From: Bifidobacterium asteroides | GTDB lineage: Bacteria; Actinomycetota; Actinomycetes; Actinomycetales; Bifidobacteriaceae | Direction: 5' to 3' | DNA: 64,000 nucleotides | Assembly: GCF_003202695.1 (NCBI RefSeq) | Contig: NZ_QGLL01000001.1 | Span: 372,001-436,000, forward strand | Part shown: piece by piece, positions 1-64,000 of the stretch | Position numbering within the stretch: position 1 is the stretch's first letter | Layout of the letters: every line of letters begins with the position of its first letter | Made by a program: the position numbers and the translations under genes | The notes under the pieces: model-generated | Database searches by the model: none | The model's input: the letters and a program-made list of their open reading frames with translations, nothing else | What the model was told of the DNA's origin: nothing

Positions 1-102
1 GAACAGACCGGCCACCCTGGCCAGAACGCCGGGGCGGTTCTCAACCAGAACGGAAAGGGTGTGCCTTTCGGAGCCGGGCTTGGATGCTGGATAATTGGCC
101 AT
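1..102 (-). CDS. ilvN: Acetolactate synthase small subunit, N-terminal part only
   Basis: The minus-strand frame opens at an ATG at 102 and runs off the left edge, so only 34 residues are visible. They read as an ACT-domain start: after a short lead come TLSVLVENRPGVLARVAGLF, the typical beta-alpha opening of the regulatory subunit of acetolactate synthase. This subunit binds valine and controls the first common step of branched-chain amino acid synthesis. It starts 14 bases after the ilvB stop, with an AAAAGGGG ribosome binding site in the gap, so the two genes are surely co-transcribed. Confidence 0.9.
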   Translation of the reverse strand, partial: MANYPASKPGSERHTLSVLVENRPGVLARVAGLF

Positions 103-116
103 GTGCTGCCCCTTTT

Positions 117-2057
117 CTACTTGTTCATGCGACCGGCGGCGTCGTTGGCCATGGCTGCCCGGTCGGCTCCGGTCTGCTCATGCGGCTCCGGCTGTTCCTG
201 CTCCGGACGGATGCCCGCCAGGGGTTGCACGCCTGGCTTGTAGATGATGGTGTCGTTGGATGCGCCAGCAGGGACCATGGGCCAGACCATGGCGTCCTTC
301 CAGACGCGGAAATCGATCAGGACTGGTCGGTCGGTCACTGCGTTGGCCTGGTCGATGGCCTCCAGGGCCTGCTCCTGTGTAAAGGCTCGCAGTCCTATGC
401 AGCCATAGGCCTCGGCAAGCTTGACGAAGTCGGGGACGCCGTTGCCGTCTGTGGGCTTTGCGCCGCCGTCCTCCAGGCTGGTCTGGGAGTAGTGGCTGCC
501 ATAGAAGAGAGTTTGCCACTGGCGGACCATGCCGTAGACCGAGTTGTTGAGTATGGCGATGCGGATAGGCAGTCCCGCCTGTCTGGCCGTGGCCAGTTCC
601 TCGGAGGTCATCTGGAAGGAGCCGTCCCCGTCGATCAGCCAGACGGACCTCGGATCCTCCTGTTCTCTGGTGCCGATGGCCGTGCCGATGGCGGCGGGAA
701 GACCGTAGCCCATGGTCCCTAGCCCGCAGGAGGAGACCCAGGAGCGGGTGCGTTCGAAGTCGATGAACTGACTGGCCCACATCTGGTGCTGACCTACGCC
801 GGATACCCAGATCGTGTTGGGATCGGCCTTGTTGCTCAGGGTCTGGACCACCCACTGGGGGGCCAGGGTGCCGTCCGGGCTGGGCTCGAAGGTGGTGGGG
901 TAGTCGTGCCGCCAGCCGTCGATCAGCCGCCACCAGGGCTTGAGGTCGGGCTTGCCCAAGGTGCGCTGGGCTGCCTTGAGCGCTGGGATCAGATCGTCCA
1001 GCACCTGGCCCACGTCACCGACGATGGGCACGTCCGCCTGTCGGTTCTTGCCGATCTCAGCCGGATCGATGTCGATGTGGATGACTCGGGCCACCGGGGC
1101 GAAGTCCTCCAGGCTGCCGGTCACTCTGTCGTCGAAACGCGCGCCCACGGCCACCAGCAGGTCGGAGTGCTGGATGGCTCCGTTGGCGGCTACCGTGCCG
1201 TGCATGCCGGGCATTCCGAGAACAGCTGGATCGGAGTCAGGCACGATGCCTCGTGCCGGCAGCGTGGTGACCATGGGGGCACCAGTAGCTCGAACTAGTT
1301 CCTGGACCTGCCGACGGGCGTCTGACCGGACTGCGCCGCCGCCCACATAGAGGACGGGCCTGTGCGACTGGACCAGGAGCCGGGCGGCATCGTCCAGGAC
1401 GTGCCCGTGTGCCCGCGTCACCGGGTTGTAGCCGGGCAGGATCATCTCCTGCGGCCAGGAGTAGAGCATTTTGCCGTTCTGGGCTGTCTTGCTCAGGTCC
1501 ACCACCACCGGGCCGGGTCTTCCCGAGCTGGCGATGTGGTAGGCCTCGGTCATGACCCGGGGGATGTCCTGGGCCTTGGTCACCAGATAGGAGTGTTTGG
1601 CCACCGGATAGGTGATGCCCACGATGTCGGCCTCCTGGAAGGCGTCGGTGCCGATGGAGTCCACGCCCACCTGTCCGGTCACCACTACCAGGGGGACCGA
1701 GTCCATCATGGCATCGGCTATGGGGGTGACCATGTTGGTCGCTCCGGGTCCTGAGGTCACCAGGCAGACTCCGACCTTGCCCGTGGAGACGGCGTAGCCC
1801 TCGGCTGCGTGGCCAGCGGCCTGCTCGTGGCGGACTAATGTGAAGTTGAAGCGCACCTGGTCGTCGATGGCGTCGTAGGTGGGCAGAATGGCCCCTCCCG
1901 GAACCCCGAAGACCTGGGTGACCCCAAGATCCTCCAGGGACCGAATCAGTGCCTGGGCTCCCGTCATGGATTCGCCCTGGGCAGGGACATCCTTGTCGTC
2001 ATGGTTCCAGTTCTTGGGTACCGAGCTGAACGCTTGCAGAGGTGTCGGCAGACTCAT
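117..2057 (-). CDS. ilvB: Acetolactate synthase large (catalytic) subunit
   Basis: This 646-residue ThDP enzyme condenses two pyruvates, or pyruvate with 2-oxobutyrate, in valine, leucine and isoleucine synthesis. Visible features are the N-terminal pyrimidine-binding domain with the catalytic glutamate at about residue 78 (VRHEQAAGHAAEGYA), a central FAD-type domain, and the C-terminal diphosphate-binding motif GDGSFQMTSEELAT ending in NNSVYGMVRQWQ. Length fits the family. The first 30 residues are a non-conserved lead. AGAGGA precedes the ATG. ilvN follows immediately. leuB lies at 59301 in the same window but in a different transcription unit. Confidence 0.96.
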   Translation of the reverse strand: MSLPTPLQAFSSVPKNWNHDDKDVPAQGESMTGAQALIRSLEDLGVTQVFGVPGGAILPTYDAIDDQVRFNFTLVRHEQAAGHAAEGYAVSTGKVGVCLVTSGPGATNMVTPIADAMMDSVPLVVVTGQVGVDSIGTDAFQEADIVGITYPVAKHSYLVTKAQDIPRVMTEAYHIASSGRPGPVVVDLSKTAQNGKMLYSWPQEMILPGYNPVTRAHGHVLDDAARLLVQSHRPVLYVGGGAVRSDARRQVQELVRATGAPMVTTLPARGIVPDSDPAVLGMPGMHGTVAANGAIQHSDLLVAVGARFDDRVTGSLEDFAPVARVIHIDIDPAEIGKNRQADVPIVGDVGQVLDDLIPALKAAQRTLGKPDLKPWWRLIDGWRHDYPTTFEPSPDGTLAPQWVVQTLSNKADPNTIWVSGVGQHQMWASQFIDFERTRSWVSSCGLGTMGYGLPAAIGTAIGTREQEDPRSVWLIDGDGSFQMTSEELATARQAGLPIRIAILNNSVYGMVRQWQTLFYGSHYSQTSLEDGGAKPTDGNGVPDFVKLAEAYGCIGLRAFTQEQALEAIDQANAVTDRPVLIDFRVWKDAMVWPMVPAGASNDTIIYKPGVQPLAGIRPEQEQPEPHEQTGADRAAMANDAAGRMNK

Positions 2058-2273
2058 GTTTCCTCTCGACCTCCAGACTGCGCGCCGACCTGCGGCCGTG
2101 CATGTCGAAATACGAACCTGTGGGAGCGTCGGCGAGGTAGGCGGACGAATCCCGATCAGGAGGAGGCACCTGAACCGTTCGTGACGGCAGGCCCCCGGTT
2201 ATGCCCATAGTCTAAACAAGGGTCTGGTCGGAGTGCTGCCGCAGTACCGTATGCCGGAATTCCAGCCAGGGCC

Positions 2274-3074
2274 TCAGGAGGTTTGCTCGGCGTGCAGGGT
2301 CGCAAGCAGTTCCTGGTCGTCCAGTTGCTTCCACCCCTGGGCTGCAGCAGCCAGTTGGGCTTTTCGCTTGCTGCTGGCTCGGCCCTTGCCAATCACGGTC
2401 CCGCCGTCCTGCAGTCGCAGCTCTGCGGTGAAGACCTGGGCGTATTCCGGCCCGGAGACCGCCATGGTGTACCGGGGTTCGCCTAAGTCCAGCTGGTGGG
2501 CCTTGACCGTGATCGAGGTTTTCCAATCGAGTGCCGGCCCCTCGGTGGCTACCTCGGCCAGGGTGTCGTCAAGAAGGGTATGGACGGTGGCCCGGGCTCC
2601 CTCGATGCCGTGTTCCAGAAAGACTGAGCCGATCAGGGATTCGACGGTGTCGCAAAGTATGGAGTCCTTGTCGGCCCCGCCGTTTTCGCTCTCTCCCCGG
2701 CCCAGAAGAATATACTGACCCAGGTGCAGCTTCTCCCGCGCGATAGCCGACAGGGCCTCCTCGGAGACCGCCTTGGCCCGCATCTTGGCCAGCTGGCCCT
2801 CGGTCATGTCGGGATGAACCTTGTATAGGGTCTCGGTGGCCACCAGTTCCAGAACAGCATCGCCCAGGAACTCCAGCCGCTCATTATTGGGCATTCCCGG
2901 GTGTTCATGGGCGAAGGAGCGATGGGTCAGGGCATGCACCAGCAGCTCCGGGCTGATCCTGCCGCCCAGGGCCTGGAAGAGCTCCTCGGCCGCCTGGTTG
3001 CCGGGGTCCAGCTGCCCCTGTTCGTCCTGCTGCATATGTTTGTCATAGTCCTTCCTGGAGTGCCCTGTCTGCAT
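2274..3074 (-). CDS. rnc: Ribonuclease III
   Basis: Double-strand-specific endoribonuclease that processes rRNA precursors and structured mRNAs. The signature NERLEFLGDAVLELV is intact, the second acidic site follows at DTVESLIGSVFLEHG, and the C-terminal part has the double-stranded RNA binding fold (WKTSITVKAHQLDLGEPRYTM...ELRLQDGGTVIGKG...KRKAQLAAA). The frame stays open upstream to 3224, but that would overlap rpmF and read through its terminator. The ATG at 3074 has AGAAGG six bases before it and gives 266 residues. An ATG at 3035 is a weaker alternative. It lies downstream of rpmF, as is common in actinobacteria. Confidence 0.93.
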   Translation of the reverse strand: MQTGHSRKDYDKHMQQDEQGQLDPGNQAAEELFQALGGRISPELLVHALTHRSFAHEHPGMPNNERLEFLGDAVLELVATETLYKVHPDMTEGQLAKMRAKAVSEEALSAIAREKLHLGQYILLGRGESENGGADKDSILCDTVESLIGSVFLEHGIEGARATVHTLLDDTLAEVATEGPALDWKTSITVKAHQLDLGEPRYTMAVSGPEYAQVFTAELRLQDGGTVIGKGRASSKRKAQLAAAAQGWKQLDDQELLATLHAEQTS

Positions 3075-3115
3075 GGCCCTTCTCGCTTTCTCGGCCTTTC
3101 CGCCTGATGATATGG

Positions 3116-3148
3116 AAAAACCCCTGCCACCCGTCGATGGCCGGGGTT
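3116..3148 (-). terminator. Rho-independent terminator after rpmF
   Basis: Read on the minus strand, an AACCCC...GGGGTT stem with an inner GCCA/TGGC extension is followed by five T residues. It lies 30 bases after the rpmF stop and 42 bases before the chosen rnc start, so rnc is either read through at low level or has its own promoter. Confidence 0.75.
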
Positions 3149-3177
3149 CCCTCATTGCGTGCTGATCGCCGATTGGC

Positions 3178-3372
3178 TTACTTGCTGAACTGCGAACGAA
3201 TTGCGTCACGGTAGACGCGCCCACGATACGTGCCGCAGCTGGGGCACGCCATATGCGGCAGCGCAGGAGCTCCGCAGTTGGGGCAGGTCACCGTAGCGGC
3301 GGCCTGGGTCTTCCAGTTGGCGCGCCGGGAATGGGTGTTGGCGCGCGAGGTCTTGTACTTTGGCAGTGCCAT
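3178..3372 (-). CDS. rpmF: 50S ribosomal protein L32
   Basis: This is a 64-residue basic protein with the L32 pattern: [21 protein letters not shown], then two zinc-type CxxC pairs ([18 protein letters not shown]). It is a structural protein of the large ribosomal subunit. It is the zinc-binding (C+) form because all four cysteines are present. It follows the DUF177 gene, the near-universal bacterial neighbour, and is followed by a clear terminator. Confidence 0.97.
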
Positions 3373-3436
3373 ATTGTCCTCTGTTTCGATCGAATACTTC
3401 GAGCTTAAGCGTAGAGCAGTCTACCGCAACCTCCGG

Positions 3437-4057
3437 TCATTCGCCAGTCTGGCCGTTGCTGCCGGGGTTCTCCTCCTGCTCCAGACGCTGTTTCAGCCCC
3501 TCCAGGGCCGCCCAGCGGTCATCCAGCATCTCGTGGCGATGGTCAGGATGGTCATTAAGATCCATGCCGCACTGGGGGCACAGGCCTCGGCAGTCTGGTC
3601 GGCACAAGGGCTGCAGGGGGAGGGCCTCCACCAGGGTGTCGCGCAGCAGGGCCTCCAGATCCATGAAGGCACCCCCCGTGGCTAGCGGGTAGGTCTGACC
3701 GCTGGCCTCCTCCTGATCGGCCAGGATCTCCTCCTTGCCATGGGTTGGCTCCGGTTCGGGTTCCTTGTAGGGGAAGAAGACCACCGGATCGTCCTGAATG
3801 CTGGTATTTACGGGTCTCAGGCAGCGGGTGCATTCCGTCTTCAGGGGCGCGCTGATGTGGGCCTGCAGCAAGAGTCCATCCACCAAGGAGTCGATGTTGC
3901 CAGCTACATGCACGGGTGTTCCTGCAGGGATGCCCACCACCTGGTCGCCGATGCCCTCCGGGGCTGGAAAATCACGATCTACCCGGGTGCTTTGTCCTGC
4001 TCGCGTCGACACCTGGGCCACTGAAACTGCCCAGGGGGAATCCTCCGGTCTGCTCAT
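3437..4057 (-). CDS. DUF177 (YceD-like) protein, predicted 23S rRNA accumulation factor
   Basis: This 206-residue protein has the DUF177 layout: an N-terminal beta-rich half, a cysteine pair at TECTRCLRPV, and a second pair near the C-terminus (LCRPDCRGLCPQCGMDLN). DUF177 proteins are coupled to rpmF in most bacteria, and in E. coli and plants the family is linked to 23S rRNA accumulation. The tail is acidic and low in complexity. Its start overlaps the stop of the upstream coiled-coil gene by four bases (4054-4057), showing translational coupling. Confidence 0.88.
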   Translation of the reverse strand: MSRPEDSPWAVSVAQVSTRAGQSTRVDRDFPAPEGIGDQVVGIPAGTPVHVAGNIDSLVDGLLLQAHISAPLKTECTRCLRPVNTSIQDDPVVFFPYKEPEPEPTHGKEEILADQEEASGQTYPLATGGAFMDLEALLRDTLVEALPLQPLCRPDCRGLCPQCGMDLNDHPDHRHEMLDDRWAALEGLKQRLEQEENPGSNGQTGE

Positions 4058-4743
4058 TCCCGTGTCTCCTTTCCCTCGTCAGAGGCTGACGCGTTCATGC
4101 TACGCGCCGCTTCCTGCTCACGCTGGTGGAGAACCTCCAGGCCGGCACGCACATCTTGGCTCATCTTGTTCAGCTGAGTGTCAAGCTCGCCCATGACTTG
4201 GTCTGCATATCCGTTGGCCCCCTGGACCAGACGGTCTGCCTGAGCCTGGGCCGTGTCGATGATGGTCTGGGCTTTCTGCCGAGCTATGGCCACTACGTTC
4301 TCCTGACCGGCTAGGAAGCGGGCCTGCTCGCCGGCCTCTTTGACGATGTCTGCAGCCCGACTCTGGGCGTCGGATACGGTGGCGTTGGCTTGAGTCTGCG
4401 CCGTGTTTAGCCGACGCTCAGCCTCCCTCATGAGCGCCGAGGCCCGCTCCAGCTGCACTGGCAGCATTTTCTTGAGTTCGTTGAGGTCATCGGTCAGCTC
4501 GTCTCGATCCACCTTGACCAGCTCCGGACTGAAAATGGGGGCCTTGGCCTCATCCAGCATGGCCTGGATCTTGTCGATGATGTCATAGACGGTGGTGAAT
4601 TCCGATCGGGGATTCCTGCTGTCGCTCCGATCCTCCTGCAGATCGGGCAAGTCCTTCATGTCGACTGTGCGCCTGGGGCCGCCCGCTCTGGTCGAGTCAT
4701 CGATAGGCTCGTCATCGTCCTTTTCCTGGGCCTGCTCGTTCAT
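4054..4743 (-). CDS. DivIVA/SepF-region type coiled-coil protein
   Basis: This is a 229-residue acidic protein with a disordered first 50 residues, a short conserved segment (TVYDIIDKIQAMLDEAKAPIF), then a long coiled coil rich in Ala, Gln, Arg and Glu (about residues 80-215). No signal peptide or membrane span is seen. This resembles the actinobacterial cell-division initiation / DivIVA-like proteins encoded beside coaD and rpmF. The exact role is not shown by the sequence. The start codon overlaps the coaD stop by one base, and the 3' end overlaps the DUF177 gene. Confidence 0.72.
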   Translation of the reverse strand: MNEQAQEKDDDEPIDDSTRAGGPRRTVDMKDLPDLQEDRSDSRNPRSEFTTVYDIIDKIQAMLDEAKAPIFSPELVKVDRDELTDDLNELKKMLPVQLERASALMREAERRLNTAQTQANATVSDAQSRAADIVKEAGEQARFLAGQENVVAIARQKAQTIIDTAQAQADRLVQGANGYADQVMGELDTQLNKMSQDVRAGLEVLHQREQEAARSMNASASDEGKETRE

Positions 4744-5252
4744 TATTGGCTCTTTTCCGTGTGCAGTATGTCCTTGTGCAATGTGCTGGTCAGCGCGTCC
4801 ACGACGCTGTTGGGGACCATGCCGGCGATGTCTCCTCCGTGCCTGGCCACGTCCTTGACGATGGTGCTGGAGATATGCTCCCGCATCGGGTCGGCCGGCA
4901 GGAAGAGCGTTTCCACCCCGGACAGCTTGCGATTGACCAGGGCCATGCCCAGCTCGGCCTCATAGTCCCCGTTCTGCCGCAGTCCCTTGACGATCACCGA
5001 GGCTCCAACCTGACGGCAGTAGTCGGTGATCAAGCCGTCGGTCGAGGTTACGGTGATGTTCGGGTATCCGTCCTGGTCCAGGGCATGGCGGATCATAGCC
5101 ACCCGCTCCTGCTCGCTGAACATAGGGGTCTTAGCGGCGTTCACGGCCACAACTACGTGAACCGTCTCAAAGAAACAGGCGCAGCGTTCAATCACATCCA
5201 TGTGGCCGGAGGTAACCGGATCGTATGAGCCAGGGCATACAGCGATAGTCAT
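4743..5252 (-). CDS. coaD: Phosphopantetheine adenylyltransferase
   Basis: A 169-residue nucleotidyltransferase for the penultimate step of coenzyme A synthesis (4'-phosphopantetheine + ATP to dephospho-CoA). The N-terminal [19 protein letters not shown] holds the (T/H)xGH nucleotide-binding motif. [21 protein letters not shown] and the late [15 protein letters not shown] match the family. It is the first gene of the minus-strand run that ends with rpmF and stands divergent to the DUF3039 gene, 53 bases apart. Confidence 0.96.
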
Positions 5253-5305
5253 GCTTCTCAGCGTAGCGCGTCATAGGGAGCGAACGTGGAGGTTGCCGCC
5301 GTACC

Positions 5306-5626
5306 ATGGATGTCATGACTGGAAGCAAAAGCAATCGCATGGAGGATCCAGAGCGGGAGCAGAACCCTGACCAGAGCACTGGCACAGCCGTTCTGGACCG
5401 TCCGGACACGGAGACCGCCGAGAAGACCCGTCTGGATGACCAGGGCGATGCCGATAGGTTCGCCCACTACGTCTCCCGTGAGCGCATCGCCGAGTCCAAA
5501 CTGACCGGTCGACCCGTTGTGGCCCTCTGCGGCAAGGTCTGGGTGCCCAAGCACGACCCATCCCAGTACCCGGTCTGCCCGGACTGCAAGCGCATCTACG
5601 AACAGATGACCGGCGGCAGCCACTGA
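5306..5626 (+). CDS. DUF3039 family protein
   Basis: This is a 106-residue protein with a charged, disordered first half and a conserved C-terminal block HYVSRERIAESKLTGRPVVALCGKVWVPKHDP...YPVCPDCKRIYEQM. One Cys plus a CxxC pair suggest a small metal site. The family is widespread in actinobacteria and has no known function. No clear ribosome binding site precedes 5306. ATGs at 5315 and 5339 (M4, M12) are alternatives. Confidence 0.8.
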   Translation: MDVMTGSKSNRMEDPEREQNPDQSTGTAVLDRPDTETAEKTRLDDQGDADRFAHYVSRERIAESKLTGRPVVALCGKVWVPKHDPSQYPVCPDCKRIYEQMTGGSH

Positions 5627-5641
5627 GCTGTCCAGTCTGCT

Positions 5642-6661
5642 TCAGGACTGGCGGTCCACGGCGATCCTGTCGATCGTTTTCAGCTCCTCCTGGCTGAAAT
5701 CGGCCGACTGGACGGCCTTGAGGTTGTCGATGATCTGCTGGGGCTTGGAGGCGCCGATGAGCACTGAAGTGACAGCCGGGTCCCTGAGCAGCCAGGCCAG
5801 GGCCATCTCAGCCAGACTTTGGCCGCGTTGGCATGCCAGGTCGTTCAGAGCCTGAATCTGCCTCAACCGCTGAGGAGTCAGCGCAGACTCCTTGAGGAAA
5901 CGACCGTCGGCCCGAATTCGGCTGTCCTCGGGTATCCCATGCAAATAGCGGTCGGTCAGCAGCCCCTGGGCCAGCGGACTGAAGGTAATCAGCCCCTTTC
6001 TTTCCTTCATTGCGGCCTCTTTGAGACCGTTATCCTCAATGGTTCTGTCGAAGATGGAATAGCGGTTTTGGTTGATGACGAAGGGAACGTGCATCTCGGT
6101 CAGGATGGCCGAGGCCCGTTTCATGGTCGGCCCGTCGTAGTTGGACAGTCCCAGGTAGAGGGCCTTGCCGCTGGTAACCGCCTGGGCCAGGGCGCCCATG
6201 GTCTCCTCCAGAGGCGTATCCGGGTCGGGGCGGTGGTGGTAGAAGATGTCCACATATTCCAGTCCCAGCCGTTTCAGGCTTTGGTCCAATCCGGACAGGA
6301 GATGCTTGCGCGAGCCGAGGTTCCCGTAAGGACCAGGCCACATTTCATATCCGGCCTTGGTGGAGATGACCAGCTCCTGGCGGTGGTGGCTGAAGCACCG
6401 CCGCAGAATGATCCCCATGTTGCGCTCGGCAGCACCCGGTCCTGGGCCGTAGTTGTCGGCCAGATCGAAGTGGGTGATGCCGTGATCGAAGGCCGTCGTG
6501 CACAGCTCCTGCATCCGTTCCAGTGGCGTGGCGTCGCCGAAGTTGTGCCAGCAGCCCAGGCAGATGGGCGGCAGTTTCAGGCCGCTGCAGCCACAGCGCC
6601 GGTAGGTTGTGGAATCGTACCGGTTCGGGTCGGGCAGGTAGGTTTCGGATTGCGCGCTCAT
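5642..6661 (-). CDS. Aldo/keto reductase, YghZ/Kv-beta type
   Basis: A 339-residue NADPH-dependent reductase of the L-glyceraldehyde-3-phosphate reductase type. It has the (beta/alpha)8 catalytic residues: Asp and Tyr in FDLADNYGPGPG, Lys in VISTKAGYEM and His in DIFYHHRPD. The C-terminal cofactor segment is DPAVTSVLIGASKPQQI. The start overlaps the pncB stop by one base, so it is translated from the pncB message. The real substrate is not predictable beyond small aldehydes. A weak CCAGTC/GACTGG stem spans its 3' end (5632-5651), shared with the convergent DUF3039 gene. Confidence 0.9.
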   Translation of the reverse strand: MSAQSETYLPDPNRYDSTTYRRCGCSGLKLPPICLGCWHNFGDATPLERMQELCTTAFDHGITHFDLADNYGPGPGAAERNMGIILRRCFSHHRQELVISTKAGYEMWPGPYGNLGSRKHLLSGLDQSLKRLGLEYVDIFYHHRPDPDTPLEETMGALAQAVTSGKALYLGLSNYDGPTMKRASAILTEMHVPFVINQNRYSIFDRTIEDNGLKEAAMKERKGLITFSPLAQGLLTDRYLHGIPEDSRIRADGRFLKESALTPQRLRQIQALNDLACQRGQSLAEMALAWLLRDPAVTSVLIGASKPQQIIDNLKAVQSADFSQEELKTIDRIAVDRQS

Positions 6662-8007
6662 CAGATGCTCCTGACCAGGGTGGGCAGGACCGGTTCGCCC
6701 TTCATCAGGCTCAGGGCGTTGATGGGCAGCTCCTCAAGGGCCTTGGCCCTGTGCTCTCGGGCATCCAGGACGGCCTGCCCCCCTTGGTAACCTGGCATGC
6801 TCTGACCATGGTCCACGTAGGTGACCAGCAGATCCCGCCAATCCTGCTCGGGTGCATAGGCGGCCAGAGCCTTCTCGGCGCCCGAGATCACATGCTCAGC
6901 ATCGGCCACCCCGTTGTGGTAGGAACGGTAGGCCAGCTTGCGTCCTGGCACCGAGGCCTTGCCTGCCGACTTCTTGGCTACGGCCTCCATGTTCCCGTTG
7001 GAGTTCTCGCGCTCGGTCAGCTTGTAGACCATGGCACAGGTTGGGGCTCCCGAGCCGGTGACCAGCATGGTGCCCACTCCGTAAGAGTCCACCGGGGCGT
7101 CCTGCAGGGAGGCTATGGCGTACTCGTCCAGGTCGTTGGTGACGGTGATGGTAGCCTTGGTGGCTCCCAAGGAGTCCAGCTGGGCACGGACCTGCTGGGC
7201 CAGCGAGCCTAGATCTCCGGAGTCGATACGCACTCCGCCCAGCTCCGGTCCCGCCACCTCGACGGCCGTCCTGACGGCCTCCTCGATGGAATAGGTGTCG
7301 GTCAGCAGGGTGGTCCCCTTGCCAAGGGCCTGGATCTGCCCCTGGAAGGCCTCGCGCTCGCTGTCATGCAGGAGGGTGAAGGAGTGGGCTGCGGTTCCGA
7401 TGGCCTTGAAGCCGTATTGCTTGGCCGCCAGCAGGTTTGATGTCCCTTGGAATCCGCCTACTATGGCCGCTCTGGCTGCAGCCACGGCTGCGTATTCGTT
7501 GGCCCGGCGCGCGCCCATGTCCATGCAGGGCCGGCCCTTGGCCGCGGTGACCATGCGAGAGGCGGCCGAGGCCACGGCTGAATCGTAGTTGAGTATGGAA
7601 AGGATCAGGGTCTCCAGCAGTGTACATTCGCCGAAGCCGCCTTCGACCTGCAGAATAGGGGAGTCGGGGAAGAATATCTCGCCCTCACGGTAGCCGCGGA
7701 TGGTCCCGGTGAAGCGGAAGTGCTCCAGCCAGTCGATGGTGGTAGGACTGACGATGCGGCGGTCGGACAGGAAGCGAAGCTCCTCCTCGCTGGGGTGGAA
7801 ATTCGCCAGTGCATCCAGAATGCGTCCGGTGCCTGCCACCACTCCATAGCGGCGTCCCGCAGGCAGGTGTCGGGTGTAGACTTCAAAGACGGATCGGCGC
7901 CTGGCCGTACCGTCCTGCAGGGCTGCATCCAGCATGGTGTATTCGTACATGTCGGTCATCAGAGCCGTAGATGCTCCGCTGTTCTCACTATTGTTTTCGG
8001 CGTTCAT
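6661..8007 (-). CDS. pncB: Nicotinate phosphoribosyltransferase
   Basis: A 448-residue enzyme that makes nicotinate mononucleotide from nicotinate and PRPP in NAD salvage. Recognisable parts are LMTDMYEYTMLDAALQDG at the N-terminus, the FGECTLLETLILSILNYDSAVAS block, the catalytic His region GTAAHSFTLLHDSE, and the phosphate-binding VRIDSGDLGSLAQQVR / GVGTMLVTG. It is divergent to the Pr6Pr membrane protein gene and coupled to a downstream aldo/keto reductase. Confidence 0.95.
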   Translation of the reverse strand: MNAENNSENSGASTALMTDMYEYTMLDAALQDGTARRRSVFEVYTRHLPAGRRYGVVAGTGRILDALANFHPSEEELRFLSDRRIVSPTTIDWLEHFRFTGTIRGYREGEIFFPDSPILQVEGGFGECTLLETLILSILNYDSAVASAASRMVTAAKGRPCMDMGARRANEYAAVAAARAAIVGGFQGTSNLLAAKQYGFKAIGTAAHSFTLLHDSEREAFQGQIQALGKGTTLLTDTYSIEEAVRTAVEVAGPELGGVRIDSGDLGSLAQQVRAQLDSLGATKATITVTNDLDEYAIASLQDAPVDSYGVGTMLVTGSGAPTCAMVYKLTERENSNGNMEAVAKKSAGKASVPGRKLAYRSYHNGVADAEHVISGAEKALAAYAPEQDWRDLLVTYVDHGQSMPGYQGGQAVLDAREHRAKALEELPINALSLMKGEPVLPTLVRSI

Positions 8008-8114
8008 ATCTTCCCCTTTGTAGGTGGAAAAAGCCCTTGGTTAGCCCCAAGTCTAATCCTCTGCTGACTGCTTGGCTTGCCCTGCCCTCTCAAGGTCGGG
8101 CTAAGCTGGTCCGC

Positions 8115-8753
8115 ATGAGATTCGTCGTGGGCATCTACCGATTGCTGATCGCCTTCTTCTGCCTGGGCGGCACCTACGAGGCCTGGCTGCTGGGGATCGG
8201 CAACAAGTGGGTCTATTTTACCTTCCAGACCAACATTGCCCTGGGCCTGGTCATGCTCTGGGCTGGTGCGGCCACCCTGCTCAGGGGCATCCAGCCCCCC
8301 GCTTGGCTCAAAGGCTGCCTGACGCTCTACATCGTCATCACCGGTCTGGTGGCCCTTCTGGTCCTGGGTTTGAACAGCACGGACTACAAGCTGGTCCTGG
8401 GCGTCCGGACTACGTTGATGATTCACGTCATCAGTCCCATCATGGCTTCCGTCGACTTCCTTCTGTTCGATCCCCATCGCCGCTTCCGCTGGCATAACGT
8501 GCTGACCTGGCTGATCTATTTCCCCTTCTACGTGGCCTTCGTGCTGATCCGCGCCGCCATCTGGCCTCATTCAGGACCGCAGCCAGACGGCGATCCGTAC
8601 CCCTATGCCTTCCTGGACCTCGGGCACCTCGGATGGACACAGTTGATGATCAACATGGCTGAGTACCTAGTGGTCTTCTTTGCCCTCTCACTGGTCATCT
8701 TCCTGATCGATCGCATCCTGCCGGCCAAGACACCGCTGACCATCGATAGGTAG
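8115..8753 (+). CDS. Pr6Pr-family integral membrane protein
   Basis: This is a 212-residue protein with six predicted membrane helices, first at about residues 4-24 (VVGIYRLLIAFFCLGGTYEAWLL without a signal site), and conserved polar residues between helices (YFTFQTNIALG, LMIHVISPIMASVDFLLFDP, YPYAFLDLGHLGW). This matches the Pr6Pr family of unknown function. The frame is open back to 7971, but that region overlaps the pncB start. The ATG at 8115 begins the conserved family segment. Confidence 0.8.
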   Translation: MRFVVGIYRLLIAFFCLGGTYEAWLLGIGNKWVYFTFQTNIALGLVMLWAGAATLLRGIQPPAWLKGCLTLYIVITGLVALLVLGLNSTDYKLVLGVRTTLMIHVISPIMASVDFLLFDPHRRFRWHNVLTWLIYFPFYVAFVLIRAAIWPHSGPQPDGDPYPYAFLDLGHLGWTQLMINMAEYLVVFFALSLVIFLIDRILPAKTPLTIDR

Positions 8754-8819
8754 ACAGCTGGCGGAATAATAGGGGCCAGACCAGGCAAGCCTGGATGGAA
8801 CGAGAAAGGATCATCGCTG

Positions 8820-9584
8820 ATGGTTGCTATCAAGGACATGCTTCAGGAGGGTGCCGTGCTGCGACCTGACGGCAGGGCGGCTGATGAGTTGCGACCGGTC
8901 GTCATTACCAGGCACTGGACGGAGGCCCCCGAGGGATCGGTGCTGATCGAGTGCGGCAAGACTCGGGTCATGTGCACGGCTTCTTTCACGCCGACCTTGC
9001 CCCGTTGGCGCAAGGACTCAGGTCTGGGCTGGGTCACGGCCGAGTACGCCATGCTTCCCAGGGCCACCAGCGACCGAACTGCGCGCGAGTCCGTCCGGGG
9101 AAAGGTCGGCGGCCGCACCCAGGAGATCAGCCGGCTGATAGGTCGCTGCCTGCGCGGCGTGGTGGATATGAAGGCCTTGGGCGAGAATCAGATCCAGCTG
9201 GACTGCGACGTGCTTCAGGCCGATGGCGGGACCCGTACAGCCTCGGTAACCGGCGCTTATGTGGCCATGGTCGATGCCCTCAGATGGGCCCAGGACCATC
9301 ATCACATCCGCAACGCCGACAAGGTGATCAGGGATTGTGTTTCGGCTGTCTCAGTGGGCATCATCGATGGCAAGCCCATGCTCGACCTCCCCTATCTGGA
9401 GGACAGCCGAGCCATGACCGATATGAACGTGTCCATGACGGGAGCCGGCGACTTCATAGAGGTACAGGGAACAGCGGAGCATCGTCCGTTCAGTCGGCAG
9501 GAGCTGGGCCTTTTGCTGGACCTGGCCTCCAAGGGGAACAAGGAGCTCCAGGCTGTTCAGCGCAAGGCTCTGGCAACCGACTGA
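8820..9584 (+). CDS. rph: Ribonuclease PH
   Basis: A 254-residue phosphorolytic 3'-5' exoribonuclease that trims tRNA 3' ends. It shows the single RNase PH domain: [33 protein letters not shown], the arginine-rich [42 protein letters not shown] segment, and [16 protein letters not shown] with the active-site acids. It is directly upstream of rdgB (35 bases), the usual rph-rdgB pair. Confidence 0.96.
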
Positions 9585-9619
9585 TGCCCGGGGCAGGCAT
9601 TTCAGCGAGGAGGATCAGC

Positions 9620-10309
9620 ATGGGGCAGACCAGAAAAGTGGTTGTGGCCACGCATAACGAGGGCAAACTGCGTGAGCTTCGTCGCATACTTGACGACCTC
9701 CTGGCTGATGAGGGGCGGAGGATTGAACTGGTTTCAGCCGGCCAGCTGGGCCTGCCCGATCCGGTGGAGACCGGCGCCACCTTTCAGGAGAATGCTCTTC
9801 TCAAGGCGGAGCAGGCCGCCCGGGGATCAGGCCTGCCCGCGCTGGCGGACGACTCAGGGCTGGTCGTTGATGTGATGGGCGCCGCTCCGGGGATCCTCTC
9901 GGCAAGATGGAGCGGCCGCCACGGCGACGACCAGGCCAACATGGACCTCTTGCTGAACCAGCTTCAAGACATTCCTGACGACCACAGGGGAGGGCGGTTT
10001 GTCTGTGCTGCCGCTCTGGTCGTCCCGGACGTGCCAGGGTACGCCGTCCGAGGGCGTCAGATGACCAGGATCGGCGAGATGCCCGGGAGCATCATCCGCC
10101 AGCCACGAGGGGAAAACGGGTTCGGCTATGACCCGATCTTCGTACCGAGGGATCAGCCGCAGGGCAGCGGCAAACAGCAACTGCTGACCACGGCGGAAAT
10201 GACCTCAGACCAGAAGAACGCCATATCGCACAGGGGCAAGGCATTGGCGGCCATCATGCCAGTTCTCATCAGCTGGGTGCTGGGAAAAGACCATATCAAA
10301 GTCTCATAG
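9620..10309 (+). CDS. rdgB: XTP/dITP diphosphatase (non-canonical purine NTP pyrophosphatase)
   Basis: A 229-residue house-cleaning enzyme of the Ham1/RdgB family that removes dITP and XTP from nucleotide pools. Motifs are VVVATHNEGKLREL at the N-terminus, TFQENALLKAEQAA, the acidic ALADDSGLVVDVMGAAPGILSARWSG, RGENGFGYDPIFVP and the SHRGKA end. The ATG at 9620 follows GCGAGGAGGATCAGC. The same frame stays open far upstream, antisense-free within rph, but that part is a shadow. Confidence 0.95.
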   Translation: MGQTRKVVVATHNEGKLRELRRILDDLLADEGRRIELVSAGQLGLPDPVETGATFQENALLKAEQAARGSGLPALADDSGLVVDVMGAAPGILSARWSGRHGDDQANMDLLLNQLQDIPDDHRGGRFVCAAALVVPDVPGYAVRGRQMTRIGEMPGSIIRQPRGENGFGYDPIFVPRDQPQGSGKQQLLTTAEMTSDQKNAISHRGKALAAIMPVLISWVLGKDHIKVS

Positions 10310-10549
10310 GCCTGGCGGATGAAGAACTGCAAACGGCCGCGAAGCACCAGTTGTGAAACACCCCCATCTGAATCCCCGATCATGCTTTCAGTTTCGGTAC
10401 TCTTGAATCATGTAAAGGGAAAAGAAGACATCATAAGTCAAGATCTGATACTTGAGCTCTGCAGTTGGTTGGCCTGCATTTTGGACAAATCAAGTATGCG
10501 GTTCATCTGATCCTGATGATGGTCTTCTTGTGATTCGGGGGGTAACGTA
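10310..10549. other. 240-base AT-richer intergenic region before the surface protein gene
   Basis: No gene is seen. Composition is visibly poorer in G and C than the flanks. A possible extended -10 (TGATACTTG, 10446-10454) is present without a convincing -35. Six consecutive G residues (10537-10542) sit where the ribosome binding site of the next gene should be. Confidence 0.5.
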
Positions 10550-13468
10550 TTGAGGCGATTGCAAGAACGGAGAGGTCGGGGCGCAGTACATGCGGGCCGC
10601 TCGATCATCGCTGCTCTGACAACCCTTCTGGCGACGCTTGCTATGGTTGTTCCGTTGGGGCTCAGCGCTTTGTCGGCCAATCAGGCCAGTGCCGCAGATG
10701 GGCAAGGCGAAACGGCAAGTGCAAAGCCTGTTCTCTATAAACTTCTGGCGTATAACGACAAGATCGATTCCTATCAGGATGAGCTGCGTATGGACTTTGT
10801 CCTGCGTGTGAAACACCGTGCCTTCGATCCGCAATGTCAAAATGGGGACGATTCTTCTGCTTATGGAACGCAATCCTGCACTTTGTCCTTCTTCTACGAA
10901 TTTGAGGGAGAGACCAATAAAACGCACTATCGGCGACTGCGCTATATGCAGACCATACCGTCTGACAGCAGTGATCCCAATAATCCAACCACTATTGCCA
11001 ACCCTAGCGCCGGTGCAGTGAAATGGGCCTATAACCAGGATGAGTATTTTACGGTCCATAAGGTGATCAACTCTGGTCTCTATGACTTTTTGGTAATCTC
11101 CATAGAGGGAGATTTGTCGTATGGGGACAAAAACGACAACCCGCAATATTATCAGACGGGGGGATATCCTCAGCCGCTCAACCTCTATGCGGTTGTTGGT
11201 CCGCAGAACACCTTGACCTGCGGCTCTTCCCAGTGGGCTTACGGTGACAATGATTGCACTGACTTTCATGCTGAATCCTTGACCGGTTTAGGCGATACGG
11301 TTTCCAATATCACTGCAGATCAGGGGAAAAACATAAAACTGTATATGGGCGATTGCTACGCCAGCGATCCGAATCGCTGCAGCGGGCCTGCCTCCTTTGT
11401 CGGCTGGGACAATTATCCGCCGCTATGGAGCGGTCATCAGGCCAATTGGGGCCTGGTAACTGATTATGGGCTTTCAGTTGATCTGGGCAACAATCAAAGC
11501 CAACCCTATAGTCCAGGGGTGGCACCGCCTAAATCCTTCTTCGTCTTTTGGTTCAATGTCCGCGGCGGGAGCAATACATGCTCCAAGACCGATTCCTACT
11601 ACTACCAGTGGGTTGGTCTTAAAAACAGCCAGTGGATGCCCGTCGATTCCTTGACCCCTAAGCCCGTACTGGTAGGCAATAAACAACAAATCAGCCAGAA
11701 CAACCGAATGACAACCTCCTGGGGCATTCAATACAATGTGGCAACCAACAACCCCGATAACTCCGGCGTTCAGTCCTCGAATATAGCGCAGCCGGCGACA
11801 GGTCCGGCAAACGAGCTGAACGTGAACGCGGCAAATCCCACGGGCCCGCAAGCAAAAGACGGATCAATCGATTTCAAGCGCATCAAGGAGCAAGAAGGCT
11901 TCGACGGGTACTTCAAGCTGGTTACCTGGCCTGTGACCAGGAATATGAATGACACCGGTACCAGCAACAACTGCACGGTCAATCCTGAAGTATACAACCC
12001 TATGAATGCGGGCCTTGCCGGCATAACGGACAATATGGATGATGCCCAAAAGGTCAGGAATCTGGACACAGGGTGGACGATTGACACTGCCTTCTATAAG
12101 TTTGATGTGCCTCGTCCCAGTGATCCGACTATCACCAGTGTCGAGAATGGCGTCAATAGTCCTTGGGATCCCTCAGGAAGCGTCTATACCAGCAAGCTCA
12201 ATCCTGTAGTCAGTGGTGAGTGCACTCCCTCCAATGACACCGCTCGTCCAAATAAGGTCACGCTTTACGGCGAGGATCCCAATAATGCTTTCAAGGAGGG
12301 GCAGGGCCAGAACGGCGAGGACTTGGTGAAAAACTCGGACTCCTGGGGATTCAAACTGGGAGAGACTGAATGCAAGCCCGATTCCACGAGCAAACAGGGA
12401 GGATCCTGGCAGATACAGGATGACAATGCACAATATCCGTCGCCCGATCCAGGCAACAAGTACAACAGGTACAGGCGATACCACGCCTGGGTGACCGAAA
12501 CCGCCTCCGGGTTCGGGCTGACTTCGTTCTTCTCGAACATAAAAACAGCCTATTTCGTCTCCAATGAGAAGGCGCCTGGGGACAATCTCTCTGTCACAGT
12601 GCCTCATACGAAAAACGGGAATCTGCCGGCAAACTCGGTCGTCTCCTTCAAAGGGGAGGTGTCACCTATAAATACAGCCTGGACCTCAGGAAAACTGGGA
12701 ATGGCCGATTCCAGCATGGCCATCTCCATGAAGCAGAATGCAGCTTCAGACTGGACCAGCCTGGTGACCACTCCAATCGGCACCTTCCAGAGGAATGCAG
12801 CGATCAATGCCTCGTCTACATATACGGATCCTGCATCACGCTCTGTATTGAAGGTGGTAAAGACGGCAGCGTCCACCTGGTCCTGGACGCTGAACATACC
12901 TGTTGACAAATTCAATGGCTATAACGGTGACGACCAAACGGAAAAGTACGCCTTCCGGGTTGTGCTGATCAACCCGATGAATGTCTCCTCAGATCCTGCT
13001 TTGATCAACCGAAAGGTCGATATCACTCCTACCACCCTGTCCTTGGCGCGGTTCGATGTCGCCCAGGTAGCCGGCAAAGCATATAAATATGTCAACGGAA
13101 GCAAAAAGGTTCCTGAGACCAAAGGCACCGTGGTCCATATAGTCTGGCCAGACAATACCAGCACGGACGTCACCGTGGGAGACCAGGGCTCATGGCAGAC
13201 GAGTCCGCCTGAAGGCATAAAGCAGGGGGTGCTCACCGTTCAGGTTCCTTCTGATGATGCTGAAAGCACCGATTCCGCGAGCGGCAACTTCCGGGGCGGA
13301 AACGAGTCAGCTCTGAAGTCCTACACGCTGGAATCCCGGCCAATCATCTCCTCTCTGCCCTTCGCTGGAGGATGGCCGCTTTCCGCGCTCAAGATCCTGC
13401 TGATGCTGGTGCTCGGACTGGCCGGGTTTGTCGCCTGTCTAAGGAACAAACAGGAGAGCCGATACTGA
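10550..13468 (+). CDS. Large secreted surface protein with variant sortase motif LPFAG
   Basis: This is a 972-residue protein I cannot assign to a named family. The TTG start at 10550 follows a G6 tract. A signal peptide (basic start, hydrophobic residues about 18-42) ends near ANQASA|ADG. The bulk is rich in Asn, Asp, Ser, Tyr and Gly with several Cys, as in extracellular beta-sandwich adhesins. The C-terminal third looks like Ig-like modules (VTVPHTKNGNLPANSVVSFKGEV; TTLSLARFDVAQVAGKAYKYV). The end is a sorting-like signal: LPFAG (residues 936-940), a hydrophobic helix, then RNKQESRY. No sortase is adjacent. AT-richer codon use and the position next to tRNA genes suggest a laterally gained gene. 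Confidence 0.75.
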   Translation: MRRLQERRGRGAVHAGRSIIAALTTLLATLAMVVPLGLSALSANQASAADGQGETASAKPVLYKLLAYNDKIDSYQDELRMDFVLRVKHRAFDPQCQNGDDSSAYGTQSCTLSFFYEFEGETNKTHYRRLRYMQTIPSDSSDPNNPTTIANPSAGAVKWAYNQDEYFTVHKVINSGLYDFLVISIEGDLSYGDKNDNPQYYQTGGYPQPLNLYAVVGPQNTLTCGSSQWAYGDNDCTDFHAESLTGLGDTVSNITADQGKNIKLYMGDCYASDPNRCSGPASFVGWDNYPPLWSGHQANWGLVTDYGLSVDLGNNQSQPYSPGVAPPKSFFVFWFNVRGGSNTCSKTDSYYYQWVGLKNSQWMPVDSLTPKPVLVGNKQQISQNNRMTTSWGIQYNVATNNPDNSGVQSSNIAQPATGPANELNVNAANPTGPQAKDGSIDFKRIKEQEGFDGYFKLVTWPVTRNMNDTGTSNNCTVNPEVYNPMNAGLAGITDNMDDAQKVRNLDTGWTIDTAFYKFDVPRPSDPTITSVENGVNSPWDPSGSVYTSKLNPVVSGECTPSNDTARPNKVTLYGEDPNNAFKEGQGQNGEDLVKNSDSWGFKLGETECKPDSTSKQGGSWQIQDDNAQYPSPDPGNKYNRYRRYHAWVTETASGFGLTSFFSNIKTAYFVSNEKAPGDNLSVTVPHTKNGNLPANSVVSFKGEVSPINTAWTSGKLGMADSSMAISMKQNAASDWTSLVTTPIGTFQRNAAINASSTYTDPASRSVLKVVKTAASTWSWTLNIPVDKFNGYNGDDQTEKYAFRVVLINPMNVSSDPALINRKVDITPTTLSLARFDVAQVAGKAYKYVNGSKKVPETKGTVVHIVWPDNTSTDVTVGDQGSWQTSPPEGIKQGVLTVQVPSDDAESTDSASGNFRGGNESALKSYTLESRPIISSLPFAGGWPLSALKILLMLVLGLAGFVACLRNKQESRY

Positions 13469-13484
13469 TTCTGACGGAATAACG

Positions 13485-13533
13485 CAAGGTCTGCCCTCAC
13501 CTCATGAAGTTCGCAGGAGGAGAGCGGACCTTG
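13485..13533. terminator. Possible terminator hairpin between surface gene and tRNA genes
   Basis: The arms CAAGGTC (13485-13491) and GACCTTG (13527-13533) pair perfectly around a loop that can form an inner CCTC/GAGG helix. It lies between the plus-strand surface gene and the minus-strand tRNA genes and could end both transcripts. No long T run is present, so support is modest. Confidence 0.4.
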
Positions 13534-13546
13534 CTTGTAAAGCCTG

Positions 13547-13627
13547 TGCGCGAGATGGGACTCGAACCCACACGTCCGAAGACACAGGAACCTAAATCCT
13601 GCGCGGCTACCATTACGCCACTCGCGC
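13547..13627 (-). tRNA. tRNA-Leu (anticodon TAG)
   Basis: Minus-strand class II tRNA. The acceptor stem GCGCGAG pairs with CTCGCGC, the anticodon stem CAGGA/TCCTG encloses the loop TTTAGGT (anticodon TAG, reads CUA), there is a long variable arm (GTCTTCGGAC), and the T loop is GGTTCGAGTCC. The discriminator base is A. CCA is not encoded. Confidence 0.93.
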
Positions 13628-13666
13628 GTACGACATACCTTACCGGTCCGAAGGAACTGGTGAAAG

Positions 13667-13739
13667 AGCCACTTGACAGAATCGAACTGTCGACCTTCTC
13701 ATTACGAGTGAGACGCTCTGCCAACTGAGCTAAAGTGGC
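13667..13739 (-). tRNA. tRNA-Thr (anticodon CGT)
   Basis: Minus-strand tRNA with acceptor GCCACTT/AAGTGGC, D arm AGCTCAGTTGGCAGAGC, anticodon stem TCTCA/TGAGA around CTCGTAA (anticodon CGT, reads ACG), and T arm ACAGTTCGATTCTGT. It lies 39 bases upstream of tRNA-Leu in the direction of transcription, so both are probably one transcript. Confidence 0.93.
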
Positions 13740-13859
13740 CTTGGCCTCCTGCCCGGACCCGCCGGATGAAGACAACATGCTACATCATACTGGATGCACG
13801 AGATAAAAACGCCTTGGCTTTCAGTCATGGGTGTACAAGCTTCTTGACACAATGAAAGC

Positions 13860-14984
13860 ATGGATCTCGATGATTTCTATGCCGTCATTCCGGCCGGTGG
13901 CGTGGGCACCCGGCTTTGGCCATTGAGCCGCCAGGACCGGCCAAAGTTCCTCTACGACCTGCTGGGGTCAGGCAAAACAATGATCCAGGGCACCTTTGAC
14001 CGGCTGGCTGGCATCTGCGGGACTGATCATGTGGTCGTCTCCACCGGACAGCGACATGTGGACCAGGTTCGTCAACAGCTTCCCGATTTGGCTGAGGATG
14101 CGCTCTTCGCCGAACCTGTTCCTCGCGATTCCACGGCGGCCATAGCCCTGGCGACTGCCGTGCTGGCCCAGCGGCACGGCGGAGAGATCATCGTTGGCTC
14201 CTTCGCCGCCGACCACGTCATTCGAGACGACCGCGCCTTTGCTTTTTCGGTGGGCCAGGCGGTGGCTGCGGCCAGAGCAGGCTATGTGACCACCATCGGC
14301 ATCGCCGCCTCCCGTCCGTCCACCGCCTTCGGCTACATTCACCAAGGACCCTCCCTGGCTGATCGCATTCCCGGGGCCCCGGATGCCCGCCTGGTCAGCG
14401 AATTCGTCGAGAAGCCGGATGCCTCTACAGCACAGGCTTACCTGTCAACAGGGGAGTACCGATGGAATGCCGGCATGTTCGTCATGCAAGCGCAGGTGCT
14501 CCTGGACTGCCTGAGTCGTTACAAGCCGGAGCTTCACGCCGAGGTCATGGCCATCGCCCGGGTCTGGGACCAGGATGAGCGTGCCCGCAGCCAGGCCATG
14601 GAGGAGCACTGGCCAGGCATCGAGAAGATCGCCTTCGACTATGCCATAGCCGAGCCGCTATCGGCGGCTGGCGGCGTGGCTGTGGTGCCTGGGGGGTTCG
14701 ACTGGGACGACATCGGTGACTTCAATTCAGTGGCAGGTCTGCTTCCGTCGTCCAATAGACGCAACATCAAGATTCTGGGGGATGCCGACCGGGTCATGTA
14801 TCTGGATTCCGCTGGAGATATGGTCGTGCCCGGCGCCCAGCGCACGGTCGCCCTTCTAGGCGTGGATGACATGATCGTCGTCGACACTCCCGACGCTCTT
14901 TTGGTGGCCCCTCGGGCCCGGAGCCAAGAGGTCAAGGACATGGTGGCCAAGCTGGCCCAGTACGGCCGTGACGACATACTCTGA
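13860..14984 (+). CDS. manC: Mannose-1-phosphate guanylyltransferase
   Basis: A 374-residue nucleotidyltransferase making GDP-mannose for glycan synthesis. The N-terminal [25 protein letters not shown] is the diagnostic nucleotide-binding and catalytic loop. [37 protein letters not shown] and the late [11 protein letters not shown] also match. It lacks the isomerase domain of bifunctional ManC/AlgA enzymes. It stands alone, divergent to the tRNA genes. Confidence 0.9.
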
Positions 14985-15112
14985 AAACAATCCAGCCGTC
15001 GAACAATATTGACCGATTTTGTTGTCTTCTGTCTGCTTTTGTGAGTAGTTTGGGGTACAGAACCGGGTGCTCGTCAGACCCGGCATCACGTCAGGAAAGG
15101 ACCCGAACAACC

Positions 15113-16810
15113 ATGGCCATCAATCCTCCAGTGGACGCTACCAGCACCAAGGCCTGGGCAGCCTTGCACCAGCACTTCGACGACATGCAGCGTCAAGGGA
15201 TCGATCTGCGCGCATGGTTCGCCAAGGACCCGCAGCGCACCGAAAAGCTCAGCTTCGAGCTGGGCGATCTCTATATCGACCTGTCCAAGAATCTGATCCA
15301 GCCCGAAACCCTGTCCTTGTTGGCTCAGCTGGGCCGCGAGGTCGGTCTTGAAGAGCGAATCGAGGCCATGTTCACCGGTGAGCACATCAACAATACCGAG
15401 GACAGGGCTGTTCTGCACACAGCCTTGCGCCGGCCCGAGGAGGACCGTGGTCGTCTGATTGTGGATGGCCAGGATGTGGTGGGCGATGTCCGCGACACCC
15501 TCAGGCGCATCTACGCCTTTGCCGACCAGGTCCGCTCAGGAAACTGGACCGGTCTGACCGGCAAGCGGATCACCACTGTGGTCAACATCGGCATCGGCGG
15601 CTCTGACCTTGGCCCGGTCATGGCCTACGAGGCCCTGAAACCCTATGCGGATGCAGGCATCAGTGCGCGCTACATCTCCAACATCGATCCCAATGATCTG
15701 GCCGAGAAGACACGCGATCTGGATCCGGAGACCACGCTCTTCATCATCGTTTCCAAGACCTTCACTACACTGGAGACCCTGACCAATGCCCGCCAAGCCC
15801 GCGCCTGGCTCCTGAAGAGCCTGGCTGAGCGCGGTCTGCTGTCCGAGGATGGCGAGGACCGCTCGGCCGAAGCCATTCGCCGACACTTCATCGCCGTTTC
15901 GACCGCACTGGACAAGGTGCGTGACTTCGGCATCGATCCAAACAACGTCTTCGGCTTCTGGAACTGGGTTGGCGGCCGGTACTCGGTGGATTCCGCCGTG
16001 GGCACCTCCCTGGCTATCACCATCGGCCCGGAGCGCTTCGAGGAGTTCCTCAAGGGCTTCAACACTGTCGACCGCTACTTCCGCGCTACCCCTCTGGATC
16101 GAAACGTGGTAGCCCTGATGGGTCTGCTCAACGTCTGGTACGTCAACTTCTTCGGCGCCCATTCGCACGCCGTGCTGCCCTACGACCAGTATCTGCACCG
16201 CTTCCCGGCCTACCTGCAGCAGCTGACCATGGAGTCCAACGGCAAGTCCGTGCGCTGGGACGGTACGCCGGTGACCAGCCTGACCGGCGAGATCTTCTGG
16301 GGCGAGCCCGGCACCAACGGCCAGCATGCCTTCTACCAGCTGATTCACCAGGGCACTCGTCTGATCCCCGCTGACTTCATCGCCTTTGCCAATACCCCCA
16401 ATCCAGCCAAGGATGGCGACCAGGACGTGCACGAGCTCTTCCTGGCGAACTTCCTGGCCCAGACCAAGGCACTGGCTTTCGGCAAGACCGCCGATGAGGT
16501 CCGCGCCGAGGGCACTCCCGAGGCCATCGTCCCGGCCCGGGTCTTCACCGGCAACAGGCCGACCACCTCCGTCTTCGGCGATGCGCTGACCCCGGCGGCC
16601 CTGGGCGAGCTGATCGCCCTTTACGAGCACATCACGCTGACCGAGGGCACGGTCTGGGGCATCGATTCCTTCGACCAGTGGGGAGTTGAGCTGGGCAAGA
16701 AGCTGGCCCGCGAGATCACGCCGGCCATCTCCCGGGATGATCAGGCGCTGGCCGATCAGGATCAGTCCACTAAGTCCCTGATCGCCTTCTACAGGGCCCA
16801 CCGCCGCTGA
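15113..16810 (+). CDS. pgi: Glucose-6-phosphate isomerase
   Basis: A 565-residue cytosolic enzyme interconverting glucose-6-P and fructose-6-P, which feeds the fructose-6-P phosphoketolase route in bifidobacteria. The two SIS folds are visible: [39 protein letters not shown] and [16 protein letters not shown], with late catalytic blocks [19 protein letters not shown] and [17 protein letters not shown]. The start at 15113 follows AGGAAAGG. An upstream in-frame opening at 15041 lacks family similarity. Confidence 0.97.
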
Positions 16811-16841
16811 TGTCGTGCCGGGCCCCTGCAGGTCCGCTTGG

Positions 16842-16850
16842 TGGTATATT
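16842..16850 (+). promoter_or_regulatory. Predicted extended -10 promoter for rplS leader
   Basis: TGGTATATT is an extended -10 element (TGn plus TATATT) with no good -35. It would start a leader of about 170 bases before the rplS start codon. Confidence 0.4.
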
Positions 16851-16910
16851 ATTGGACAGTTGTTTGCCGGAGGGGCAGTTGCCGCATGGGCTCCCTTCCT
16901 TTCAGGTCCA

Positions 16911-16986
16911 GCCGGATGCTCCGGCGGATCGGCACCCCCGACGGCAGACCGTCGGGTTCGTCCAGGATCGCCTCCTTTGGGGGTGC
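16911..16986 (+). promoter_or_regulatory. Structured mRNA leader of rplS, possible autoregulatory site
   Basis: Three pairing elements lie in a row. GCCGGA/TCCGGC (16911-16925) encloses a three-base loop. CCCGACGG/CCGTCGGG (16937-16956) encloses CAGA. GCACCCCC (16932-16939) is perfectly complementary to GGGGGTGC (16979-16986). The last pairing shares three C residues with the second hairpin, so the leader could switch or form a multi-branch structure. Ribosomal-protein leaders often bind their own product. Control by L19 here is an inference. Confidence 0.5.
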
Positions 16987-17030
16987 GGTCCATGTCATGG
17001 GTCGATGTGCGGCGGCCATGGAGGAACAGC

Positions 17031-17402
17031 ATGAACGCGATTCAGGAATTTGACGCCAGCCACATGAAGCCTGCGGAGCAGATCCCAGACTTCCGCCCTG
17101 GCGACACCGTCGAGGTCAACGTCAACATCACTGAGGGCAACAACTCCCGTATCCAGGCTTTCACGGGCGTGGTGATCGCTCGCCAGGGCTCCGGCGTGCG
17201 CGAGACCATCCTGGTGCGCAAGGTCAGCTTCGGCGTGGGCGTCGAGCGTCGCTTCCCCCTGCACTCCCCGCAGATCGACTCCATTAAGGTGCTGCGTCAC
17301 GGCCGCGTCCGCCGTGCCAAGCTCTACTATCTGCGCGGACTGCACGGCAAGGCCGCCCGCATCGTCGAGCGGCGCGACAACAAGGCTGAGGCTGCCAAGT
17401 AG
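17031..17402 (+). CDS. rplS: 50S ribosomal protein L19
   Basis: A 123-residue L19 at the 30S-50S interface. [40 protein letters not shown] and the C-terminal [20 protein letters not shown] are family hallmarks. The ATG at 17031 has GGAGG six bases upstream. It follows a long structured leader and is closed by a strong terminator, so it is a one-gene unit here, without trmD and rimM neighbours. Confidence 0.97.
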
Positions 17403-17442
17403 AATTCGACCAAGGCGATTCAGCCCAGGCTTGGCCGCAGAC

Positions 17443-17470
17443 ACCCGGGATGCAATTCTCCCGGGTTTTT
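17443..17470 (+). terminator. Rho-independent terminator after rplS
   Basis: The eight-base-pair stem ACCCGGGA/TCCCGGGT with an eight-base loop is followed by TTTTT, 40 bases after the rplS stop. Confidence 0.9.
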
Positions 17471-17547
17471 CTATGCTTGAGTGTGTACGCTATGAGGCAT
17501 GAGGAGCCTACTTGCCTGCGGGTTTCGACGGATGACAAGGAGTGAAT

Positions 17548-18312
17548 ATGGCCTTTCGGGACGAGGAAACGACCCCGTCAGGACTCTGGTATCCGGATGG
17601 CAAGCAGGCTACCTCAGCCCCGGTGCCACCCCGTCATGCCCTGGACCTCGGCGATGGGCGCGACTCCACCAAGAGCAGTCACCCGCGACTTGGCGAGCGT
17701 GGCTTCCTGCCCGAATTCCTGTTCGAGCTGCTGATCTTGGTGGTCGTCGTTGTCATCCTGCGTGTCTTTTTGTTCAGCATCTACATCATCCCCTCCGGCT
17801 CCATGGAGAATACCCTGGGCATCGGGGACAGGATCCTGACCACCCACAGGCTGACCAGATCCATGGTGTCCCCTCGCCGCGGGGATGTGGTGGTCTTCAC
17901 TGACCCTGCCGACTGGCTGGGTGATGAATCCAAGCCCAGCTTCGGTGGCAATCACCTGGTCAAGCGCCTTATCGGCATGCCCGGCGACACGGTGGCCTGC
18001 AAGGGTCATGGCGCCCCGGTCACCGTCAATGGCGTAGCTGTCGACGAGAGCTCCTATCTGCGCCCGGGCGTAGAGCCCAGCTCCTTCCCCTTCAAGATCA
18101 AAGTCGATCCTGGGTATGTCTTTGTCATGGGCGACAATCGCTCCAACTCCGCTGATTCACGCTTTCACAAGGAGGACGGCCACCATGGGCTGGTCCCCAT
18201 GGAGAACATCAAGGGCACAGCACTGCTGACCTATTACCCTGTGGGCAGCTGGAAGCTGCTCAACAACCAGCACAAGGTTTTCAATGCCGTGCCCGAGCCT
18301 AGTCAGGGCTGA
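17548..18312 (+). CDS. lepB: Signal peptidase I
   Basis: A 254-residue membrane protease that removes signal peptides from exported proteins. After a 50-residue cytoplasmic lead comes one membrane helix (LLILVVVVVILRVFLF), then the Ser-Lys dyad: Ser in IIPSGSMENTLGIGDR and Lys in GGNHLVKRLIGMPGDTV. GDNRSNSADSRFH is the conserved box E. The ATG at 17548 sits five bases after AAGGAG. A GTG at 17542 overlaps that site and is less likely. rnhB overlaps its 3' end. Confidence 0.95.
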   Translation: MAFRDEETTPSGLWYPDGKQATSAPVPPRHALDLGDGRDSTKSSHPRLGERGFLPEFLFELLILVVVVVILRVFLFSIYIIPSGSMENTLGIGDRILTTHRLTRSMVSPRRGDVVVFTDPADWLGDESKPSFGGNHLVKRLIGMPGDTVACKGHGAPVTVNGVAVDESSYLRPGVEPSSFPFKIKVDPGYVFVMGDNRSNSADSRFHKEDGHHGLVPMENIKGTALLTYYPVGSWKLLNNQHKVFNAVPEPSQG

Positions 18313-19027
18313 GACGACTGTGCGGAGGATCCTGCCGACCTTGGCTACCGAGACCGCTCTAGCGAGCCAGGGAGCCGAGTATGTGCTGGGCCTGGACGAG
18401 GTCGGCCGCGGGGCTCTGGCGGGTCCGGCCATGGTCGGCGTGGTGGCGATACGATCCGCCGACTTGCCTCATTTGAACGTCCCTGCCGGGGTGGCGGATT
18501 CCAAGATGCTGACACCTGCGCGTCGGCTGGCCATGTACCGTGACCTGGAGGACTGGGCTGCCGGCTGGGCGGTGGGATCCTGTTCCAACCATGAGATCGA
18601 CCAGTGGGGCATTGTCCATGCTTTGGGCATTGCTGCCCTGCGTGCGTTGGTCGAGCTGGAGCATGGGATGGCTCTAGGGCCGGATTGCCGCCTGGCTGCC
18701 ATCCTTGACGGTCCCCATGACTACATCACCCCGGCCGCCGACAGTTTTGACGCCCCCGATCTTCCGGCTCTGCCCAAGGTTTCCACCCAGGTCAAGGGTG
18801 ATGTCCACTGCGCCAGTGTGGCTTGCGCGGCGGTCATCGCCAAGGTCACCCGTGATGATCTTATGGTCCGGCTGGCCGCCTCGGATCCTGCCTTGGCCCC
18901 CTACCAGTGGGAGCATAACAAGGGCTACGGGTCGCCAGCACACCTGGAGGCCATTCGCTGTCTGGGGCCTAGCCGCCTGCACCGGGTCAGCTGGCATCTG
19001 CCTTCATCCGGTCCTGACAGGGGCTAA
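18284..19027 (+). CDS. rnhB: Ribonuclease HII
   Basis: A 247-residue endonuclease that cuts RNA in RNA-DNA hybrids and at single ribonucleotides. LGLDEVGRGALAGPAMVGVVAI carries the first active-site acids, followed by DSKMLTPARR, the CASVACAAVIAKVTRDDLMVRL block and the Tyr-Gly region NKGYGSPAHLEAI. The ATG at 18284 overlaps lepB by 29 bases. A GTG at 18320 just after the lepB stop is a possible alternative, but neither has a strong ribosome site. Confidence 0.92.
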   Translation: MPCPSLVRAETTVRRILPTLATETALASQGAEYVLGLDEVGRGALAGPAMVGVVAIRSADLPHLNVPAGVADSKMLTPARRLAMYRDLEDWAAGWAVGSCSNHEIDQWGIVHALGIAALRALVELEHGMALGPDCRLAAILDGPHDYITPAADSFDAPDLPALPKVSTQVKGDVHCASVACAAVIAKVTRDDLMVRLAASDPALAPYQWEHNKGYGSPAHLEAIRCLGPSRLHRVSWHLPSSGPDRG

Positions 19028-19066
19028 TATCGGAACGGTCGACACGGCTATCGGGAAGAAGGTCAC

Positions 19067-20188
19067 ATGCCCGCAGGCAACGGGGGCAGGTCACGGTCCA
19101 AGCGCCCCTCCATGTTCGAGGTTGCCCGGCTGGCCGGGGTCTCCCACCAGACCGTGTCCAGGGTCATCAACAATTCCAAGGACGTATCTCCGGCTACGCG
19201 GATCAAGGTTCAGCAGGCTATCAGGAAGCTGGGCTACCGCCCCAGCAATTCCGCGCGTGCTCTGGCATCCAGCCGCAGCCGAACCATCGGACTGGTGGCT
19301 GGCGGCGTCAGTCTCTTCGGGCCTGTTTCATCGATTACGGCCATCGAGACCGTGGCCCGTTCCCATGGTCTGTTCATGTCGGTCATGATGGTGGACGAGT
19401 CAGCCTGCACCCTTGCCGGATTCCAGGAGCTCTGCGGCACCTTCCTGGAACAGAACGTGGACGCCTTCATCTTTCTGACGCCTACCGACACCATGTTCCA
19501 GGCCGCCTGTCGGGTGGAGGTAAGCCAGCCTCGTGTCATTGTCACTTCCACCCATGGCATCACCAGCGTCGAGGAAGCCCTGAGCCGCAGGCGGGGCGAC
19601 GGCCGTATCGCCATGACCGGGATCGACCAGTGGGGCGCTGTGCAGCGACTGGCCCAGCTGCTGGTCTCCCGTGGCCATCGACGAGTGCTCTATATGGCTG
19701 GTCCTGCGCAGTGGCGGGATGCAGCCACCCGTCTGGCCTCCTGGAAGGTCGCCTGCGCCCGATGCCGCATACGGACGGCTGTGGTTCATGCCCGAAGCTG
19801 GGAGGCGGGTGAGTCCTACACCCTTATGAACCATCTCATTGATCAGCGGGGCATGAACGGTACCTCCCTGCCCTCGGCCGTGGTCACCGCAAACGACAAT
19901 CAGGCCGTGGGCGTGGCCCGGTCCCTGCAGGAGCACGGCATCCGCATCCCCCGCGACATCAGTCTGGTGGGCTTCGACGACGTTCCTACCGTGGACAACA
20001 TGTTTCCGCCCCTGGCAACGGTTCGTCCACGCTTCGAGGAGCTGGGCGTGGCCACTATGCGGCAGGTCCTTGCCCTGCTCCACCAAGGGCAGGCTGTGGA
20101 CTTCCCGGTCACTCATCATGGGGTGGGGTTGATTCAGGCGGATGTGATTCAGCGTCGGTCTCTGGGCTACGCAGCAAAGCGCGTCTGA
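19067..20188 (+). CDS. LacI-family regulator, probable control of araBDA
   Basis: This 373-residue protein has an N-terminal helix-turn-helix (SMFEVARLAGVSHQTVSRVINNS) with the canonical TVSRVI recognition helix, and a periplasmic-binding-type effector domain (SLVGFDDVPTVDNMFPPLATVRP). It sits 103 bases upstream of araB in the same direction. A CG-centred LacI-type operator lies in that gap. Control of arabinose use is inferred from position and would fit the LacI-type arabinose regulators of bifidobacteria, which differ from AraC of enterobacteria. Confidence 0.87.
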   Translation: MPAGNGGRSRSKRPSMFEVARLAGVSHQTVSRVINNSKDVSPATRIKVQQAIRKLGYRPSNSARALASSRSRTIGLVAGGVSLFGPVSSITAIETVARSHGLFMSVMMVDESACTLAGFQELCGTFLEQNVDAFIFLTPTDTMFQAACRVEVSQPRVIVTSTHGITSVEEALSRRRGDGRIAMTGIDQWGAVQRLAQLLVSRGHRRVLYMAGPAQWRDAATRLASWKVACARCRIRTAVVHARSWEAGESYTLMNHLIDQRGMNGTSLPSAVVTANDNQAVGVARSLQEHGIRIPRDISLVGFDDVPTVDNMFPPLATVRPRFEELGVATMRQVLALLHQGQAVDFPVTHHGVGLIQADVIQRRSLGYAAKRV

Positions 20189-20257
20189 ACGCACTCGGCT
20201 CGCATCCCCTCGGGCTTGCCTGATGCTCTTGTCTTGGATACAATCGCAAATAGGCTA

Positions 20258-20271
20258 TGTGAGCGTTAACA
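20258..20271 (+). promoter_or_regulatory. LacI-type operator upstream of araB
   Basis: TGTGAGCGTTAACA is an imperfect CG-centred palindrome of the form usually bound by LacI-family proteins (half sites TGTGAG and TGTTAA). It lies 34 bases before the araB start. TTGTCT (20229-20234), a 16-base spacer and TAGGCT (20251-20256) could be the promoter, placing the operator just after the -10. Confidence 0.6.
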
Positions 20272-20291
20272 TATCAGGCAAAGGAGCAGAC

Positions 20292-21905
20292 ATGGTTGTC
20301 GGCGAACAAGGCGTCATCGTTAGCGAACTGCAGGAGGGTGCGACCAGCCTGGGCATCGAATTCGGCTCCACCCGCATCAAGGCTGTGCTGATCGACCACG
20401 ACTACCGAACGCTGGCCACCGGGGATGCCGAGTGGGAGAACCGGTTGGAGGACGGTCTCTGGACCTACTCCATGGATCAGATCCATCAGGGCCTGCGGGC
20501 GGCCTACGCGGCCATGGCAGAAGACGTCCGTCGCCAATATGGGGTGACGCTGACCAAGATCGGCGCCATGGGAATTTCGGCCATGATGCACGGCTATCTG
20601 GCCTTCGACAAGGATGGTCGGCTGCTGGTGCCCTTCCGCACCTGGCGCAACACCAACACCCGCCAGGCCCATGAGGACCTGTCGAAGATCTTCAAGATCA
20701 ACATTCCTGAACGCTGGTCCATCGCCCACCTCTACCAGGCCATCCTGAACGGCGAAGAGCATGTGTCCAGGGTCGCCTACGTCACTACGCTGGCCGGTTA
20801 TATGCATTGGAGGCTTTCCGGACGCAAGGTCATCGGCATCGGCGACGCATCGGGCATGTTTCCCATCGACTCCTCTCGAAAGGAGTTTGACCAGGGCCTG
20901 CTGGAAATCTTCTCCCGGCTGCCCCAGGTCCAGGCCCAGCCCTGGGATATCCACGACCTGTTGCCTGAGCCATTGACCGCCGGCAGCGATGCGGGCGCGC
21001 TGACCGCAGAAGGGGCCGCCCTGCTGGATCCCAGTGGTAATCTGCAGCCCGGCGTGCCCATGGCCCCGCCCGAAGGCGACGCGGGAACCGGCATGGTAGC
21101 GACCAACGCGGTTCGTCCCCGCACCGGCAATGTCTCTGCGGGCACATCCATCTTCGCCATGGTGGTTCTGGAGCATCCCCTGCGTGACTTCCACCCCGAG
21201 GTGGATCCGGTCACCACACCGGCTGGGGATCCGGCTGGCATGAGCCACGCCAACAACTTCACCTCGGACCTGAATGCCTGGGTGGGGCTGTTCGGGGAAT
21301 TCGCCAAAGCCGCCGGTCTGGAGCTCAAGGGGGATGCGCTTTACGCCACCCTGTTCAATCAGGCGCTCCAGGGAGACAAGGATGCTGGCGGGCTGATCAA
21401 CTACTGCTTCTATTCCGGGGAGTTCCTGGCTGGCCTTGAGGAGGGCCGCCCGGTCTTTGCGCGCGGTCCCGAGGGGCGGATGACCCTGGCCAACTTCATG
21501 CGGGCCCAGCTCTTCTCGGCCTTCTCGCCGGTCACTATCGGCATGGAAGTGATGACCCGCCAGGAGCATGTCCAGGTGGACACCATGGTCGGCCACGGCG
21601 GCATCTTCGCCACGCCCAAGGTGGCCCAGCGAATCCTGGCCGCCGCCTTCAACGCCCCTATCAAGGTCATGTCAACTGCTGTGGAGGGGGGCGCCTGGGG
21701 CATGGCCGTCCTGGCTGACTATCTGGGCCATGCCGACCAGACCCTGGCTGACTACCTGGATGCCAATGTCTTTGCAGGCGTTCAGTCCACGACCGAGCAG
21801 CCGGATCCGGCCGATGTGAAGGGCTTCAGAGCCTTCTTTGACCGCTTTGCCAAGGGCCTGCCCATTGAGCAGGCGGCCGTGAAGACCATCCCCCTGCAGG
21901 GGTGA
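20292..21905 (+). CDS. araB: Ribulokinase
   Basis: A 537-residue FGGY-family kinase that phosphorylates L-ribulose, the second step of arabinose use. The N-terminal LGIEFGSTRIKAVLIDHDYRTLATGDAEWENRLEDGLW and MGISAMMHGYLAFDKDGRLLVPFRTWRNTNT match AraB, and the phosphate region GNVSAGTSIFAMVVL and VGHGGIFATPKVAQRILAAAF follow. The ATG at 20292 has AAGGAG six bases upstream. An in-frame start at 20223 would span the operator and is rejected. araD and araA follow. Confidence 0.94.
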   Translation: MVVGEQGVIVSELQEGATSLGIEFGSTRIKAVLIDHDYRTLATGDAEWENRLEDGLWTYSMDQIHQGLRAAYAAMAEDVRRQYGVTLTKIGAMGISAMMHGYLAFDKDGRLLVPFRTWRNTNTRQAHEDLSKIFKINIPERWSIAHLYQAILNGEEHVSRVAYVTTLAGYMHWRLSGRKVIGIGDASGMFPIDSSRKEFDQGLLEIFSRLPQVQAQPWDIHDLLPEPLTAGSDAGALTAEGAALLDPSGNLQPGVPMAPPEGDAGTGMVATNAVRPRTGNVSAGTSIFAMVVLEHPLRDFHPEVDPVTTPAGDPAGMSHANNFTSDLNAWVGLFGEFAKAAGLELKGDALYATLFNQALQGDKDAGGLINYCFYSGEFLAGLEEGRPVFARGPEGRMTLANFMRAQLFSAFSPVTIGMEVMTRQEHVQVDTMVGHGGIFATPKVAQRILAAAFNAPIKVMSTAVEGGAWGMAVLADYLGHADQTLADYLDANVFAGVQSTTEQPDPADVKGFRAFFDRFAKGLPIEQAAVKTIPLQG

Positions 21906-21968
21906 GACTGGGAACCGGAAACGTCAAGCGGCCGGATCAGCGGATCGGGCCGGGAAAAGGAGTTGCAG

Positions 21969-22661
21969 ATGGTGTCCTTGGCTGATTATTCACCCGAGGT
22001 GCGCGACGAGGTGAAACTGGTGCGCGAGCAGGTGGCCACCTTGCACGCGCAGCTGACCAGGTGGAATCTGGTGGTCTGGACGGCAGGTAACGTCTCGCAG
22101 CGGTTGCGCTCTGCCGATCTGATGGTCATCAAGCCCTCGGGGGTGCGCTATGAGCACCTGACCCCAGGCTCCATGGTGGTCACCGATTTGGACGGCAACG
22201 TGGTGGACGGCGCTGAGACTCCCTCCTCGGACACGCTATCCCACGCGTATATCTACCGGCACATGCCCGGGGTCTACGGCGTGGTCCACACCCATTCCAC
22301 CTATGCCACTGCCTGGGCGGCCACCGGCAGGGACATTCCCTGTGTGCTGACCATGATGGGCGACGAGTTCGGCGGTCCCGTGCCCGTAGGCCCCTTCGAG
22401 CTGATCGGATCGGAGGCCATCGGCAAGGGCGTGGTCGACACCCTCAAGGATCATCCGGGCTGCCCAGCCGTGCTCATGCGCAACCATGGGCCATTCACGG
22501 TGGGAGGCGATGCGGAGGCAGCAGTCAAGGCGGCGGCCATGACCGAGGAGGTCGCCCATACGGTTTGGGCAGCTGAGCAGATCGGCACGCCCAAGCCTAT
22601 CGATCCGGCTGACATAGCCAAGCTCAATGACCGGTATCAGCACGTCTACGGCCAGCACTGA
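21969..22661 (+). CDS. araD: L-ribulose-5-phosphate 4-epimerase
   Basis: A 230-residue class II aldolase-fold epimerase giving D-xylulose-5-P, which can enter the phosphoketolase shunt. WTAGNVSQRLRSADLMVIKPSGVRYEHL and the zinc histidines in VYGVVHTHSTYATAWA match, followed by MRNHGPFTVGGDAEAAVKAA. AAAAGGAG sits six bases before the ATG at 21969. It lies between araB and araA with gaps of about 60 and 50 bases. Confidence 0.94.
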   Translation: MVSLADYSPEVRDEVKLVREQVATLHAQLTRWNLVVWTAGNVSQRLRSADLMVIKPSGVRYEHLTPGSMVVTDLDGNVVDGAETPSSDTLSHAYIYRHMPGVYGVVHTHSTYATAWAATGRDIPCVLTMMGDEFGGPVPVGPFELIGSEAIGKGVVDTLKDHPGCPAVLMRNHGPFTVGGDAEAAVKAAAMTEEVAHTVWAAEQIGTPKPIDPADIAKLNDRYQHVYGQH

Positions 22662-22709
22662 GCTGGCTGGGCAATAGCACTTGACAAAGGCATAAGCAAA
22701 GGAGCAAGT

Positions 22710-24224
22710 ATGAGCATGAACAATCCCTTCGAGGGCAAGGAGCTCTGGTTCGCCGTTGGTTCGCAGGACCTCTACGGTGAGGAGACGCTGCGCCAGGTAG
22801 GCATCCAGGCGGCAGACATCGCCAAGTCCCTCAACGACTCGGGGCGAATCCCGGTCAAGCTGGTTCTCAAGCCCACCCTGAAGGATTCGGATTCCATCCT
22901 GAACTTCATGATCGATGCCTCGTCGAACCCGGCCTGCATCGGCGTAGTGGCATGGATGCACACCTTCAGCCCCGCCAAGATGTGGATCCGGGGTCTGGAG
23001 AAGCTGCGCAAGCCGCTCCTGCAGCTGAATACCCAGCACCATGTGGAGATCCCCTGGGACACCATCGACATGGACTTCATGAACCTGAACCAGTCGGCCC
23101 ATGGCGACCGTGAATTCGGCTATATTCTGACCAGGCTGGGAATTCCGCGCAAGATCGTGGTCGGCCACTACACCGACCCTGAGGTTGCCGACAAGATCGG
23201 CGTCTGGGCGCGCGCCTGCGCTGGCTGGGATGCCGCCAACAACATGAAGGTCTGCCGCTGGGGCGACAACATGCGCGATGTCGCCGTCACCGAAGGCGAC
23301 AAGACCGAGGCCGAGAGGGTCTTCGGCGTCTCCGTCAACACCTGGCCGGTCAACGAGCTGGTGGATCATGTGAACGCCGTCACGGACGATCAGATCAAGG
23401 ATCTGATCGAGGACTACAAGCGCAGCTATGAGGTGGCTCCTGAACTTCTGGACTCCCGATACGGCTCCCTGGTGGTGGCTGCCCGCGAGGAGCTCGGCAT
23501 GCGGGCCATGATGGAAGAGGTGGGCGCCACCGCAGCCGTGGACAACTTCCAGGATCTTGGAGGCCTGCGTCAGCTGCCCGGCGTGGGGGCCCAGCGGCTG
23601 ATGGCTGACGGGTACGGGTTCTCTGCAGAGGGCGACTGGAAGACTTCGGTTCTGATTCGGATCGGCAACGTCATGGGCTACGGGCTCAAGGGAGGCTGCT
23701 CTCTCATGGAGGACTACTCCTATAACTTCGTGCCCGGCCACGAGGAGATCATGGGCGCACACATGCTGGAGGTCTCGCCCACGCTGCTGACCGAGGGACG
23801 GCCCCGCCTGGAGATCCACCCCCTGTCCATCGGCGACAGGGAGGACCCGGTGCGTCTGGTCTTTACAGCTACGCCTTGCACCGATGCTGTGGTCGTTTCC
23901 CTGGCGGATGTACGCGAACGCTTCCGTCTGGTTATGAATGTCGTGGACGTGGTCAAGCCCGGCGGGTCCTTGGCCAAGCTGCCTGTAGCCCGTGCGCTCT
24001 GGAAGCCGCGGCCTTCGCTCAAGGTATCGGCTGAGTGCTGGCTGCGCGCCGGCGCAGCCCACCATACCTGCATGACCACTACAGTGGGCCGTGAGGCTTG
24101 GGAGGACTTCGCCCGGATAGCTGGCGTGGAGCTGGCCGTCATCGACGAGAATACCGAACCCCGGCGTTTCGAGGACGATCTGCGTGCGGCTGAGCTCTAC
24201 CATCGGTTGGACAACCGACACTGA
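22710..24224 (+). CDS. araA: L-arabinose isomerase
   Basis: A 504-residue enzyme converting L-arabinose to L-ribulose. Family signatures are [68 protein letters not shown] and the metal-site region [14 protein letters not shown]...[23 protein letters not shown] precedes the ATG. It is the last gene of the operon, since a terminator follows 25 bases after the stop. Confidence 0.97.
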
Positions 24225-24249
24225 GCACCTGCTCCAAGTAAAATTGCAA

Positions 24250-24280
24250 GACCCCGACCATTCAGTGTGGCGGGGCCTTT
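24250..24280 (+). terminator. Terminator after araA
   Basis: The CCCCG...CGGGG stem with an added CCA/TGG helix, loop TTCAGTG, is followed by CCTTT, 26 bases after the araA stop. Confidence 0.75.
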
Positions 24281-24467
24281 GCATATTCGGCTTGTCAGTT
24301 TGCGTTGTCTTTATTTTGCCGGTACAGTGATGATTAGGCAATGGGAATAGTGGCATGTCCAAAGGTTGACATATTGCCAACCCCCCTGAGTCGGGGAAGT
24401 GAACGGTTGGGGAGGCGAAGATGTGCCTGGCCATCCTGTGCCTTTTAATAAAGAAGGGAATGCGTGC
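24281..24467 (+). promoter_or_regulatory. Upstream region of the pilus cluster
   Basis: This 187-base leader holds TTGACA (24366-24371) without a good -10 at normal spacing. It also has a foldable segment CCAAC...GTTGG (24377-24410) containing a C6 run paired to GGGG. The promoter itself is not resolved by eye. The C6 run is too short to call phase variable. Confidence 0.35.
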
Positions 24468-26429
24468 ATGCACATGCAACGAGATAATGAAGGGATAAGG
24501 CTCCCTAAGCTTTTAGGCTTAGCGGTTGCCGGAGCTACGCTTCTGGCAGGCATGGTTGTCTTGCCAGTTACTCAGGCTTCAGCCGATGAAGACTATGGAT
24601 TCACTAGCGAGGACCAGTTTGTACCTGGCGCACTGGACGAAACCAAGGTCCCTCAGCTGACGGTCACCAAGTATCTGTCCATGACCGAGGGGTTTGCGCC
24701 CACCGGCTCTGCCGCTGATGGCAATAAGTTGAAGAATCTCACTCCTGCCCAGGGCATCCTCTTTAACGTTCAAGAGGTTCAGCCTAAGGGCGAAGGTAAG
24801 ACCTTGGCTGATATTAAGGCCGATGACCCAGAAACCTGGGAGGCCAAGAGCGGGACGACGAAATTTGCCGGTGTCACCAATGGTCAGGGTGTCATTGACA
24901 CCTGGTACCAAGGCGATGGAAATGGGAAGCCGACTAGTACAGTAGCTACCTTCCCTGCAGGCAAAGGTCATTACTATATTCTGAGCGAGAACACCGCCAA
25001 TTCTCCTGCTTTCGATTCCTCGAATCCGAATAAGCTTGATCAGAACAAGTACAAGACCGCCGCCAACTCCTTCTTTGGTCTGCCCTATGCAACCAATGGG
25101 ACGGATGCAAACCAGACTCGTGGTTTTGTCTACCATCTTCACCTGTATCCGAAGAACGTTACCAAGCAATCTTTCACTAAGACTGTGCAAAGCGTGCAGG
25201 ATGCTAACGGCAACCCGAAGAATCAAATCACAGCAGTTGCCGGTGATACGATCACGTACAAGCTGTCTCAGAAGCTCTACAACGAAAGCTCTCCCAAGCA
25301 GAATGACGGTAAGCTTGATGTCAAGGAGCTGAAAGGCGAGGGCAAGGATGTAAGGATCGCCGATCGTATGTCAAGCTCGTTGCAGGGTAATCCAGACTCC
25401 GTTCAGGCTGATATTCGGGATACCACCGGCAAGGTTGTGAACTTGACAGCTGATGATTTCGCTAAGGATGTCAATACTAATAAGAATCCTGCTCGTCTGA
25501 ACGACGCCACAAAGAATATGTTTGCTGATGTGCCTACGAGCGACGTGACTTACTGGGTATTCGACTTCTTTACCGCCAGTGGTGCTTCCAAGGCACAAGG
25601 CGTCGGAACATCGGAGATGGAGTTGGAGGTTACCTATACAGCAAAGGTGACCGCCAATGGCGATTCCACTGGCACCGGCGGCGTGGTTAACGACGCTGCA
25701 TCTGACTACAGCGAGAACAAGAATGATGACGGTACGCCCAAGGATCCTGAACAAGATCATACGAATGTGACCAATGCCGCAATCGCTTTTGGCTCTGTTC
25801 AGAATGCGAACACGAGTTTTGCAGCCCTGCCCGGTACTGAATACCGTCTGGTTCAGAATGCTGATTCGATAGACAAGTATCTGGCTTCGGATGGTCAGTT
25901 CTATGCTGAGGGTGCCGCCCCAGCAGGTGTCCAGCTTTACAAGGCTACGGCCAACAATAAAGGTCTGGTAACCTTTGCGGCTCTGCCTATCTTTGGAGAT
26001 GAAGCCAGGGCAGCTGACAAGACTGTCAAGAACGTCAACTGGCAGTTGGTTGAGACCAAGACTCCAGAGAATTGGCGCAACCCCGGCATCCCCTTCCAAA
26101 CGATCACTTTCGCGGATGCAGGTAAAACCGAGACGCAGATCGTTCAGGAGTATGGGCGCAACGCCACTATTCAGCCAGATTATACCAAGCTGAACTTTGG
26201 TAAGTTCGATGCTCCTGCTGAGCAAATACCCGCAGGGACTAAGATGACCTTCAACAACCAGGCTGTCTCCAAGTACTTGGCTCACTACAAGACGACCGAA
26301 GGCGACTCGCCATTGGCCCTGCCTCTGACTGGTGGCCGCGGCATTGTGCTGCTGCTGATTGTTGGCGCCCTGATCATGGGCGGAGCCCTGTATGCCCGGA
26401 GTCGGCGTAATAACGCTGCTAGGGCCTGA
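24468..26429 (+). CDS. Major pilin (SpaA/FimA-type backbone), LPLTG-anchored
   Basis: This 653-residue shaft protein has every sortase-pilin hallmark. It has a signal peptide ending near QASA|DEDY, the pilin motif with its lysine in HLHLYPKN (Lys229) for cross-linking to the next subunit, and an E-box WQLVETKTP (Glu529) for internal isopeptide bonds. The sorting signal is LPLTGG (about 618), followed by a hydrophobic helix and ARSRRNNAARA. Central SpaA-like domains span roughly 230-600. The ATG at 24468 is preceded by AAGAAGGG. The frame extends to 24399, but that lead breaks the signal peptide. It is cross-linked by the sortase two genes on. Composition is AT-richer than araA. Confidence 0.93.
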   Translation: MHMQRDNEGIRLPKLLGLAVAGATLLAGMVVLPVTQASADEDYGFTSEDQFVPGALDETKVPQLTVTKYLSMTEGFAPTGSAADGNKLKNLTPAQGILFNVQEVQPKGEGKTLADIKADDPETWEAKSGTTKFAGVTNGQGVIDTWYQGDGNGKPTSTVATFPAGKGHYYILSENTANSPAFDSSNPNKLDQNKYKTAANSFFGLPYATNGTDANQTRGFVYHLHLYPKNVTKQSFTKTVQSVQDANGNPKNQITAVAGDTITYKLSQKLYNESSPKQNDGKLDVKELKGEGKDVRIADRMSSSLQGNPDSVQADIRDTTGKVVNLTADDFAKDVNTNKNPARLNDATKNMFADVPTSDVTYWVFDFFTASGASKAQGVGTSEMELEVTYTAKVTANGDSTGTGGVVNDAASDYSENKNDDGTPKDPEQDHTNVTNAAIAFGSVQNANTSFAALPGTEYRLVQNADSIDKYLASDGQFYAEGAAPAGVQLYKATANNKGLVTFAALPIFGDEARAADKTVKNVNWQLVETKTPENWRNPGIPFQTITFADAGKTETQIVQEYGRNATIQPDYTKLNFGKFDAPAEQIPAGTKMTFNNQAVSKYLAHYKTTEGDSPLALPLTGGRGIVLLLIVGALIMGGALYARSRRNNAARA

Positions 26430-26468
26430 TGATCACGGTCACATCAAGTATCCTATGAGGTGACCAGG

Positions 26469-26507
26469 TGGCGGATGGTTCCTCCGTGAATCGTCCGCCA
26501 TTTTCTT
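26469..26507 (+). terminator. Terminator or attenuator between major and minor pilin
   Basis: The TGGCGGA/TCCGCCA stem is followed by TTTTCTT, 40 bases after the major pilin stop. In a pilus operon this would leave much more backbone than tip or minor pilin message. The partial read-through role is inferred. Confidence 0.65.
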
Positions 26508-26622
26508 ACGGACCGTGGATTTTGATCGGTTCGTACCTGTCGGAATGCTGGTCTGATTTCTTTTGGACTGGCGGATCCGACGTAACCACGTCGTCGAAAG
26601 GCGGCCTTGGAAGGGAAGGTTT

Positions 26623-27450
26623 ATGAAGGGAATTGCCTTGCCGAAATGCCTTGCTCACCGGGTCTTGCCCTGTTTGATTGCGGCTTTGGCCTGTTTAGGT
26701 CTGGCTGCTTTTGATGTGACGCCGGCAGCAGAGGCGGCGACGGTCAACCCGACCCTGACGGTGCAGCTCAAAAAAGGAAACTCGGTTCAAGGTGGTCAGA
26801 ATAGCATTCTGCCGAAGCCTCCTGTATCTGCAGGGGCAGGTTACGTCTTTCGTGCTCTGAAATTGGACGCTGCCACTCTCAAAAGCCGAGTGGAAGCGCT
26901 TGACAGCAATCCTGGTGTTGATAAGGCTCAAGCAGCCCTCAGCAAAGAGGTGGCTGCCAATCCGGATGCATTCAAAGACACGACACAGCCAGCTGAGTAT
27001 TATGGCGTCTCTGACCAGGACGGCACCATCACCAATGCGTCTGAAGCGAAAGCCCAAGGGGTTTGGCTCACCGGAGCACAGCTTGATCTTGACACGCCTA
27101 GCCTGGTTGGAGGAAGCCCCGCTGTTTTTGACGGCGACTACTTCCACGCCTCGTACTGGTTGGTCACTTTAGCGGCCGCACCCAAGGGAGAAAAGGTAAA
27201 GGTCGACCCTGTGGTCGTGCAGTTGCCGCTCTATCGGGAGCAGGGTGATGTCAATCCGCTCTATGATGTGACCATCAGCCCCAAACTCGTGACTGTGTCT
27301 CAAGAGGTCCCGATTGTGCGCCCCGAGCCGGGGAAATTGGCAGCCACTGGTGTATCCATGTTGGCGCCCGGCATTCTGCTCATGATCTTGGCCGCATTGG
27401 GCCTTTATCTGGCAGTGGTCGCCCGATCCTGGAACAGGGATGAGCGTTAG
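26623..27450 (+). CDS. Minor pilin or pilus-base surface protein with LAATG sorting motif
   Basis: This is a 275-residue exported protein with a signal peptide (about residues 1-39, ending near PAAEA|ATV), and a single beta-rich domain (VNPTLTVQLKKG...YVFRALKLD) like minor pilin N-domains, with VVQLPLYREQGDVNPLYDVTISPK resembling the pilin-motif region with a Lys at its end. The sorting signal LAATG (239-243) is followed by a hydrophobic helix and ARSWNRDER. The ATG at 26623 follows AAGGGAAGG. An earlier start at 26563 is unlikely. The LAATG form departs from LPXTG. Confidence 0.82.
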   Translation: MKGIALPKCLAHRVLPCLIAALACLGLAAFDVTPAAEAATVNPTLTVQLKKGNSVQGGQNSILPKPPVSAGAGYVFRALKLDAATLKSRVEALDSNPGVDKAQAALSKEVAANPDAFKDTTQPAEYYGVSDQDGTITNASEAKAQGVWLTGAQLDLDTPSLVGGSPAVFDGDYFHASYWLVTLAAAPKGEKVKVDPVVVQLPLYREQGDVNPLYDVTISPKLVTVSQEVPIVRPEPGKLAATGVSMLAPGILLMILAALGLYLAVVARSWNRDER

Positions 27451-27460
27451 TTATCTCCAT

Positions 27461-27486
27461 AGCAGTGCCGGAATGATGTCACTGCT
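27461..27486 (+). repeat. Intergenic hairpin between minor pilin and sortase
   Basis: The seven-base-pair stem AGCAGTG/CACTGCT has a 12-base loop and no T run. It may stabilise or attenuate the pilus message. Confidence 0.45.
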
Positions 27487-27608
27487 TGACATCGAAGGCA
27501 TCTATGTGGATGCATAAGGACCGACGACATCATACAGGTGCCGCCGGTTCTTGCATGTCAAGGACTATCAAACTGGACTATTTGAAAAGCAGAATGGTGA
27601 AGGACGCA

Positions 27609-29132
27609 ATGGACCAGGATTCTGACCCGGTGACTCTGGACACAACTCACGCTAATGACAAGGGCGATGGCGTCTCCAACTCTTTCATCCATGACGCATC
27701 CCTGGCGGGTGAGCCTGCAGAAAAAACGGACATACCGCCTGTCTATCCTCCCAATTCCGCTGTCGCGTCGACCGATGCCGCCCTGAAAGTCGATGAAGGT
27801 CATGGGCCAGAGCAATCGGGCGCCTCAGATGCAATAGGGACTCCGATGAGCGTTTCGGGTGAAGCACGAATGTCGGCTCCGATAATCGCTGCGGCTGAAC
27901 GTACCGACCAAGGCGAGGGTCAACAAGGAATTTCGGATCACGTGGCAGCGACCGCCTCCTCAAGTGCCAATGCCAGCCAGTCGGTGAAGACGAGCGGTCG
28001 AACGGCCTCCAAGTCAGGAAGGGGATTCGGGCTCCTGGAGACTTTAGGCTTCCTGATTGGTCTGGGAATCTTCCTTTACCCGTTGCTGGCTGCTTACGTC
28101 AATTACTCCGAAAATTCCGCCGCAGTGGACAACTATGATCAAATTGTGGCCGCACTGTCGCCAGCCCAACGCAGAGCCATGTGGCATGATGCCAAGCAGT
28201 ACGATGATGAACTGGGCAAGCCCACCCTGAGAGACCCGTTCAAGTACGCAGAAGTCAAAGAGCCACTAGGCCGCTACTACAAGATCCTCAATGTGGACGG
28301 CAAGGGGATGATGGCCTACGTGGATATACCCAAGATCAATGTCAAGCTACCCGTGCGTCACGGTACCAGCGATGAGGTGCTCAGGGACGGCACTGGTCAC
28401 ATCGCCACCACCCATGTACCTACAGACAACCGGACTATTCACGCTGTCATCACGGGGCACACTGGCGAGGTCGGCTACATGCTCTTCGACAACCTGACCC
28501 AGCTGCGCAAGGGGGATGTCTTCCAGATACGGGTGCTTACACGTCATATGAGCTATAAGGTCGACCAAATCAAGGTCATTAAGCCCACCGATGTCAGTGC
28601 ACTGCAGCCTGTTCAGAATTCCAACTATGTGACCCTGCTGACTTGCTACCCCTATGGCATCAATTCCCACCGCTTGATTGTCCGTGGGCACTACATTGGC
28701 GATGATGTGCCTCCAACCAGACCCAAGGGGGCGCCCCTCTACATGGTATGGGTGCTCCTGGCCCTTTTTGCAGCCTGCTTGTTGGGTTGGTACCTTCTTT
28801 CGCGTCGCCGACGCAACTGCCGCCGTGACCTGGAGCAGATGGAGCACCTGGGGTCTCGGGCGACAGCACCTGGGAGTGCGGGGGAGCCCTTGGCCACGAT
28901 TATGGCCAGTCATGAGTACGAGACTCGATCAGCAGCAACTCGCCGTCGTCGGTTGATCAAAACCCGGAAAACCTGCAGCGCCTTTATGTGGCTGCTGGCC
29001 CTGCTCGCCCTCTTCTTCGCCTGGGGCTCCGTCGGAATGATGATGCGGATCAGCCTCCTGCCCGTGTTTGACCTTGGTTACCATTGGTTCGACACCCATC
29101 TGCTGTACTTCTTCGGCATCACCAAATACTAG
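27609..29132 (+). CDS. srtC: Class C pilin-polymerising sortase
   Basis: This is a 507-residue membrane transpeptidase. Catalytic residues are His284 (ITGHTG), Cys346 (TLLTC) and Arg355 (SHRLIVRG). The His-Cys spacing of 62 and Cys-Arg spacing of 9 equal those of pneumococcal SrtC1. It has an unusually long cytoplasmic lead, about 130 polar residues, before the first membrane helix (LLETLGFLIGLGIFLYPLLAAYV), and a long tail with two more helices (VWVLLALFAACLLGW; MWLLALLALFFAW). GAAGGA precedes the ATG at 27609, and the ATG at 27594 is possible. It joins pilins encoded just upstream. Confidence 0.93.
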   Translation: MDQDSDPVTLDTTHANDKGDGVSNSFIHDASLAGEPAEKTDIPPVYPPNSAVASTDAALKVDEGHGPEQSGASDAIGTPMSVSGEARMSAPIIAAAERTDQGEGQQGISDHVAATASSSANASQSVKTSGRTASKSGRGFGLLETLGFLIGLGIFLYPLLAAYVNYSENSAAVDNYDQIVAALSPAQRRAMWHDAKQYDDELGKPTLRDPFKYAEVKEPLGRYYKILNVDGKGMMAYVDIPKINVKLPVRHGTSDEVLRDGTGHIATTHVPTDNRTIHAVITGHTGEVGYMLFDNLTQLRKGDVFQIRVLTRHMSYKVDQIKVIKPTDVSALQPVQNSNYVTLLTCYPYGINSHRLIVRGHYIGDDVPPTRPKGAPLYMVWVLLALFAACLLGWYLLSRRRRNCRRDLEQMEHLGSRATAPGSAGEPLATIMASHEYETRSAATRRRRLIKTRKTCSAFMWLLALLALFFAWGSVGMMMRISLLPVFDLGYHWFDTHLLYFFGITKY

Positions 29133-29261
29133 GCTGGTGCATGGGCGGGCAGGTTTGTCCACATGGGCCTGTTCTATCGTGACCGTGCTTGTGTCTGGTC
29201 CTAGAATGGAGCGAGCATGGCCCGGCAGACTGCTGGGTCGCCTTCTGGGAAGGTGTGGACC

Positions 29262-30110
29262 ATGACAGCAGTTCCCGACATTTTATTGTCTGATGGCAAC
29301 CGCATTCCGCAGGTTGGCCTAGGGGTCCTCAGAATCGACGATGATCAGACCGCGGGAGTGGTGCGCTCTGCCTTGGAACTGGGCTATCGTCACATCGATA
29401 CTGCAGCTGGCTACCGAAACGAAGGGGGCGTGGGCCGTGGCCTCAAGGACTTCGGCTGTCAGAGTGGTCCTGATCGTGCCCGCCTTTGGCTGACCACCAA
29501 GCTGCGTGACTCCGAACAGGGCTATGACAGCGCTCTAAGGGCTTTCGACCGCCAGCTGGCCCTGCTGGGCTCCGACTATGTCGACATGTATATGATCCAC
29601 TGGCCCACCCCGTTCGATTGGCGGGCCGACCAGGTCTGGCGCGCATTCCATCGCTTGCGTGATGAGGGGCGGGTGCGGACACTGGGGGTTTGCAACTTCC
29701 TGCCGGAGCATCTGGAACGTCTGCATAGGGAGACGGGGGAGTATCCCGCCGTGGATCAGATCGAGCTGCACCCCAGCTGGCAACAGCGCACGGTGACGGC
29801 TTTCTGCAGGAAGCACGGCATCGCCGTCCAGGCATACTCGCCATTGGCGCGCGGCGCAGACCTGGCAGCCGGCGGCGAAAGGCTGGAGAAAATCGCTCAG
29901 GCTCACGGGGTAACGCCAGCCCAGGTGGTGCTGCGCTGGCATATTGAAAACGAAACCATCATCATCCCCAAGTCTGTACACAGAGAAAGGCAGGCGGAGA
30001 ACCTGGACCTGTTCGGCTTCAGTCTGACCTCTGAGGAACATGCCGCCATCGATGCCATGGACTCCTCCGTGCGTGCAGGACACGACCCTATGACCTACGC
30101 TTACGCCTGA
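29262..30110 (+). CDS. Aldo/keto reductase (2,5-diketo-D-gluconate reductase type)
   Basis: A 282-residue NADPH-dependent reductase. The catalytic tetrad is visible: Asp and Tyr in HIDTAAGYRNEGGVG, Lys in LTTKLRDSE and His in DMYMIHWPTP. LGVCNFLPEHL and ENETIIIPKSVHRERQAENLDLF complete the family pattern. The family start VPDILLSDGNRIPQVGLGV fits the ATG at 29262. An ATG at 29217 with GGAG in front adds 15 residues and is also possible. It is unrelated in subgroup to the reductase at 5642. Confidence 0.88.
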   Translation: MTAVPDILLSDGNRIPQVGLGVLRIDDDQTAGVVRSALELGYRHIDTAAGYRNEGGVGRGLKDFGCQSGPDRARLWLTTKLRDSEQGYDSALRAFDRQLALLGSDYVDMYMIHWPTPFDWRADQVWRAFHRLRDEGRVRTLGVCNFLPEHLERLHRETGEYPAVDQIELHPSWQQRTVTAFCRKHGIAVQAYSPLARGADLAAGGERLEKIAQAHGVTPAQVVLRWHIENETIIIPKSVHRERQAENLDLFGFSLTSEEHAAIDAMDSSVRAGHDPMTYAYA

Positions 30111-30164
30111 ACGCTATCATGGATGATTCATGCATGCAGTCGACATAGGAGGTATCGGCGGTAG

Positions 30165-30962
30165 ATGACCGGTCCGAGACGCAGAAGATATCGGTATCGA
30201 GGCCGCGGCCGGTACGGTTCGTTCCGGCGAAATCCCGCCCCTGCCCGTTTCCGCCGCGAGTCGCTTACGGAACGGGTGCTGATCCTTCTGGTAGTGGCTG
30301 TGGTCCTAGGCATCTCCATCGGACTGATACTTCCTAGGGTCAACGGTGGTGTCGGGCGGCTGACCGGACGATATACGGCAACGGGCGATGCGGCTCAGAC
30401 TCTGCAGGGCCTGACGGTGAACGATCAAAACCGACCCGGCCGCCAGTACCGGCGTGAGGCCTTCGGCTTCAAGGAGACTGATGAGGACGGAAACGGCTGC
30501 AACGTACGCGAGGATGTGCTGACCCGCGACCTGACTGACCTGCGTACCACGACTCCCGGCGGTTGCAAGGTAGCCAGCGGTCGTCTGCAGGACCCCTACA
30601 CCGGACGGACCATAGAATTCGTCAGAGGGCCGAAAACCAGCTCTGCCGTGCAGATTGACCATGTGGTCGCCTTGGAGAACGCCTGGCGATCAGGAGCCAG
30701 CAAGTGGGATACGGCCCATCGCTACCGTTTTGGCAACGACCCCTATAATCTTCTTGCTGTGGACGGTCCGGCCAACCAGGCCAAGGGGAGCGCCTCGGCC
30801 GATTACTGGCTGCCGGAGAACAAGGACTATCAATGCTCCTATGTGGCTCGTCAGATAGCAGTCAAGGACAAGTACTCCCTGAGCGTCACCAGCTCGGAAA
30901 AACAGGCTATGCTGGCCGTTCTTCATACCTGCCCGGGCCAGCCGCTCCCGCAGGATCGCTGA
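30165..30962 (+). CDS. Membrane-anchored or secreted HNH nuclease (DUF1524 type)
   Basis: This is a 265-residue protein with a very basic lead (RRRRYRYRGRGR), one membrane helix (about residues 44-64), then an extracellular nuclease domain. Landmarks are DEDGNGCNVREDVLTRDL, a paired cysteine in GGCKVASGRLQDPYTGRTIEFVRG, the His-Asn-type core VQIDHVVALENAW...RYRFGNDPYNLLAVDGPANQAKG and a final Cys pair (YQCSYVARQ...LHTCPG). The domain is common in secreted actinobacterial proteins. Its substrate is probably extracellular DNA. The role is inferred. Confidence 0.85.
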   Translation: MTGPRRRRYRYRGRGRYGSFRRNPAPARFRRESLTERVLILLVVAVVLGISIGLILPRVNGGVGRLTGRYTATGDAAQTLQGLTVNDQNRPGRQYRREAFGFKETDEDGNGCNVREDVLTRDLTDLRTTTPGGCKVASGRLQDPYTGRTIEFVRGPKTSSAVQIDHVVALENAWRSGASKWDTAHRYRFGNDPYNLLAVDGPANQAKGSASADYWLPENKDYQCSYVARQIAVKDKYSLSVTSSEKQAMLAVLHTCPGQPLPQDR

Positions 30963-31069
30963 GCGCCGGCCTTGCGCTGATAAGCGGTAACAGATTGCCA
31001 TGTGCGGGTTTATTTGCATAAGAAGAGCTTCATGGCCTGACTGTTTACACTGAGCCGACCTTTACGGTG

Positions 31070-31078
31070 TGATACTAT
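31070..31078 (+). promoter_or_regulatory. Extended -10 promoter of the GH43 gene
   Basis: TGATACTAT is an extended -10 element with no clear -35. The palindromic operator starts 10 bases later, the same geometry as at the second promoter of this locus. Confidence 0.45.
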
Positions 31079-31088
31079 TATTAAGGTG

Positions 31089-31106
31089 TGGTACACAGTT
31101 GTACCA
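31089..31106 (+). promoter_or_regulatory. Operator copy 1 of the galactan locus
   Basis: TGGTACA-CAGT-TGTACCA is an inverted repeat with seven-base arms around a four-base centre. The same 19 bases, centre included, recur at 33202-33220. It covers the expected transcription start, so a bound protein would block initiation. Confidence 0.8.
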
Positions 31107-31110
31107 ACTA

Positions 31111-31140
31111 CATGGAAACCAGTCAGTCTCTGGTTCCATG
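31111..31140 (+). promoter_or_regulatory. Stem-loop in the GH43 leader mRNA
   Basis: CATGGAAACCAG pairs with CTGGTTCCATG through 11 base pairs with one bulged A and a seven-base loop, between operator copy 1 and the ribosome binding site. There is no T run, so it is not a plain terminator. An RNA-stability role is possible. Confidence 0.5.
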
Positions 31141-31171
31141 ACCGCGACCATAAGCAACAGGGAGGTTGGCT

Positions 31172-33166
31172 ATGAGCGACAATATCGGCTCACATATACG
31201 AAAGAATGGACACTACATACGGGACCGCATGCTGGAATGGCGGAAAATAGCCATTCTGTTTGTCGCTCTGGCTACGATTATGGGTTTGTCCCTCGGAGCG
31301 CCAAAGGCGGTTGCCGCGCAGGAAACGGGACAAAAGTCCGATTCTGTAGGCGGGAACGGGCTGATCGCCAATGATCGTTTCTGGGATGACGCCGACGGTA
31401 ACCCAATGTATATGCAGGGCGGGGGGATTTTCGATTTTCCGGATCCTGCCACGGGGAAGGTCTCTCATTTTTGGTATGGTGTCCACTTCTCCCAGGCTGA
31501 AACTTATCGTCAGAACCCTACCCATGCGCTCACGGGCAATGATTTCGTCTCAGTGGATGTATACAAATCCGGCAATCTGACCGATTGGCGGTATCAAGGC
31601 GTGGCGTTGGACAGGGCGCAGGCGGATGCATTCTCCAGTGACTTCGGTGGTCGCCATGCAGGTTGGGTGTGCAGAATGGGGGTTGCGTACGTTCCTGAGT
31701 TGCACACCTATGCCATGCTTATCCAGCATGAGATGCCCACGGATGCTACCGGTCGCAAGTTTGATAAAAAAGTGCTGATCGCTACGGCCGATTCGCCTAC
31801 TGGTCCGTTCAAGGCCCAGAGGCGCATCGACATGCGCGATTACGGGCTGGGCACCAGCAATACCGGGGACCAGAGCGTCTTTCAGGATGAGGACGGCACG
31901 GGTTATCTGATTTATTCCTATGGAAGTGGCCGGAGCAGTGTCTGGGCAGCCAGAATAGGCGCCAGAGACGGTCGAGTGGATCTGCTGGAACCCACCAAGC
32001 TCTACCAGGGCTTCGGGCGCGAAGGCAATGCGCTTTTCAAGCATGCTGGCCGGTATTATCTGGCTGGTTCCGATCTGTTTGGGTGGGATGCTTCCCGAAT
32101 CCATTTTCAGGTAGCGGATCATATTTTCGGCCCATATCAGCCCGTCAATCGGACTGTGATCATGGATGGCAGCCAAACCGATTTCGGACACATCACTCAG
32201 ACCGGTTTTTACTACACCTTGCATGGCAGCCGGGCAGAGACCGTCATCCACTGCGGCGATCGATGGGCTGATTTTGCGGGCAATGGGCTTGGCTACAACC
32301 AGTGGAATCCGCTGAGTTTCGATGATTCAGGCACGCCTCGCTTCAATTCGATGAGCCGGTGGAAGTTGGATGCAGGCACTGGCCTTTGGTCGATTGACGA
32401 TGCCAATGATTACGTGCTCAACGGCTCCTTCGAAGCGGACAGGGTTGCGGTAGGCGAGCAGGGGTATAAGGATAAGGACGGTAAGTTGATTGACGATATC
32501 GCCGGATGGCGACGGGTCAATCCAGATGCTGTGACCAATGTAGCCGATGGCTATGGACGAGTGGGCGACTTTAACCTGCGGTTCGCCCCAGGACGATCCC
32601 GCAGCGCTTCAATCGTTCAGGATTTGGGTGCGGCGGGACACGTTCCCCTGCACGCGGGCCGCTTCCTTCTTAAACTCTCCTATGCGAACCCCAAAGGCAT
32701 GGATCGGGCCAGGATTGCAATTGAATCAAGCGGGAAAACCTCGGAAATCGATCTGGCAGCCTCCACTGGAGCAGCCTGGAGGCAGGCCTCCTTGCCAGTT
32801 GATCTGACTGGTGGGCAGACCAGGATCACTATTGTGGCCTCTGGCAGTTCGGGCCAGACCCTGGATGTGGATGACGTGTCTCTGACAGGTGTGCCAGAAA
32901 AGGAGAATGAAACCGACGATGTGATTGATCAGGGCGGGAATGCGCTTCCGACGGGTCATGAAGGGTCCGCGTCCGGTTCTGCAGGGTCAGATAAATCCCT
33001 GCCAGCTCATTCCGTCGGCCGGAGCAAGGATCCATGCTCCGACTTAGCTGATACGGGCATCGATATAGGCCTCACTCCCGTTTTTGTGGCTGGCTGTGTG
33101 GCTGCGGGCCTTCTGTTGATGGTTGTGGCCAGGTACCGTCGGCGGCGTTTTGAGGCGCTGAATTGA
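31172..33166 (+). CDS. Cell-wall-anchored GH43-type glycosidase, probably exo-beta-1,3-galactanase-like
   Basis: This 664-residue exported enzyme has a long signal peptide (about residues 1-49, ending near AVA|AQE) and a five-bladed propeller of GH43 style over about 60-410 (MYMQGGGIFDFPD, DQSVFQDEDGTGYLIYSYG, GREGNALFKHAGRYYLAGSDLFGWD, FGHITQTGFYYTLHG). A beta-sandwich carbohydrate-binding-like module covers about 415-580 (NGSFEADRVAV...LDVDDVSLTG), with an acidic linker and the LADTG signal (625-629), hydrophobic helix and RYRRRRFEALN. The pattern is closest to GH43 subfamily 24, some members of which lack the usual base, but the subfamily is my inference. The start follows GGGAGG. A sugar ABC system and GH42 follow. 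Confidence 0.8.
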   Translation: MSDNIGSHIRKNGHYIRDRMLEWRKIAILFVALATIMGLSLGAPKAVAAQETGQKSDSVGGNGLIANDRFWDDADGNPMYMQGGGIFDFPDPATGKVSHFWYGVHFSQAETYRQNPTHALTGNDFVSVDVYKSGNLTDWRYQGVALDRAQADAFSSDFGGRHAGWVCRMGVAYVPELHTYAMLIQHEMPTDATGRKFDKKVLIATADSPTGPFKAQRRIDMRDYGLGTSNTGDQSVFQDEDGTGYLIYSYGSGRSSVWAARIGARDGRVDLLEPTKLYQGFGREGNALFKHAGRYYLAGSDLFGWDASRIHFQVADHIFGPYQPVNRTVIMDGSQTDFGHITQTGFYYTLHGSRAETVIHCGDRWADFAGNGLGYNQWNPLSFDDSGTPRFNSMSRWKLDAGTGLWSIDDANDYVLNGSFEADRVAVGEQGYKDKDGKLIDDIAGWRRVNPDAVTNVADGYGRVGDFNLRFAPGRSRSASIVQDLGAAGHVPLHAGRFLLKLSYANPKGMDRARIAIESSGKTSEIDLAASTGAAWRQASLPVDLTGGQTRITIVASGSSGQTLDVDDVSLTGVPEKENETDDVIDQGGNALPTGHEGSASGSAGSDKSLPAHSVGRSKDPCSDLADTGIDIGLTPVFVAGCVAAGLLLMVVARYRRRRFEALN

Positions 33167-33190
33167 CAATCCAGAGCTACAGATTATACT
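33163..33190 (+). promoter_or_regulatory. Promoter of the sugar-binding protein gene
   Basis: TTGACA (33163-33168), 16-base spacer and TATACT (33185-33190) is the best sigma-70-type promoter in the window. The -35 overlaps the GH43 stop codon. Confidence 0.75.
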
Positions 33191-33200
33191 TAACAAGACA

Positions 33201-33220
33201 TTGGTACACAGTTGTACCAA
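33201..33220 (+). promoter_or_regulatory. Operator copy 2 of the galactan locus
   Basis: TTGGTACA-CAGT-TGTACCAA has eight-base arms (nine when the flanking A/T is counted) around the same CAGT centre as copy 1. It begins 10 bases after the -10, over the expected start of transcription. Confidence 0.85.
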
Positions 33221-33286
33221 TAATTGGAAGGAGTAGGCGTCAAAACCTTATCAAGGACGTTTTCTAACCAATATGAAAGGTTCATC

Positions 33287-34612
33287 ATGTATTCTGCACG
33301 AAAAATCCTGACCATGGGCGTCACCATGGTTGCCCTGGCCTCGTTCGCTGCCTGTGGAAGCAGCGGGTCTGGATCAGCATCGAAGCCAGCGGACACTAGC
33401 AAAGCCTCAGGGCGCATAGTCTTTTGGGGCTGGGGCAATGGCATCAAGGAAACCATTGATGCTTTCGAAAAGGCCAATCCCGGCATCACCGTGAAGTACA
33501 ACAACACCGGCACTGCCGGTGACACTCAGGTGGCCTTGTCCAACGCAGTAGCTGCAGGCAAGGGCATTCCTGACGTCACCATGCTGGAGGATCCTACTGT
33601 CCAGCAGTTTGCGATTGAAGACAACCTGGAGGATCTATCGGGGTATGGGGCTGACAAGTTCGCTGACGATTTCACCCCGGGGCCCTGGAACAAGGTCCAG
33701 TATGACGGAAAACCCTATGCGCTGCCCATTGATGCAGGCCCCGAGGTTTTCTTCTACAACAAGGCGGTCTTCGACAAGGCCGGCATTCCCGAGCCCCCTA
33801 AGACCTGGGATGAGTACTATCAGGATGCTAAGAAGATTCGAGCAGTAGGTTCCTACATTACCAACAACGCCGGCGACAAGAATGCCTATCAGCCTTTCAC
33901 CGCGCAGGCCTGGCAAGCTGGGGCGCACCCTTGGAAGGTCGATGGCGACAAGATCACCATCAACATGACCAAGGATCCCGGCATGAAGCGGTATATCGAT
34001 TTCCAGCAAAAGCTGATCGACGAAGACCTGCTCGATACCAAGACCGCCAACTGGTCCGATGACTGGAATAGGGCGCTTAACGATGGTTCGGTGGCCTCGC
34101 TGACCATTGGCGCCTGGATGCCCACCAATCTGGAGTCTGGTGCGCCCGACCAGAAAGGCAACTGGAGGGTTGCGCCTCTGCCGCAGTGGAAAGAGGGGGA
34201 CAGCGTGTCTGCGGAAGATGGCGGTTCGGCTCTTGTCGTGCCTAAGAAGGCCAAGAACAAGGCGGCAGCTTGGAAGTTCGCCGAATATCTGACGCATGGC
34301 GAAGGAGCTCAGGTCATGGCTGACCAAGGCAGCTTCCCCTCCCTGAAACGTATCCTGAGTTCCGCTGATTTCACCAGCAAGAAGAATGAGTACTTCGGAG
34401 GCCAGGAGGTCAACAAGGTGCTGACCGAGGCAGCCAACCTCAAAGTCTCCAAGTTCCAGTACCTGCCTTACAACCCCTTCGCACAGTCAACCTATGGGGA
34501 TTCCATCGGCAAGGCCTACATGAAGAAGACCAGTCTGGAGAAGGCCTTCGAGGACTATCAGCAGAAGTTGGTGGATCACGGCAACCAGCAGGGGTATCAG
34601 GTCAACAAGTGA
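33287..34612 (+). CDS. Sugar ABC transporter substrate-binding lipoprotein
   Basis: A 441-residue binding protein of the extracellular family 1 type. The lipobox LASFAAC lies at about residues 13-20, after the signal peptide, and is followed by a Ser/Gly linker and the binding domain (RIVFWGWGNGIKETIDAFEKANPGITVKYNN; GKPYALPIDAGPEVFFYNKAVFDKAGIPEPPKTWDEYYQDAKK). The ATG at 33287 with AAAGG before it gives a proper lipoprotein start. It is the first gene of an ABC operon. No ATPase gene is present, so it likely uses a shared MsmK-type ATPase encoded elsewhere. Confidence 0.94.
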   Translation: MYSARKILTMGVTMVALASFAACGSSGSGSASKPADTSKASGRIVFWGWGNGIKETIDAFEKANPGITVKYNNTGTAGDTQVALSNAVAAGKGIPDVTMLEDPTVQQFAIEDNLEDLSGYGADKFADDFTPGPWNKVQYDGKPYALPIDAGPEVFFYNKAVFDKAGIPEPPKTWDEYYQDAKKIRAVGSYITNNAGDKNAYQPFTAQAWQAGAHPWKVDGDKITINMTKDPGMKRYIDFQQKLIDEDLLDTKTANWSDDWNRALNDGSVASLTIGAWMPTNLESGAPDQKGNWRVAPLPQWKEGDSVSAEDGGSALVVPKKAKNKAAAWKFAEYLTHGEGAQVMADQGSFPSLKRILSSADFTSKKNEYFGGQEVNKVLTEAANLKVSKFQYLPYNPFAQSTYGDSIGKAYMKKTSLEKAFEDYQQKLVDHGNQQGYQVNK

Positions 34613-34622
34613 GTGATGACTC

Positions 34623-34644
34623 AGGCGGCTGGTAGCAGCCGCCT
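34623..34644 (+). promoter_or_regulatory. Intercistronic hairpin after the binding-protein gene
   Basis: A perfect eight-base-pair stem AGGCGGCT/AGCCGCCT with a six-base loop lies between the binding protein and the first permease. Hairpins here usually protect the upstream message so the binding protein is made in excess (as between malE and malF). Confidence 0.6.
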
Positions 34645-34676
34645 TCGAACAATGACAGGAAAGAAGGACAGGCATC

Positions 34677-35639
34677 ATGAGTGAAGCCGAAGGTTCGACT
34701 GCGCGGATTTTGGCCCCCGCGCGGGATCATGGCCCTGGCGAAGCCAGCGGGAGGCACACCGGGGAGCGGCCTCACAGAAGCGACTGGCGGGGATGGAAAT
34801 TCATGGGACCCTTTGTCCTGGTCTTCGTGTTCGTTTTCGTCCTGCCGGTGCTCTATGCCATCTATCTGAGCCTGTACGAGAAGCGCATGATCGGAGGGAA
34901 CGTCTTTGTGGGCCTGGCCAATTACGTCAGGCTGATCAAGGACGGGCAGTTCTGGTCATCAGTTGGCCGTGTGGCGATCTTCACTGTGGTCCAGGTGCCC
35001 ATCATGCTCTTTCTGGCGGCATTGATGGCGCTGGCGCTGGATTCACTCAAGCTGCACGGCACGCGCTTCTTCAGAATCAGCACTTTCCTGCCCTATGCGG
35101 TGCCTGCCGTAGTGGCGGCTCTGATGTGGGGATTCATATACGGAACCAAGTACGGAATGGTAGGTTCCCTGAATCAATGGCTGGGCACGCATATCGACGT
35201 TCTGCAGCCCAGTGTGCTTCTGGCCGCCATAGGCAACATCAACACCTGGGAGTTCACGGGCTACAACATGCTGATTTTCTATTCCTCGCTGTCGACTGTG
35301 CCGCACTCGCTCTATGAGGCAGCGGCTATAGACGGGGCTTCGGAGTGGCAGATCGTGCGCAATATCAAGATCCCCGAGCTCAAGAGCTCCCTGGTTATCA
35401 CGGTGATCTTCAGCATCATTGGCAGCTTCCAGCTCTTCAATGAGCCCTCGGTGCTGCAGACCATGGTTCCAGGCAACGCCATCACCACCTATTACACCCC
35501 CAACATGTATGCCTACAACCTGAGCTTCATGGGAGGCCAGAGCAACTACGCGGCAGCCTTGGCCATCGTCATGGCCATCATAACCATGGTCGCCGCCTAT
35601 GCCGTCCAGCTCAGGGGAATGAAGGAGCAGATGCAATGA
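34677..35639 (+). CDS. Sugar ABC transporter permease, MalF type
   Basis: This 320-residue protein has an N-terminal cytoplasmic lead of about 40 residues and six membrane helices (first FMGPFVLVFVFVFVLPVLYAIYLSL). The EAA loop that docks the ATPase reads LYEAAAIDGASEWQIVRNIKIPELKSSLVITVI. It forms the import channel with the next permease, whose start overlaps its stop by four bases. Confidence 0.95.
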   Translation: MSEAEGSTARILAPARDHGPGEASGRHTGERPHRSDWRGWKFMGPFVLVFVFVFVLPVLYAIYLSLYEKRMIGGNVFVGLANYVRLIKDGQFWSSVGRVAIFTVVQVPIMLFLAALMALALDSLKLHGTRFFRISTFLPYAVPAVVAALMWGFIYGTKYGMVGSLNQWLGTHIDVLQPSVLLAAIGNINTWEFTGYNMLIFYSSLSTVPHSLYEAAAIDGASEWQIVRNIKIPELKSSLVITVIFSIIGSFQLFNEPSVLQTMVPGNAITTYYTPNMYAYNLSFMGGQSNYAAALAIVMAIITMVAAYAVQLRGMKEQMQ

Positions 35640-36604
35640 GCATGGTTGATACGAGGACTATCGACGGGGTCAAAGCTGAACGCATGCGTGCCCGGCGCGT
35701 AGCACGAGATGAGCGTGCGGAACGTCGGAGGGCAGCCCGAACAGGGTTTTCCAATCCGAACAATCCGCGGCGCAGCTGGCTGTTGACCCTGGTTGCTGGG
35801 ATCTTCGCGCTCTACTGCTTGTTTCCTCTGATCTGGCTGGTCATCAATGCCACCAAGACCCAGTCGGATTTCATTGGCACCTTCGGTCTGGCCTTTGGAC
35901 ACAAGTTCGCCCTCTGGGACAATCTGCGCGAGGTATTCACCTATGAGGGCGGTATCTTCGGGCGCTGGCTGCTCAACACCCTGCTCTACGTAGTAGTGGG
36001 AGCCGGTGGCGCCACCTTGCTGGCCGTGCTGGGCGGATATGCCTTGGCCAAGTTCCGCTTCCCGGGCCGCCGCCTTGTCTTCGCAGTGGTCATCGGGGCC
36101 ATCAGCGTCCCGGGCATCGCTTTGGCCGTGCCTCAGTTCCTGCTCTTCGCCAAGATCGGACTGACCGATACGCCCTGGGCTATGATCATCCCCAGTCTGA
36201 TCTCGCCCTTCGGCCTGTACCTGATGTGGATCTTCTCCGACCAGGCGGTGCCTACCGAACTACTGGAGGCAGCTCGGGTCGACGGGGCCGGGGAGTTCCG
36301 CACTTTCTGGCAGGTCAGCCTGCCTCTGCTGGCCCCTGGGATCGTGACCACAGCGCTTTTCACTATTGTGGCCACTTGGAACAACTACTTCCTGCCATTG
36401 ATCATGCTCAAGGATTCCAGTTGGTACCCGCTGACGATCGGGCTCAACAATTGGAAGGACCAGGCATCGACAGCCGGTGCCCATGCCATTCAGAACCTGG
36501 TGGTGACGGGCAGCCTGGTCACCATCATCCCCATCGTCGTCGCCTTCCTGTTGCTGCAGAAATACTGGCAGTCCGGCTTGGCCGCCGGTGCTGTCAAGGA
36601 GTAG
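35636..36604 (+). CDS. Sugar ABC transporter permease, MalG type
   Basis: This 322-residue protein has a basic lead (residues 1-45, Arg-rich), six membrane helices (LLTLVAGIFALYCLFPLIWLVI first) and the EAA loop ELLEAARVDGAGEFRTFWQVSLPLLAPG. The GYALAKFRFPGRRLVF segment is typical of MalG permeases. It is translationally coupled to the MalF-type gene, and the GH42 gene follows 25 bases later. Confidence 0.95.
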   Translation: MSMVDTRTIDGVKAERMRARRVARDERAERRRAARTGFSNPNNPRRSWLLTLVAGIFALYCLFPLIWLVINATKTQSDFIGTFGLAFGHKFALWDNLREVFTYEGGIFGRWLLNTLLYVVVGAGGATLLAVLGGYALAKFRFPGRRLVFAVVIGAISVPGIALAVPQFLLFAKIGLTDTPWAMIIPSLISPFGLYLMWIFSDQAVPTELLEAARVDGAGEFRTFWQVSLPLLAPGIVTTALFTIVATWNNYFLPLIMLKDSSWYPLTIGLNNWKDQASTAGAHAIQNLVVTGSLVTIIPIVVAFLLLQKYWQSGLAAGAVKE

Positions 36605-36629
36605 CGGGAACTCGCAGACGGGATCAAGC

Positions 36630-38780
36630 ATGAGCAGAACAGACCATCATGACCGTCGACAGCCCCAGCCCTATAGACCTTACCGCTGGCCGAAGGGCCC
36701 CGATGGTCATTCGAAGGGAATCTGGTTCGGGGGGGATTACAACCCAGATCAATGGCCGGAGCAGGTATGGGCCGAAGATGTTGCACTGATGAGGCAGGCT
36801 GGCGTCACCATGGTGACCCTGGGCATTTTCTCATGGGCGCGTCTGGAGCCCAGCGACGGAGTCTGGGAGTTTGATTGGCTGGATCGGGTGGTGGCCTTGC
36901 TGGGCGAAGCCGGTATCGCCGTAGACATGGCTTCGGCCACGGCCACGGCCCCATACTGGCTCTACCAGGCGCATCCTGAGGTGTTGCCCGTGGAGGCGGA
37001 CGGGACCCTGGTCCATCCGGGCGCACGGCAGTCCTGGAGGCCCACCTCGCCGGTTTTTCGGCGCTATGCCCTTCGACTTTGCAAGGCCATGGGTGAGCAC
37101 TTCCGCGACAATCCGACGGTGGTCGCCTGGCATGTGGGCAATGAGTATGGATGGAACAATGCAGCCGACTACTCGCAGGATGCTTTGAAGGCCTTCCGAG
37201 GCTGGTGCCGCAGGCGCTACGGCAGCATCGAGGAGCTTAACCGAGCCTGGGGCAATGATTTCTGGTCCCAGAGGCTGCAGGATTTTGATCAGGTACCCCT
37301 GCCTGAACATGCTGGCGTGCGTGACGCCTTTATCAATCCGGCACTGCGCCTGGACTTCCGAAGATTCTGTTCTGATGCGCTGATGGATTTTTTCTGTGCC
37401 GAACGTGATCAACTGCAGGAGCTTACCCCCGATAAACCGCTAACGACCAACTTCATGGTTTCGACGGACCAATGCGTCCTGGACTATGAGCGCTGGTCGC
37501 ACCAGGTCGATTTCGTGGCCAACGACCATTATTTCGCCCAGGGACCCGGACATCTGGATGAGCTGCTCTGCTCGGACTCCCTGGTGGATGCCTATGCTCA
37601 GCGTCATCCCTGGTGTCTGATGGAGCATTCCACATCCGCAGTCAATTGGCGCATCTTCAACGCGTCCAAGCGCCAAGGCGAACTGATCCGGGACGCCCTG
37701 GCCCATGTGGCTATGGGAGCGGATTCGGTCAACTTCTTCCAATGGCGGCAGTCCGCCTTCGGAGCAGAGGCCTTCCACTCGGCCATGGTCCCCCATGCAG
37801 GGCCGGATTCGGCAATTTATGAACAGGTTGCCGATTTGGGATGCATTTTGCGAAGGCTCTCCCAGAGCGGACTGGCCGGGACCCGGTTGGAACCCTCGAC
37901 TATGGTTCTGCTCTTTGATGCCGACTGCCAGTGGTCCATGGCGGATTCGACTCTGCCTGATCCCTCTATGGATCATTGGCAGCAGGTCTATACCTGGTAT
38001 CAGGCTCTGCTTGACGTCGGACTCAGGGCGGATGTCGCGCCCCTGAAGGGGCAGTGGGAGAGTTACGACGTGGTGGTGTTGCCGGCCCTGATTCTGCTGG
38101 ATCAGCAGCAAGCCGCCCGTCTGCGCGACTATGTGAGCAAGGGCGGTCGGCTGGTGGTGGACTTCGCCAGTGGCCTTATGGATGACCATATGCACGTCGG
38201 CTTGGGCGGATATCCTGGGGCTTTGCGGGATCTGACAGGTGTCGCTTCCCAGGAGCTGATCGCCTTGGGCACGAGCGACCAAGGCGGTGGATCCATCCTG
38301 GTATCAGAGGGCATTGAGGGCAATATATGGGTCAATGAGCCCTTGAGCCTAGAGGATTCGGTAAGGGTGCTGGCTCGCTACCAGGGCCGTCGTTCCTATG
38401 ACCTCGACATGGCTGGGGAGCCTGCGGTGACCATTCATGGATATGGTCAGGGCCGCGTCCTCTATCTGGGCACGGGCTTTGCCAAGGAATCGCTGGTTTC
38501 GGTGATCAGCCGAATCTTCCCTCCTGATTTTCTCGCCGACGCCTCAGAAGCAGGGCTGCATAACGGTCGTGACGGCGATCCGCGGTTGGTGCACCTGATC
38601 AGATCCGGGCCACAGGGTCGGTATCATTTCTATTTCAACCGGGAGTCGACGGTTATCAGAGATGTGGCCACCTCGGGCGAGGCCTTGGTGGTACAACGAG
38701 CGACCCGGTGCGGGGGGGATGGTTTATCCGACAATCGCTACACTATAGGAGTGCATGGTGTGGTGATCACCCGTCAGTAA
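36630..38780 (+). CDS. GH42 beta-galactosidase
   Basis: A 716-residue cytoplasmic enzyme with no signal peptide. The TIM barrel opens with IWFGGDYNPDQWPEQVWAEDV. The acid/base is Glu172 in HVGNEYGWNN and the nucleophile is Glu332 in LMEHSTSAVNW. A Rossmann-like beta-galactosidase trimerisation domain (about 400-600, YDVVVLPALILLD...GRLVVDFASG) and a small beta domain follow. It probably releases galactose from imported beta-galacto-oligosaccharides, in keeping with the transporter ahead of it. The in-frame start at 36588 would overlap the permease. G7 tracts lie at 36729-36735 and 38712-38718. Confidence 0.94.
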   Translation: MSRTDHHDRRQPQPYRPYRWPKGPDGHSKGIWFGGDYNPDQWPEQVWAEDVALMRQAGVTMVTLGIFSWARLEPSDGVWEFDWLDRVVALLGEAGIAVDMASATATAPYWLYQAHPEVLPVEADGTLVHPGARQSWRPTSPVFRRYALRLCKAMGEHFRDNPTVVAWHVGNEYGWNNAADYSQDALKAFRGWCRRRYGSIEELNRAWGNDFWSQRLQDFDQVPLPEHAGVRDAFINPALRLDFRRFCSDALMDFFCAERDQLQELTPDKPLTTNFMVSTDQCVLDYERWSHQVDFVANDHYFAQGPGHLDELLCSDSLVDAYAQRHPWCLMEHSTSAVNWRIFNASKRQGELIRDALAHVAMGADSVNFFQWRQSAFGAEAFHSAMVPHAGPDSAIYEQVADLGCILRRLSQSGLAGTRLEPSTMVLLFDADCQWSMADSTLPDPSMDHWQQVYTWYQALLDVGLRADVAPLKGQWESYDVVVLPALILLDQQQAARLRDYVSKGGRLVVDFASGLMDDHMHVGLGGYPGALRDLTGVASQELIALGTSDQGGGSILVSEGIEGNIWVNEPLSLEDSVRVLARYQGRRSYDLDMAGEPAVTIHGYGQGRVLYLGTGFAKESLVSVISRIFPPDFLADASEAGLHNGRDGDPRLVHLIRSGPQGRYHFYFNRESTVIRDVATSGEALVVQRATRCGGDGLSDNRYTIGVHGVVITRQ

Positions 38781-38829
38781 ATGTGATCGCCATAGTGCCT
38801 TGGAGGTTGTTCCATTCTAAGGAGTGTCT

Positions 38830-39888
38830 ATGGCAGCGGATGAAGGACGTCCAGGCAAACGGATCACCCTGCGCGAGGTGGCCAGCAGGGCGGGTGTCTC
38901 GCTGAAGACAGCCTCCAATGTAATCAACGGCAATGGCCGTATGTCCAATGCGACCCGTGCGCGTGTGCAGCAGGTCATTGACGAATCGGGGTACCAGGTC
39001 AATGCCGCGGCCCGTAATCTGCACCGCAACAAAACCGGTATTATTACGCTGGCTGTGCCTTCACTGACTCCTCCTTATCTGGCCGAATTGGCTAATAGGG
39101 TCATCGACAGCGCTCGTCTGCGGGACTATGCGGTATATGTCAGTACCTATGCCGAGGGGTCTGCCAAGGGGGCGCATGAGATTCTGGCCTCCTTTAACAG
39201 CACTATCAGCGACGGAATAATTCTTTCCATGTCGGAGCTTGAGCGATTCGCCGTGGAGGACCTGGATGTGCGTTACCCCTTGGTATGCGTGGGCGCACGG
39301 ACTACCCATGGGGTGGCGGATCACGTCATGGTCGATGATGCCGAAGCGGCTCGGATGGCCGCAGAGTATTTGTTTGATCGGTCGGTGCGCTCGCTGGCGG
39401 TCATCGGTCTGCATGCGCCGCTTGACTATGATCGGTTAACGGCTGCGATCGAAGGCAATGCCGAGCTCAGGATGAAGGGAGTGCTCAAGGCGATCCGTGC
39501 CAGGGGGTTGCAGCTGGATGATCGGCTTCTTGGCGTAACCGGTTATGACTGGACCTTGGGCAGCGGGTACCTGACCATGCAGAGGATATTAGAGACGGGT
39601 GCGCCCTTCGATGGGGTGATAGCCCTCAATGATCAGCTGGCTATCGGTGCACTGTCAGCCCTGACTGCTTACGGCAGAGCCGTACCCGACCAGGTCCAGA
39701 TCATCGGGTTCGACAACATCGAGGAGTCGGCTTATCTGCAAACCCCGCTTACTACTATGGATTCCTGCTTGCGGTGGATCTCACGGACCTGTGTCGACCG
39801 CGTCCTGGGACGTATCGGAGGCAGAGCTACGGCTCCCCAGGATCTGGTCATCGGATCGCGAGTCATAGCCCGCAGAACCACCCGGTGA
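38830..39888 (+). CDS. LacI-family regulator with atypical recognition helix
   Basis: This 352-residue protein has a DNA-binding head (ITLREVASRAGVSLKTASNVINGNGRMSNATRARVQQVIDESGYQVN) that reads LKTASNVI where most LacI proteins have TVSRVI. The effector domain ends with QIIGFDNIEESAYLQTPLTTMDS. AAGGAG sits before the ATG at 38830, and a GTG at 38824 overlaps that site. As last gene of the galactan locus it is the likely reader of the TGGTACA-N4-TGTACCA operators. This pairing is inferred from position. Confidence 0.88.
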   Translation: MAADEGRPGKRITLREVASRAGVSLKTASNVINGNGRMSNATRARVQQVIDESGYQVNAAARNLHRNKTGIITLAVPSLTPPYLAELANRVIDSARLRDYAVYVSTYAEGSAKGAHEILASFNSTISDGIILSMSELERFAVEDLDVRYPLVCVGARTTHGVADHVMVDDAEAARMAAEYLFDRSVRSLAVIGLHAPLDYDRLTAAIEGNAELRMKGVLKAIRARGLQLDDRLLGVTGYDWTLGSGYLTMQRILETGAPFDGVIALNDQLAIGALSALTAYGRAVPDQVQIIGFDNIEESAYLQTPLTTMDSCLRWISRTCVDRVLGRIGGRATAPQDLVIGSRVIARRTTR

Positions 39889-41460
39889 TCAGTCCTGGGC
39901 CTTGGAGTCGGCTGAGGAAGTGATAGCGACAGGGGAGTCGGTGTGGATGATGTGCATGTGGCGCAGGAGCATGCGGGTCATCTGACGACCGGAGCCAGCG
40001 CCGTTTCCGCGAACGCCGAAATAGACCAGCAGGACCATGCCCAAGCAGATCAGTGCCGATATGCGCAGGGCCCACTGCACGCCGAAGATATTGGCTGCAA
40101 TCTGGGTGGAGTGGCCGCCGCCCAAGGCGCTGTGGCGCAGGGTGGTGATGGTCTCCATGAGGATGACCAGTATGGGCGCTCCGACAGCTCCGGCGATCTG
40201 ACGGGCTGTGTTGGTGACGGCCGAACCGGCTGAAACATCCTTGGGAGCCAGGTTGTTCAGGGACCAGGTAGTCAAGGGCATCAGGGTGAAGCCCATGCCG
40301 ATCTGGCGGACAAACTGGCAGATGGAGACCAGGCCGATCCACGTGTTGGCACCAATCATGCTCATCGCGATGGTGCCCACCAGCAGGACCGAGCAGCCGG
40401 TCATGGCCACGGGCCGAGCGCCCCAACGGTCCAGCAGACGGCCGCCGAAGAACTGGGCGATGGCGGTGCCGATGGCCCCAGGCAGCATGACCAGGCCGCT
40501 CATGGTGGCCGAGAAGCCGCGGTCCGTCTGGATGTACATGGGCAGGATGACGGTGACCGAGCTGAAGGCGAAGAAGGACATGGAGGCGATGATGGTGCCC
40601 ACGGTGAAGTTCTTGATTCGCAGCACATGCAGGTCCAGCAGGGGTTTGTCGTGGTGGAGCTGGCGAAGAACGAACCAGATGATCCCGATCAGGCCGACCA
40701 GCATAAAGGGCCAGGTCATGAAGGAAGTGATGGGGAAGTTCTCAATGTTGGTAAAGCCGAACATAAGGCCGCCGAATCCGAAGATGGACAGGGCTACTGA
40801 GAAGAAGTCCGCCTTGACGCTGGTGTCGCGCTGACCGAAGTTGTGCAGGCCGAAGATGGACAGGAGCAGCGCTACCGCTCCGCAAATGCTCAGCGTCAGG
40901 AAGATGGAGCGCCAGCCGTTGGCATCGGTCTGCCAGCCGCCCAGGGTGGGGCCGATGGCCGGGGCCACGCTCATGGCCAGGCCCACGGTGCCCATGGCCA
41001 TGCCGCGCTTGGCCAGAGGATAGATGGAGAAGACGGTGATCTGCAGGACGGGCCACATGGTCCCGGTGCCCACGGCTTCCAGGACGCGGCCCAGCAGGAC
41101 CAGGGCGAAGGTCTGCGACTGCCAGCTCAGCAGGGACCCCAGGGTGAAGACGGCCATGGAGGTGATGACGATTTGCCGAGTGGAGAAGCGCTTGGTCAGA
41201 AAGCCGGTCAAGGGCACCATGACGCCCATGACCAGCTGGAATACCGAGGTCAGCCACTGACCGGCGGTCAGGGTGATGTGGAACTCGTCCACAATGGTAG
41301 GCAGGGCCGAAGCCAGCTGCAGCTGGGTGAAGTTGCCCAGGAAGGTGATGACGGTCAGGATGGCCAGCGAAAGGAAGGCTTCATGGGTGAGCTTTCCGTT
41401 GACGAAGGCTCCATCCTTGCTGAGGGTCCGCCCTTGCTTGGCGAGCTCCTGCTTCCTCAT
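39889..41460 (-). CDS. MFS drug-type exporter, DHA2 (14-helix) family
   Basis: A 523-residue transporter with about 14 membrane helices. Motifs are LASALPTIVDEFHITLTAGQWLTSVFQLVMGVMVPLTGFLTKRFSTRQ (motif A region) and LLGRVLEAVGTGTMWPVLQ (motif C region, Gly-rich). It probably exports toxic compounds by proton antiport; substrate is unknown. AAGGAAG precedes the ATG at 41460. The frame opens at 41499 without a ribosome site. Its stop abuts the convergent LacI gene's stop with no base between. Confidence 0.9.
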   Translation of the reverse strand: MRKQELAKQGRTLSKDGAFVNGKLTHEAFLSLAILTVITFLGNFTQLQLASALPTIVDEFHITLTAGQWLTSVFQLVMGVMVPLTGFLTKRFSTRQIVITSMAVFTLGSLLSWQSQTFALVLLGRVLEAVGTGTMWPVLQITVFSIYPLAKRGMAMGTVGLAMSVAPAIGPTLGGWQTDANGWRSIFLTLSICGAVALLLSIFGLHNFGQRDTSVKADFFSVALSIFGFGGLMFGFTNIENFPITSFMTWPFMLVGLIGIIWFVLRQLHHDKPLLDLHVLRIKNFTVGTIIASMSFFAFSSVTVILPMYIQTDRGFSATMSGLVMLPGAIGTAIAQFFGGRLLDRWGARPVAMTGCSVLLVGTIAMSMIGANTWIGLVSICQFVRQIGMGFTLMPLTTWSLNNLAPKDVSAGSAVTNTARQIAGAVGAPILVILMETITTLRHSALGGGHSTQIAANIFGVQWALRISALICLGMVLLVYFGVRGNGAGSGRQMTRMLLRHMHIIHTDSPVAITSSADSKAQD

Positions 41461-41789
41461 GCACCACCACTTCCTTTGGCTTCGGTTTTCACTGCGCATA
41501 CCGCTCCCTGCGGTGCCGTCCCAAAAAGGAAATCAGGGCATACCAATACCGGTGACACTAAGAAAAGAACGAGAGAGCTAAGCGTCCGACAATGACCTTA
41601 TAATATACCAGGCCGTGGATTGTGATTGGGTTTTTCCACACGGCTGACGCGGTTGTGAAGACCTTGTTTGACGGTCAGCGTTTCCAGTATGCTGTGTGAG
41701 GCGAGTTTCGGTAATGTGAATACGGGAGGGTCCGACACGGGCTGATGAGGACGGACGTTTGATATGCAACGGCGGTCAAGGTAGGTAGC
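41461..41789. promoter_or_regulatory. 329-base divergent control region of the exporter and pst operon
   Basis: No gene is seen. TATAAT occurs at 41599-41604 on the plus strand. A better plus-strand promoter is TTGTTT (41664-41669), 18-base spacer, TATGCT (41688-41693), about 95 bases before pstS. I could not recognise a PhoP-type direct repeat with confidence. The exporter promoter on the minus strand is not resolved. Confidence 0.4.
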
Positions 41790-42938
41790 ATGCATGCACA
41801 TGGTCACGGTCGTGGAAGATTCCCGGCCCTCCTCATGTCACTGGCAATGATGATTCCCCTGGCAGCCTGCGGCGACAACGTCCCCATTGAAGGCAGCGGA
41901 GCAGGCAATACTGCAGATCAAGCCTTGTTCCAGGGCGAGTTCGCCGGATCTGGCGCATCCTCCCAGCAGAGCGCCGACGAGGCCTGGATAGCAGGCTTCC
42001 GCAAGCAGCACCCGGGGGCGCGCATCTCCTATGATCCGGCGGGTTCCGGTGCTGGAGTCAACGCCTTCCTGTCGGGCTCGACCATCTGGGCTGGTACCGA
42101 TGCGCCGTTGACTGCCGATCAGATTGAGCGCTCGCGTCAGATCTGTGGCTCCGGTACAGCCATTGACCTGCCCGTCTATGCCACTCCGATCGCCGTGGCC
42201 TACAATCTTCCTGATCTGTGGCCGAAGGGTTCAGACGGCCATCTGCGGATGGATCCGGCTCTGATCGCCAAGATCTTCTCCGGAAAGGTTACCAACTGGC
42301 GGGATCCGCGCATAGCAGCGCTCAACCCGGAAGCCAATCTGCCCGATCTTGACATCACCGTGATTCATCGTTCGGACAAGTCCGGCACCACGAAAAGCTT
42401 TCTGTCCTATCTGCACGATACGGCTGGGTCCGCCTGGCCTTATCCAGCGGGCGAGAATTGGCCCAATGACCTGGGACAGGGTGCCAAGGGCACTGCCGGC
42501 GTGGTCATGACCATGAACCAGGCGACGGGCACCTTCGGGTATGCGGACGCGGCCCAGACCACCGGACTGGGCACCGTGGCCGTGCAGGTGGGGAAGACCT
42601 GGCAACCGCCTGCAGCCAAGACCGTCGCCAACCTGCTGGATGCCGCCCAGCGGGATCCTCAGGCCAGCCAGCCTGGACGGGTGGTCCTGACCGTGGACCA
42701 TCGCACCAGCCGTGAGCACACCTATCCCATCGTCCTGGTCTCTTACGACGTGGTCTGCACGGCCTATCGACATGATCCGGACGGGTCCAAGGCCCAGTTC
42801 GCCAAGGCCTGGCTGACCTATCTGCTGAGCGAGCAGGGCCAGCGCATGGCCGCGGCCAACGCAGGCAGCGCCGAGCTGGGGCAGGGACTGCGCAGCCAGG
42901 CCATGGCCTCGGTGGAGACCATCGGGGGGAAGGCATGA
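41790..42938 (+). CDS. pstS: Phosphate-binding lipoprotein PstS
   Basis: A 382-residue binding protein of the high-affinity phosphate importer. The signal peptide ends in the lipobox IPLAAC at about residue 27. The phosphate-site segments are FAGSGASSQQSADEAW, YDPAGSGAGVNAFLSG (with GTDAPLT) and VIHRSDKSGTTKSFLSYL. It is the first gene of pstSCAB and overlaps pstC by four bases. A His-rich lead (MHAHGHGRGR) precedes the hydrophobic part. Confidence 0.95.
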   Translation: MHAHGHGRGRFPALLMSLAMMIPLAACGDNVPIEGSGAGNTADQALFQGEFAGSGASSQQSADEAWIAGFRKQHPGARISYDPAGSGAGVNAFLSGSTIWAGTDAPLTADQIERSRQICGSGTAIDLPVYATPIAVAYNLPDLWPKGSDGHLRMDPALIAKIFSGKVTNWRDPRIAALNPEANLPDLDITVIHRSDKSGTTKSFLSYLHDTAGSAWPYPAGENWPNDLGQGAKGTAGVVMTMNQATGTFGYADAAQTTGLGTVAVQVGKTWQPPAAKTVANLLDAAQRDPQASQPGRVVLTVDHRTSREHTYPIVLVSYDVVCTAYRHDPDGSKAQFAKAWLTYLLSEQGQRMAAANAGSAELGQGLRSQAMASVETIGGKA

Positions 42939-43888
42939 CCGACAAACCAAACAAGACCGCAACCCTGAACAAGGCCAAGCGGGTGGACCAGATCTTTAAG
43001 GCCTGCGCCGCCGGTGCAGGCATCCTGATACTGCTGGCTCTGGCTGCGGTCACCCTCTTTCTGATCCTGCGCGCGTTTCCGGCCTTCACCGGAGATCCGG
43101 AGTCCCGCACCCAGGCCATACTCGCCCTGAGCGGTGGACGGGCGAGCAGTTTCCTGGGCTATGTGGGCCCGCTGGTTTTCGGCACCATTCTGATTGCCGG
43201 CCTGGCCCTGCTCTTGGCATTCCCCGTCTCGCTGGGCATCGCCCTCTTCATCGGCTACTACGCCCCGTCCCGCCTGTCCGCGCTGCTCAGCACAGTGATC
43301 GATCTGCTGGCTGCTGTGCCCTCGGTGATTTACGGACTCTGGGGGGCCCTGGTCCTGGTTCCCAATATCACCGGCTTCTGGCGCTGGCTATCCGTTCATC
43401 TTGGCTGGATTCCATTGTTTTCCGGTCCTGTCGCCGCCCCGGCCCGGTCCGTGGCCACTGTGGCCCTGGTGTTGGCGGTCATGATTCTGCCCATCATCAC
43501 CTCGGTCACCCGCGACATTCTGGTCCAGGCTCCTCGGCTGCAGCAGGAGGCCGCCTTGGCTCTGGGAGCCACCAAGTGGGAGATGATTCGGCTTGCGGTC
43601 CTGCCCTTTGGCCGCTCGGGCATTATTTCGGCATCCATGCTGGGGCTGGGACGCGCCCTGGGCGAGACTATGGCGGTGCTGATGATCCTCTCGCCGGGCT
43701 TCAGCTACTCCCTGCAGCTGCTGCAGGCTTCAAAAAGCCAAACCATCGCCGCCAACATCGCCGCCCAGTTCCCCGAGGCGGACTCCCAGGGCGTGGCCCT
43801 CCTGGTGGCCACCGGTCTGGTCCTCTTCATCATCACCTTTATCGTCAACTATCTGGCGCGCAGGATCACAGCAAAGGCGGGTGCATGA
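42935..43888 (+). CDS. pstC: Phosphate ABC transporter permease PstC
   Basis: This 317-residue permease has six membrane helices and the conserved FGTILIAGLALLLAFPVSLGIALFI, LLAAVPSVIYGLWG and EAA loop QEAALALGATKWEMIRLAVLPFGRSGI. It pairs with PstA to form the phosphate channel. Both ends overlap neighbours by four bases. Confidence 0.95.
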   Translation: MTDKPNKTATLNKAKRVDQIFKACAAGAGILILLALAAVTLFLILRAFPAFTGDPESRTQAILALSGGRASSFLGYVGPLVFGTILIAGLALLLAFPVSLGIALFIGYYAPSRLSALLSTVIDLLAAVPSVIYGLWGALVLVPNITGFWRWLSVHLGWIPLFSGPVAAPARSVATVALVLAVMILPIITSVTRDILVQAPRLQQEAALALGATKWEMIRLAVLPFGRSGIISASMLGLGRALGETMAVLMILSPGFSYSLQLLQASKSQTIAANIAAQFPEADSQGVALLVATGLVLFIITFIVNYLARRITAKAGA

Positions 43889-44865
43889 TGACAAGCCGAA
43901 CTGATCGCGGACCGGTCATCGATTTTGATCGCTTCAGGCCTACCAGATCCTCCATTCGTGCGCGCAAGCGCAAGGACCGGCTGATGACCGTCCTGATCGG
44001 GCTCTCCTTTCTGGTCGCCCTGATCCCGCTGGTCTCGGTGCTCTGGGTCAGCCTGTCCAAGGGGATGCAACGGCTGACACCGGACTTCCTGATCCACAAC
44101 ATGAGCGGGGTAGTGGGCGGCAACCCCACGCCATCAGGAGGATACGGCGGCATCCTGCACGCGGTAATCGGCACCCTGGAGATCACCTTTGGATCCATGG
44201 TCATTTCGATTCCGGTGGGCGTCATGTGCGCGGTCTATCTGGTCGAATACGCTCATGGAGGCCGTCTGGCCAAGGCCATCGGTCTCATGGTGGATGTGAT
44301 GAGCGGGATCCCCTCAATCGTGGCCGGCCTCTTCGCTTTCTCCATGTTCGCTCTGGTGGTCGGGCCAGGCACCGTCAATGGACTGGCTGGTTCGGTGGCC
44401 CTCTCTCTGCTCATGCTGCCCACGGTGGTCAAGACCTCCGAGGACATGCTGGCCGTAGTTCCCAATGACCTGCGCGAGGCGGCCTATGCCCTGGGGGTGA
44501 CCAAGCAGCGGACTATTACCAGCATTGTTCTGCGCACGGCCCTGCCTGGCATCGTCTCGGGCACCATTCTGGCTGTGGCACGAGTCATCGGTGAGACGGC
44601 GCCCCTGCTGATAGCCTCGGGCTTCATCGCCACCACCAACCCCAACCTCTTCTCCGGGAGGATGACCACCCTGCCGGTCTTCGTCTACAACGAGTATTCC
44701 CAGGGTCTGGCCGTCTGCGGGCCAGGTGCTGACCCGGGATGTCTGACCGACATCCACATGCAGCGGGCCTGGGCGGCGGCCCTGGTGCTGATCCTCATCG
44801 TCCTGCTGCTCAACCTGCTTGGGCGGCTGGTCTCGCGCATCTTTGCTGTTGGGCGGGCCCGTTGA
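43885..44865 (+). CDS. pstA: Phosphate ABC transporter permease PstA
   Basis: A 326-residue permease. The ATG at 43885 overlaps the pstC stop (ATGA), and a second ATG follows at 43888. Helices begin at about residue 35. [17 protein letters not shown], the EAA loop [30 protein letters not shown] and [10 protein letters not shown] are PstA hallmarks. The open frame reaches back inside pstC, but that part is a shadow. Confidence 0.95.
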
Positions 44866-44896
44866 ACACCGCCATGAGAGGAACGGAGGCCGGAAC

Positions 44897-45676
44897 ATGG
44901 GCCAACGAATAGACATCAGCCATCTCAACGTCTACTACGGAGACTTTCTGGCCGTTCAGGACGTGAACATGCGCATTCAGGCCAACAAGGTCACTGCTTT
45001 TATCGGTCCTTCCGGCTGTGGCAAGTCCACGGTTCTGCGCACCCTTGACCGCATGCACGAGATCACCCCAGGGGCGCATGTGAGCGGGCAGGTGCTGCTG
45101 GAGGGTCGAGACCTTTACGGACCGGATGTAGACCCGGTCGAGGTGCGACGGGATGTCGGCATGGTCTTCCAGAGGGCCAATCCTTTCCCGACCATGTCCA
45201 TCCGGGAGAATGTTTTGGCCGGCATCCGGCTCAATAAGAAGCACATCGCCAAGTCGGACGCGGACGACCTGGTGGAGTGGGCCCTGCGCGGGGCCAATCT
45301 TTGGAATGAGGTCAAGGATCGCCTGGACAAGCCCGGCGTCGGGCTTTCGGGCGGCCAGCAGCAACGGCTCTGTATCGCCCGTGCCGTGGCCGTGCACCCC
45401 CAGGTCCTGCTCATGGACGAACCCTGTTCGGCGCTGGACCCCATCTCCACCCTGGCTGTGGAGGATCTGATCAACGAGCTCAAGCGGGACTACACCATCG
45501 TCATCGTCACCCATAACATGCAGCAGGCCGCCAGAGTCTCCGATTATACGGCCTTCTTCAATCTCAAGGCGGTGGGTCAGCCCGGCCACCTGGTGGAGAT
45601 GGATGACACTACTACCATCTTCTCCAATCCGCACGAGGCTGATACTGAGCGCTACATCTCCGGTCGTTTCGGCTGA
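44897..45676 (+). CDS. pstB: Phosphate ABC transporter ATPase PstB
   Basis: A 259-residue ATP-binding subunit. Walker A is GPSGCGKST, the signature is LSGGQQQRL, Walker B is [12 protein letters not shown] and the H-loop is [22 protein letters not shown] precedes the ATG at 44897. The frame is open to 44819, but the extra part overlaps pstA. No phoU follows; the next gene is an unrelated carrier. Confidence 0.96.
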
Positions 45677-45744
45677 GACGGAACCGGCCTGCGCGGCCGC
45701 CCGTCGGTTATCATGGTTCCGGCATCCATGGAAGGAGAGACGGC

Positions 45745-46731
45745 ATGGAAGTATTGCTGGAACCGGCCACCCTCTTGGGCATCATACTGGTGGGCTACCT
45801 GTTCAAGCGCTTTGGCCTCTTTCATCCGCTGGACTACCGGGTGCTGCAGACCGTTGTGTTCGACCTGGTCCTGCCTGGGGCCATCATCCACTCCTTCGCC
45901 ACCAACCCTCATGATCCCAGCATGCTTTTGGTTTCGGCCTTCGCCTTCGTGGCCTCGCTCATTCCGCCCCTGGCCATCTTTCTGACAAGCAGGCATCGGC
46001 CCAAGGCTGAGCGGGCTTTTCTTATGCTCAACGGATCAGGCTTCAACATCGGATGCTTCTGCTTCCCTATGCTCCAGTCCCTGCTTGGCACGGCAGCTCT
46101 GGTGCCTGCCGCCATGTTCGACATCGGCAACTCGGTCATGGTTTCTGCCGGGACCAACGTCATGACCCAGGGGCTCCTGCATATTCGACCGGGCCGGTCC
46201 CTGGATCCTGCTGCGGGAGAGCCGGTCAAGCTGGATGACCCTGATGCCCGGAAGCTCCATCGCAAGGCTGCGGCCATCTCCATAGCCAAGGGCTTCCTGG
46301 GTTCGCCCTCCTTTGATACCTACATGGTCATGGTGGGCTTTACTTTGACCGGGGTCTCGCTGCCAGGCTGGTCGGCCCAGATAACCCGCCCCCTCTCGGC
46401 TGCCAACGCCTTCTGCTCCATGCTTATGGTCGGCATGCTCATGGAGCTGCCCGGCGGCCGGGATGACATCAAGGCCGTACTGCAGGTTCTGGCCTGGCGG
46501 CTGCCTTTCGGCATCCTGTTCGCTGCAGCTGCATGGTATTTACTGCCCTTCGGGCCTCTGGTCCGTCAGGCGGTGGCTCTGTGCTGCCTGGCTCCGACAG
46601 CGGTGTTCGCCACCATGTTTACCGACAAGGTGCTCGGCAACGCACGCCTGGCCGGATTTACCCTGGCACTGACTGCGCTGATCGGTGCCGTGCTCATGGT
46701 TTTGGCCCATCTGCAGATGGGCCTTCTTTAA
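45745..46731 (+). CDS. AEC-family (auxin efflux carrier type) transporter
   Basis: A 328-residue secondary carrier with about ten membrane helices. The N-terminal LGIILVGYLFKRFGLFHPLDYRVLQTVVFDLVLPGAIIHSFATNP and the NIGCFCFPMLQSLLG block match the family, which exports or imports small organic acids. The central loop (about residues 155-185) is charged. The last codons are part of a perfect 20-base palindrome. Confidence 0.85.
   Translation: MEVLLEPATLLGIILVGYLFKRFGLFHPLDYRVLQTVVFDLVLPGAIIHSFATNPHDPSMLLVSAFAFVASLIPPLAIFLTSRHRPKAERAFLMLNGSGFNIGCFCFPMLQSLLGTAALVPAAMFDIGNSVMVSAGTNVMTQGLLHIRPGRSLDPAAGEPVKLDDPDARKLHRKAAAISIAKGFLGSPSFDTYMVMVGFTLTGVSLPGWSAQITRPLSAANAFCSMLMVGMLMELPGGRDDIKAVLQVLAWRLPFGILFAAAAWYLLPFGPLVRQAVALCCLAPTAVFATMFTDKVLGNARLAGFTLALTALIGAVLMVLAHLQMGLL
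46704..46723 (+). terminator. Terminator-like palindrome inside the 3' end of the AEC gene
   Basis: GGCCCATCTG-CAGATGGGCC is a perfect palindrome followed by TTCTTT, ending just before the TAA stop. On the plus strand it resembles a terminator that overlaps coding sequence. On the minus strand no T run follows. Confidence 0.5.
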
Positions 46732-46735
46732 GGAT

Positions 46736-46939
46736 TCAGTCTTTCTTGCTGTCTTTGCCCTGGGCGTGGCGCTCCTGCTCCTGACGAAGGGTACGGCCTT
46801 CGCGGGTGCGCTGCTTGTTGACCGTGGCGGCTGCAATCCGCTCGGCGGTGCGCTCTTCCTGCCCACGATCGACTTCGCTGTCGTGTACATGCTGGTATTG
46901 CTTCTGATCGTCCTGGTCCCAGTGATTATCCCTGGCCAT
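46736..46939 (-). CDS. Small highly charged hypothetical protein
   Basis: A 67-residue hydrophilic protein rich in Asp, Glu, Arg, Lys and Gln (EVDRGQEERTAERIAAATVN, then TLRQEQERHAQGKDSKKD). There is no signal peptide or membrane helix. The strong ribosome site GAGGAGGGG lies five bases before the ATG, which is the main reason to believe it. It is convergent to the AEC gene with four bases between stops. I do not recognise a family. Confidence 0.55.
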   Translation of the reverse strand: MARDNHWDQDDQKQYQHVHDSEVDRGQEERTAERIAAATVNKQRTREGRTLRQEQERHAQGKDSKKD

Positions 46940-47146
46940 ATGCCCCTCCTCGAAAGCGCAGTGCCCTACAGTTGATCCCCATTCTGGGGGACGGCTTCAG
47001 GGCCCTGCCTTTACGCTGATTATAGGCAGGCTGAAGGCTCTGCAGCGGTATTTGAGCTCGATAGGAGGGACTTGTAACAGAAAAAGCCGAGAGCTCGTGA
47101 TATTCTTCTCATGTCTCATCGCCAAATAAGACAAAAAGGATCGAAT
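46940..47146. promoter_or_regulatory. Divergent control region before the NCS2 permease
   Basis: A stem-loop at 46995-47036 pairs CTTCAG/CTGAAG and CCTGCC/GGCAGG with a three-base bulge and a 15-base loop. TGATATTCT (47098-47106) is a possible extended -10 for the permease. No purine-riboswitch core could be recognised. Confidence 0.4.
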
Positions 47147-48547
47147 ATGCATAAGCTATTTCGGCTTTCGGACAATAATACCACAGTCTCTACGGAAGTG
47201 GTAGCAGGCATCACCACCTTCTTCGCCATGGCCTACATCATCGTGGTCAATCCCTCGGTGCTTTCCACGGCGGGCATGCCTTGGGGTGCCGTCTTTCTCG
47301 CCACTCTGATTGCTGCCATCATAGGCACCCTGATCATGGCGCTGGTGGCCAACGTCCCCTACGGCGTGGCGCCAGGAGTTGGACTGAATGCTTTCTTCAC
47401 CTTCACTGTGGTCAAAGGGCTGGGCTTCACCTGGCAGCAGACCATGTGCATGGTCTTCCTGTGCGGCCTGATCAACATCCTGGTCACCGCCACCAAGCTC
47501 CGCAAGATGATCATCCAGGCTATTCCGCCCCTGCTCCAGCACGCCATCGGCGGCGGCATCGGCGTCTTCATCGCCTATGTGGGTCTGCTCAATGTGGGCA
47601 TCATCAAGTTCACCCCCGACAAGACCTCGGCGGCAGGAGCCAACCCTGGGCTGACCACCTTCAACACCTCCGGTGTCATCCTCTTCGTCATCGGCTTGTT
47701 GCTGACCATCTTCCTGCTGATCTTCAAGTTCAAGGGTCACTTGGCCTTCATCAACAAGGGGGCCTTCGTCATAGCCATCATCGTGGTCACGCTGCTGGGC
47801 ATCCCCATGGGGGTCACCAACATGGCCAAGTCGGTTGATCTGGGTCAGGCCTGGTCTCAGCTGCCGCAGACCTTCCTAGCCATTTTCAGCCAGGATGGAT
47901 TCCCTGCCCTCTTCGCCGATCCAGCCAAGCTGCCAGTGGTTCTGGTGACCATCTTCGCCTTCTCCCTGTCTGACACCTTCGACACTATCGGCACCTTTGT
48001 TGGCACCGGCCGGCGCTCAGGCATCTTCTCCGCTGAGGATGAGCAGGCTCTGGAAAGCGGCCGCGGCTTCAGTTCCAAGATGGATAAGGCCTTATTCGCC
48101 GATGCTACGGCAACCTCCATCGGCGCCCTCTTCGGCACTTCCAACACCACTACTTATGTGGAGTCCGCAGCGGGCATCGCAGCAGGTGGTCGTACCGGCC
48201 TGACCTCGGTGGTCATCGCCATCTGCTTTGCGCTTAGCGCCGTCTTCGCTCCGTTGATCTCGGCTGTGCCCTCGGCGGCCACTGCCCCTGTTTTGGTCAT
48301 TGTGGGCTGCATGATGATGAGCTCCTTCGCCGAGATTGAGTGGGGCGAGCTGTCTGAGGCCATACCGGCCTTCTTCACGGCCATCTTCATGGGCTTTGCC
48401 TACTCGATCTCCTACGGTGTGGCCGCCGGCTTCATCACCTACAGCCTGACCATGGTCTGCAAGCGCAAGGGCAAGGAGGTCCATCCCATCATCTGGGCAG
48501 TATCGGCCCTCTTCATCCTGGATTTCGTGCTCCAGGCTGTCCTCTGA
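47147..48547 (+). CDS. NCS2 purine permease, AzgA/PbuG type
   Basis: A 466-residue importer with about 12-14 helices, probably for adenine, hypoxanthine or guanine by proton symport. Hallmarks are TEVVAGITTFFAMAYIIVVNPSVLS, NVPYGVAPGVGLNAFFTFTVVKGLG (substrate-site half-helix) and SLSDTFDTIGTFVGTGRRSGIF followed by ATATSIGALFGTSNTTTYVESAAGIAAGGRTGLTS-type sequence. The ATG at 47147 has AAAGGA six bases ahead. A start at 47111 is possible. Confidence 0.92.
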   Translation: MHKLFRLSDNNTTVSTEVVAGITTFFAMAYIIVVNPSVLSTAGMPWGAVFLATLIAAIIGTLIMALVANVPYGVAPGVGLNAFFTFTVVKGLGFTWQQTMCMVFLCGLINILVTATKLRKMIIQAIPPLLQHAIGGGIGVFIAYVGLLNVGIIKFTPDKTSAAGANPGLTTFNTSGVILFVIGLLLTIFLLIFKFKGHLAFINKGAFVIAIIVVTLLGIPMGVTNMAKSVDLGQAWSQLPQTFLAIFSQDGFPALFADPAKLPVVLVTIFAFSLSDTFDTIGTFVGTGRRSGIFSAEDEQALESGRGFSSKMDKALFADATATSIGALFGTSNTTTYVESAAGIAAGGRTGLTSVVIAICFALSAVFAPLISAVPSAATAPVLVIVGCMMMSSFAEIEWGELSEAIPAFFTAIFMGFAYSISYGVAAGFITYSLTMVCKRKGKEVHPIIWAVSALFILDFVLQAVL

Positions 48548-48652
48548 AACAAGGTCTTCGATTCCATGTCTATCCAAGTCGTGCAGGATGCGGTCTTGTC
48601 GATCTGCTGGCTAGGGGAGACTGAGAGAGAACAATAAGCAATTAAGACAGCC

Positions 48653-48689
48653 GTAGGGCCTCGTCACATGTGTAGTGACGAGGCCCTAC
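48653..48689. terminator. Long perfect hairpin after the NCS2 permease
   Basis: A 15-base-pair perfect stem (GTAGGGCCTCGTCAC with its complement) has the loop ATGTGTA. It lies 106 bases after the permease stop. The following bases TGGTTTGTT are only moderately T-rich, so strand and function are not certain. Confidence 0.7.
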
Positions 48690-49173
48690 TGGTTTGTTAT
48701 CTGGCTGAGTGTGGGTTCTCAACTGACAGTCTCCCGTCGTGAAGCGAGCTGGAATCTCTCGCTCGGCCCCTGGGAGGGGGGGAGAGTGCCGGTGTGGATT
48801 AAGGGGAGGAGTTGGCGCCATTTTTCATGGGCTGCGAAGTCCACTGAACCTCCAGACGGTGTCGCTATTCTAGGCGCGGATCTAACGGGCTGGTGCGAGG
48901 GCGGTCCAGCGCCCTCCTGATTGGCTCGGCAGTGCTTGGCTGGTTTCTTGCCTCCTGCGCGAACGTGAAAAAGTTGCCCAGTAGATAGGTATATCTTGAC
49001 AAGGCAGCAAATAGTCTGCGTCGCATGGCCGTCCAAGGATCCTGGCTGGAATGGGTCGTGGTTGGTGTCGCCTATGCTGCTGGTCTTGTGGTGAGCAAAC
49101 ATAACATTGTTAAAGCCCAGAACGTGATTACAATGACCGCATTATTAGTTACCTTGCATTAGTGCGCTTGCAT

Positions 49174-49218
49174 AGAAGATCCCCAGCAGACTAGTAGGAA
49201 GTCTGCTGGGGATCTTCT
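49174..49218 (-). terminator. Long perfect hairpin after the Rpf gene
   Basis: A 19-base-pair perfect stem (AGAAGATCCCCAGCAGACT and its complement) has a seven-base loop, 23 bases beyond the stop of the minus-strand gene. No proper T run follows. The position fits a terminator. Confidence 0.75.
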
Positions 49219-49240
49219 GGTTCAGACGGTTTGAAACAGA

Positions 49241-50248
49241 TCAGTACCAGTTGGTCGCTTGGGATTGGGCCCATGCACCGCAAGGGGTTCCGTAGCGGCC
49301 TTGGATGTAGCCCAGCCCCCAAACTATCTGGGTATGGGCATCGGTCTGCCAGTTGGGGCCGGCCGAGGCCATCTTGCTGCCGGGCAATGCCTGAGGAATG
49401 CCGTAGGCGCCCGATGGGTTGGAGGCGTTGGTCCGCCAGCCGGACTCCTTGTTCCACAGCTGAACCAGGCAGGTGAACTGGTCCTCGCCCCAGCCGCGCG
49501 AGGTGACCAGACCATGTGCGATGCTTTGGGCCTCACCGACAGGGACTGTAGTGGTGGTCGAGCCGGCCTGTGCGGGGGTGCCGCCACCAGTGCCTACTAG
49601 GATCACCTTATCGACGGGGACCGTCTTGACGAAAGAGGCAAAAATATTGCTGGTCAGATGCTTGTTGCCGGCCGCCGTGACCAGACTGGTGGTCTCCATA
49701 ACACCGTTCTGTCCCTCCGTCTTGACCTTAGTGGTGCCTGCAGGGAGGGAGCTGGTCTTCTCTTCGATGGTGTTGAAGGGGATGGGCGACTCATCCGTTT
49801 TGACCTGGGCGCCGGCTCGGTCGATACGGATGACGGTCTTCTCGTTGACGCGGGTGGTCAGAGATGGGGTGATCTGATCTCCTGGCTGCAGGGTGATGTC
49901 CCCGGCCTCCAGCACGGACTTGACGTTGGTGAAGCCTGTTCCCAGGACCACCTTGTTCTTCCCGTTGATCTGCACATTCACATAGGAGGTGTTCGTGTTG
50001 GCACCACCCGCACCGTTGCGGATGGCCTGCCTGGTACTGCCGCGGGACACGGTGTCCAGATCCTGGGTGGCGGAATAGGAGGTCACCCCTGACTTGGCCG
50101 AGCTCTCGCTGGATGTGTAGAAGTCGCGCGAAACAAAGCCTGCGCCAACGACCATGCCGAGAACGGTAACACCTGCAGCCAACCGCAGCCACTGACGCTT
50201 GGTCAGGGCCTTGACCGCACTCATCCGTCCTCTACGGTGGTTCGCCAT
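49241..50248 (-). CDS. Resuscitation-promoting-factor-like cell-wall lytic enzyme (G5 + transglycosylase domain)
   Basis: A 335-residue exported protein with a basic lead and uncleaved or signal helix (about 20-45). A short DUF348-like and a G5 domain (about 90-215, LGTGFTNVKSVLEAGDITLQPGDQITP...KVKTEGQNGVMETTSLV) precede a C-terminal muralytic domain (CLVQLWNKESGWRTNASNPSGAYGIPQALPGSKMASAG...GLGYIQGRYGTPCGAW), in which Glu of NKESGW is the likely catalytic acid. Such proteins remodel peptidoglycan at growth or division. GAGGAGAGTA precedes the ATG. Confidence 0.9.
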   Translation of the reverse strand: MANHRRGRMSAVKALTKRQWLRLAAGVTVLGMVVGAGFVSRDFYTSSESSAKSGVTSYSATQDLDTVSRGSTRQAIRNGAGGANTNTSYVNVQINGKNKVVLGTGFTNVKSVLEAGDITLQPGDQITPSLTTRVNEKTVIRIDRAGAQVKTDESPIPFNTIEEKTSSLPAGTTKVKTEGQNGVMETTSLVTAAGNKHLTSNIFASFVKTVPVDKVILVGTGGGTPAQAGSTTTTVPVGEAQSIAHGLVTSRGWGEDQFTCLVQLWNKESGWRTNASNPSGAYGIPQALPGSKMASAGPNWQTDAHTQIVWGLGYIQGRYGTPCGAWAQSQATNWY

Positions 50249-50402
50249 TACTCTCCTCTGTTGGACGACAGATCCTCAGTGACAGTCGATTTATCGTTTC
50301 CTATCGACTATCGGCCGCATGCTTCCGCTAGGGCCGAAATGGTCACTGGACAAACACAGCTCTACTCTAGTGCAAACCTGTCCTGGAGCCAACTCAACCA
50401 GC

Positions 50403-50747
50403 TCAGACCTGTGCCGGTGTTGACAAATCAGTCTTGCGCGCCTGGTCGATCAGGTCGTCCAGGTCCGAAGACCTGAGCGCTCCGGCTTGCTTGAAGATGA
50501 TCTGCCCCTGCTTAGTGATCATCAGCGTGGGCACCGCCTGAATGTCGGCGGCTGCGGCCAGATCCTGGTTCTGGTCGATGTCCACCTTGCCGAAGACGAT
50601 GTCGGTGTTGGTCTGCGAAGCCTTCTCGAAGATGGGGCCGAAGGCCTTGCAGGGGCCGCACCAGGTGGCCCAGAAGTCGATCAGCACCAGGTCGTTGTCC
50701 TTGATGGTCTGTTCGAAGTTTTCCGAGGTAATAGTCGTGGTGGCCAT
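50403..50747 (-). CDS. trxA: Thioredoxin
   Basis: A 114-residue cytoplasmic disulfide reductase. The fold starts ITSENFEQTIKDNDLVLIDFWATWCGPCKAFGPIFE with the WCGPC active site, and has the cis-proline in AVPTLMI. The ATG at 50747 follows AAGGAG. It is divergent to the DUF4916 gene. Confidence 0.95.
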   Translation of the reverse strand: MATTTITSENFEQTIKDNDLVLIDFWATWCGPCKAFGPIFEKASQTNTDIVFGKVDIDQNQDLAAAADIQAVPTLMITKQGQIIFKQAGALRSSDLDDLIDQARKTDLSTPAQV

Positions 50748-50918
50748 GATAATGCTCCTTGAAGTCGTTTGACTGTCGCGCGGGAAGCCCCCGTGCTTAG
50801 CAACCGCTTTCAACCAACAGCATTCCATCAAGGCTGGAGAAAGCGCTCGAATATGCTCTGGGTGGAGATGTCCGCCGGGGTTCCGTGGGCGGTCAAGCCT
50901 AATGCGGATAATGGAGCC

Positions 50919-51548
50919 ATGCCAGTGCTGAACGACGAGATTCCCGATGATGACGACTTCGATGCCGATCGCGACCGAGGCGCCTTCTCCCACATCACCC
51001 CAGAGGACTTCAACAGGGGTTTTTCGGGCTCGAATCCTCCCGGATGGCTGGACCGTGATGCCATCGACCGTGCGCGCCGATGTCTCCCGATGGCCTATGT
51101 GGAGGTAGTGCCGGTTCGCGTGGACGAGATGAGTGCCGTCACCCAAGTGGGCACTCTTCTGCGCGTGGATGATCAGGGCAACATCGAGCGCACTCTGATC
51201 ACCGGACGAATCCTTTACCACGAGACCATCAGGGAGGCTTTAGCCAGAAACATCGCCAAGGATCTGGGCCAGCTGGCCTTGCCTATGCTGCCTTCCAGCC
51301 CACAGCCCTTCACCGTGGCTGAGTTCTTCCCTACGCCAGGGGTCTCGGAGTACTACGATCCGCGCCAGCATGCCATCGCCCTGTGCTATCTGGTGCCGGT
51401 AGCAGGGGACTGCAAGCCCCAGGATGAGACGCTGGACGTGGAGTGGATCGATCCCAAGGGCGATATGCTGGAGTCATTCATGAGCCAGATGCCCGGCGGG
51501 CACGGCAAGGTGCTGCTGAGCGCTCTGACCTGGGCCGGTGCATTGTGA
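50919..51548 (+). CDS. DUF4916 NUDIX-like hydrolase
   Basis: A 209-residue actinobacterial protein with an acidic lead (NDEIPDDDDFDADRDRG) and the conserved core PPGWLDRDAIDRARRCLPMAYVEVVPVRVDE...VGTLLRV...TLITGRILYHETIREALARNIAKDLGQLALP. The helix ETIREALARNIAKDLGQ stands where a NUDIX box would be but lacks the full REUxEExGU pattern. GGAG precedes the ATG at 50919. The next gene overlaps or follows at once. Confidence 0.82.
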   Translation: MPVLNDEIPDDDDFDADRDRGAFSHITPEDFNRGFSGSNPPGWLDRDAIDRARRCLPMAYVEVVPVRVDEMSAVTQVGTLLRVDDQGNIERTLITGRILYHETIREALARNIAKDLGQLALPMLPSSPQPFTVAEFFPTPGVSEYYDPRQHAIALCYLVPVAGDCKPQDETLDVEWIDPKGDMLESFMSQMPGGHGKVLLSALTWAGAL

Positions 51549-51571
51549 GTCGCAAATCGTTGGAGACGGGC

Positions 51572-52429
51572 ATGACCATTGCCAATACCGTATATCGCCA
51601 TGGGGAGGGGCTGCCCTTGGTGCTGGTCCATGCATTCCCTGTGGACCACCGCATGTGGGATCGGTGTGCGGCCTCGCTGATCGCGCAGGCTGATCGTGCG
51701 GATATGTCTCCCTTCCCTGTCTATGCTCCGGATATGCCCGGAGCAGGCGATAGCCTCCTGCCTGAACCAGCGGCCTGTGGTCCGGCAGACTCAGATGGCG
51801 CCCTGCCTGCTGCGCTGGATGCCATGGCCCGTGCCTTTGCGGGCATGGTCGCTGCCACAGGAGCGCAGAAGGCCATATGGGTCGGACTTTCCATGGGCGG
51901 CTACCTGGTCGAGGCCGTAGCCAGGCTTTATCCGCAGATGGTGGCTGGGCTGGCTTTGTGCGACACCACTATGATGGCTGACCGTCCAGCCTCCCGGGCC
52001 AACCGGCTGCGAATCGCCCGAACCTGCGAGGAGGAGGAGACGCTTGATCCGGTCATGCACTTCGCCAGGCCCCAGGAGGGCGATTCCACGGTCAAGCGTT
52101 CACCCGTCTTCGTACAGACCATGACCGAATGGATATTGTCCCAGGATCCCAGGGGCATCGCCTGGCGGGAGCGGATGGCCGCAGGTCGCCCGGACCAGAG
52201 CGATCTGGTCGGCCGCATCCGGGTGCCTATGGCCCTGGTCAGCGGCCGCTGCGACCCATCCAGCCCCCCGCGTGCCATGGAGCCTTTGGCTCAGGCCATG
52301 CGTCAGGCTGGAACCGATGTCACTTTCACGGCCATTGACGACTGCGGTCACTTCAGCGCCGTCGAGCATCCCGACCAAGTGGCCGCTGTACTGCTGGACC
52401 TGGTTCGTCGCGTAGAAAGGCAGTCATGA
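51572..52429 (+). CDS. Alpha/beta hydrolase
   Basis: A 285-residue enzyme with the alpha/beta-hydrolase fold: oxyanion region LVLVHAFPVDHRMWD, nucleophile elbow VGLSMGGYLVEA (Ser), acid in SGRCDPSSPP and His in DCGHFSAVEHPDQV. The substrate is unknown. GGAG lies six bases before the ATG at 51572. A GTG at 51545 overlapping the previous stop is the other candidate start. It overlaps nudC by four bases. Confidence 0.88.
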   Translation: MTIANTVYRHGEGLPLVLVHAFPVDHRMWDRCAASLIAQADRADMSPFPVYAPDMPGAGDSLLPEPAACGPADSDGALPAALDAMARAFAGMVAATGAQKAIWVGLSMGGYLVEAVARLYPQMVAGLALCDTTMMADRPASRANRLRIARTCEEEETLDPVMHFARPQEGDSTVKRSPVFVQTMTEWILSQDPRGIAWRERMAAGRPDQSDLVGRIRVPMALVSGRCDPSSPPRAMEPLAQAMRQAGTDVTFTAIDDCGHFSAVEHPDQVAAVLLDLVRRVERQS

Positions 52430-53463
52430 GCGGTCCTGAGACAGTTTTCTCCCCATTGGCCCTGACCGGGACCCTGCCCTTCCTGCCTCTGGCTCAAGGT
52501 GATGTGGATTACGACACGGCATCGCGGCAGCAGCCTGGTCTGCTTGGCCATCTGCTGGCTCAGGAGGGTACGGGGGTCATCCTGGTGCGTGGCGCCAAGG
52601 TGGCTGTGCCCAGAGGCAAGGGGGCGCTGGCTGGTCGAACCGGGGCCAGCATCCGCCTGGCCACCCTGCCTGCTGCGTACTTGCAGGTTCCTCTGGCGGG
52701 CTCATCAGACCAGTCTGAGCCGCCTTGCTACTACCTGGGTACGGCAGGCCGGCAGTCCTGGCTGGCTTTGGATCTGGATCTTGCCTGTGCCCATCACAAT
52801 GCCGGGGGTCCTCTTGGCGGCCTGATTCAGGCCGCTGATCAGCGTTTCGACTGGCTCACCCTGCGTGAGTATGCCCCTCATGGTCGCCCGCGGCAGGTGG
52901 GTATAGCCACCTGCGCAGTCGCTCTGTCGCTATGGCATGGACGCCAGGTCTTCTGCCCTCGTTGCGGCGCGCCGGTCCGTCCCAGCCAGGCCGGCTGGGC
53001 CCAGCTTTGCCAGGGTGATGCCTCAGGGGATAGGCACACGCTCTTCCCCCGCATCGAACCTGCGGTGATCATGGCCGTAGTGGACGGCCATGATCGGCTT
53101 CTGCTTCAGCATAACCGGAAATGGGCTCCCGACTTTCGCTCGGTCACTGCCGGATTCGTCGAGGCTGGTGAGAATCTGGAGCATGCGGTTCGGCGGGAGA
53201 CCCTGGAGGAGGTGGGTCTGAATCTGGGGGAGATGCGGTATCTGGGATCCCAGCCCTGGCCCTTCCCCTCCTCTCTGATGGTGGCCTTCAGAGCCAGATC
53301 TCTGAATACGGACATCCGGGTGGATGGTCAGGAGACCGATGATGCCTGCTGGTTCACCCGGGAGGAATTCGGCGGTGCTTTAGCATCCGGTCGGCTGCGC
53401 ATACCACAGGCGGCTAGTGTGGCCAGGTACATGATTGAGCAGTGGTATGGCAGCGAGCTCTGA
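52426..53463 (+). CDS. nudC: NAD(+) diphosphatase, NudC type
   Basis: This is a 345-residue enzyme that hydrolyses NADH/NAD and can remove NAD caps from RNA. An N-terminal domain precedes a zinc ribbon (FCPRCGAPVRPSQAGWAQLCQGD) and the NUDIX box GFVEAGENLEHAVRRETLEEVGL, followed by the NudC signature SQPWPFPSSLM. The fourth zinc ligand is not a Cys: the expected CxxC reads CQGD. It is translationally coupled to the hydrolase ahead. Confidence 0.93.
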   Translation: MSGPETVFSPLALTGTLPFLPLAQGDVDYDTASRQQPGLLGHLLAQEGTGVILVRGAKVAVPRGKGALAGRTGASIRLATLPAAYLQVPLAGSSDQSEPPCYYLGTAGRQSWLALDLDLACAHHNAGGPLGGLIQAADQRFDWLTLREYAPHGRPRQVGIATCAVALSLWHGRQVFCPRCGAPVRPSQAGWAQLCQGDASGDRHTLFPRIEPAVIMAVVDGHDRLLLQHNRKWAPDFRSVTAGFVEAGENLEHAVRRETLEEVGLNLGEMRYLGSQPWPFPSSLMVAFRARSLNTDIRVDGQETDDACWFTREEFGGALASGRLRIPQAASVARYMIEQWYGSEL

Positions 53464-53544
53464 TTCGTCAGTGCGGTGTCGCACTCCCGGACATGGTCTC
53501 GTCGTAAGATATTGCGAGGAATTGTCAGCAGCGAAAGGTGTGTT

Positions 53545-55149
53545 ATGGCCATGGAGGGGCAAGAAGAGCCTCGTATCTCGGATGTCGGCCAGGCCGAAAC
53601 TGTGACCATGCCGCCGACGACCGACAATGTGCCTGACCCTGTGGACCTGTTCGCCAACGGACAAGCCGATCGGGCCTTTGGCCCAGGTGCTGGCCACAAG
53701 GCTCCTGCGAGCAGTCATCGGATGCGCATCATCCTCGCTCTGTTGCTCCTGGCCGTGCTGATTCTGGTGGGTTGCTGGTTCGGCGCACACGCCTTCTTCC
53801 GTGAACGGGTGGCTCCTGGCGTCACCCTAGGCGGGCAGGTCATGACTGGTCGGACCAGCGACCAGGTTCGGCGTATCGTCGATCAGCAGGTCCATGACTC
53901 CCAGGTGGATCTTAAGGGTGAAGGCACTTCGGCAAAGGCTGGTCTGAAGGATCTGGGCGTAAGCGTGGATTCAGATGCCACGGTCGCCCGGATTATGAGC
54001 GCCAAGGGCTCTGCGGACATTTCCCGGCTGAATCCTTTCCTGAGGGAGGCGGTGCCGCTGGTGGCCGATCGCGATCAGCTGGCTATGAACAAGTATCTGA
54101 CAGAGCGCTTCATCGACCGCCAGGACCGTTCCGTTCCCTCCACAATCGTCTTTGATTCAGGCGCACACGCCTTCCGTGCTCAGGAGGGTCGTGCAGGCAA
54201 GGCGCCTGAGCTCGGCCGCGTGCAGGATGCCGTTTCCTCCCTGATCGACAAACCCGGCAGACATCTGGCCGTAGGTGTGGTTTATAAGGACGTGAACATG
54301 CCGATCAGCCTGGACGCCGCCAATCAGGTGGCCTCTCAGGCCAATCAGCGGCTGGCCAAGGACCTGGTCATCAAGGGTGCGGATGACGATCTCATGACTG
54401 TGCCGGCAGCAACTGTGGCTACCTGGGTCAAGCCGGTCACCGATCTGGAGAAGGGGACCATGGAGCTAGGCTTTGATCGGCAGGCCATCAAGCAGTATCT
54501 GGACCAGGAGCTGGCCCGGCAGCTGGACCGGAATATGGTAACCGCTGTCAATGTCAAGAACACCAAGGGCGATGTGGTGGCTGAGATCACCAAGGGTGTG
54601 GACGGAGTCCGGGTCACGGATGCGTCCGCCACTGCGGACCTGGTCGTCCATGCCCTCGAACAGGGCGACACGAATCCAGTCCAGGCGCCCGCCGACATCA
54701 CTCCCCACAAGGAGCAGACACGGGTGGCCCGCTACGACGTGCCCGACGGCGATGTCTGGATTCAGGTCAATCTCAGCAATCAGACAGCAACCGCCTACCA
54801 CGGCACCACTCAGGTCAAGACGTTCCCCATATGCTCAGGAAAGCCCCATGACGGCAGATGGTCCGACACTGGTACCTTCTTCATCAATGTGCGCTACGCG
54901 GTCCAGACCATGCGCGGGGAGGGCTACGTCACGCCCAATGTCAAATGGATCTCCTACTACAACGGCAGCGAAGGCTTCCACACGGCCAATTGGAACTATG
55001 AGGGCATCGCCAGGGGCGACCCTGCCCAATACGGATCCCATGGCTGCATCAACATGTATGAACAGGATGCCAAGTGGATCTTTGACAATGCCCCAATCGG
55101 GACCATGGTCAAGGTGGAGGGCCAGGTTCCGGCGGGTCCGGCCCGCTAG
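53545..55149 (+). CDS. L,D-transpeptidase (YkuD type)
   Basis: This 534-residue membrane-tethered cell-wall cross-linking enzyme has a polar lead of about 55 residues and one membrane helix (IILALLLLAVLILVGCWFGAHAFF). Two putative peptidoglycan-binding repeats follow (GVTLGGQVMTGRTSDQVRRIVDQQV...; AANQVASQANQRLAKDLVIKG...). The YkuD domain starts at about residue 400 (VWIQVNLSNQTATAYHGTTQVKTFPICSG), with the catalytic motif SHGCINM (Cys501). It forms or edits 3-3 cross-links. The ATG at 53545 has AAAGG before it. Confidence 0.92.
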   Translation: MAMEGQEEPRISDVGQAETVTMPPTTDNVPDPVDLFANGQADRAFGPGAGHKAPASSHRMRIILALLLLAVLILVGCWFGAHAFFRERVAPGVTLGGQVMTGRTSDQVRRIVDQQVHDSQVDLKGEGTSAKAGLKDLGVSVDSDATVARIMSAKGSADISRLNPFLREAVPLVADRDQLAMNKYLTERFIDRQDRSVPSTIVFDSGAHAFRAQEGRAGKAPELGRVQDAVSSLIDKPGRHLAVGVVYKDVNMPISLDAANQVASQANQRLAKDLVIKGADDDLMTVPAATVATWVKPVTDLEKGTMELGFDRQAIKQYLDQELARQLDRNMVTAVNVKNTKGDVVAEITKGVDGVRVTDASATADLVVHALEQGDTNPVQAPADITPHKEQTRVARYDVPDGDVWIQVNLSNQTATAYHGTTQVKTFPICSGKPHDGRWSDTGTFFINVRYAVQTMRGEGYVTPNVKWISYYNGSEGFHTANWNYEGIARGDPAQYGSHGCINMYEQDAKWIFDNAPIGTMVKVEGQVPAGPAR

Positions 55150-55188
55150 GAGCGCTTGCCGCGGCAGACGGTCGAGTAGGCTGGAACC

Positions 55189-55602
55189 ATGAGCGATGAA
55201 CATAGCGATGGAACTTCCCGCCTGGATGTGCCCGACCACCTGCGGTATTCCCAGGATCACGTCTGGGTCGACCCCAGTCAGTCCCCGGCGCCCATGGGCG
55301 TGACCGAGTATGCGGCGGACCAGCTGGGAGACCTGGTTTTTCTGGACCTGCCTGAGACCGGCACGCACGTCGATGCCGGCGATGAGGTCATTGAGCTGGA
55401 GTCCTCCAAGGCTGTGGAGCCGGTGGTCTGCCCGGTGGCAGGCACCATAGCCTACGTGAACCGGGCAGCCTCGGACGATCCTGAGGTCATCAACTCGGAT
55501 CCTTATGGGGAAGGCTGGATAGCCAAGATCGACCTGGAGGGCGATGAGCCCGATCTGATGAGCGCCGAGGAATATGCTCAGCTGCTGAAGAGCCTGAACT
55601 GA
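55189..55602 (+). CDS. gcvH: Glycine cleavage system H protein, orphan
   Basis: A 137-residue lipoyl carrier protein. YSQDHVWVDPSQSPAPMGVTEYAADQLGDLVFLDLPETGTHV is the H-protein fold, and the lipoylated lysine lies in ELESSKAVEPVVCPVAG. No gcvT or gcvP is near. A lipoate ligase gene lies 6 kb on. The role of GcvH without the rest of the system is unknown; it may serve as a lipoyl donor. Confidence 0.93.
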   Translation: MSDEHSDGTSRLDVPDHLRYSQDHVWVDPSQSPAPMGVTEYAADQLGDLVFLDLPETGTHVDAGDEVIELESSKAVEPVVCPVAGTIAYVNRAASDDPEVINSDPYGEGWIAKIDLEGDEPDLMSAEEYAQLLKSLN

Positions 55603-55606
55603 CGGT

Positions 55607-56803
55607 TTGGTCGTGACCAGGCGATCCGGCAGCAATGAAAAGCCCCTACAGGTTCGGTCGGTCAGCACCACCTTCGATTCGGCTGTGCCTGGGGAGGGCA
55701 TCCAGAGCATGCCTGCACCGGTACGTCTGCTGAGACGCGCGATGACCAGCGCTTTCGATCTATGGGTAGGGCTGTCCATCAATATGACCGGCCGCATGGG
55801 CTGGTCGGCTGATGTCCAGCCCTATGTAGGCTATGGAACCGAATCATATTCCCGGCTGATCTGCCGTACCATTCTGACTGACGGCCGAAGACGCGAGGAT
55901 CCGGCCATTCGCGGCATCCGTGGCCTACTGACTGTGCCCGCACCCAGGACCAGGGTCAGACTGGCCATCGATAGCACCGCAATCGGAAGGGTACGGGTGG
56001 GTGATTCCTCGGTCTACGACGCTGTAGATCCCAGCCGTAGCTTGAGCGCGAATGCAGTCTTCTCTGACCGATCGGGCTACCTGGATCTGGTGGCCGAGCA
56101 CCGGCTGACCCCGGGTGTGCATCGGGTCTCCTACCAGGTGCGGGGACGCCCTGCTGTCGATGCGCCCCTTTACATCGTTCCTGGCCAGACTCCTGTCGGG
56201 GTCATATCCGACGTGGACGACACCATCATGATCAGTCAGGTGCCCAACCGCTGGAAAGCCGCTTGGAACCTGCTCCTGTCAAACCCTCACCGCCGTTCCT
56301 CAGTGCCGGGTATGGCCGTGCTCTACAACCGGATCCGCGACCTGGACCCCCGGATGCCTTTCTTCTATCTGTCGGCATCGCCTTGGAATGTGGAGGGATC
56401 CATACGCGGCTTCATCCGTGATCATGGATTTCCAGCCGGCCCCTTGCTGCTGCGGGATCTGGATCCCAGGCCCAAGACCTTCGTGCCCTCCATCGTGCAG
56501 CACAAGATGGAGTTCATTCGCCAGCTCATGGCCGACTTTCCCAAGATGCGCTTCGTGCTCATGGGAGACGACGGGCAGAGCGATCCCTCCACCTTCGCTC
56601 AGGTGGTGAGGCAATATCCGGGTCGGGTCCTGGCCATCGGCATCCGCCAGCTGAGCCCCCAGGAGACGGGTCTTGGGTCCCTGTCCAAGCGCACTGCCAC
56701 GCAGCCGATGCCGGTGACGGATGTACCGGTCTTCTACGGGACTACGGGCGCCAACCTGATGCGAACCCTGCTGCCTTATCTGCGTCGCCGTTCCCGAATA
56801 TAA
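55607..56803 (+). CDS. App1-like phosphatase domain protein (DUF2183)
   Basis: A 398-residue protein. The C-terminal half is the App1 catalytic region of the HAD type: GVISDVDDTIMIS (nucleophile Asp), FFYLSASPWNV, and FVLMGDDGQSDPSTFAQVVRQYPGRVLAIGIR. The family includes yeast phosphatidate phosphatase App1. The bacterial substrate is not established. The start is unsure: TTG at 55607 lacks a ribosome site, and the ATG at 55710 after GGGGAGGG begins nearer the conserved part. Confidence 0.82.
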   Translation: MVVTRRSGSNEKPLQVRSVSTTFDSAVPGEGIQSMPAPVRLLRRAMTSAFDLWVGLSINMTGRMGWSADVQPYVGYGTESYSRLICRTILTDGRRREDPAIRGIRGLLTVPAPRTRVRLAIDSTAIGRVRVGDSSVYDAVDPSRSLSANAVFSDRSGYLDLVAEHRLTPGVHRVSYQVRGRPAVDAPLYIVPGQTPVGVISDVDDTIMISQVPNRWKAAWNLLLSNPHRRSSVPGMAVLYNRIRDLDPRMPFFYLSASPWNVEGSIRGFIRDHGFPAGPLLLRDLDPRPKTFVPSIVQHKMEFIRQLMADFPKMRFVLMGDDGQSDPSTFAQVVRQYPGRVLAIGIRQLSPQETGLGSLSKRTATQPMPVTDVPVFYGTTGANLMRTLLPYLRRRSRI

Positions 56804-56810
56804 TCGCCCC

Positions 56811-59234
56811 ATGAGTTTTTCGGCCGTCAATCCCGCCCCGCCTCGTGCACAGCGCAGTCCCGTTGATCGATGCTTCCATGGGGATCACTTCGAGGATCCG
56901 TACGAGTGGATGCGCAACAGGGGGGATTCTGCCACTAAGGCCTATGTGCGAGATCAGAACCGCTACTGCCAGGAAAGGCTTGCTGGTCAGGAGGATTTGC
57001 GGGCCACCCTGTTCAAGGAATTCACCGACCGTGTACAGCAGACCGACATGTCGGTGCCGACCCGAATGCACGGCTACTGGTACTTCTCCCGAACGCTTAA
57101 AGGCCAGGAATATGGGGTGCAGTGCCGTCTGCCGGTGCGTGGCCAGGATGATTGGGATCCTCCGGCCGTCCAGGCTGACGCAGAGCCTGGGTCCATGCCG
57201 GGCGAGGAGGTCATCTTCGATGCCAACGCCGAGGCTGAGGGCCATGACTTTTTCTCCCTGGGATGCCTGGACCTGAGCGCTGATGGTCGATTAATGCTAT
57301 ACGGACTGGATATTCAAGGCAACGAGCGCTACGACCTGCGCATCCGGGATCTGGCCGAAGGCCGAGATCTGCCCGATCGGATCGACCAGGTATCCTCCGG
57401 GGCGGCGCTGACCCCCGACGGCCGTTGGGTCTTCTACACCGGCCTGGACAAGGCCTGGCGACCGGACACGGTCTGGCGGCATAAGGTGGGCACTTCGTCC
57501 GACGAGGATGTCCTGGTCTATCAGGAGGGTGACGAGCGCTTCTGGGTAGGTCTGGGGCTCAGCTATGACGAATCAGCCATGTTGATCGCCACCGGGTCCA
57601 AGACCACCAGCGAGGTGCTCATGCTGGATCTGGATGACCCTCAGGGGGAGTTTGTGCCGCTGATTGCCCGCAAGGAGGGAGTTGAATACGACATCAGCCT
57701 GTCCCGGTTCGAAGGTGTTGGTCCGGCGGGGGAGGACCTGCCGGTAGCCGTGGTCTACCACAATGTGAACAATCCCAATTTCGAGGTGGATCTGATCGAT
57801 CTGCGCAGTCACCGTCCGCCCTTCCACTTGGGTGAGGGGGTGCTGCTGGCCCAGGGCAGCCCCTATGGCTGCGAACGCTCTGGCGACCTGGCTTCCCTGC
57901 CGCCAGAGAAGCCCTATCGGGATCCGGCCAATCCTGCCATCCTCCAGGGCGCTCGCGGGCTGGGCATCGAGGGGCTGGGCATCCACCGCAGCTTCGTGGT
58001 CCTGACCTATCGCGCCGACAGTCTGCCCCATATGGCTGTTATCGCCAAGGACCAGGCACTGGAAGATCTGCAGGCGGGCCGTCCGTGGCGCTTTCGCGAA
58101 GTCCTGCCAGATCAAGACGGGGCCGGCGTTGACCGTCTCTACAGCATCGGCCCCACGGACAACCCCTCTTACCAGGCCCCTGGGCTGCGCTACATCCGCG
58201 GCAGCTATGGGACCCCGGCCGAGCTGCGGGAGCTGGATCCGGTCCGGGGTGTGGATCGGTTGCTCAAGCGGGCTCGTGTTCTAGGCGGCTTCAAGGCCGA
58301 GCGCTATGCCGAGCGTCGAATTCTGGTCCGTGTCAGGGATGGGGCTCTGGTGCCGGTTTCCCTGGTCTGGCGGCGGGGAATGCATCCAAAACTGGATGTC
58401 TGCGGAAGGACCGGGTTCGACGACACGGTCATTCAAGCCCCGGACCATCACGAGCGCCGCCCTTGGCCGGACCAGGATCCAGACAAGTCTGCGCCCATGT
58501 TCATCACCGGGTATGGTGCCTACGAGATCAGCCAGGACCCGGGTTTCTCAACTGGACGACTCAGCCTGCTGGACCGTGGCGTGCTCTACGCGGTTCCCCA
58601 TGTGCGCGGCGGCGGGGAGATGGGTCGCGCCTGGTACGAGCAGGGCCGTCGGCTGCACAAGGTCAACACCTTCCTGGACTTTATCGACGTGACTGCCGCT
58701 CTGCAGGCCCAGGGCTGGGCGGATCCTCGTCATACGGTGGCCAACGGCGGGTCGGCCGGCGGGCTGCTGATGGGAGCGGTGGCCAATATGGCCCCCCAGC
58801 TCTATGCCGGCATCGAGGCGGATGTGCCCTTCGTGGATGCGCTAACCACTATCCTGGACCCGGATCTGCCGCTGACCGTAACCGAATGGGACGAGTGGGG
58901 AGACCCCTTGCATGATCAGCAGGTCTACCGGTACATGCGTTCCTACTCGCCTTATGAGAACGTTCCTGACGCTGATCGGCGGCGTCGGATCTTCGGCGGC
59001 GACCACTTTCCTGCCATCCTGGTGACTACATCCATGAACGACACCCGAGTGCTCTATGTGGAGCCGCTCAAGTGGGTGGCCAGGTTGCAGGAGCCGCAGG
59101 TGGGAGCCGATGCGCTGATCAGGATCGAGGTCCAGGCAGGCCACGGAGGCATCAGCGGACGCTACCGGCAGTGGGAGGAACTGGCCTTCGAGAACGCCTG
59201 GTGCCTGTCCATCATGGTCCCCGGAAGTCGCTGA
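56811..59234 (+). CDS. ptrB: S9 family prolyl oligopeptidase, oligopeptidase B-like
   Basis: An 807-residue cytoplasmic serine peptidase. The N-terminal propeller begins DPYEWMRNRGDSATKAYVRDQNRYCQERL. The hydrolase domain has ISQDPGFSTGRLSLLDRGVLYAVPHVRGGGEMGRAWYEQGR, the nucleophile Ser in NGGSAGGLLMG, Asp in SMNDTRVLYVEPLKW and His in AGHGGISGR. It cuts short peptides, probably after basic residues or proline. It is slightly long for the family, with extra loops near residues 340-380. Confidence 0.92.
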   Translation: MSFSAVNPAPPRAQRSPVDRCFHGDHFEDPYEWMRNRGDSATKAYVRDQNRYCQERLAGQEDLRATLFKEFTDRVQQTDMSVPTRMHGYWYFSRTLKGQEYGVQCRLPVRGQDDWDPPAVQADAEPGSMPGEEVIFDANAEAEGHDFFSLGCLDLSADGRLMLYGLDIQGNERYDLRIRDLAEGRDLPDRIDQVSSGAALTPDGRWVFYTGLDKAWRPDTVWRHKVGTSSDEDVLVYQEGDERFWVGLGLSYDESAMLIATGSKTTSEVLMLDLDDPQGEFVPLIARKEGVEYDISLSRFEGVGPAGEDLPVAVVYHNVNNPNFEVDLIDLRSHRPPFHLGEGVLLAQGSPYGCERSGDLASLPPEKPYRDPANPAILQGARGLGIEGLGIHRSFVVLTYRADSLPHMAVIAKDQALEDLQAGRPWRFREVLPDQDGAGVDRLYSIGPTDNPSYQAPGLRYIRGSYGTPAELRELDPVRGVDRLLKRARVLGGFKAERYAERRILVRVRDGALVPVSLVWRRGMHPKLDVCGRTGFDDTVIQAPDHHERRPWPDQDPDKSAPMFITGYGAYEISQDPGFSTGRLSLLDRGVLYAVPHVRGGGEMGRAWYEQGRRLHKVNTFLDFIDVTAALQAQGWADPRHTVANGGSAGGLLMGAVANMAPQLYAGIEADVPFVDALTTILDPDLPLTVTEWDEWGDPLHDQQVYRYMRSYSPYENVPDADRRRRIFGGDHFPAILVTTSMNDTRVLYVEPLKWVARLQEPQVGADALIRIEVQAGHGGISGRYRQWEELAFENAWCLSIMVPGSR

Positions 59235-59300
59235 ACCAGGCTTGTCCGGGATTCGGTCAGGGCCAGGAAACAGCCTCGGCGGGCTCGTTATGCTCGTGGT

Positions 59301-60344
59301 ATGACAAATAGCAAGCAGAAAACATATCACATTGCGGTCATTGCCGGTGACGGCATCGGCAAGGAGATCGTTCCCCAGGCTCAGGCCGTTTTGGAAAAGG
59401 TTACCCGGGGCAAGGCTGATATTCGCTATGAGGACTTCGACCTGGGCGCTGAGCGCTACCTGCGTGATGGAGCTATTCTGCCCGACGAGGATCTGGACCG
59501 GCTTAAGCAGCAGGACGGCATCCTCCTAGGGGCCATCGGCGACCCCCGCATCAAGGCCGGCATCCTGGAGCGGGGCCTGCTGCTCAAAATGCGTTTCGAG
59601 CTGGACCAGTATGTCAATCTGCGCCCCTCCAAACTCTACAAGGGAGTGGTGTCGCCCCTGGCTAATCCGGGTGACATCGACTTCGTGGTCGTGCGGGAGG
59701 GCACCGAGGGGCTCTACGCCGGTGCTGGCGGTTCTATTCGCCGGGGCACTCCCCAGGAGGTGGCCACCGAGGTATCCATCAATACGGCCTATGGGGCGGA
59801 ACGGGTCATCCGCTACGCCTTCCAGCTGGCCATGAAGCGTCGCCGCCGCCTGACTCTGGTCCACAAGAAGAACGTGCTGACCAATGCAGGAGACATGTGG
59901 CAGCGGCTGGTTGATCAGGTGGGCCAGGAGTATCCCGATGTGGAGCGCGAGTACCTGCACATCGATGCCTCCACCATATTCCTGGTGACCGAACCCAGCC
60001 GTTTCGACGTGATCGTGACCGACAACCTCTTCGGCGATATCCTCACGGATGAAGCGGGAGCTGTGGTGGGAGGCGTGGGCTACTCGGCATCCGGCTGCAT
60101 CAACGCCTCGGGCACCTACCCATCCATGTTCGAGCCCATTCATGGTTCAGCTCCTGACATTGCAGGCAAGGGGATCGCCAACCCTACGGCGGCCATTCTC
60201 TCGGCGGGGATGCTTTTGGATCATCTGGGCTTCGAGGATGAGGCGGCCAGCATTGAACGGGCCGTGGAGGACGACATCGAGCGCTCCGGTTCCACCCAGC
60301 GGAGCACGAAGCAGATCGGCGAGGATATTCTGGCTCGTCTGTGA
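59301..60344 (+). CDS. leuB: 3-Isopropylmalate dehydrogenase
   Basis: A 347-residue NAD-dependent decarboxylating dehydrogenase of leucine synthesis. The metal and cofactor sites are visible: [36 protein letters not shown] with the substrate-binding Arg residues, [57 protein letters not shown] and the [20 protein letters not shown] end. It stands alone, apart from ilvB-ilvN at the left edge. Confidence 0.95.
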
Positions 60345-60373
60345 CTTGGCCGCATGGCGGCTAGACTGGAGAC

Positions 60374-61339
60374 ATGACTATGGATGATGCCCCCCAGCCG
60401 GATCACCGGCAGTCGAGCGATATGCCGACAGCAAATCCTGGCTTTGGCACGCCTTCATCCCCGCCGGTGCCGCCCGGGCATCGGGAGTCTGCCGGAAGGG
60501 ATGCTGTTGCCGGAGCAGCCTTGCCGGACCAGTCCAAGGCAGAAGCAGCTGACCGGCAACGACAGGTCCCAGGCAATCCTGCTGGACATCTGCATCAGAC
60601 GGGTCAGCGCCCTTCTATTCAGTACCCTTACGGTGGGTATCCGACCGGTCAGGGCATGAATGTCCAAGGCATAAACGGACAGGGGGCCGGTGCTGGATAT
60701 CCGTTTGCTCCTCAGAACGTCGGTCAATATCCGGGAGCGTATCGGTCAGGGCCCGATCGGCCCGGTCCGTATCGGCCCGCTGGGTATCCAGCCGGTCAGC
60801 AGTATCCAGCCGGACAGTATTCTGGCGGGCAGCATCCCGGCCGCCAGAGTCCCCAAAGACCCCATCAGCCGGGACCACCAGGCTATCCCGGCCAGTACTC
60901 GGCTGGCCAATACCCTCAGGGTGGATACCCCAGTAATCAATACCCAGCAGGTCAGTATCGCCGCAATCAGTATCCTGGAGGTCAGTATCACCCGCGGAAC
61001 CCCACGCCCCGGCCTTACCCGGTCATGCCCCAAGACGGGTACCACGAGGCTATGCCCAACAGCAAGCGCCCCTATCCGATATCGCCCACCCCGCATAGCA
61101 AACTGACAGCCGGAATTCTCAGCCTCTTTCTGGGCTGTTTCGGCGTGGGCAATTTCTACCTGGGCAGGACCGGCCGGGGCGTGGCTCAGCTTATGCTTAC
61201 CCTGATCGGCTTCTTCTTCTTCTTCCTTGGGCCGACTATCGCCATAATTTGGGGAATGGTCGAAGGCATCCTGATTCTGACATCCTCACCCGACTCTTTC
61301 TGGCATCGTGACGCTCGCGGATGGGAGCTGACGGATTGA
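60374..61339 (+). CDS. TM2-domain protein with Pro/Gln/Tyr/Gly-rich repeats
   Basis: A 321-residue protein. Residues about 85-220 are a low-complexity tract of QYPxGQYP and GQYPGGQ-type repeats (PAGYPAGQQYPAGQYSGGQH and similar). The last 80 residues are a TM2 domain with two membrane helices (TAGILSLFLGCFGVGNFYLGRTGRGVAQLMLTLIG / FFFFLGPTIAIIWGMVEGILIL). Proteins of this layout are common in actinobacteria. The function is unknown. The start ATG lies at 60374. The lipoate ligase gene overlaps its 3' end. Confidence 0.85.
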   Translation: MTMDDAPQPDHRQSSDMPTANPGFGTPSSPPVPPGHRESAGRDAVAGAALPDQSKAEAADRQRQVPGNPAGHLHQTGQRPSIQYPYGGYPTGQGMNVQGINGQGAGAGYPFAPQNVGQYPGAYRSGPDRPGPYRPAGYPAGQQYPAGQYSGGQHPGRQSPQRPHQPGPPGYPGQYSAGQYPQGGYPSNQYPAGQYRRNQYPGGQYHPRNPTPRPYPVMPQDGYHEAMPNSKRPYPISPTPHSKLTAGILSLFLGCFGVGNFYLGRTGRGVAQLMLTLIGFFFFFLGPTIAIIWGMVEGILILTSSPDSFWHRDARGWELTD

Positions 61340-62565
61340 AGTCGGCCCGCCTGCGTGGCGTCGGGAAGCAGGCGGGCGGCAAACTGGCCGCTGTAACCCT
61401 GACCTTGGGCGAAGATCCAGCCTCCTGTCCGGTCATTGCCTCCTGCAGGATTGACGGCGACTTTTTCACGGAGCCATCTGCGACAGCCTCCCAGGAATCC
61501 GAAGAGGATCGTGGACCAGTATCACGATTGGAATCCGTAATTTGCGATATGCCGCTGCCTCTTGATCCTGGTATGGCTCTGGAAAGGCTGGGCAGGGTCA
61601 TGGCAGACGGGGACGGCCAGCGAATTGTCGGCGTTTCCGCATGGACCCTGGTAACCGCGCTGGAGCAGGCCCTGCCGACTGGGCTGGTCATCTTCAGACA
61701 AGGGGAGGTCCCGCTGCCATCATCGTCGGACCAGGCCTCTTTCCGGCAGTCGCAGCCGGACGAGGCCGAATGCCGTCGCCGCTGGTCTGGGCTGAAGCTG
61801 GATCTGATCAGAGATCGTCCACGGGAGCCGGTCATGCAGATGGCCATGGATCAGGCCCTCAATGATGCCGTGGCTCAAGGCCAGCTGCCGCCCACCCTGC
61901 GCATCTGGAACTGGTTGGCGCCAGCCGTGATCCTGGGACGTTTCCAGTCCTTGAGCCGAGAGGTCCACATCGAGCGGGCGCGCAGTCTCGGCTTTGCGCT
62001 GGTACGCCGTTGCACCGGCGGTGGCACCATGGTCATCCAGCCTGACCGGGCCATTACGTATTCCCTCTATCTGCCTCTGGATTTCGTGAAGGGGGCGGAC
62101 CTGATCGATTCCTACCGGATCTGTGACTATTGGTTGGTCAGAGGTCTGCGTATGCAGGGGGTTCAGGTCGGCTGGCAGGGCATGAATGATATCGCCTCTC
62201 CGCAGGGCAAGATAGGGGGCGCCGCCCAACGCAGGCTGCCGGCAGGCTCCCTGGGGCCGGGCGGACTGCTCCACCACACCACCCTTTCCTACTCGGTGGA
62301 TGCCGATCTGATGGCTCAGGTGCTCAACGTGGACCCCGAGAAGTTCCATGACAAGGCCGTGGCCTCGGTCAGAAGCCGGGTGGATCCCATCGACAGGCAG
62401 ACCAGTCTGTCCCGTCAATCCCTGATTGATGCCCTTCTGGATACTCTGCCCTCCCTGGTGGAGGATCTGCGTATGTCTAGGCCTGCGCCCGAAGTTGAGC
62501 AGCGGGCCCGTATCCTGGCCCGGCAACGCTACGGCCGTGAGGAATGGACCGCTCAGATCGCCTGA
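61321..62565 (+). CDS. Lipoate-protein ligase A family protein with accessory domain first
   Basis: A 414-residue protein in two parts. Residues about 10-125 resemble the accessory domain usually found at the C-terminus of LplA (KQAGGKLAAVTLTLGED...RIDGDFFTEP...RLGRVMADGDGQRIVG). The catalytic domain covers about 155-390: PTLRIWNWLAPAVILGRFQSLSREV, VRRCTGGGTMVI and the reactive-Lys loop GKIGGAAQRR (Lys297). It attaches lipoate to acceptors such as GcvH. Start choice is ATG 61321 or TTG 61336, which overlaps the previous stop after GGGAG. Confidence 0.85.
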   Translation: MGADGLKSARLRGVGKQAGGKLAAVTLTLGEDPASCPVIASCRIDGDFFTEPSATASQESEEDRGPVSRLESVICDMPLPLDPGMALERLGRVMADGDGQRIVGVSAWTLVTALEQALPTGLVIFRQGEVPLPSSSDQASFRQSQPDEAECRRRWSGLKLDLIRDRPREPVMQMAMDQALNDAVAQGQLPPTLRIWNWLAPAVILGRFQSLSREVHIERARSLGFALVRRCTGGGTMVIQPDRAITYSLYLPLDFVKGADLIDSYRICDYWLVRGLRMQGVQVGWQGMNDIASPQGKIGGAAQRRLPAGSLGPGGLLHHTTLSYSVDADLMAQVLNVDPEKFHDKAVASVRSRVDPIDRQTSLSRQSLIDALLDTLPSLVEDLRMSRPAPEVEQRARILARQRYGREEWTAQIA

Positions 62566-62689
62566 CGAGGCAAGGGGGTTGATGTGTATGGGTATAATCG
62601 TGCTCAGTCGCGTCGAACCCGGCGTGAGGTCATCAACCATGCGTGAGTCGGTGCAGACCCGCCAGACATGGCGAAAAGGAGTGAGAAGT

Positions 62690-63409
62690 ATGGCGGTTCA
62701 CAAGCCCAATGAGATTCCCGATGATGGGAACGCGCTCAGGCAGACCGCCCTATTCAAACAGGTGCACAAGCAGGACGCCGACCAGCTTCTGGACACTATG
62801 CGTGAGTTCACTTATGCCAAGGGGTCCACGGTCTTCCGACAGGGGGACACCGACCATCGCATGTATTTGCTGGAGGAGGGACGAGTCAAGCTGGTCCGCC
62901 AGTCGCCAGACCGTCGCATCCAACTGCTCAGCATCCACGGACGCGGGGAGATTCTGGGTGAGATTCCCGTCTTTGACCCTTCTGGAGGACCGCGTACAGC
63001 CTCGGCTGTGGTCATGGTCAACAAGACCAAGGTGGCAGCTCTGGATCACGATACCCTCTTCGACTGGCTCAACCAGCACCCCAAGGTGGCTGTGGACATG
63101 CTTCAGGTGCTGGCTCACCGCCTGCGAACTGATAACGAGCGCATCTCCGACTTGGTTTTCCTGGACGTGCCGGCCCGCCTGGCCAAGACACTGCTGGATC
63201 TGGCCACACGCTTCGGCGAACCCTTCGAGCAGGGGCTGATGGTTCCTTATGACCTGACTCAGGAAGAACTGGCCCAGCTGGTCGGTGCCTCACGGGAGAC
63301 CGTCAACAAGGCCCTGATGGACTTCTCCAACCGGGGATGGATATCTCGCAAGGGTCGCACCATCATCATTTTCCAGCCAGGGCCTTTGATTCGACGCTCG
63401 CGTATGTGA
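62690..63409 (+). CDS. Crp/Fnr-family transcription regulator, GlxR-like
   Basis: This 239-residue protein has an N-terminal cyclic-nucleotide-binding domain (ALFKQVHKQDADQLLDTMREFTYAKGSTVFRQGD...GEILGEIPVFDPSGGPRTASAVV), a long dimer helix and a C-terminal winged helix (YDLTQEELAQLVGASRETVNKALMDFSNRGWI). It resembles the actinobacterial cAMP-responsive global regulator GlxR/Crp, and effector binding is inferred. The ATG at 62690 follows AAAAGGAG. The open frame upstream to 62426 is in a different gene's region. Confidence 0.92.
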   Translation: MAVHKPNEIPDDGNALRQTALFKQVHKQDADQLLDTMREFTYAKGSTVFRQGDTDHRMYLLEEGRVKLVRQSPDRRIQLLSIHGRGEILGEIPVFDPSGGPRTASAVVMVNKTKVAALDHDTLFDWLNQHPKVAVDMLQVLAHRLRTDNERISDLVFLDVPARLAKTLLDLATRFGEPFEQGLMVPYDLTQEELAQLVGASRETVNKALMDFSNRGWISRKGRTIIIFQPGPLIRRSRM

Positions 63410-63450
63410 ACGCCGCCGCCCGGTAGAGCCGACGGCCTAGGATGGAGACC

Positions 63451-64000
63451 ATGCCCGAACAAAAGAAATCCATGTCGGTCAGGCGCTTCTTCACGCTGCT
63501 GCTGGCTTACCTCATCTTCTGCGTCGCAGGTGGCGTGGTCGTCTCTGGTTTCCTGCTTCCCGCTGTATTCGGCATCAACGCCGCCTCCAGGAATCTGATG
63601 CCTGCCTTGAAGACGGAGAACATCGACTTCAACGTCAACGATTTGCCTCAGCAGTCCCGCCTCTACGCCTCCGACGGGCATACGGTCATCGCCACTTTCT
63701 ATGCGCAGAACAGGATAGTGGTGCCCATCAAGGATGTTTCCGACTATATGCAGAAGGCTGTGGTGGCCCGCGAGGACCGTCGTTTCTTCGAGCATGCCGG
63801 CGTGGACACCCAAGGCGTGCTCAGGGCTTTCATCCAGACCTACATCAAACAGGGCGACACCCAGGGCGGATCCTCTCTGACCCAGCAGTATGTCAAAAAC
63901 GTGCTCATGAGCCAGGCTGAAGAAAACAACGACCCCATCGCCGAGTACCACGCCCAGGAGGAGACCATAGCCCGCAAGATGCGGGAGATGCTGATCGCGG
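63451..64000 (+). CDS. Class A penicillin-binding protein, N-terminal part only
   Basis: The frame starts at the ATG at 63451 after GGAGACC and runs off the right edge with 183 residues visible. A basic lead and one membrane helix (FFTLLLAYLIFCVAGGVVVSGFLL) are followed by the GT51 glycosyltransferase domain: MQKAVVAREDRRFFEHAGVDTQGVLRA (catalytic Glu in EDRRFF) and QGGSSLTQQYVKNVL. It polymerises peptidoglycan strands. The transpeptidase part must lie beyond the window. Confidence 0.93.
   Translation, partial: MPEQKKSMSVRRFFTLLLAYLIFCVAGGVVVSGFLLPAVFGINAASRNLMPALKTENIDFNVNDLPQQSRLYASDGHTVIATFYAQNRIVVPIKDVSDYMQKAVVAREDRRFFEHAGVDTQGVLRAFIQTYIKQGDTQGGSSLTQQYVKNVLMSQAEENNDPIAEYHAQEETIARKMREMLIA

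Follow-up and report, generated by a model that had tools for sequence, protein, structure and literature searches.

The window, that is, the whole stretch of 64,000 nucleotides of the Bifidobacterium asteroides genome that was analysed, contains a galactan locus with the genes described below on the forward strand. The first gene (31172–33166) encodes a GH43 family protein (Pfam GH43, 6.9e-15), a probable exo-beta-1,3-galactanase judging from its relatives in the PDB: 6eug (1e-15), 5flw, annotated as 'exo-beta-1,3-galactanase' (2.1e-13), and 3vsf (2.8e-13). The PDB table gives different names to 6eug and 3vsf, which are presumably of the same exo-beta-1,3-galactanase type. The protein has a signal-like N terminus and, at its C terminus, LADTG together with a hydrophobic stretch; we take these to be a signal peptide and a sorting motif, which suggests that the enzyme is probably located on the cell surface.

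An operon of genes downstream codes for the solute-binding protein of a sugar ABC transporter (33287–34612; Pfam SBP_bac_1, 8.4e-38), two permeases (34677–35639 and 35636–36604; both Pfam BPD_transp_1) and a GH42 beta-galactosidase (36588–38780, with the start codon provisional; Pfam GH42, 5.6e-138, and beta-galactosidases among its PDB relatives), in the positions of galC, galD, galE and galG, respectively. The last gene of the operon (38830–39888) encodes a LacI-family repressor of the GosR/GalR type, in which a LacI helix-turn-helix domain (PF00356, LacI, 3.5e-15) is combined with a periplasmic-binding-like sensor domain (PF13377, Peripla_BP_3, 7.6e-23). The region directly ahead of the GH43 promoter codes for a protein with a GmrSD C-terminal domain (30165–30962), and a pilus-type locus with a SpaH/EbpB-family pilin and a sortase-domain protein is located at 24399–29132.

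Promoters and palindromic sites of the locus

Two identical copies of the 18-base palindrome TGGTACACAGTTGTACCA are present on the forward strand, one ahead of the GH43 gene (31089–31106, operator A) and the other ahead of the operon from the solute-binding protein to LacI (33202–33219, operator B). Each is followed by an A, giving the 19 bases that the first-pass annotation placed at 31089–31107 and 33202–33220, exactly where they were found. The spacing of 10 to 11 bases past a -10 element proposed there also holds, with gaps of 10 bases for A and 11 for B.

The GH43 promoter has an extended -10 element, TGATACTAT (31070–31078), and the TGNTANNAT of this region is conserved in all six aligned promoter-A sequences. 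The search for a -35 element of promoter A yielded no good one, the best being TTTACA followed after 18 bases by a poor TGTGAT, so it was taken as an extended -10 promoter. The promoter of the ABC operon (33163–33190) comprises TTGACA (33163–33168), a spacer of 16 bases and TATACT (33185–33190), matching the consensus at 11 of 12 positions; its -35 element overlaps the GH43 stop codon and is retained in 7/7 aligned promoter-B sequences. The transcription start sites of both promoters are predicted ones.

In alignments drawn from near relatives, 16 of the 18 columns of operator A are invariant among six sequences, two of them nearly alike, vs. 73 of the 179 remaining columns, and the operator is the sole run of ten invariant columns. 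For operator B the figures are 17/18 among seven sequences vs. 106/170; the contrast is weaker here, since two further ten-column invariant runs occur around the -35 element and in the leader.

The palindrome is rare outside the locus. With up to three mismatches, TGGTACANNNNTGTACCA has five matches in the window, two perfect and three at three mismatches, while the shuffled window gives 1.09 on average. In the B. asteroides genome (1,933,421 bases, up to two mismatches) two places match perfectly, none at one mismatch and two at two, vs. three places for a backwards control, so that operators A and B alone exceed the genome background. Copies scattered at unrelated genes, an outcome that the first-pass annotation had named as speaking against its reading, were not seen in this search, which found two places at 0–1 mismatches.

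Just past operator A the GH43 leader may form an RNA hairpin (31112–31139, forward strand; stem 31112–31117 with 31134–31139). It is predicted in all five sequences folded, and two of its six pairs are changed on both sides, as counted over just five distinct rows. Rfam has no match at gathering score within 30900–40000 of the window. In loci L052 (1445–1456) and L061 (2225–2239) of two close relatives (G010 and B. sp. B4142), 12 or 15 consecutive C residues, possibly a length-variable tract near the promoter, lie some 45 bases ahead of the GH43 operator; the tract is absent from the window.

Co-occurrence of the site and the LacI orthologue

The nearest orthologues of the LacI protein (94–96% identity) are found in Bifidobacterium mizhiense, B. 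apousia, B. sp. B4142 and B. mellis, a bee-gut group. Among 27 genomes of the genus, seven, including the host, have an orthologue of 94–100%, and all seven carry both sites, about 2.1 kb apart and ahead of lacI. That site A precedes GH43 was established from gene matches for the window and four named loci, and for the two other close genomes from a leader that is similar or identical. An eighth genome of the genus, with a 62% orthologue, has a site pair with one and two arm mismatches. The 18-mer with 0–2 mismatches occurs in 8/27 genomes, namely the seven with close orthologues and G023; at up to three mismatches both the 18-mer and its backwards control hit 16/27, and therefore only matches with 0–2 mismatches were used.

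At the level of the family, 78 of 189 Bifidobacteriaceae genomes have an orthologue at E ≤1e-80. The exact motif TGRTACA-N4-TGTAYCA is present in 58/189 genomes (backwards control, 4/189): in 56 of the 78 with the orthologue vs. 2 of the 111 without it (G090 and G149). This overlap was counted by reading both tables and per genome rather than by distance to lacI; in G029 the motif and the lacI match sit on different contigs. Within the fetched lacI stretch of the 22 orthologue-bearing genomes lacking the exact motif, a one-mismatch site was found in 13, a two-mismatch site only in 2 and no site in 7, three of which have a contig end close upstream.

A detailed scan covered 36 Bifidobacteriaceae loci and 11 loci with orthologues of 48–54%, out of 78 loci. 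Sites were detected in 32 of the 36, L082 having a two-mismatch site only, and the four site-free loci (L063, L067, L072 and L074) extend for less than 3 kb upstream of lacI. The sites comprise 53 with no arm mismatch, 17 with one and 6 with two, vs. shuffle means of 0, 0.1 and 2.85 (two-base blocks being kept in the shuffle, not the full dinucleotide content). Relatives of 35–40%, more distant loci and the partial matches L124, L125, L126 and L130 were left to an arm scan of all 78 loci, which revealed no site in these four.

Other Bifidobacteriaceae loci with near-full site matches have orthologues of 59–65%, while Demequina, Rathayibacter and other Microbacteriaceae have orthologues of 48–54%. 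In all 11 loci of the latter group the operator arms, with the usual R/Y variation, occur once beside lacI, 3' of its end by up to about 100 bases in 10 loci and by about 500 in L100. A GH43 relative (35–38%) comes next in 10/11; in L095 it rests on tblastn, as the ORF scanned over the GH43 stretch is in another frame and had no family. The same locus has an esterase-like Pfam domain just below the cut-off, and genes close by encode a sugar-binding protein and one of the GH2 family. The common arms in these differing neighbourhoods are the best evidence that a LacI protein of the 38830–39888 type reads the site. Its recognition helix is SLKTASN, and KTASN is invariant in 35/35 aligned LacI proteins (that of the window, 24 from Bifidobacteriaceae and 10 of the 11 from the 48–54% group, L101 not being taken). 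The proposal of the first-pass annotation that one repressor serves both GH43 and the ABC/GH42 genes is thus supported by comparative evidence, because the motif tracks orthologues of the adjacent LacI protein.

In B. sp. UW_MP_BIF19_1 a GH43+GH53 protein has its own one-mismatch site, which, like the GH43 relatives of the 10 Microbacteriaceae/Demequina loci, ties GH43 to the LacI regulator. Locus L090 encodes a GH43 + GH53 protein of 1454 aa downstream of lacI (11326–15690) with the operator-like TGATACTCCGGTGTATCA ahead of it. No galactanase was found beside lacI in L069 (B. saguini), where of two ORFs scanned one had no family and the other a phosphotransferase-like domain. Near LacI relatives of 37–39%, the palindromes TAGTACACCGGTGTACCT (L113, 6056) and TAGTACACCGGTGTACTA (L117, 6994) perhaps represent a sister operator with TAGTACA arms.

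Tandem operators and the centre of the site

Among the 28 non-bee bifidobacterial loci with sites, 24 have a tandem pair of sites 24–31 bases apart, the exceptions being L082, L086, L089 and L090 (4/28). Unlike these 24 loci, the window has a single operator per promoter. A survey of 54 loci gave 27 pairs with distinct surroundings. A T directly follows the upstream site, Op1, in 27/27 pairs; read together with the right arm, this T gives TATCAT (18), TATCGT (4), TACCAT (4) or TACTAT (1). TTGACA with at most one mismatch stands exactly 16 bases ahead of this hexamer in 18/27; the other nine pairs lack a fitting TTGACA, and some of them precede GH42. Position 16 is T in 22/27 Op1 vs. 6/27 Op2 sites (Fisher p 2.7e-5, the species not being independent). 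The downstream site, Op2, starts 5–12 bases past the -10 element. From this arrangement Op1 seems to be nested in the promoter, with its right arm doubling as the -10 element, and Op2 to lie just downstream.

With starts 10 and 11 bases past the -10 elements, the window sites are of the Op2 type, which explains the matched positions noted in the first-pass annotation. No relic of Op1 was found within 60 bases of the window operators, the best other matches having 6/14 arm mismatches. In some loci TGTGAGCGCTCACA (L077, near 94) or close forms of it (L081, near 3575; L106, near 3758) are located ahead of the tandem promoter. The printed AraQ consensus is TGTGAGCGCTCACA, and these AraQ-like sites maybe provide a second level of control.

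The first-pass annotation also stressed that the centre, although not needed for symmetry, is kept. This is true of near relatives, where ACACAGTTGT, the central ten bases, does not vary among six A-promoters and seven B-promoters, while family-wide only C-N-G-N is retained. The latter is seen in 64/65 Bifidobacteriaceae sites (C at position 8 in 64/65, G at position 10 in 65/65), which are upper figures because the orientation was chosen to favour these two bases; a random centre would pass both at about 1 site in 8, by estimate. The central pair of the 65 sites is AG in 36, CG in 14, GG in 11 and TG in 4. It is AG in the window sites, not the CpG usual for the LacI family, and CG in 11/11 Microbacteriaceae/Demequina sites.

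The centre is likely kept because the LacI hinge reads it. The hinge Ala is kept, and the hinge Leu is present in 33 of the 35 aligned proteins, Met replacing it in two. Residue 65 of the window protein, which we matched to the published hinge numbering via an alignment with PurR, is the next after the hinge Leu; it is His, Asn or Ser in bifidobacterial proteins vs. Thr or Met in the other aligned ones, and is only a lead, since the split occurs once in the tree. In the available part of Camas 2010, the central CG is related to hinge residue 54, which is Leu in most cases, and the second base from the centre to residue 55. In its even 18-base palindrome, hinge Ala and mostly hinge Leu, the system resembles operators of the CcpA cre and PurR types, but unlike their central CpG the centre is AG, GG or TG in 51/65 Bifidobacteriaceae sites. 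Such a centre is uncommon but known, as 49 regulators with another central pair and 29 with a degenerate one are given in the accessible text of Ravcheev 2014. Absence of the central CpG is shared with the EbgR-like LacI regulators, which, as far as the text of Francke 2008 was available, lack the hinge leucine, whereas the window protein has it.

A wider scenario, put forward tentatively and with somewhat less than even confidence, is that the Bifidobacteriaceae repressor gave up the symmetric CpG centre, mostly kept the hinge Leu and came to use a directional C-N-G-N core, with promoters arranged as a matched pair of Op1 (in the spacer and -10 element) and Op2 (past the start). The group of the window would then have lost Op1 at the ABC promoter, leaving one Op2-type site on its own at that promoter and another at the recruited GH43 gene, so that a double lock became a single block. 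The change of residue 65 may underlie that of the centre.

Probable regulation of galactan utilization

Overall, both palindromes are very probably operators of the LacI protein encoded at 38830–39888, which is predicted to act as a local repressor, of the GosR/GalR type, for galactan/galacto-oligosaccharide genes. Since they lie within the predicted transcribed leader, they might instead form 5' hairpins of both mRNAs, serving stability or protection rather than binding a regulator as DNA. Both do fold near the predicted leader start, the leaders folding better than their shuffles (z -2.31 and -2.41), and positions 3 and 16 covary in near-relative promoter A (A-U in three rows, G-C in two). 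Over 83 distinct exact sites, however, these positions are GC in 35, GT in 22, AT in 14 and AC in 12 (the strand is not uniform, so GT and AC are swappable). Op1, moreover, appears to lie inside the promoter and outside the transcript, TTGACA fitting in 18/27 pairs, although not in 9/27. The same arms surround a different centre in Microbacteriaceae/Demequina, and the presence of sites tracks a LacI protein, all of which makes hairpins highly improbable as the function of the palindromes.

That the sites belong to a different regulator in the cell, e.g., a LacI paralogue, is very unlikely as well. The host genome does encode a further LacI-family protein, of 35% identity, passing E 1e-40; yet the sites follow the orthologue group of the 38830–39888 protein despite differing neighbours, and the 20 loci with relatives of 35–40% show a weak match in three (L113, L114 and L117) and full arms in none. 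Repression is predicted from the position of the sites. Activation, by itself or together with repression, is a most improbable mode of action: a site just past the -10 element, in one case that of a near-consensus promoter, suits repression, and LacI-type factors of bifidobacteria are described, in the literature excerpts available, as typically repressors.

The locus, read as that of a LacI repressor with two operators, is a further case of the known GosR/GalR type of galactan regulon, which the first-pass annotation did not name. According to the parts of these sources available, GosR (GalR), on which experiments were done in B. breve, is listed as the regulator for galactan (Khoroshkin 2016), the galactan cluster Bbr_0417–0422 of this species is induced by galacto-oligosaccharide (O'Connell Motherway 2013; PMC3815386), and this type of cluster is regulated by GalR (review PMC4908950). 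Excerpts of the literature also apply the name gosR to Bbr_0526, later lntR, a source of confusion. The gene order of the window, from the solute-binding protein through two permeases and GH42 to LacI, is identical to that of galCDEGR in B. breve, where GalR reportedly binds and controls the galC and galA promoters. The second operator-bearing promoter of the window likewise drives a galactanase-like gene, GH43, assigned its function by similarity. A separate promoter for the galactanase gene and control of the LacI type are thus common to the window and the GalR/GosR regulon of B. breve and B. longum, but the galactanase-like GH43 gene is upstream, whereas theirs is the endogalactanase gene galA located after galR.

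The RegPrecise GosR site of B. longum is printed in the part of PMC8012564 available as TTGGTCAACCGGTGTATCAA. Read as TGGTCAA-CCGG-TGTATCA, it has the same register as the window site; the right arm fits and the left differs at 2/7 positions, so that 2/14 arm positions differ. This printed site occurs, with up to one mismatch, in 0/189 family genomes, and its regulator is therefore not directly matchable to the 38830–39888 protein. Among the matches listed for TGGTACA in the Bifidobacterium literature, none concerns the regulator of the window by title or start of abstract.

In the mechanism proposed, without inducer a repressor dimer would sit on the DNA just past the -10 element at both promoters and would stop RNA polymerase from leaving or passing. 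A galactan-derived oligosaccharide entering the cell would bind the repressor and open both promoters, and GH43, the ABC importer, GH42 and the repressor itself would then be produced together. GH43 at the surface would free galactose-containing sugars, to be imported by the ABC system and split by GH42. Binding, downstream-block repression, the inducer and the enzyme location are predictions.

The comparative evidence is strong and gives the LacI regulator a likely target on the DNA. The site series, with a CpG centre in Microbacteriaceae/Demequina, an asymmetric centre in bifidobacteria and a near-identical recognition helix, offers a natural test of how the LacI hinge reads the operator centre. 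Otherwise this is an ordinary local sugar regulon; since GH43 and the importer are predicted to be co-induced, the group of the host probably uses beta-1,3-linked galactan.
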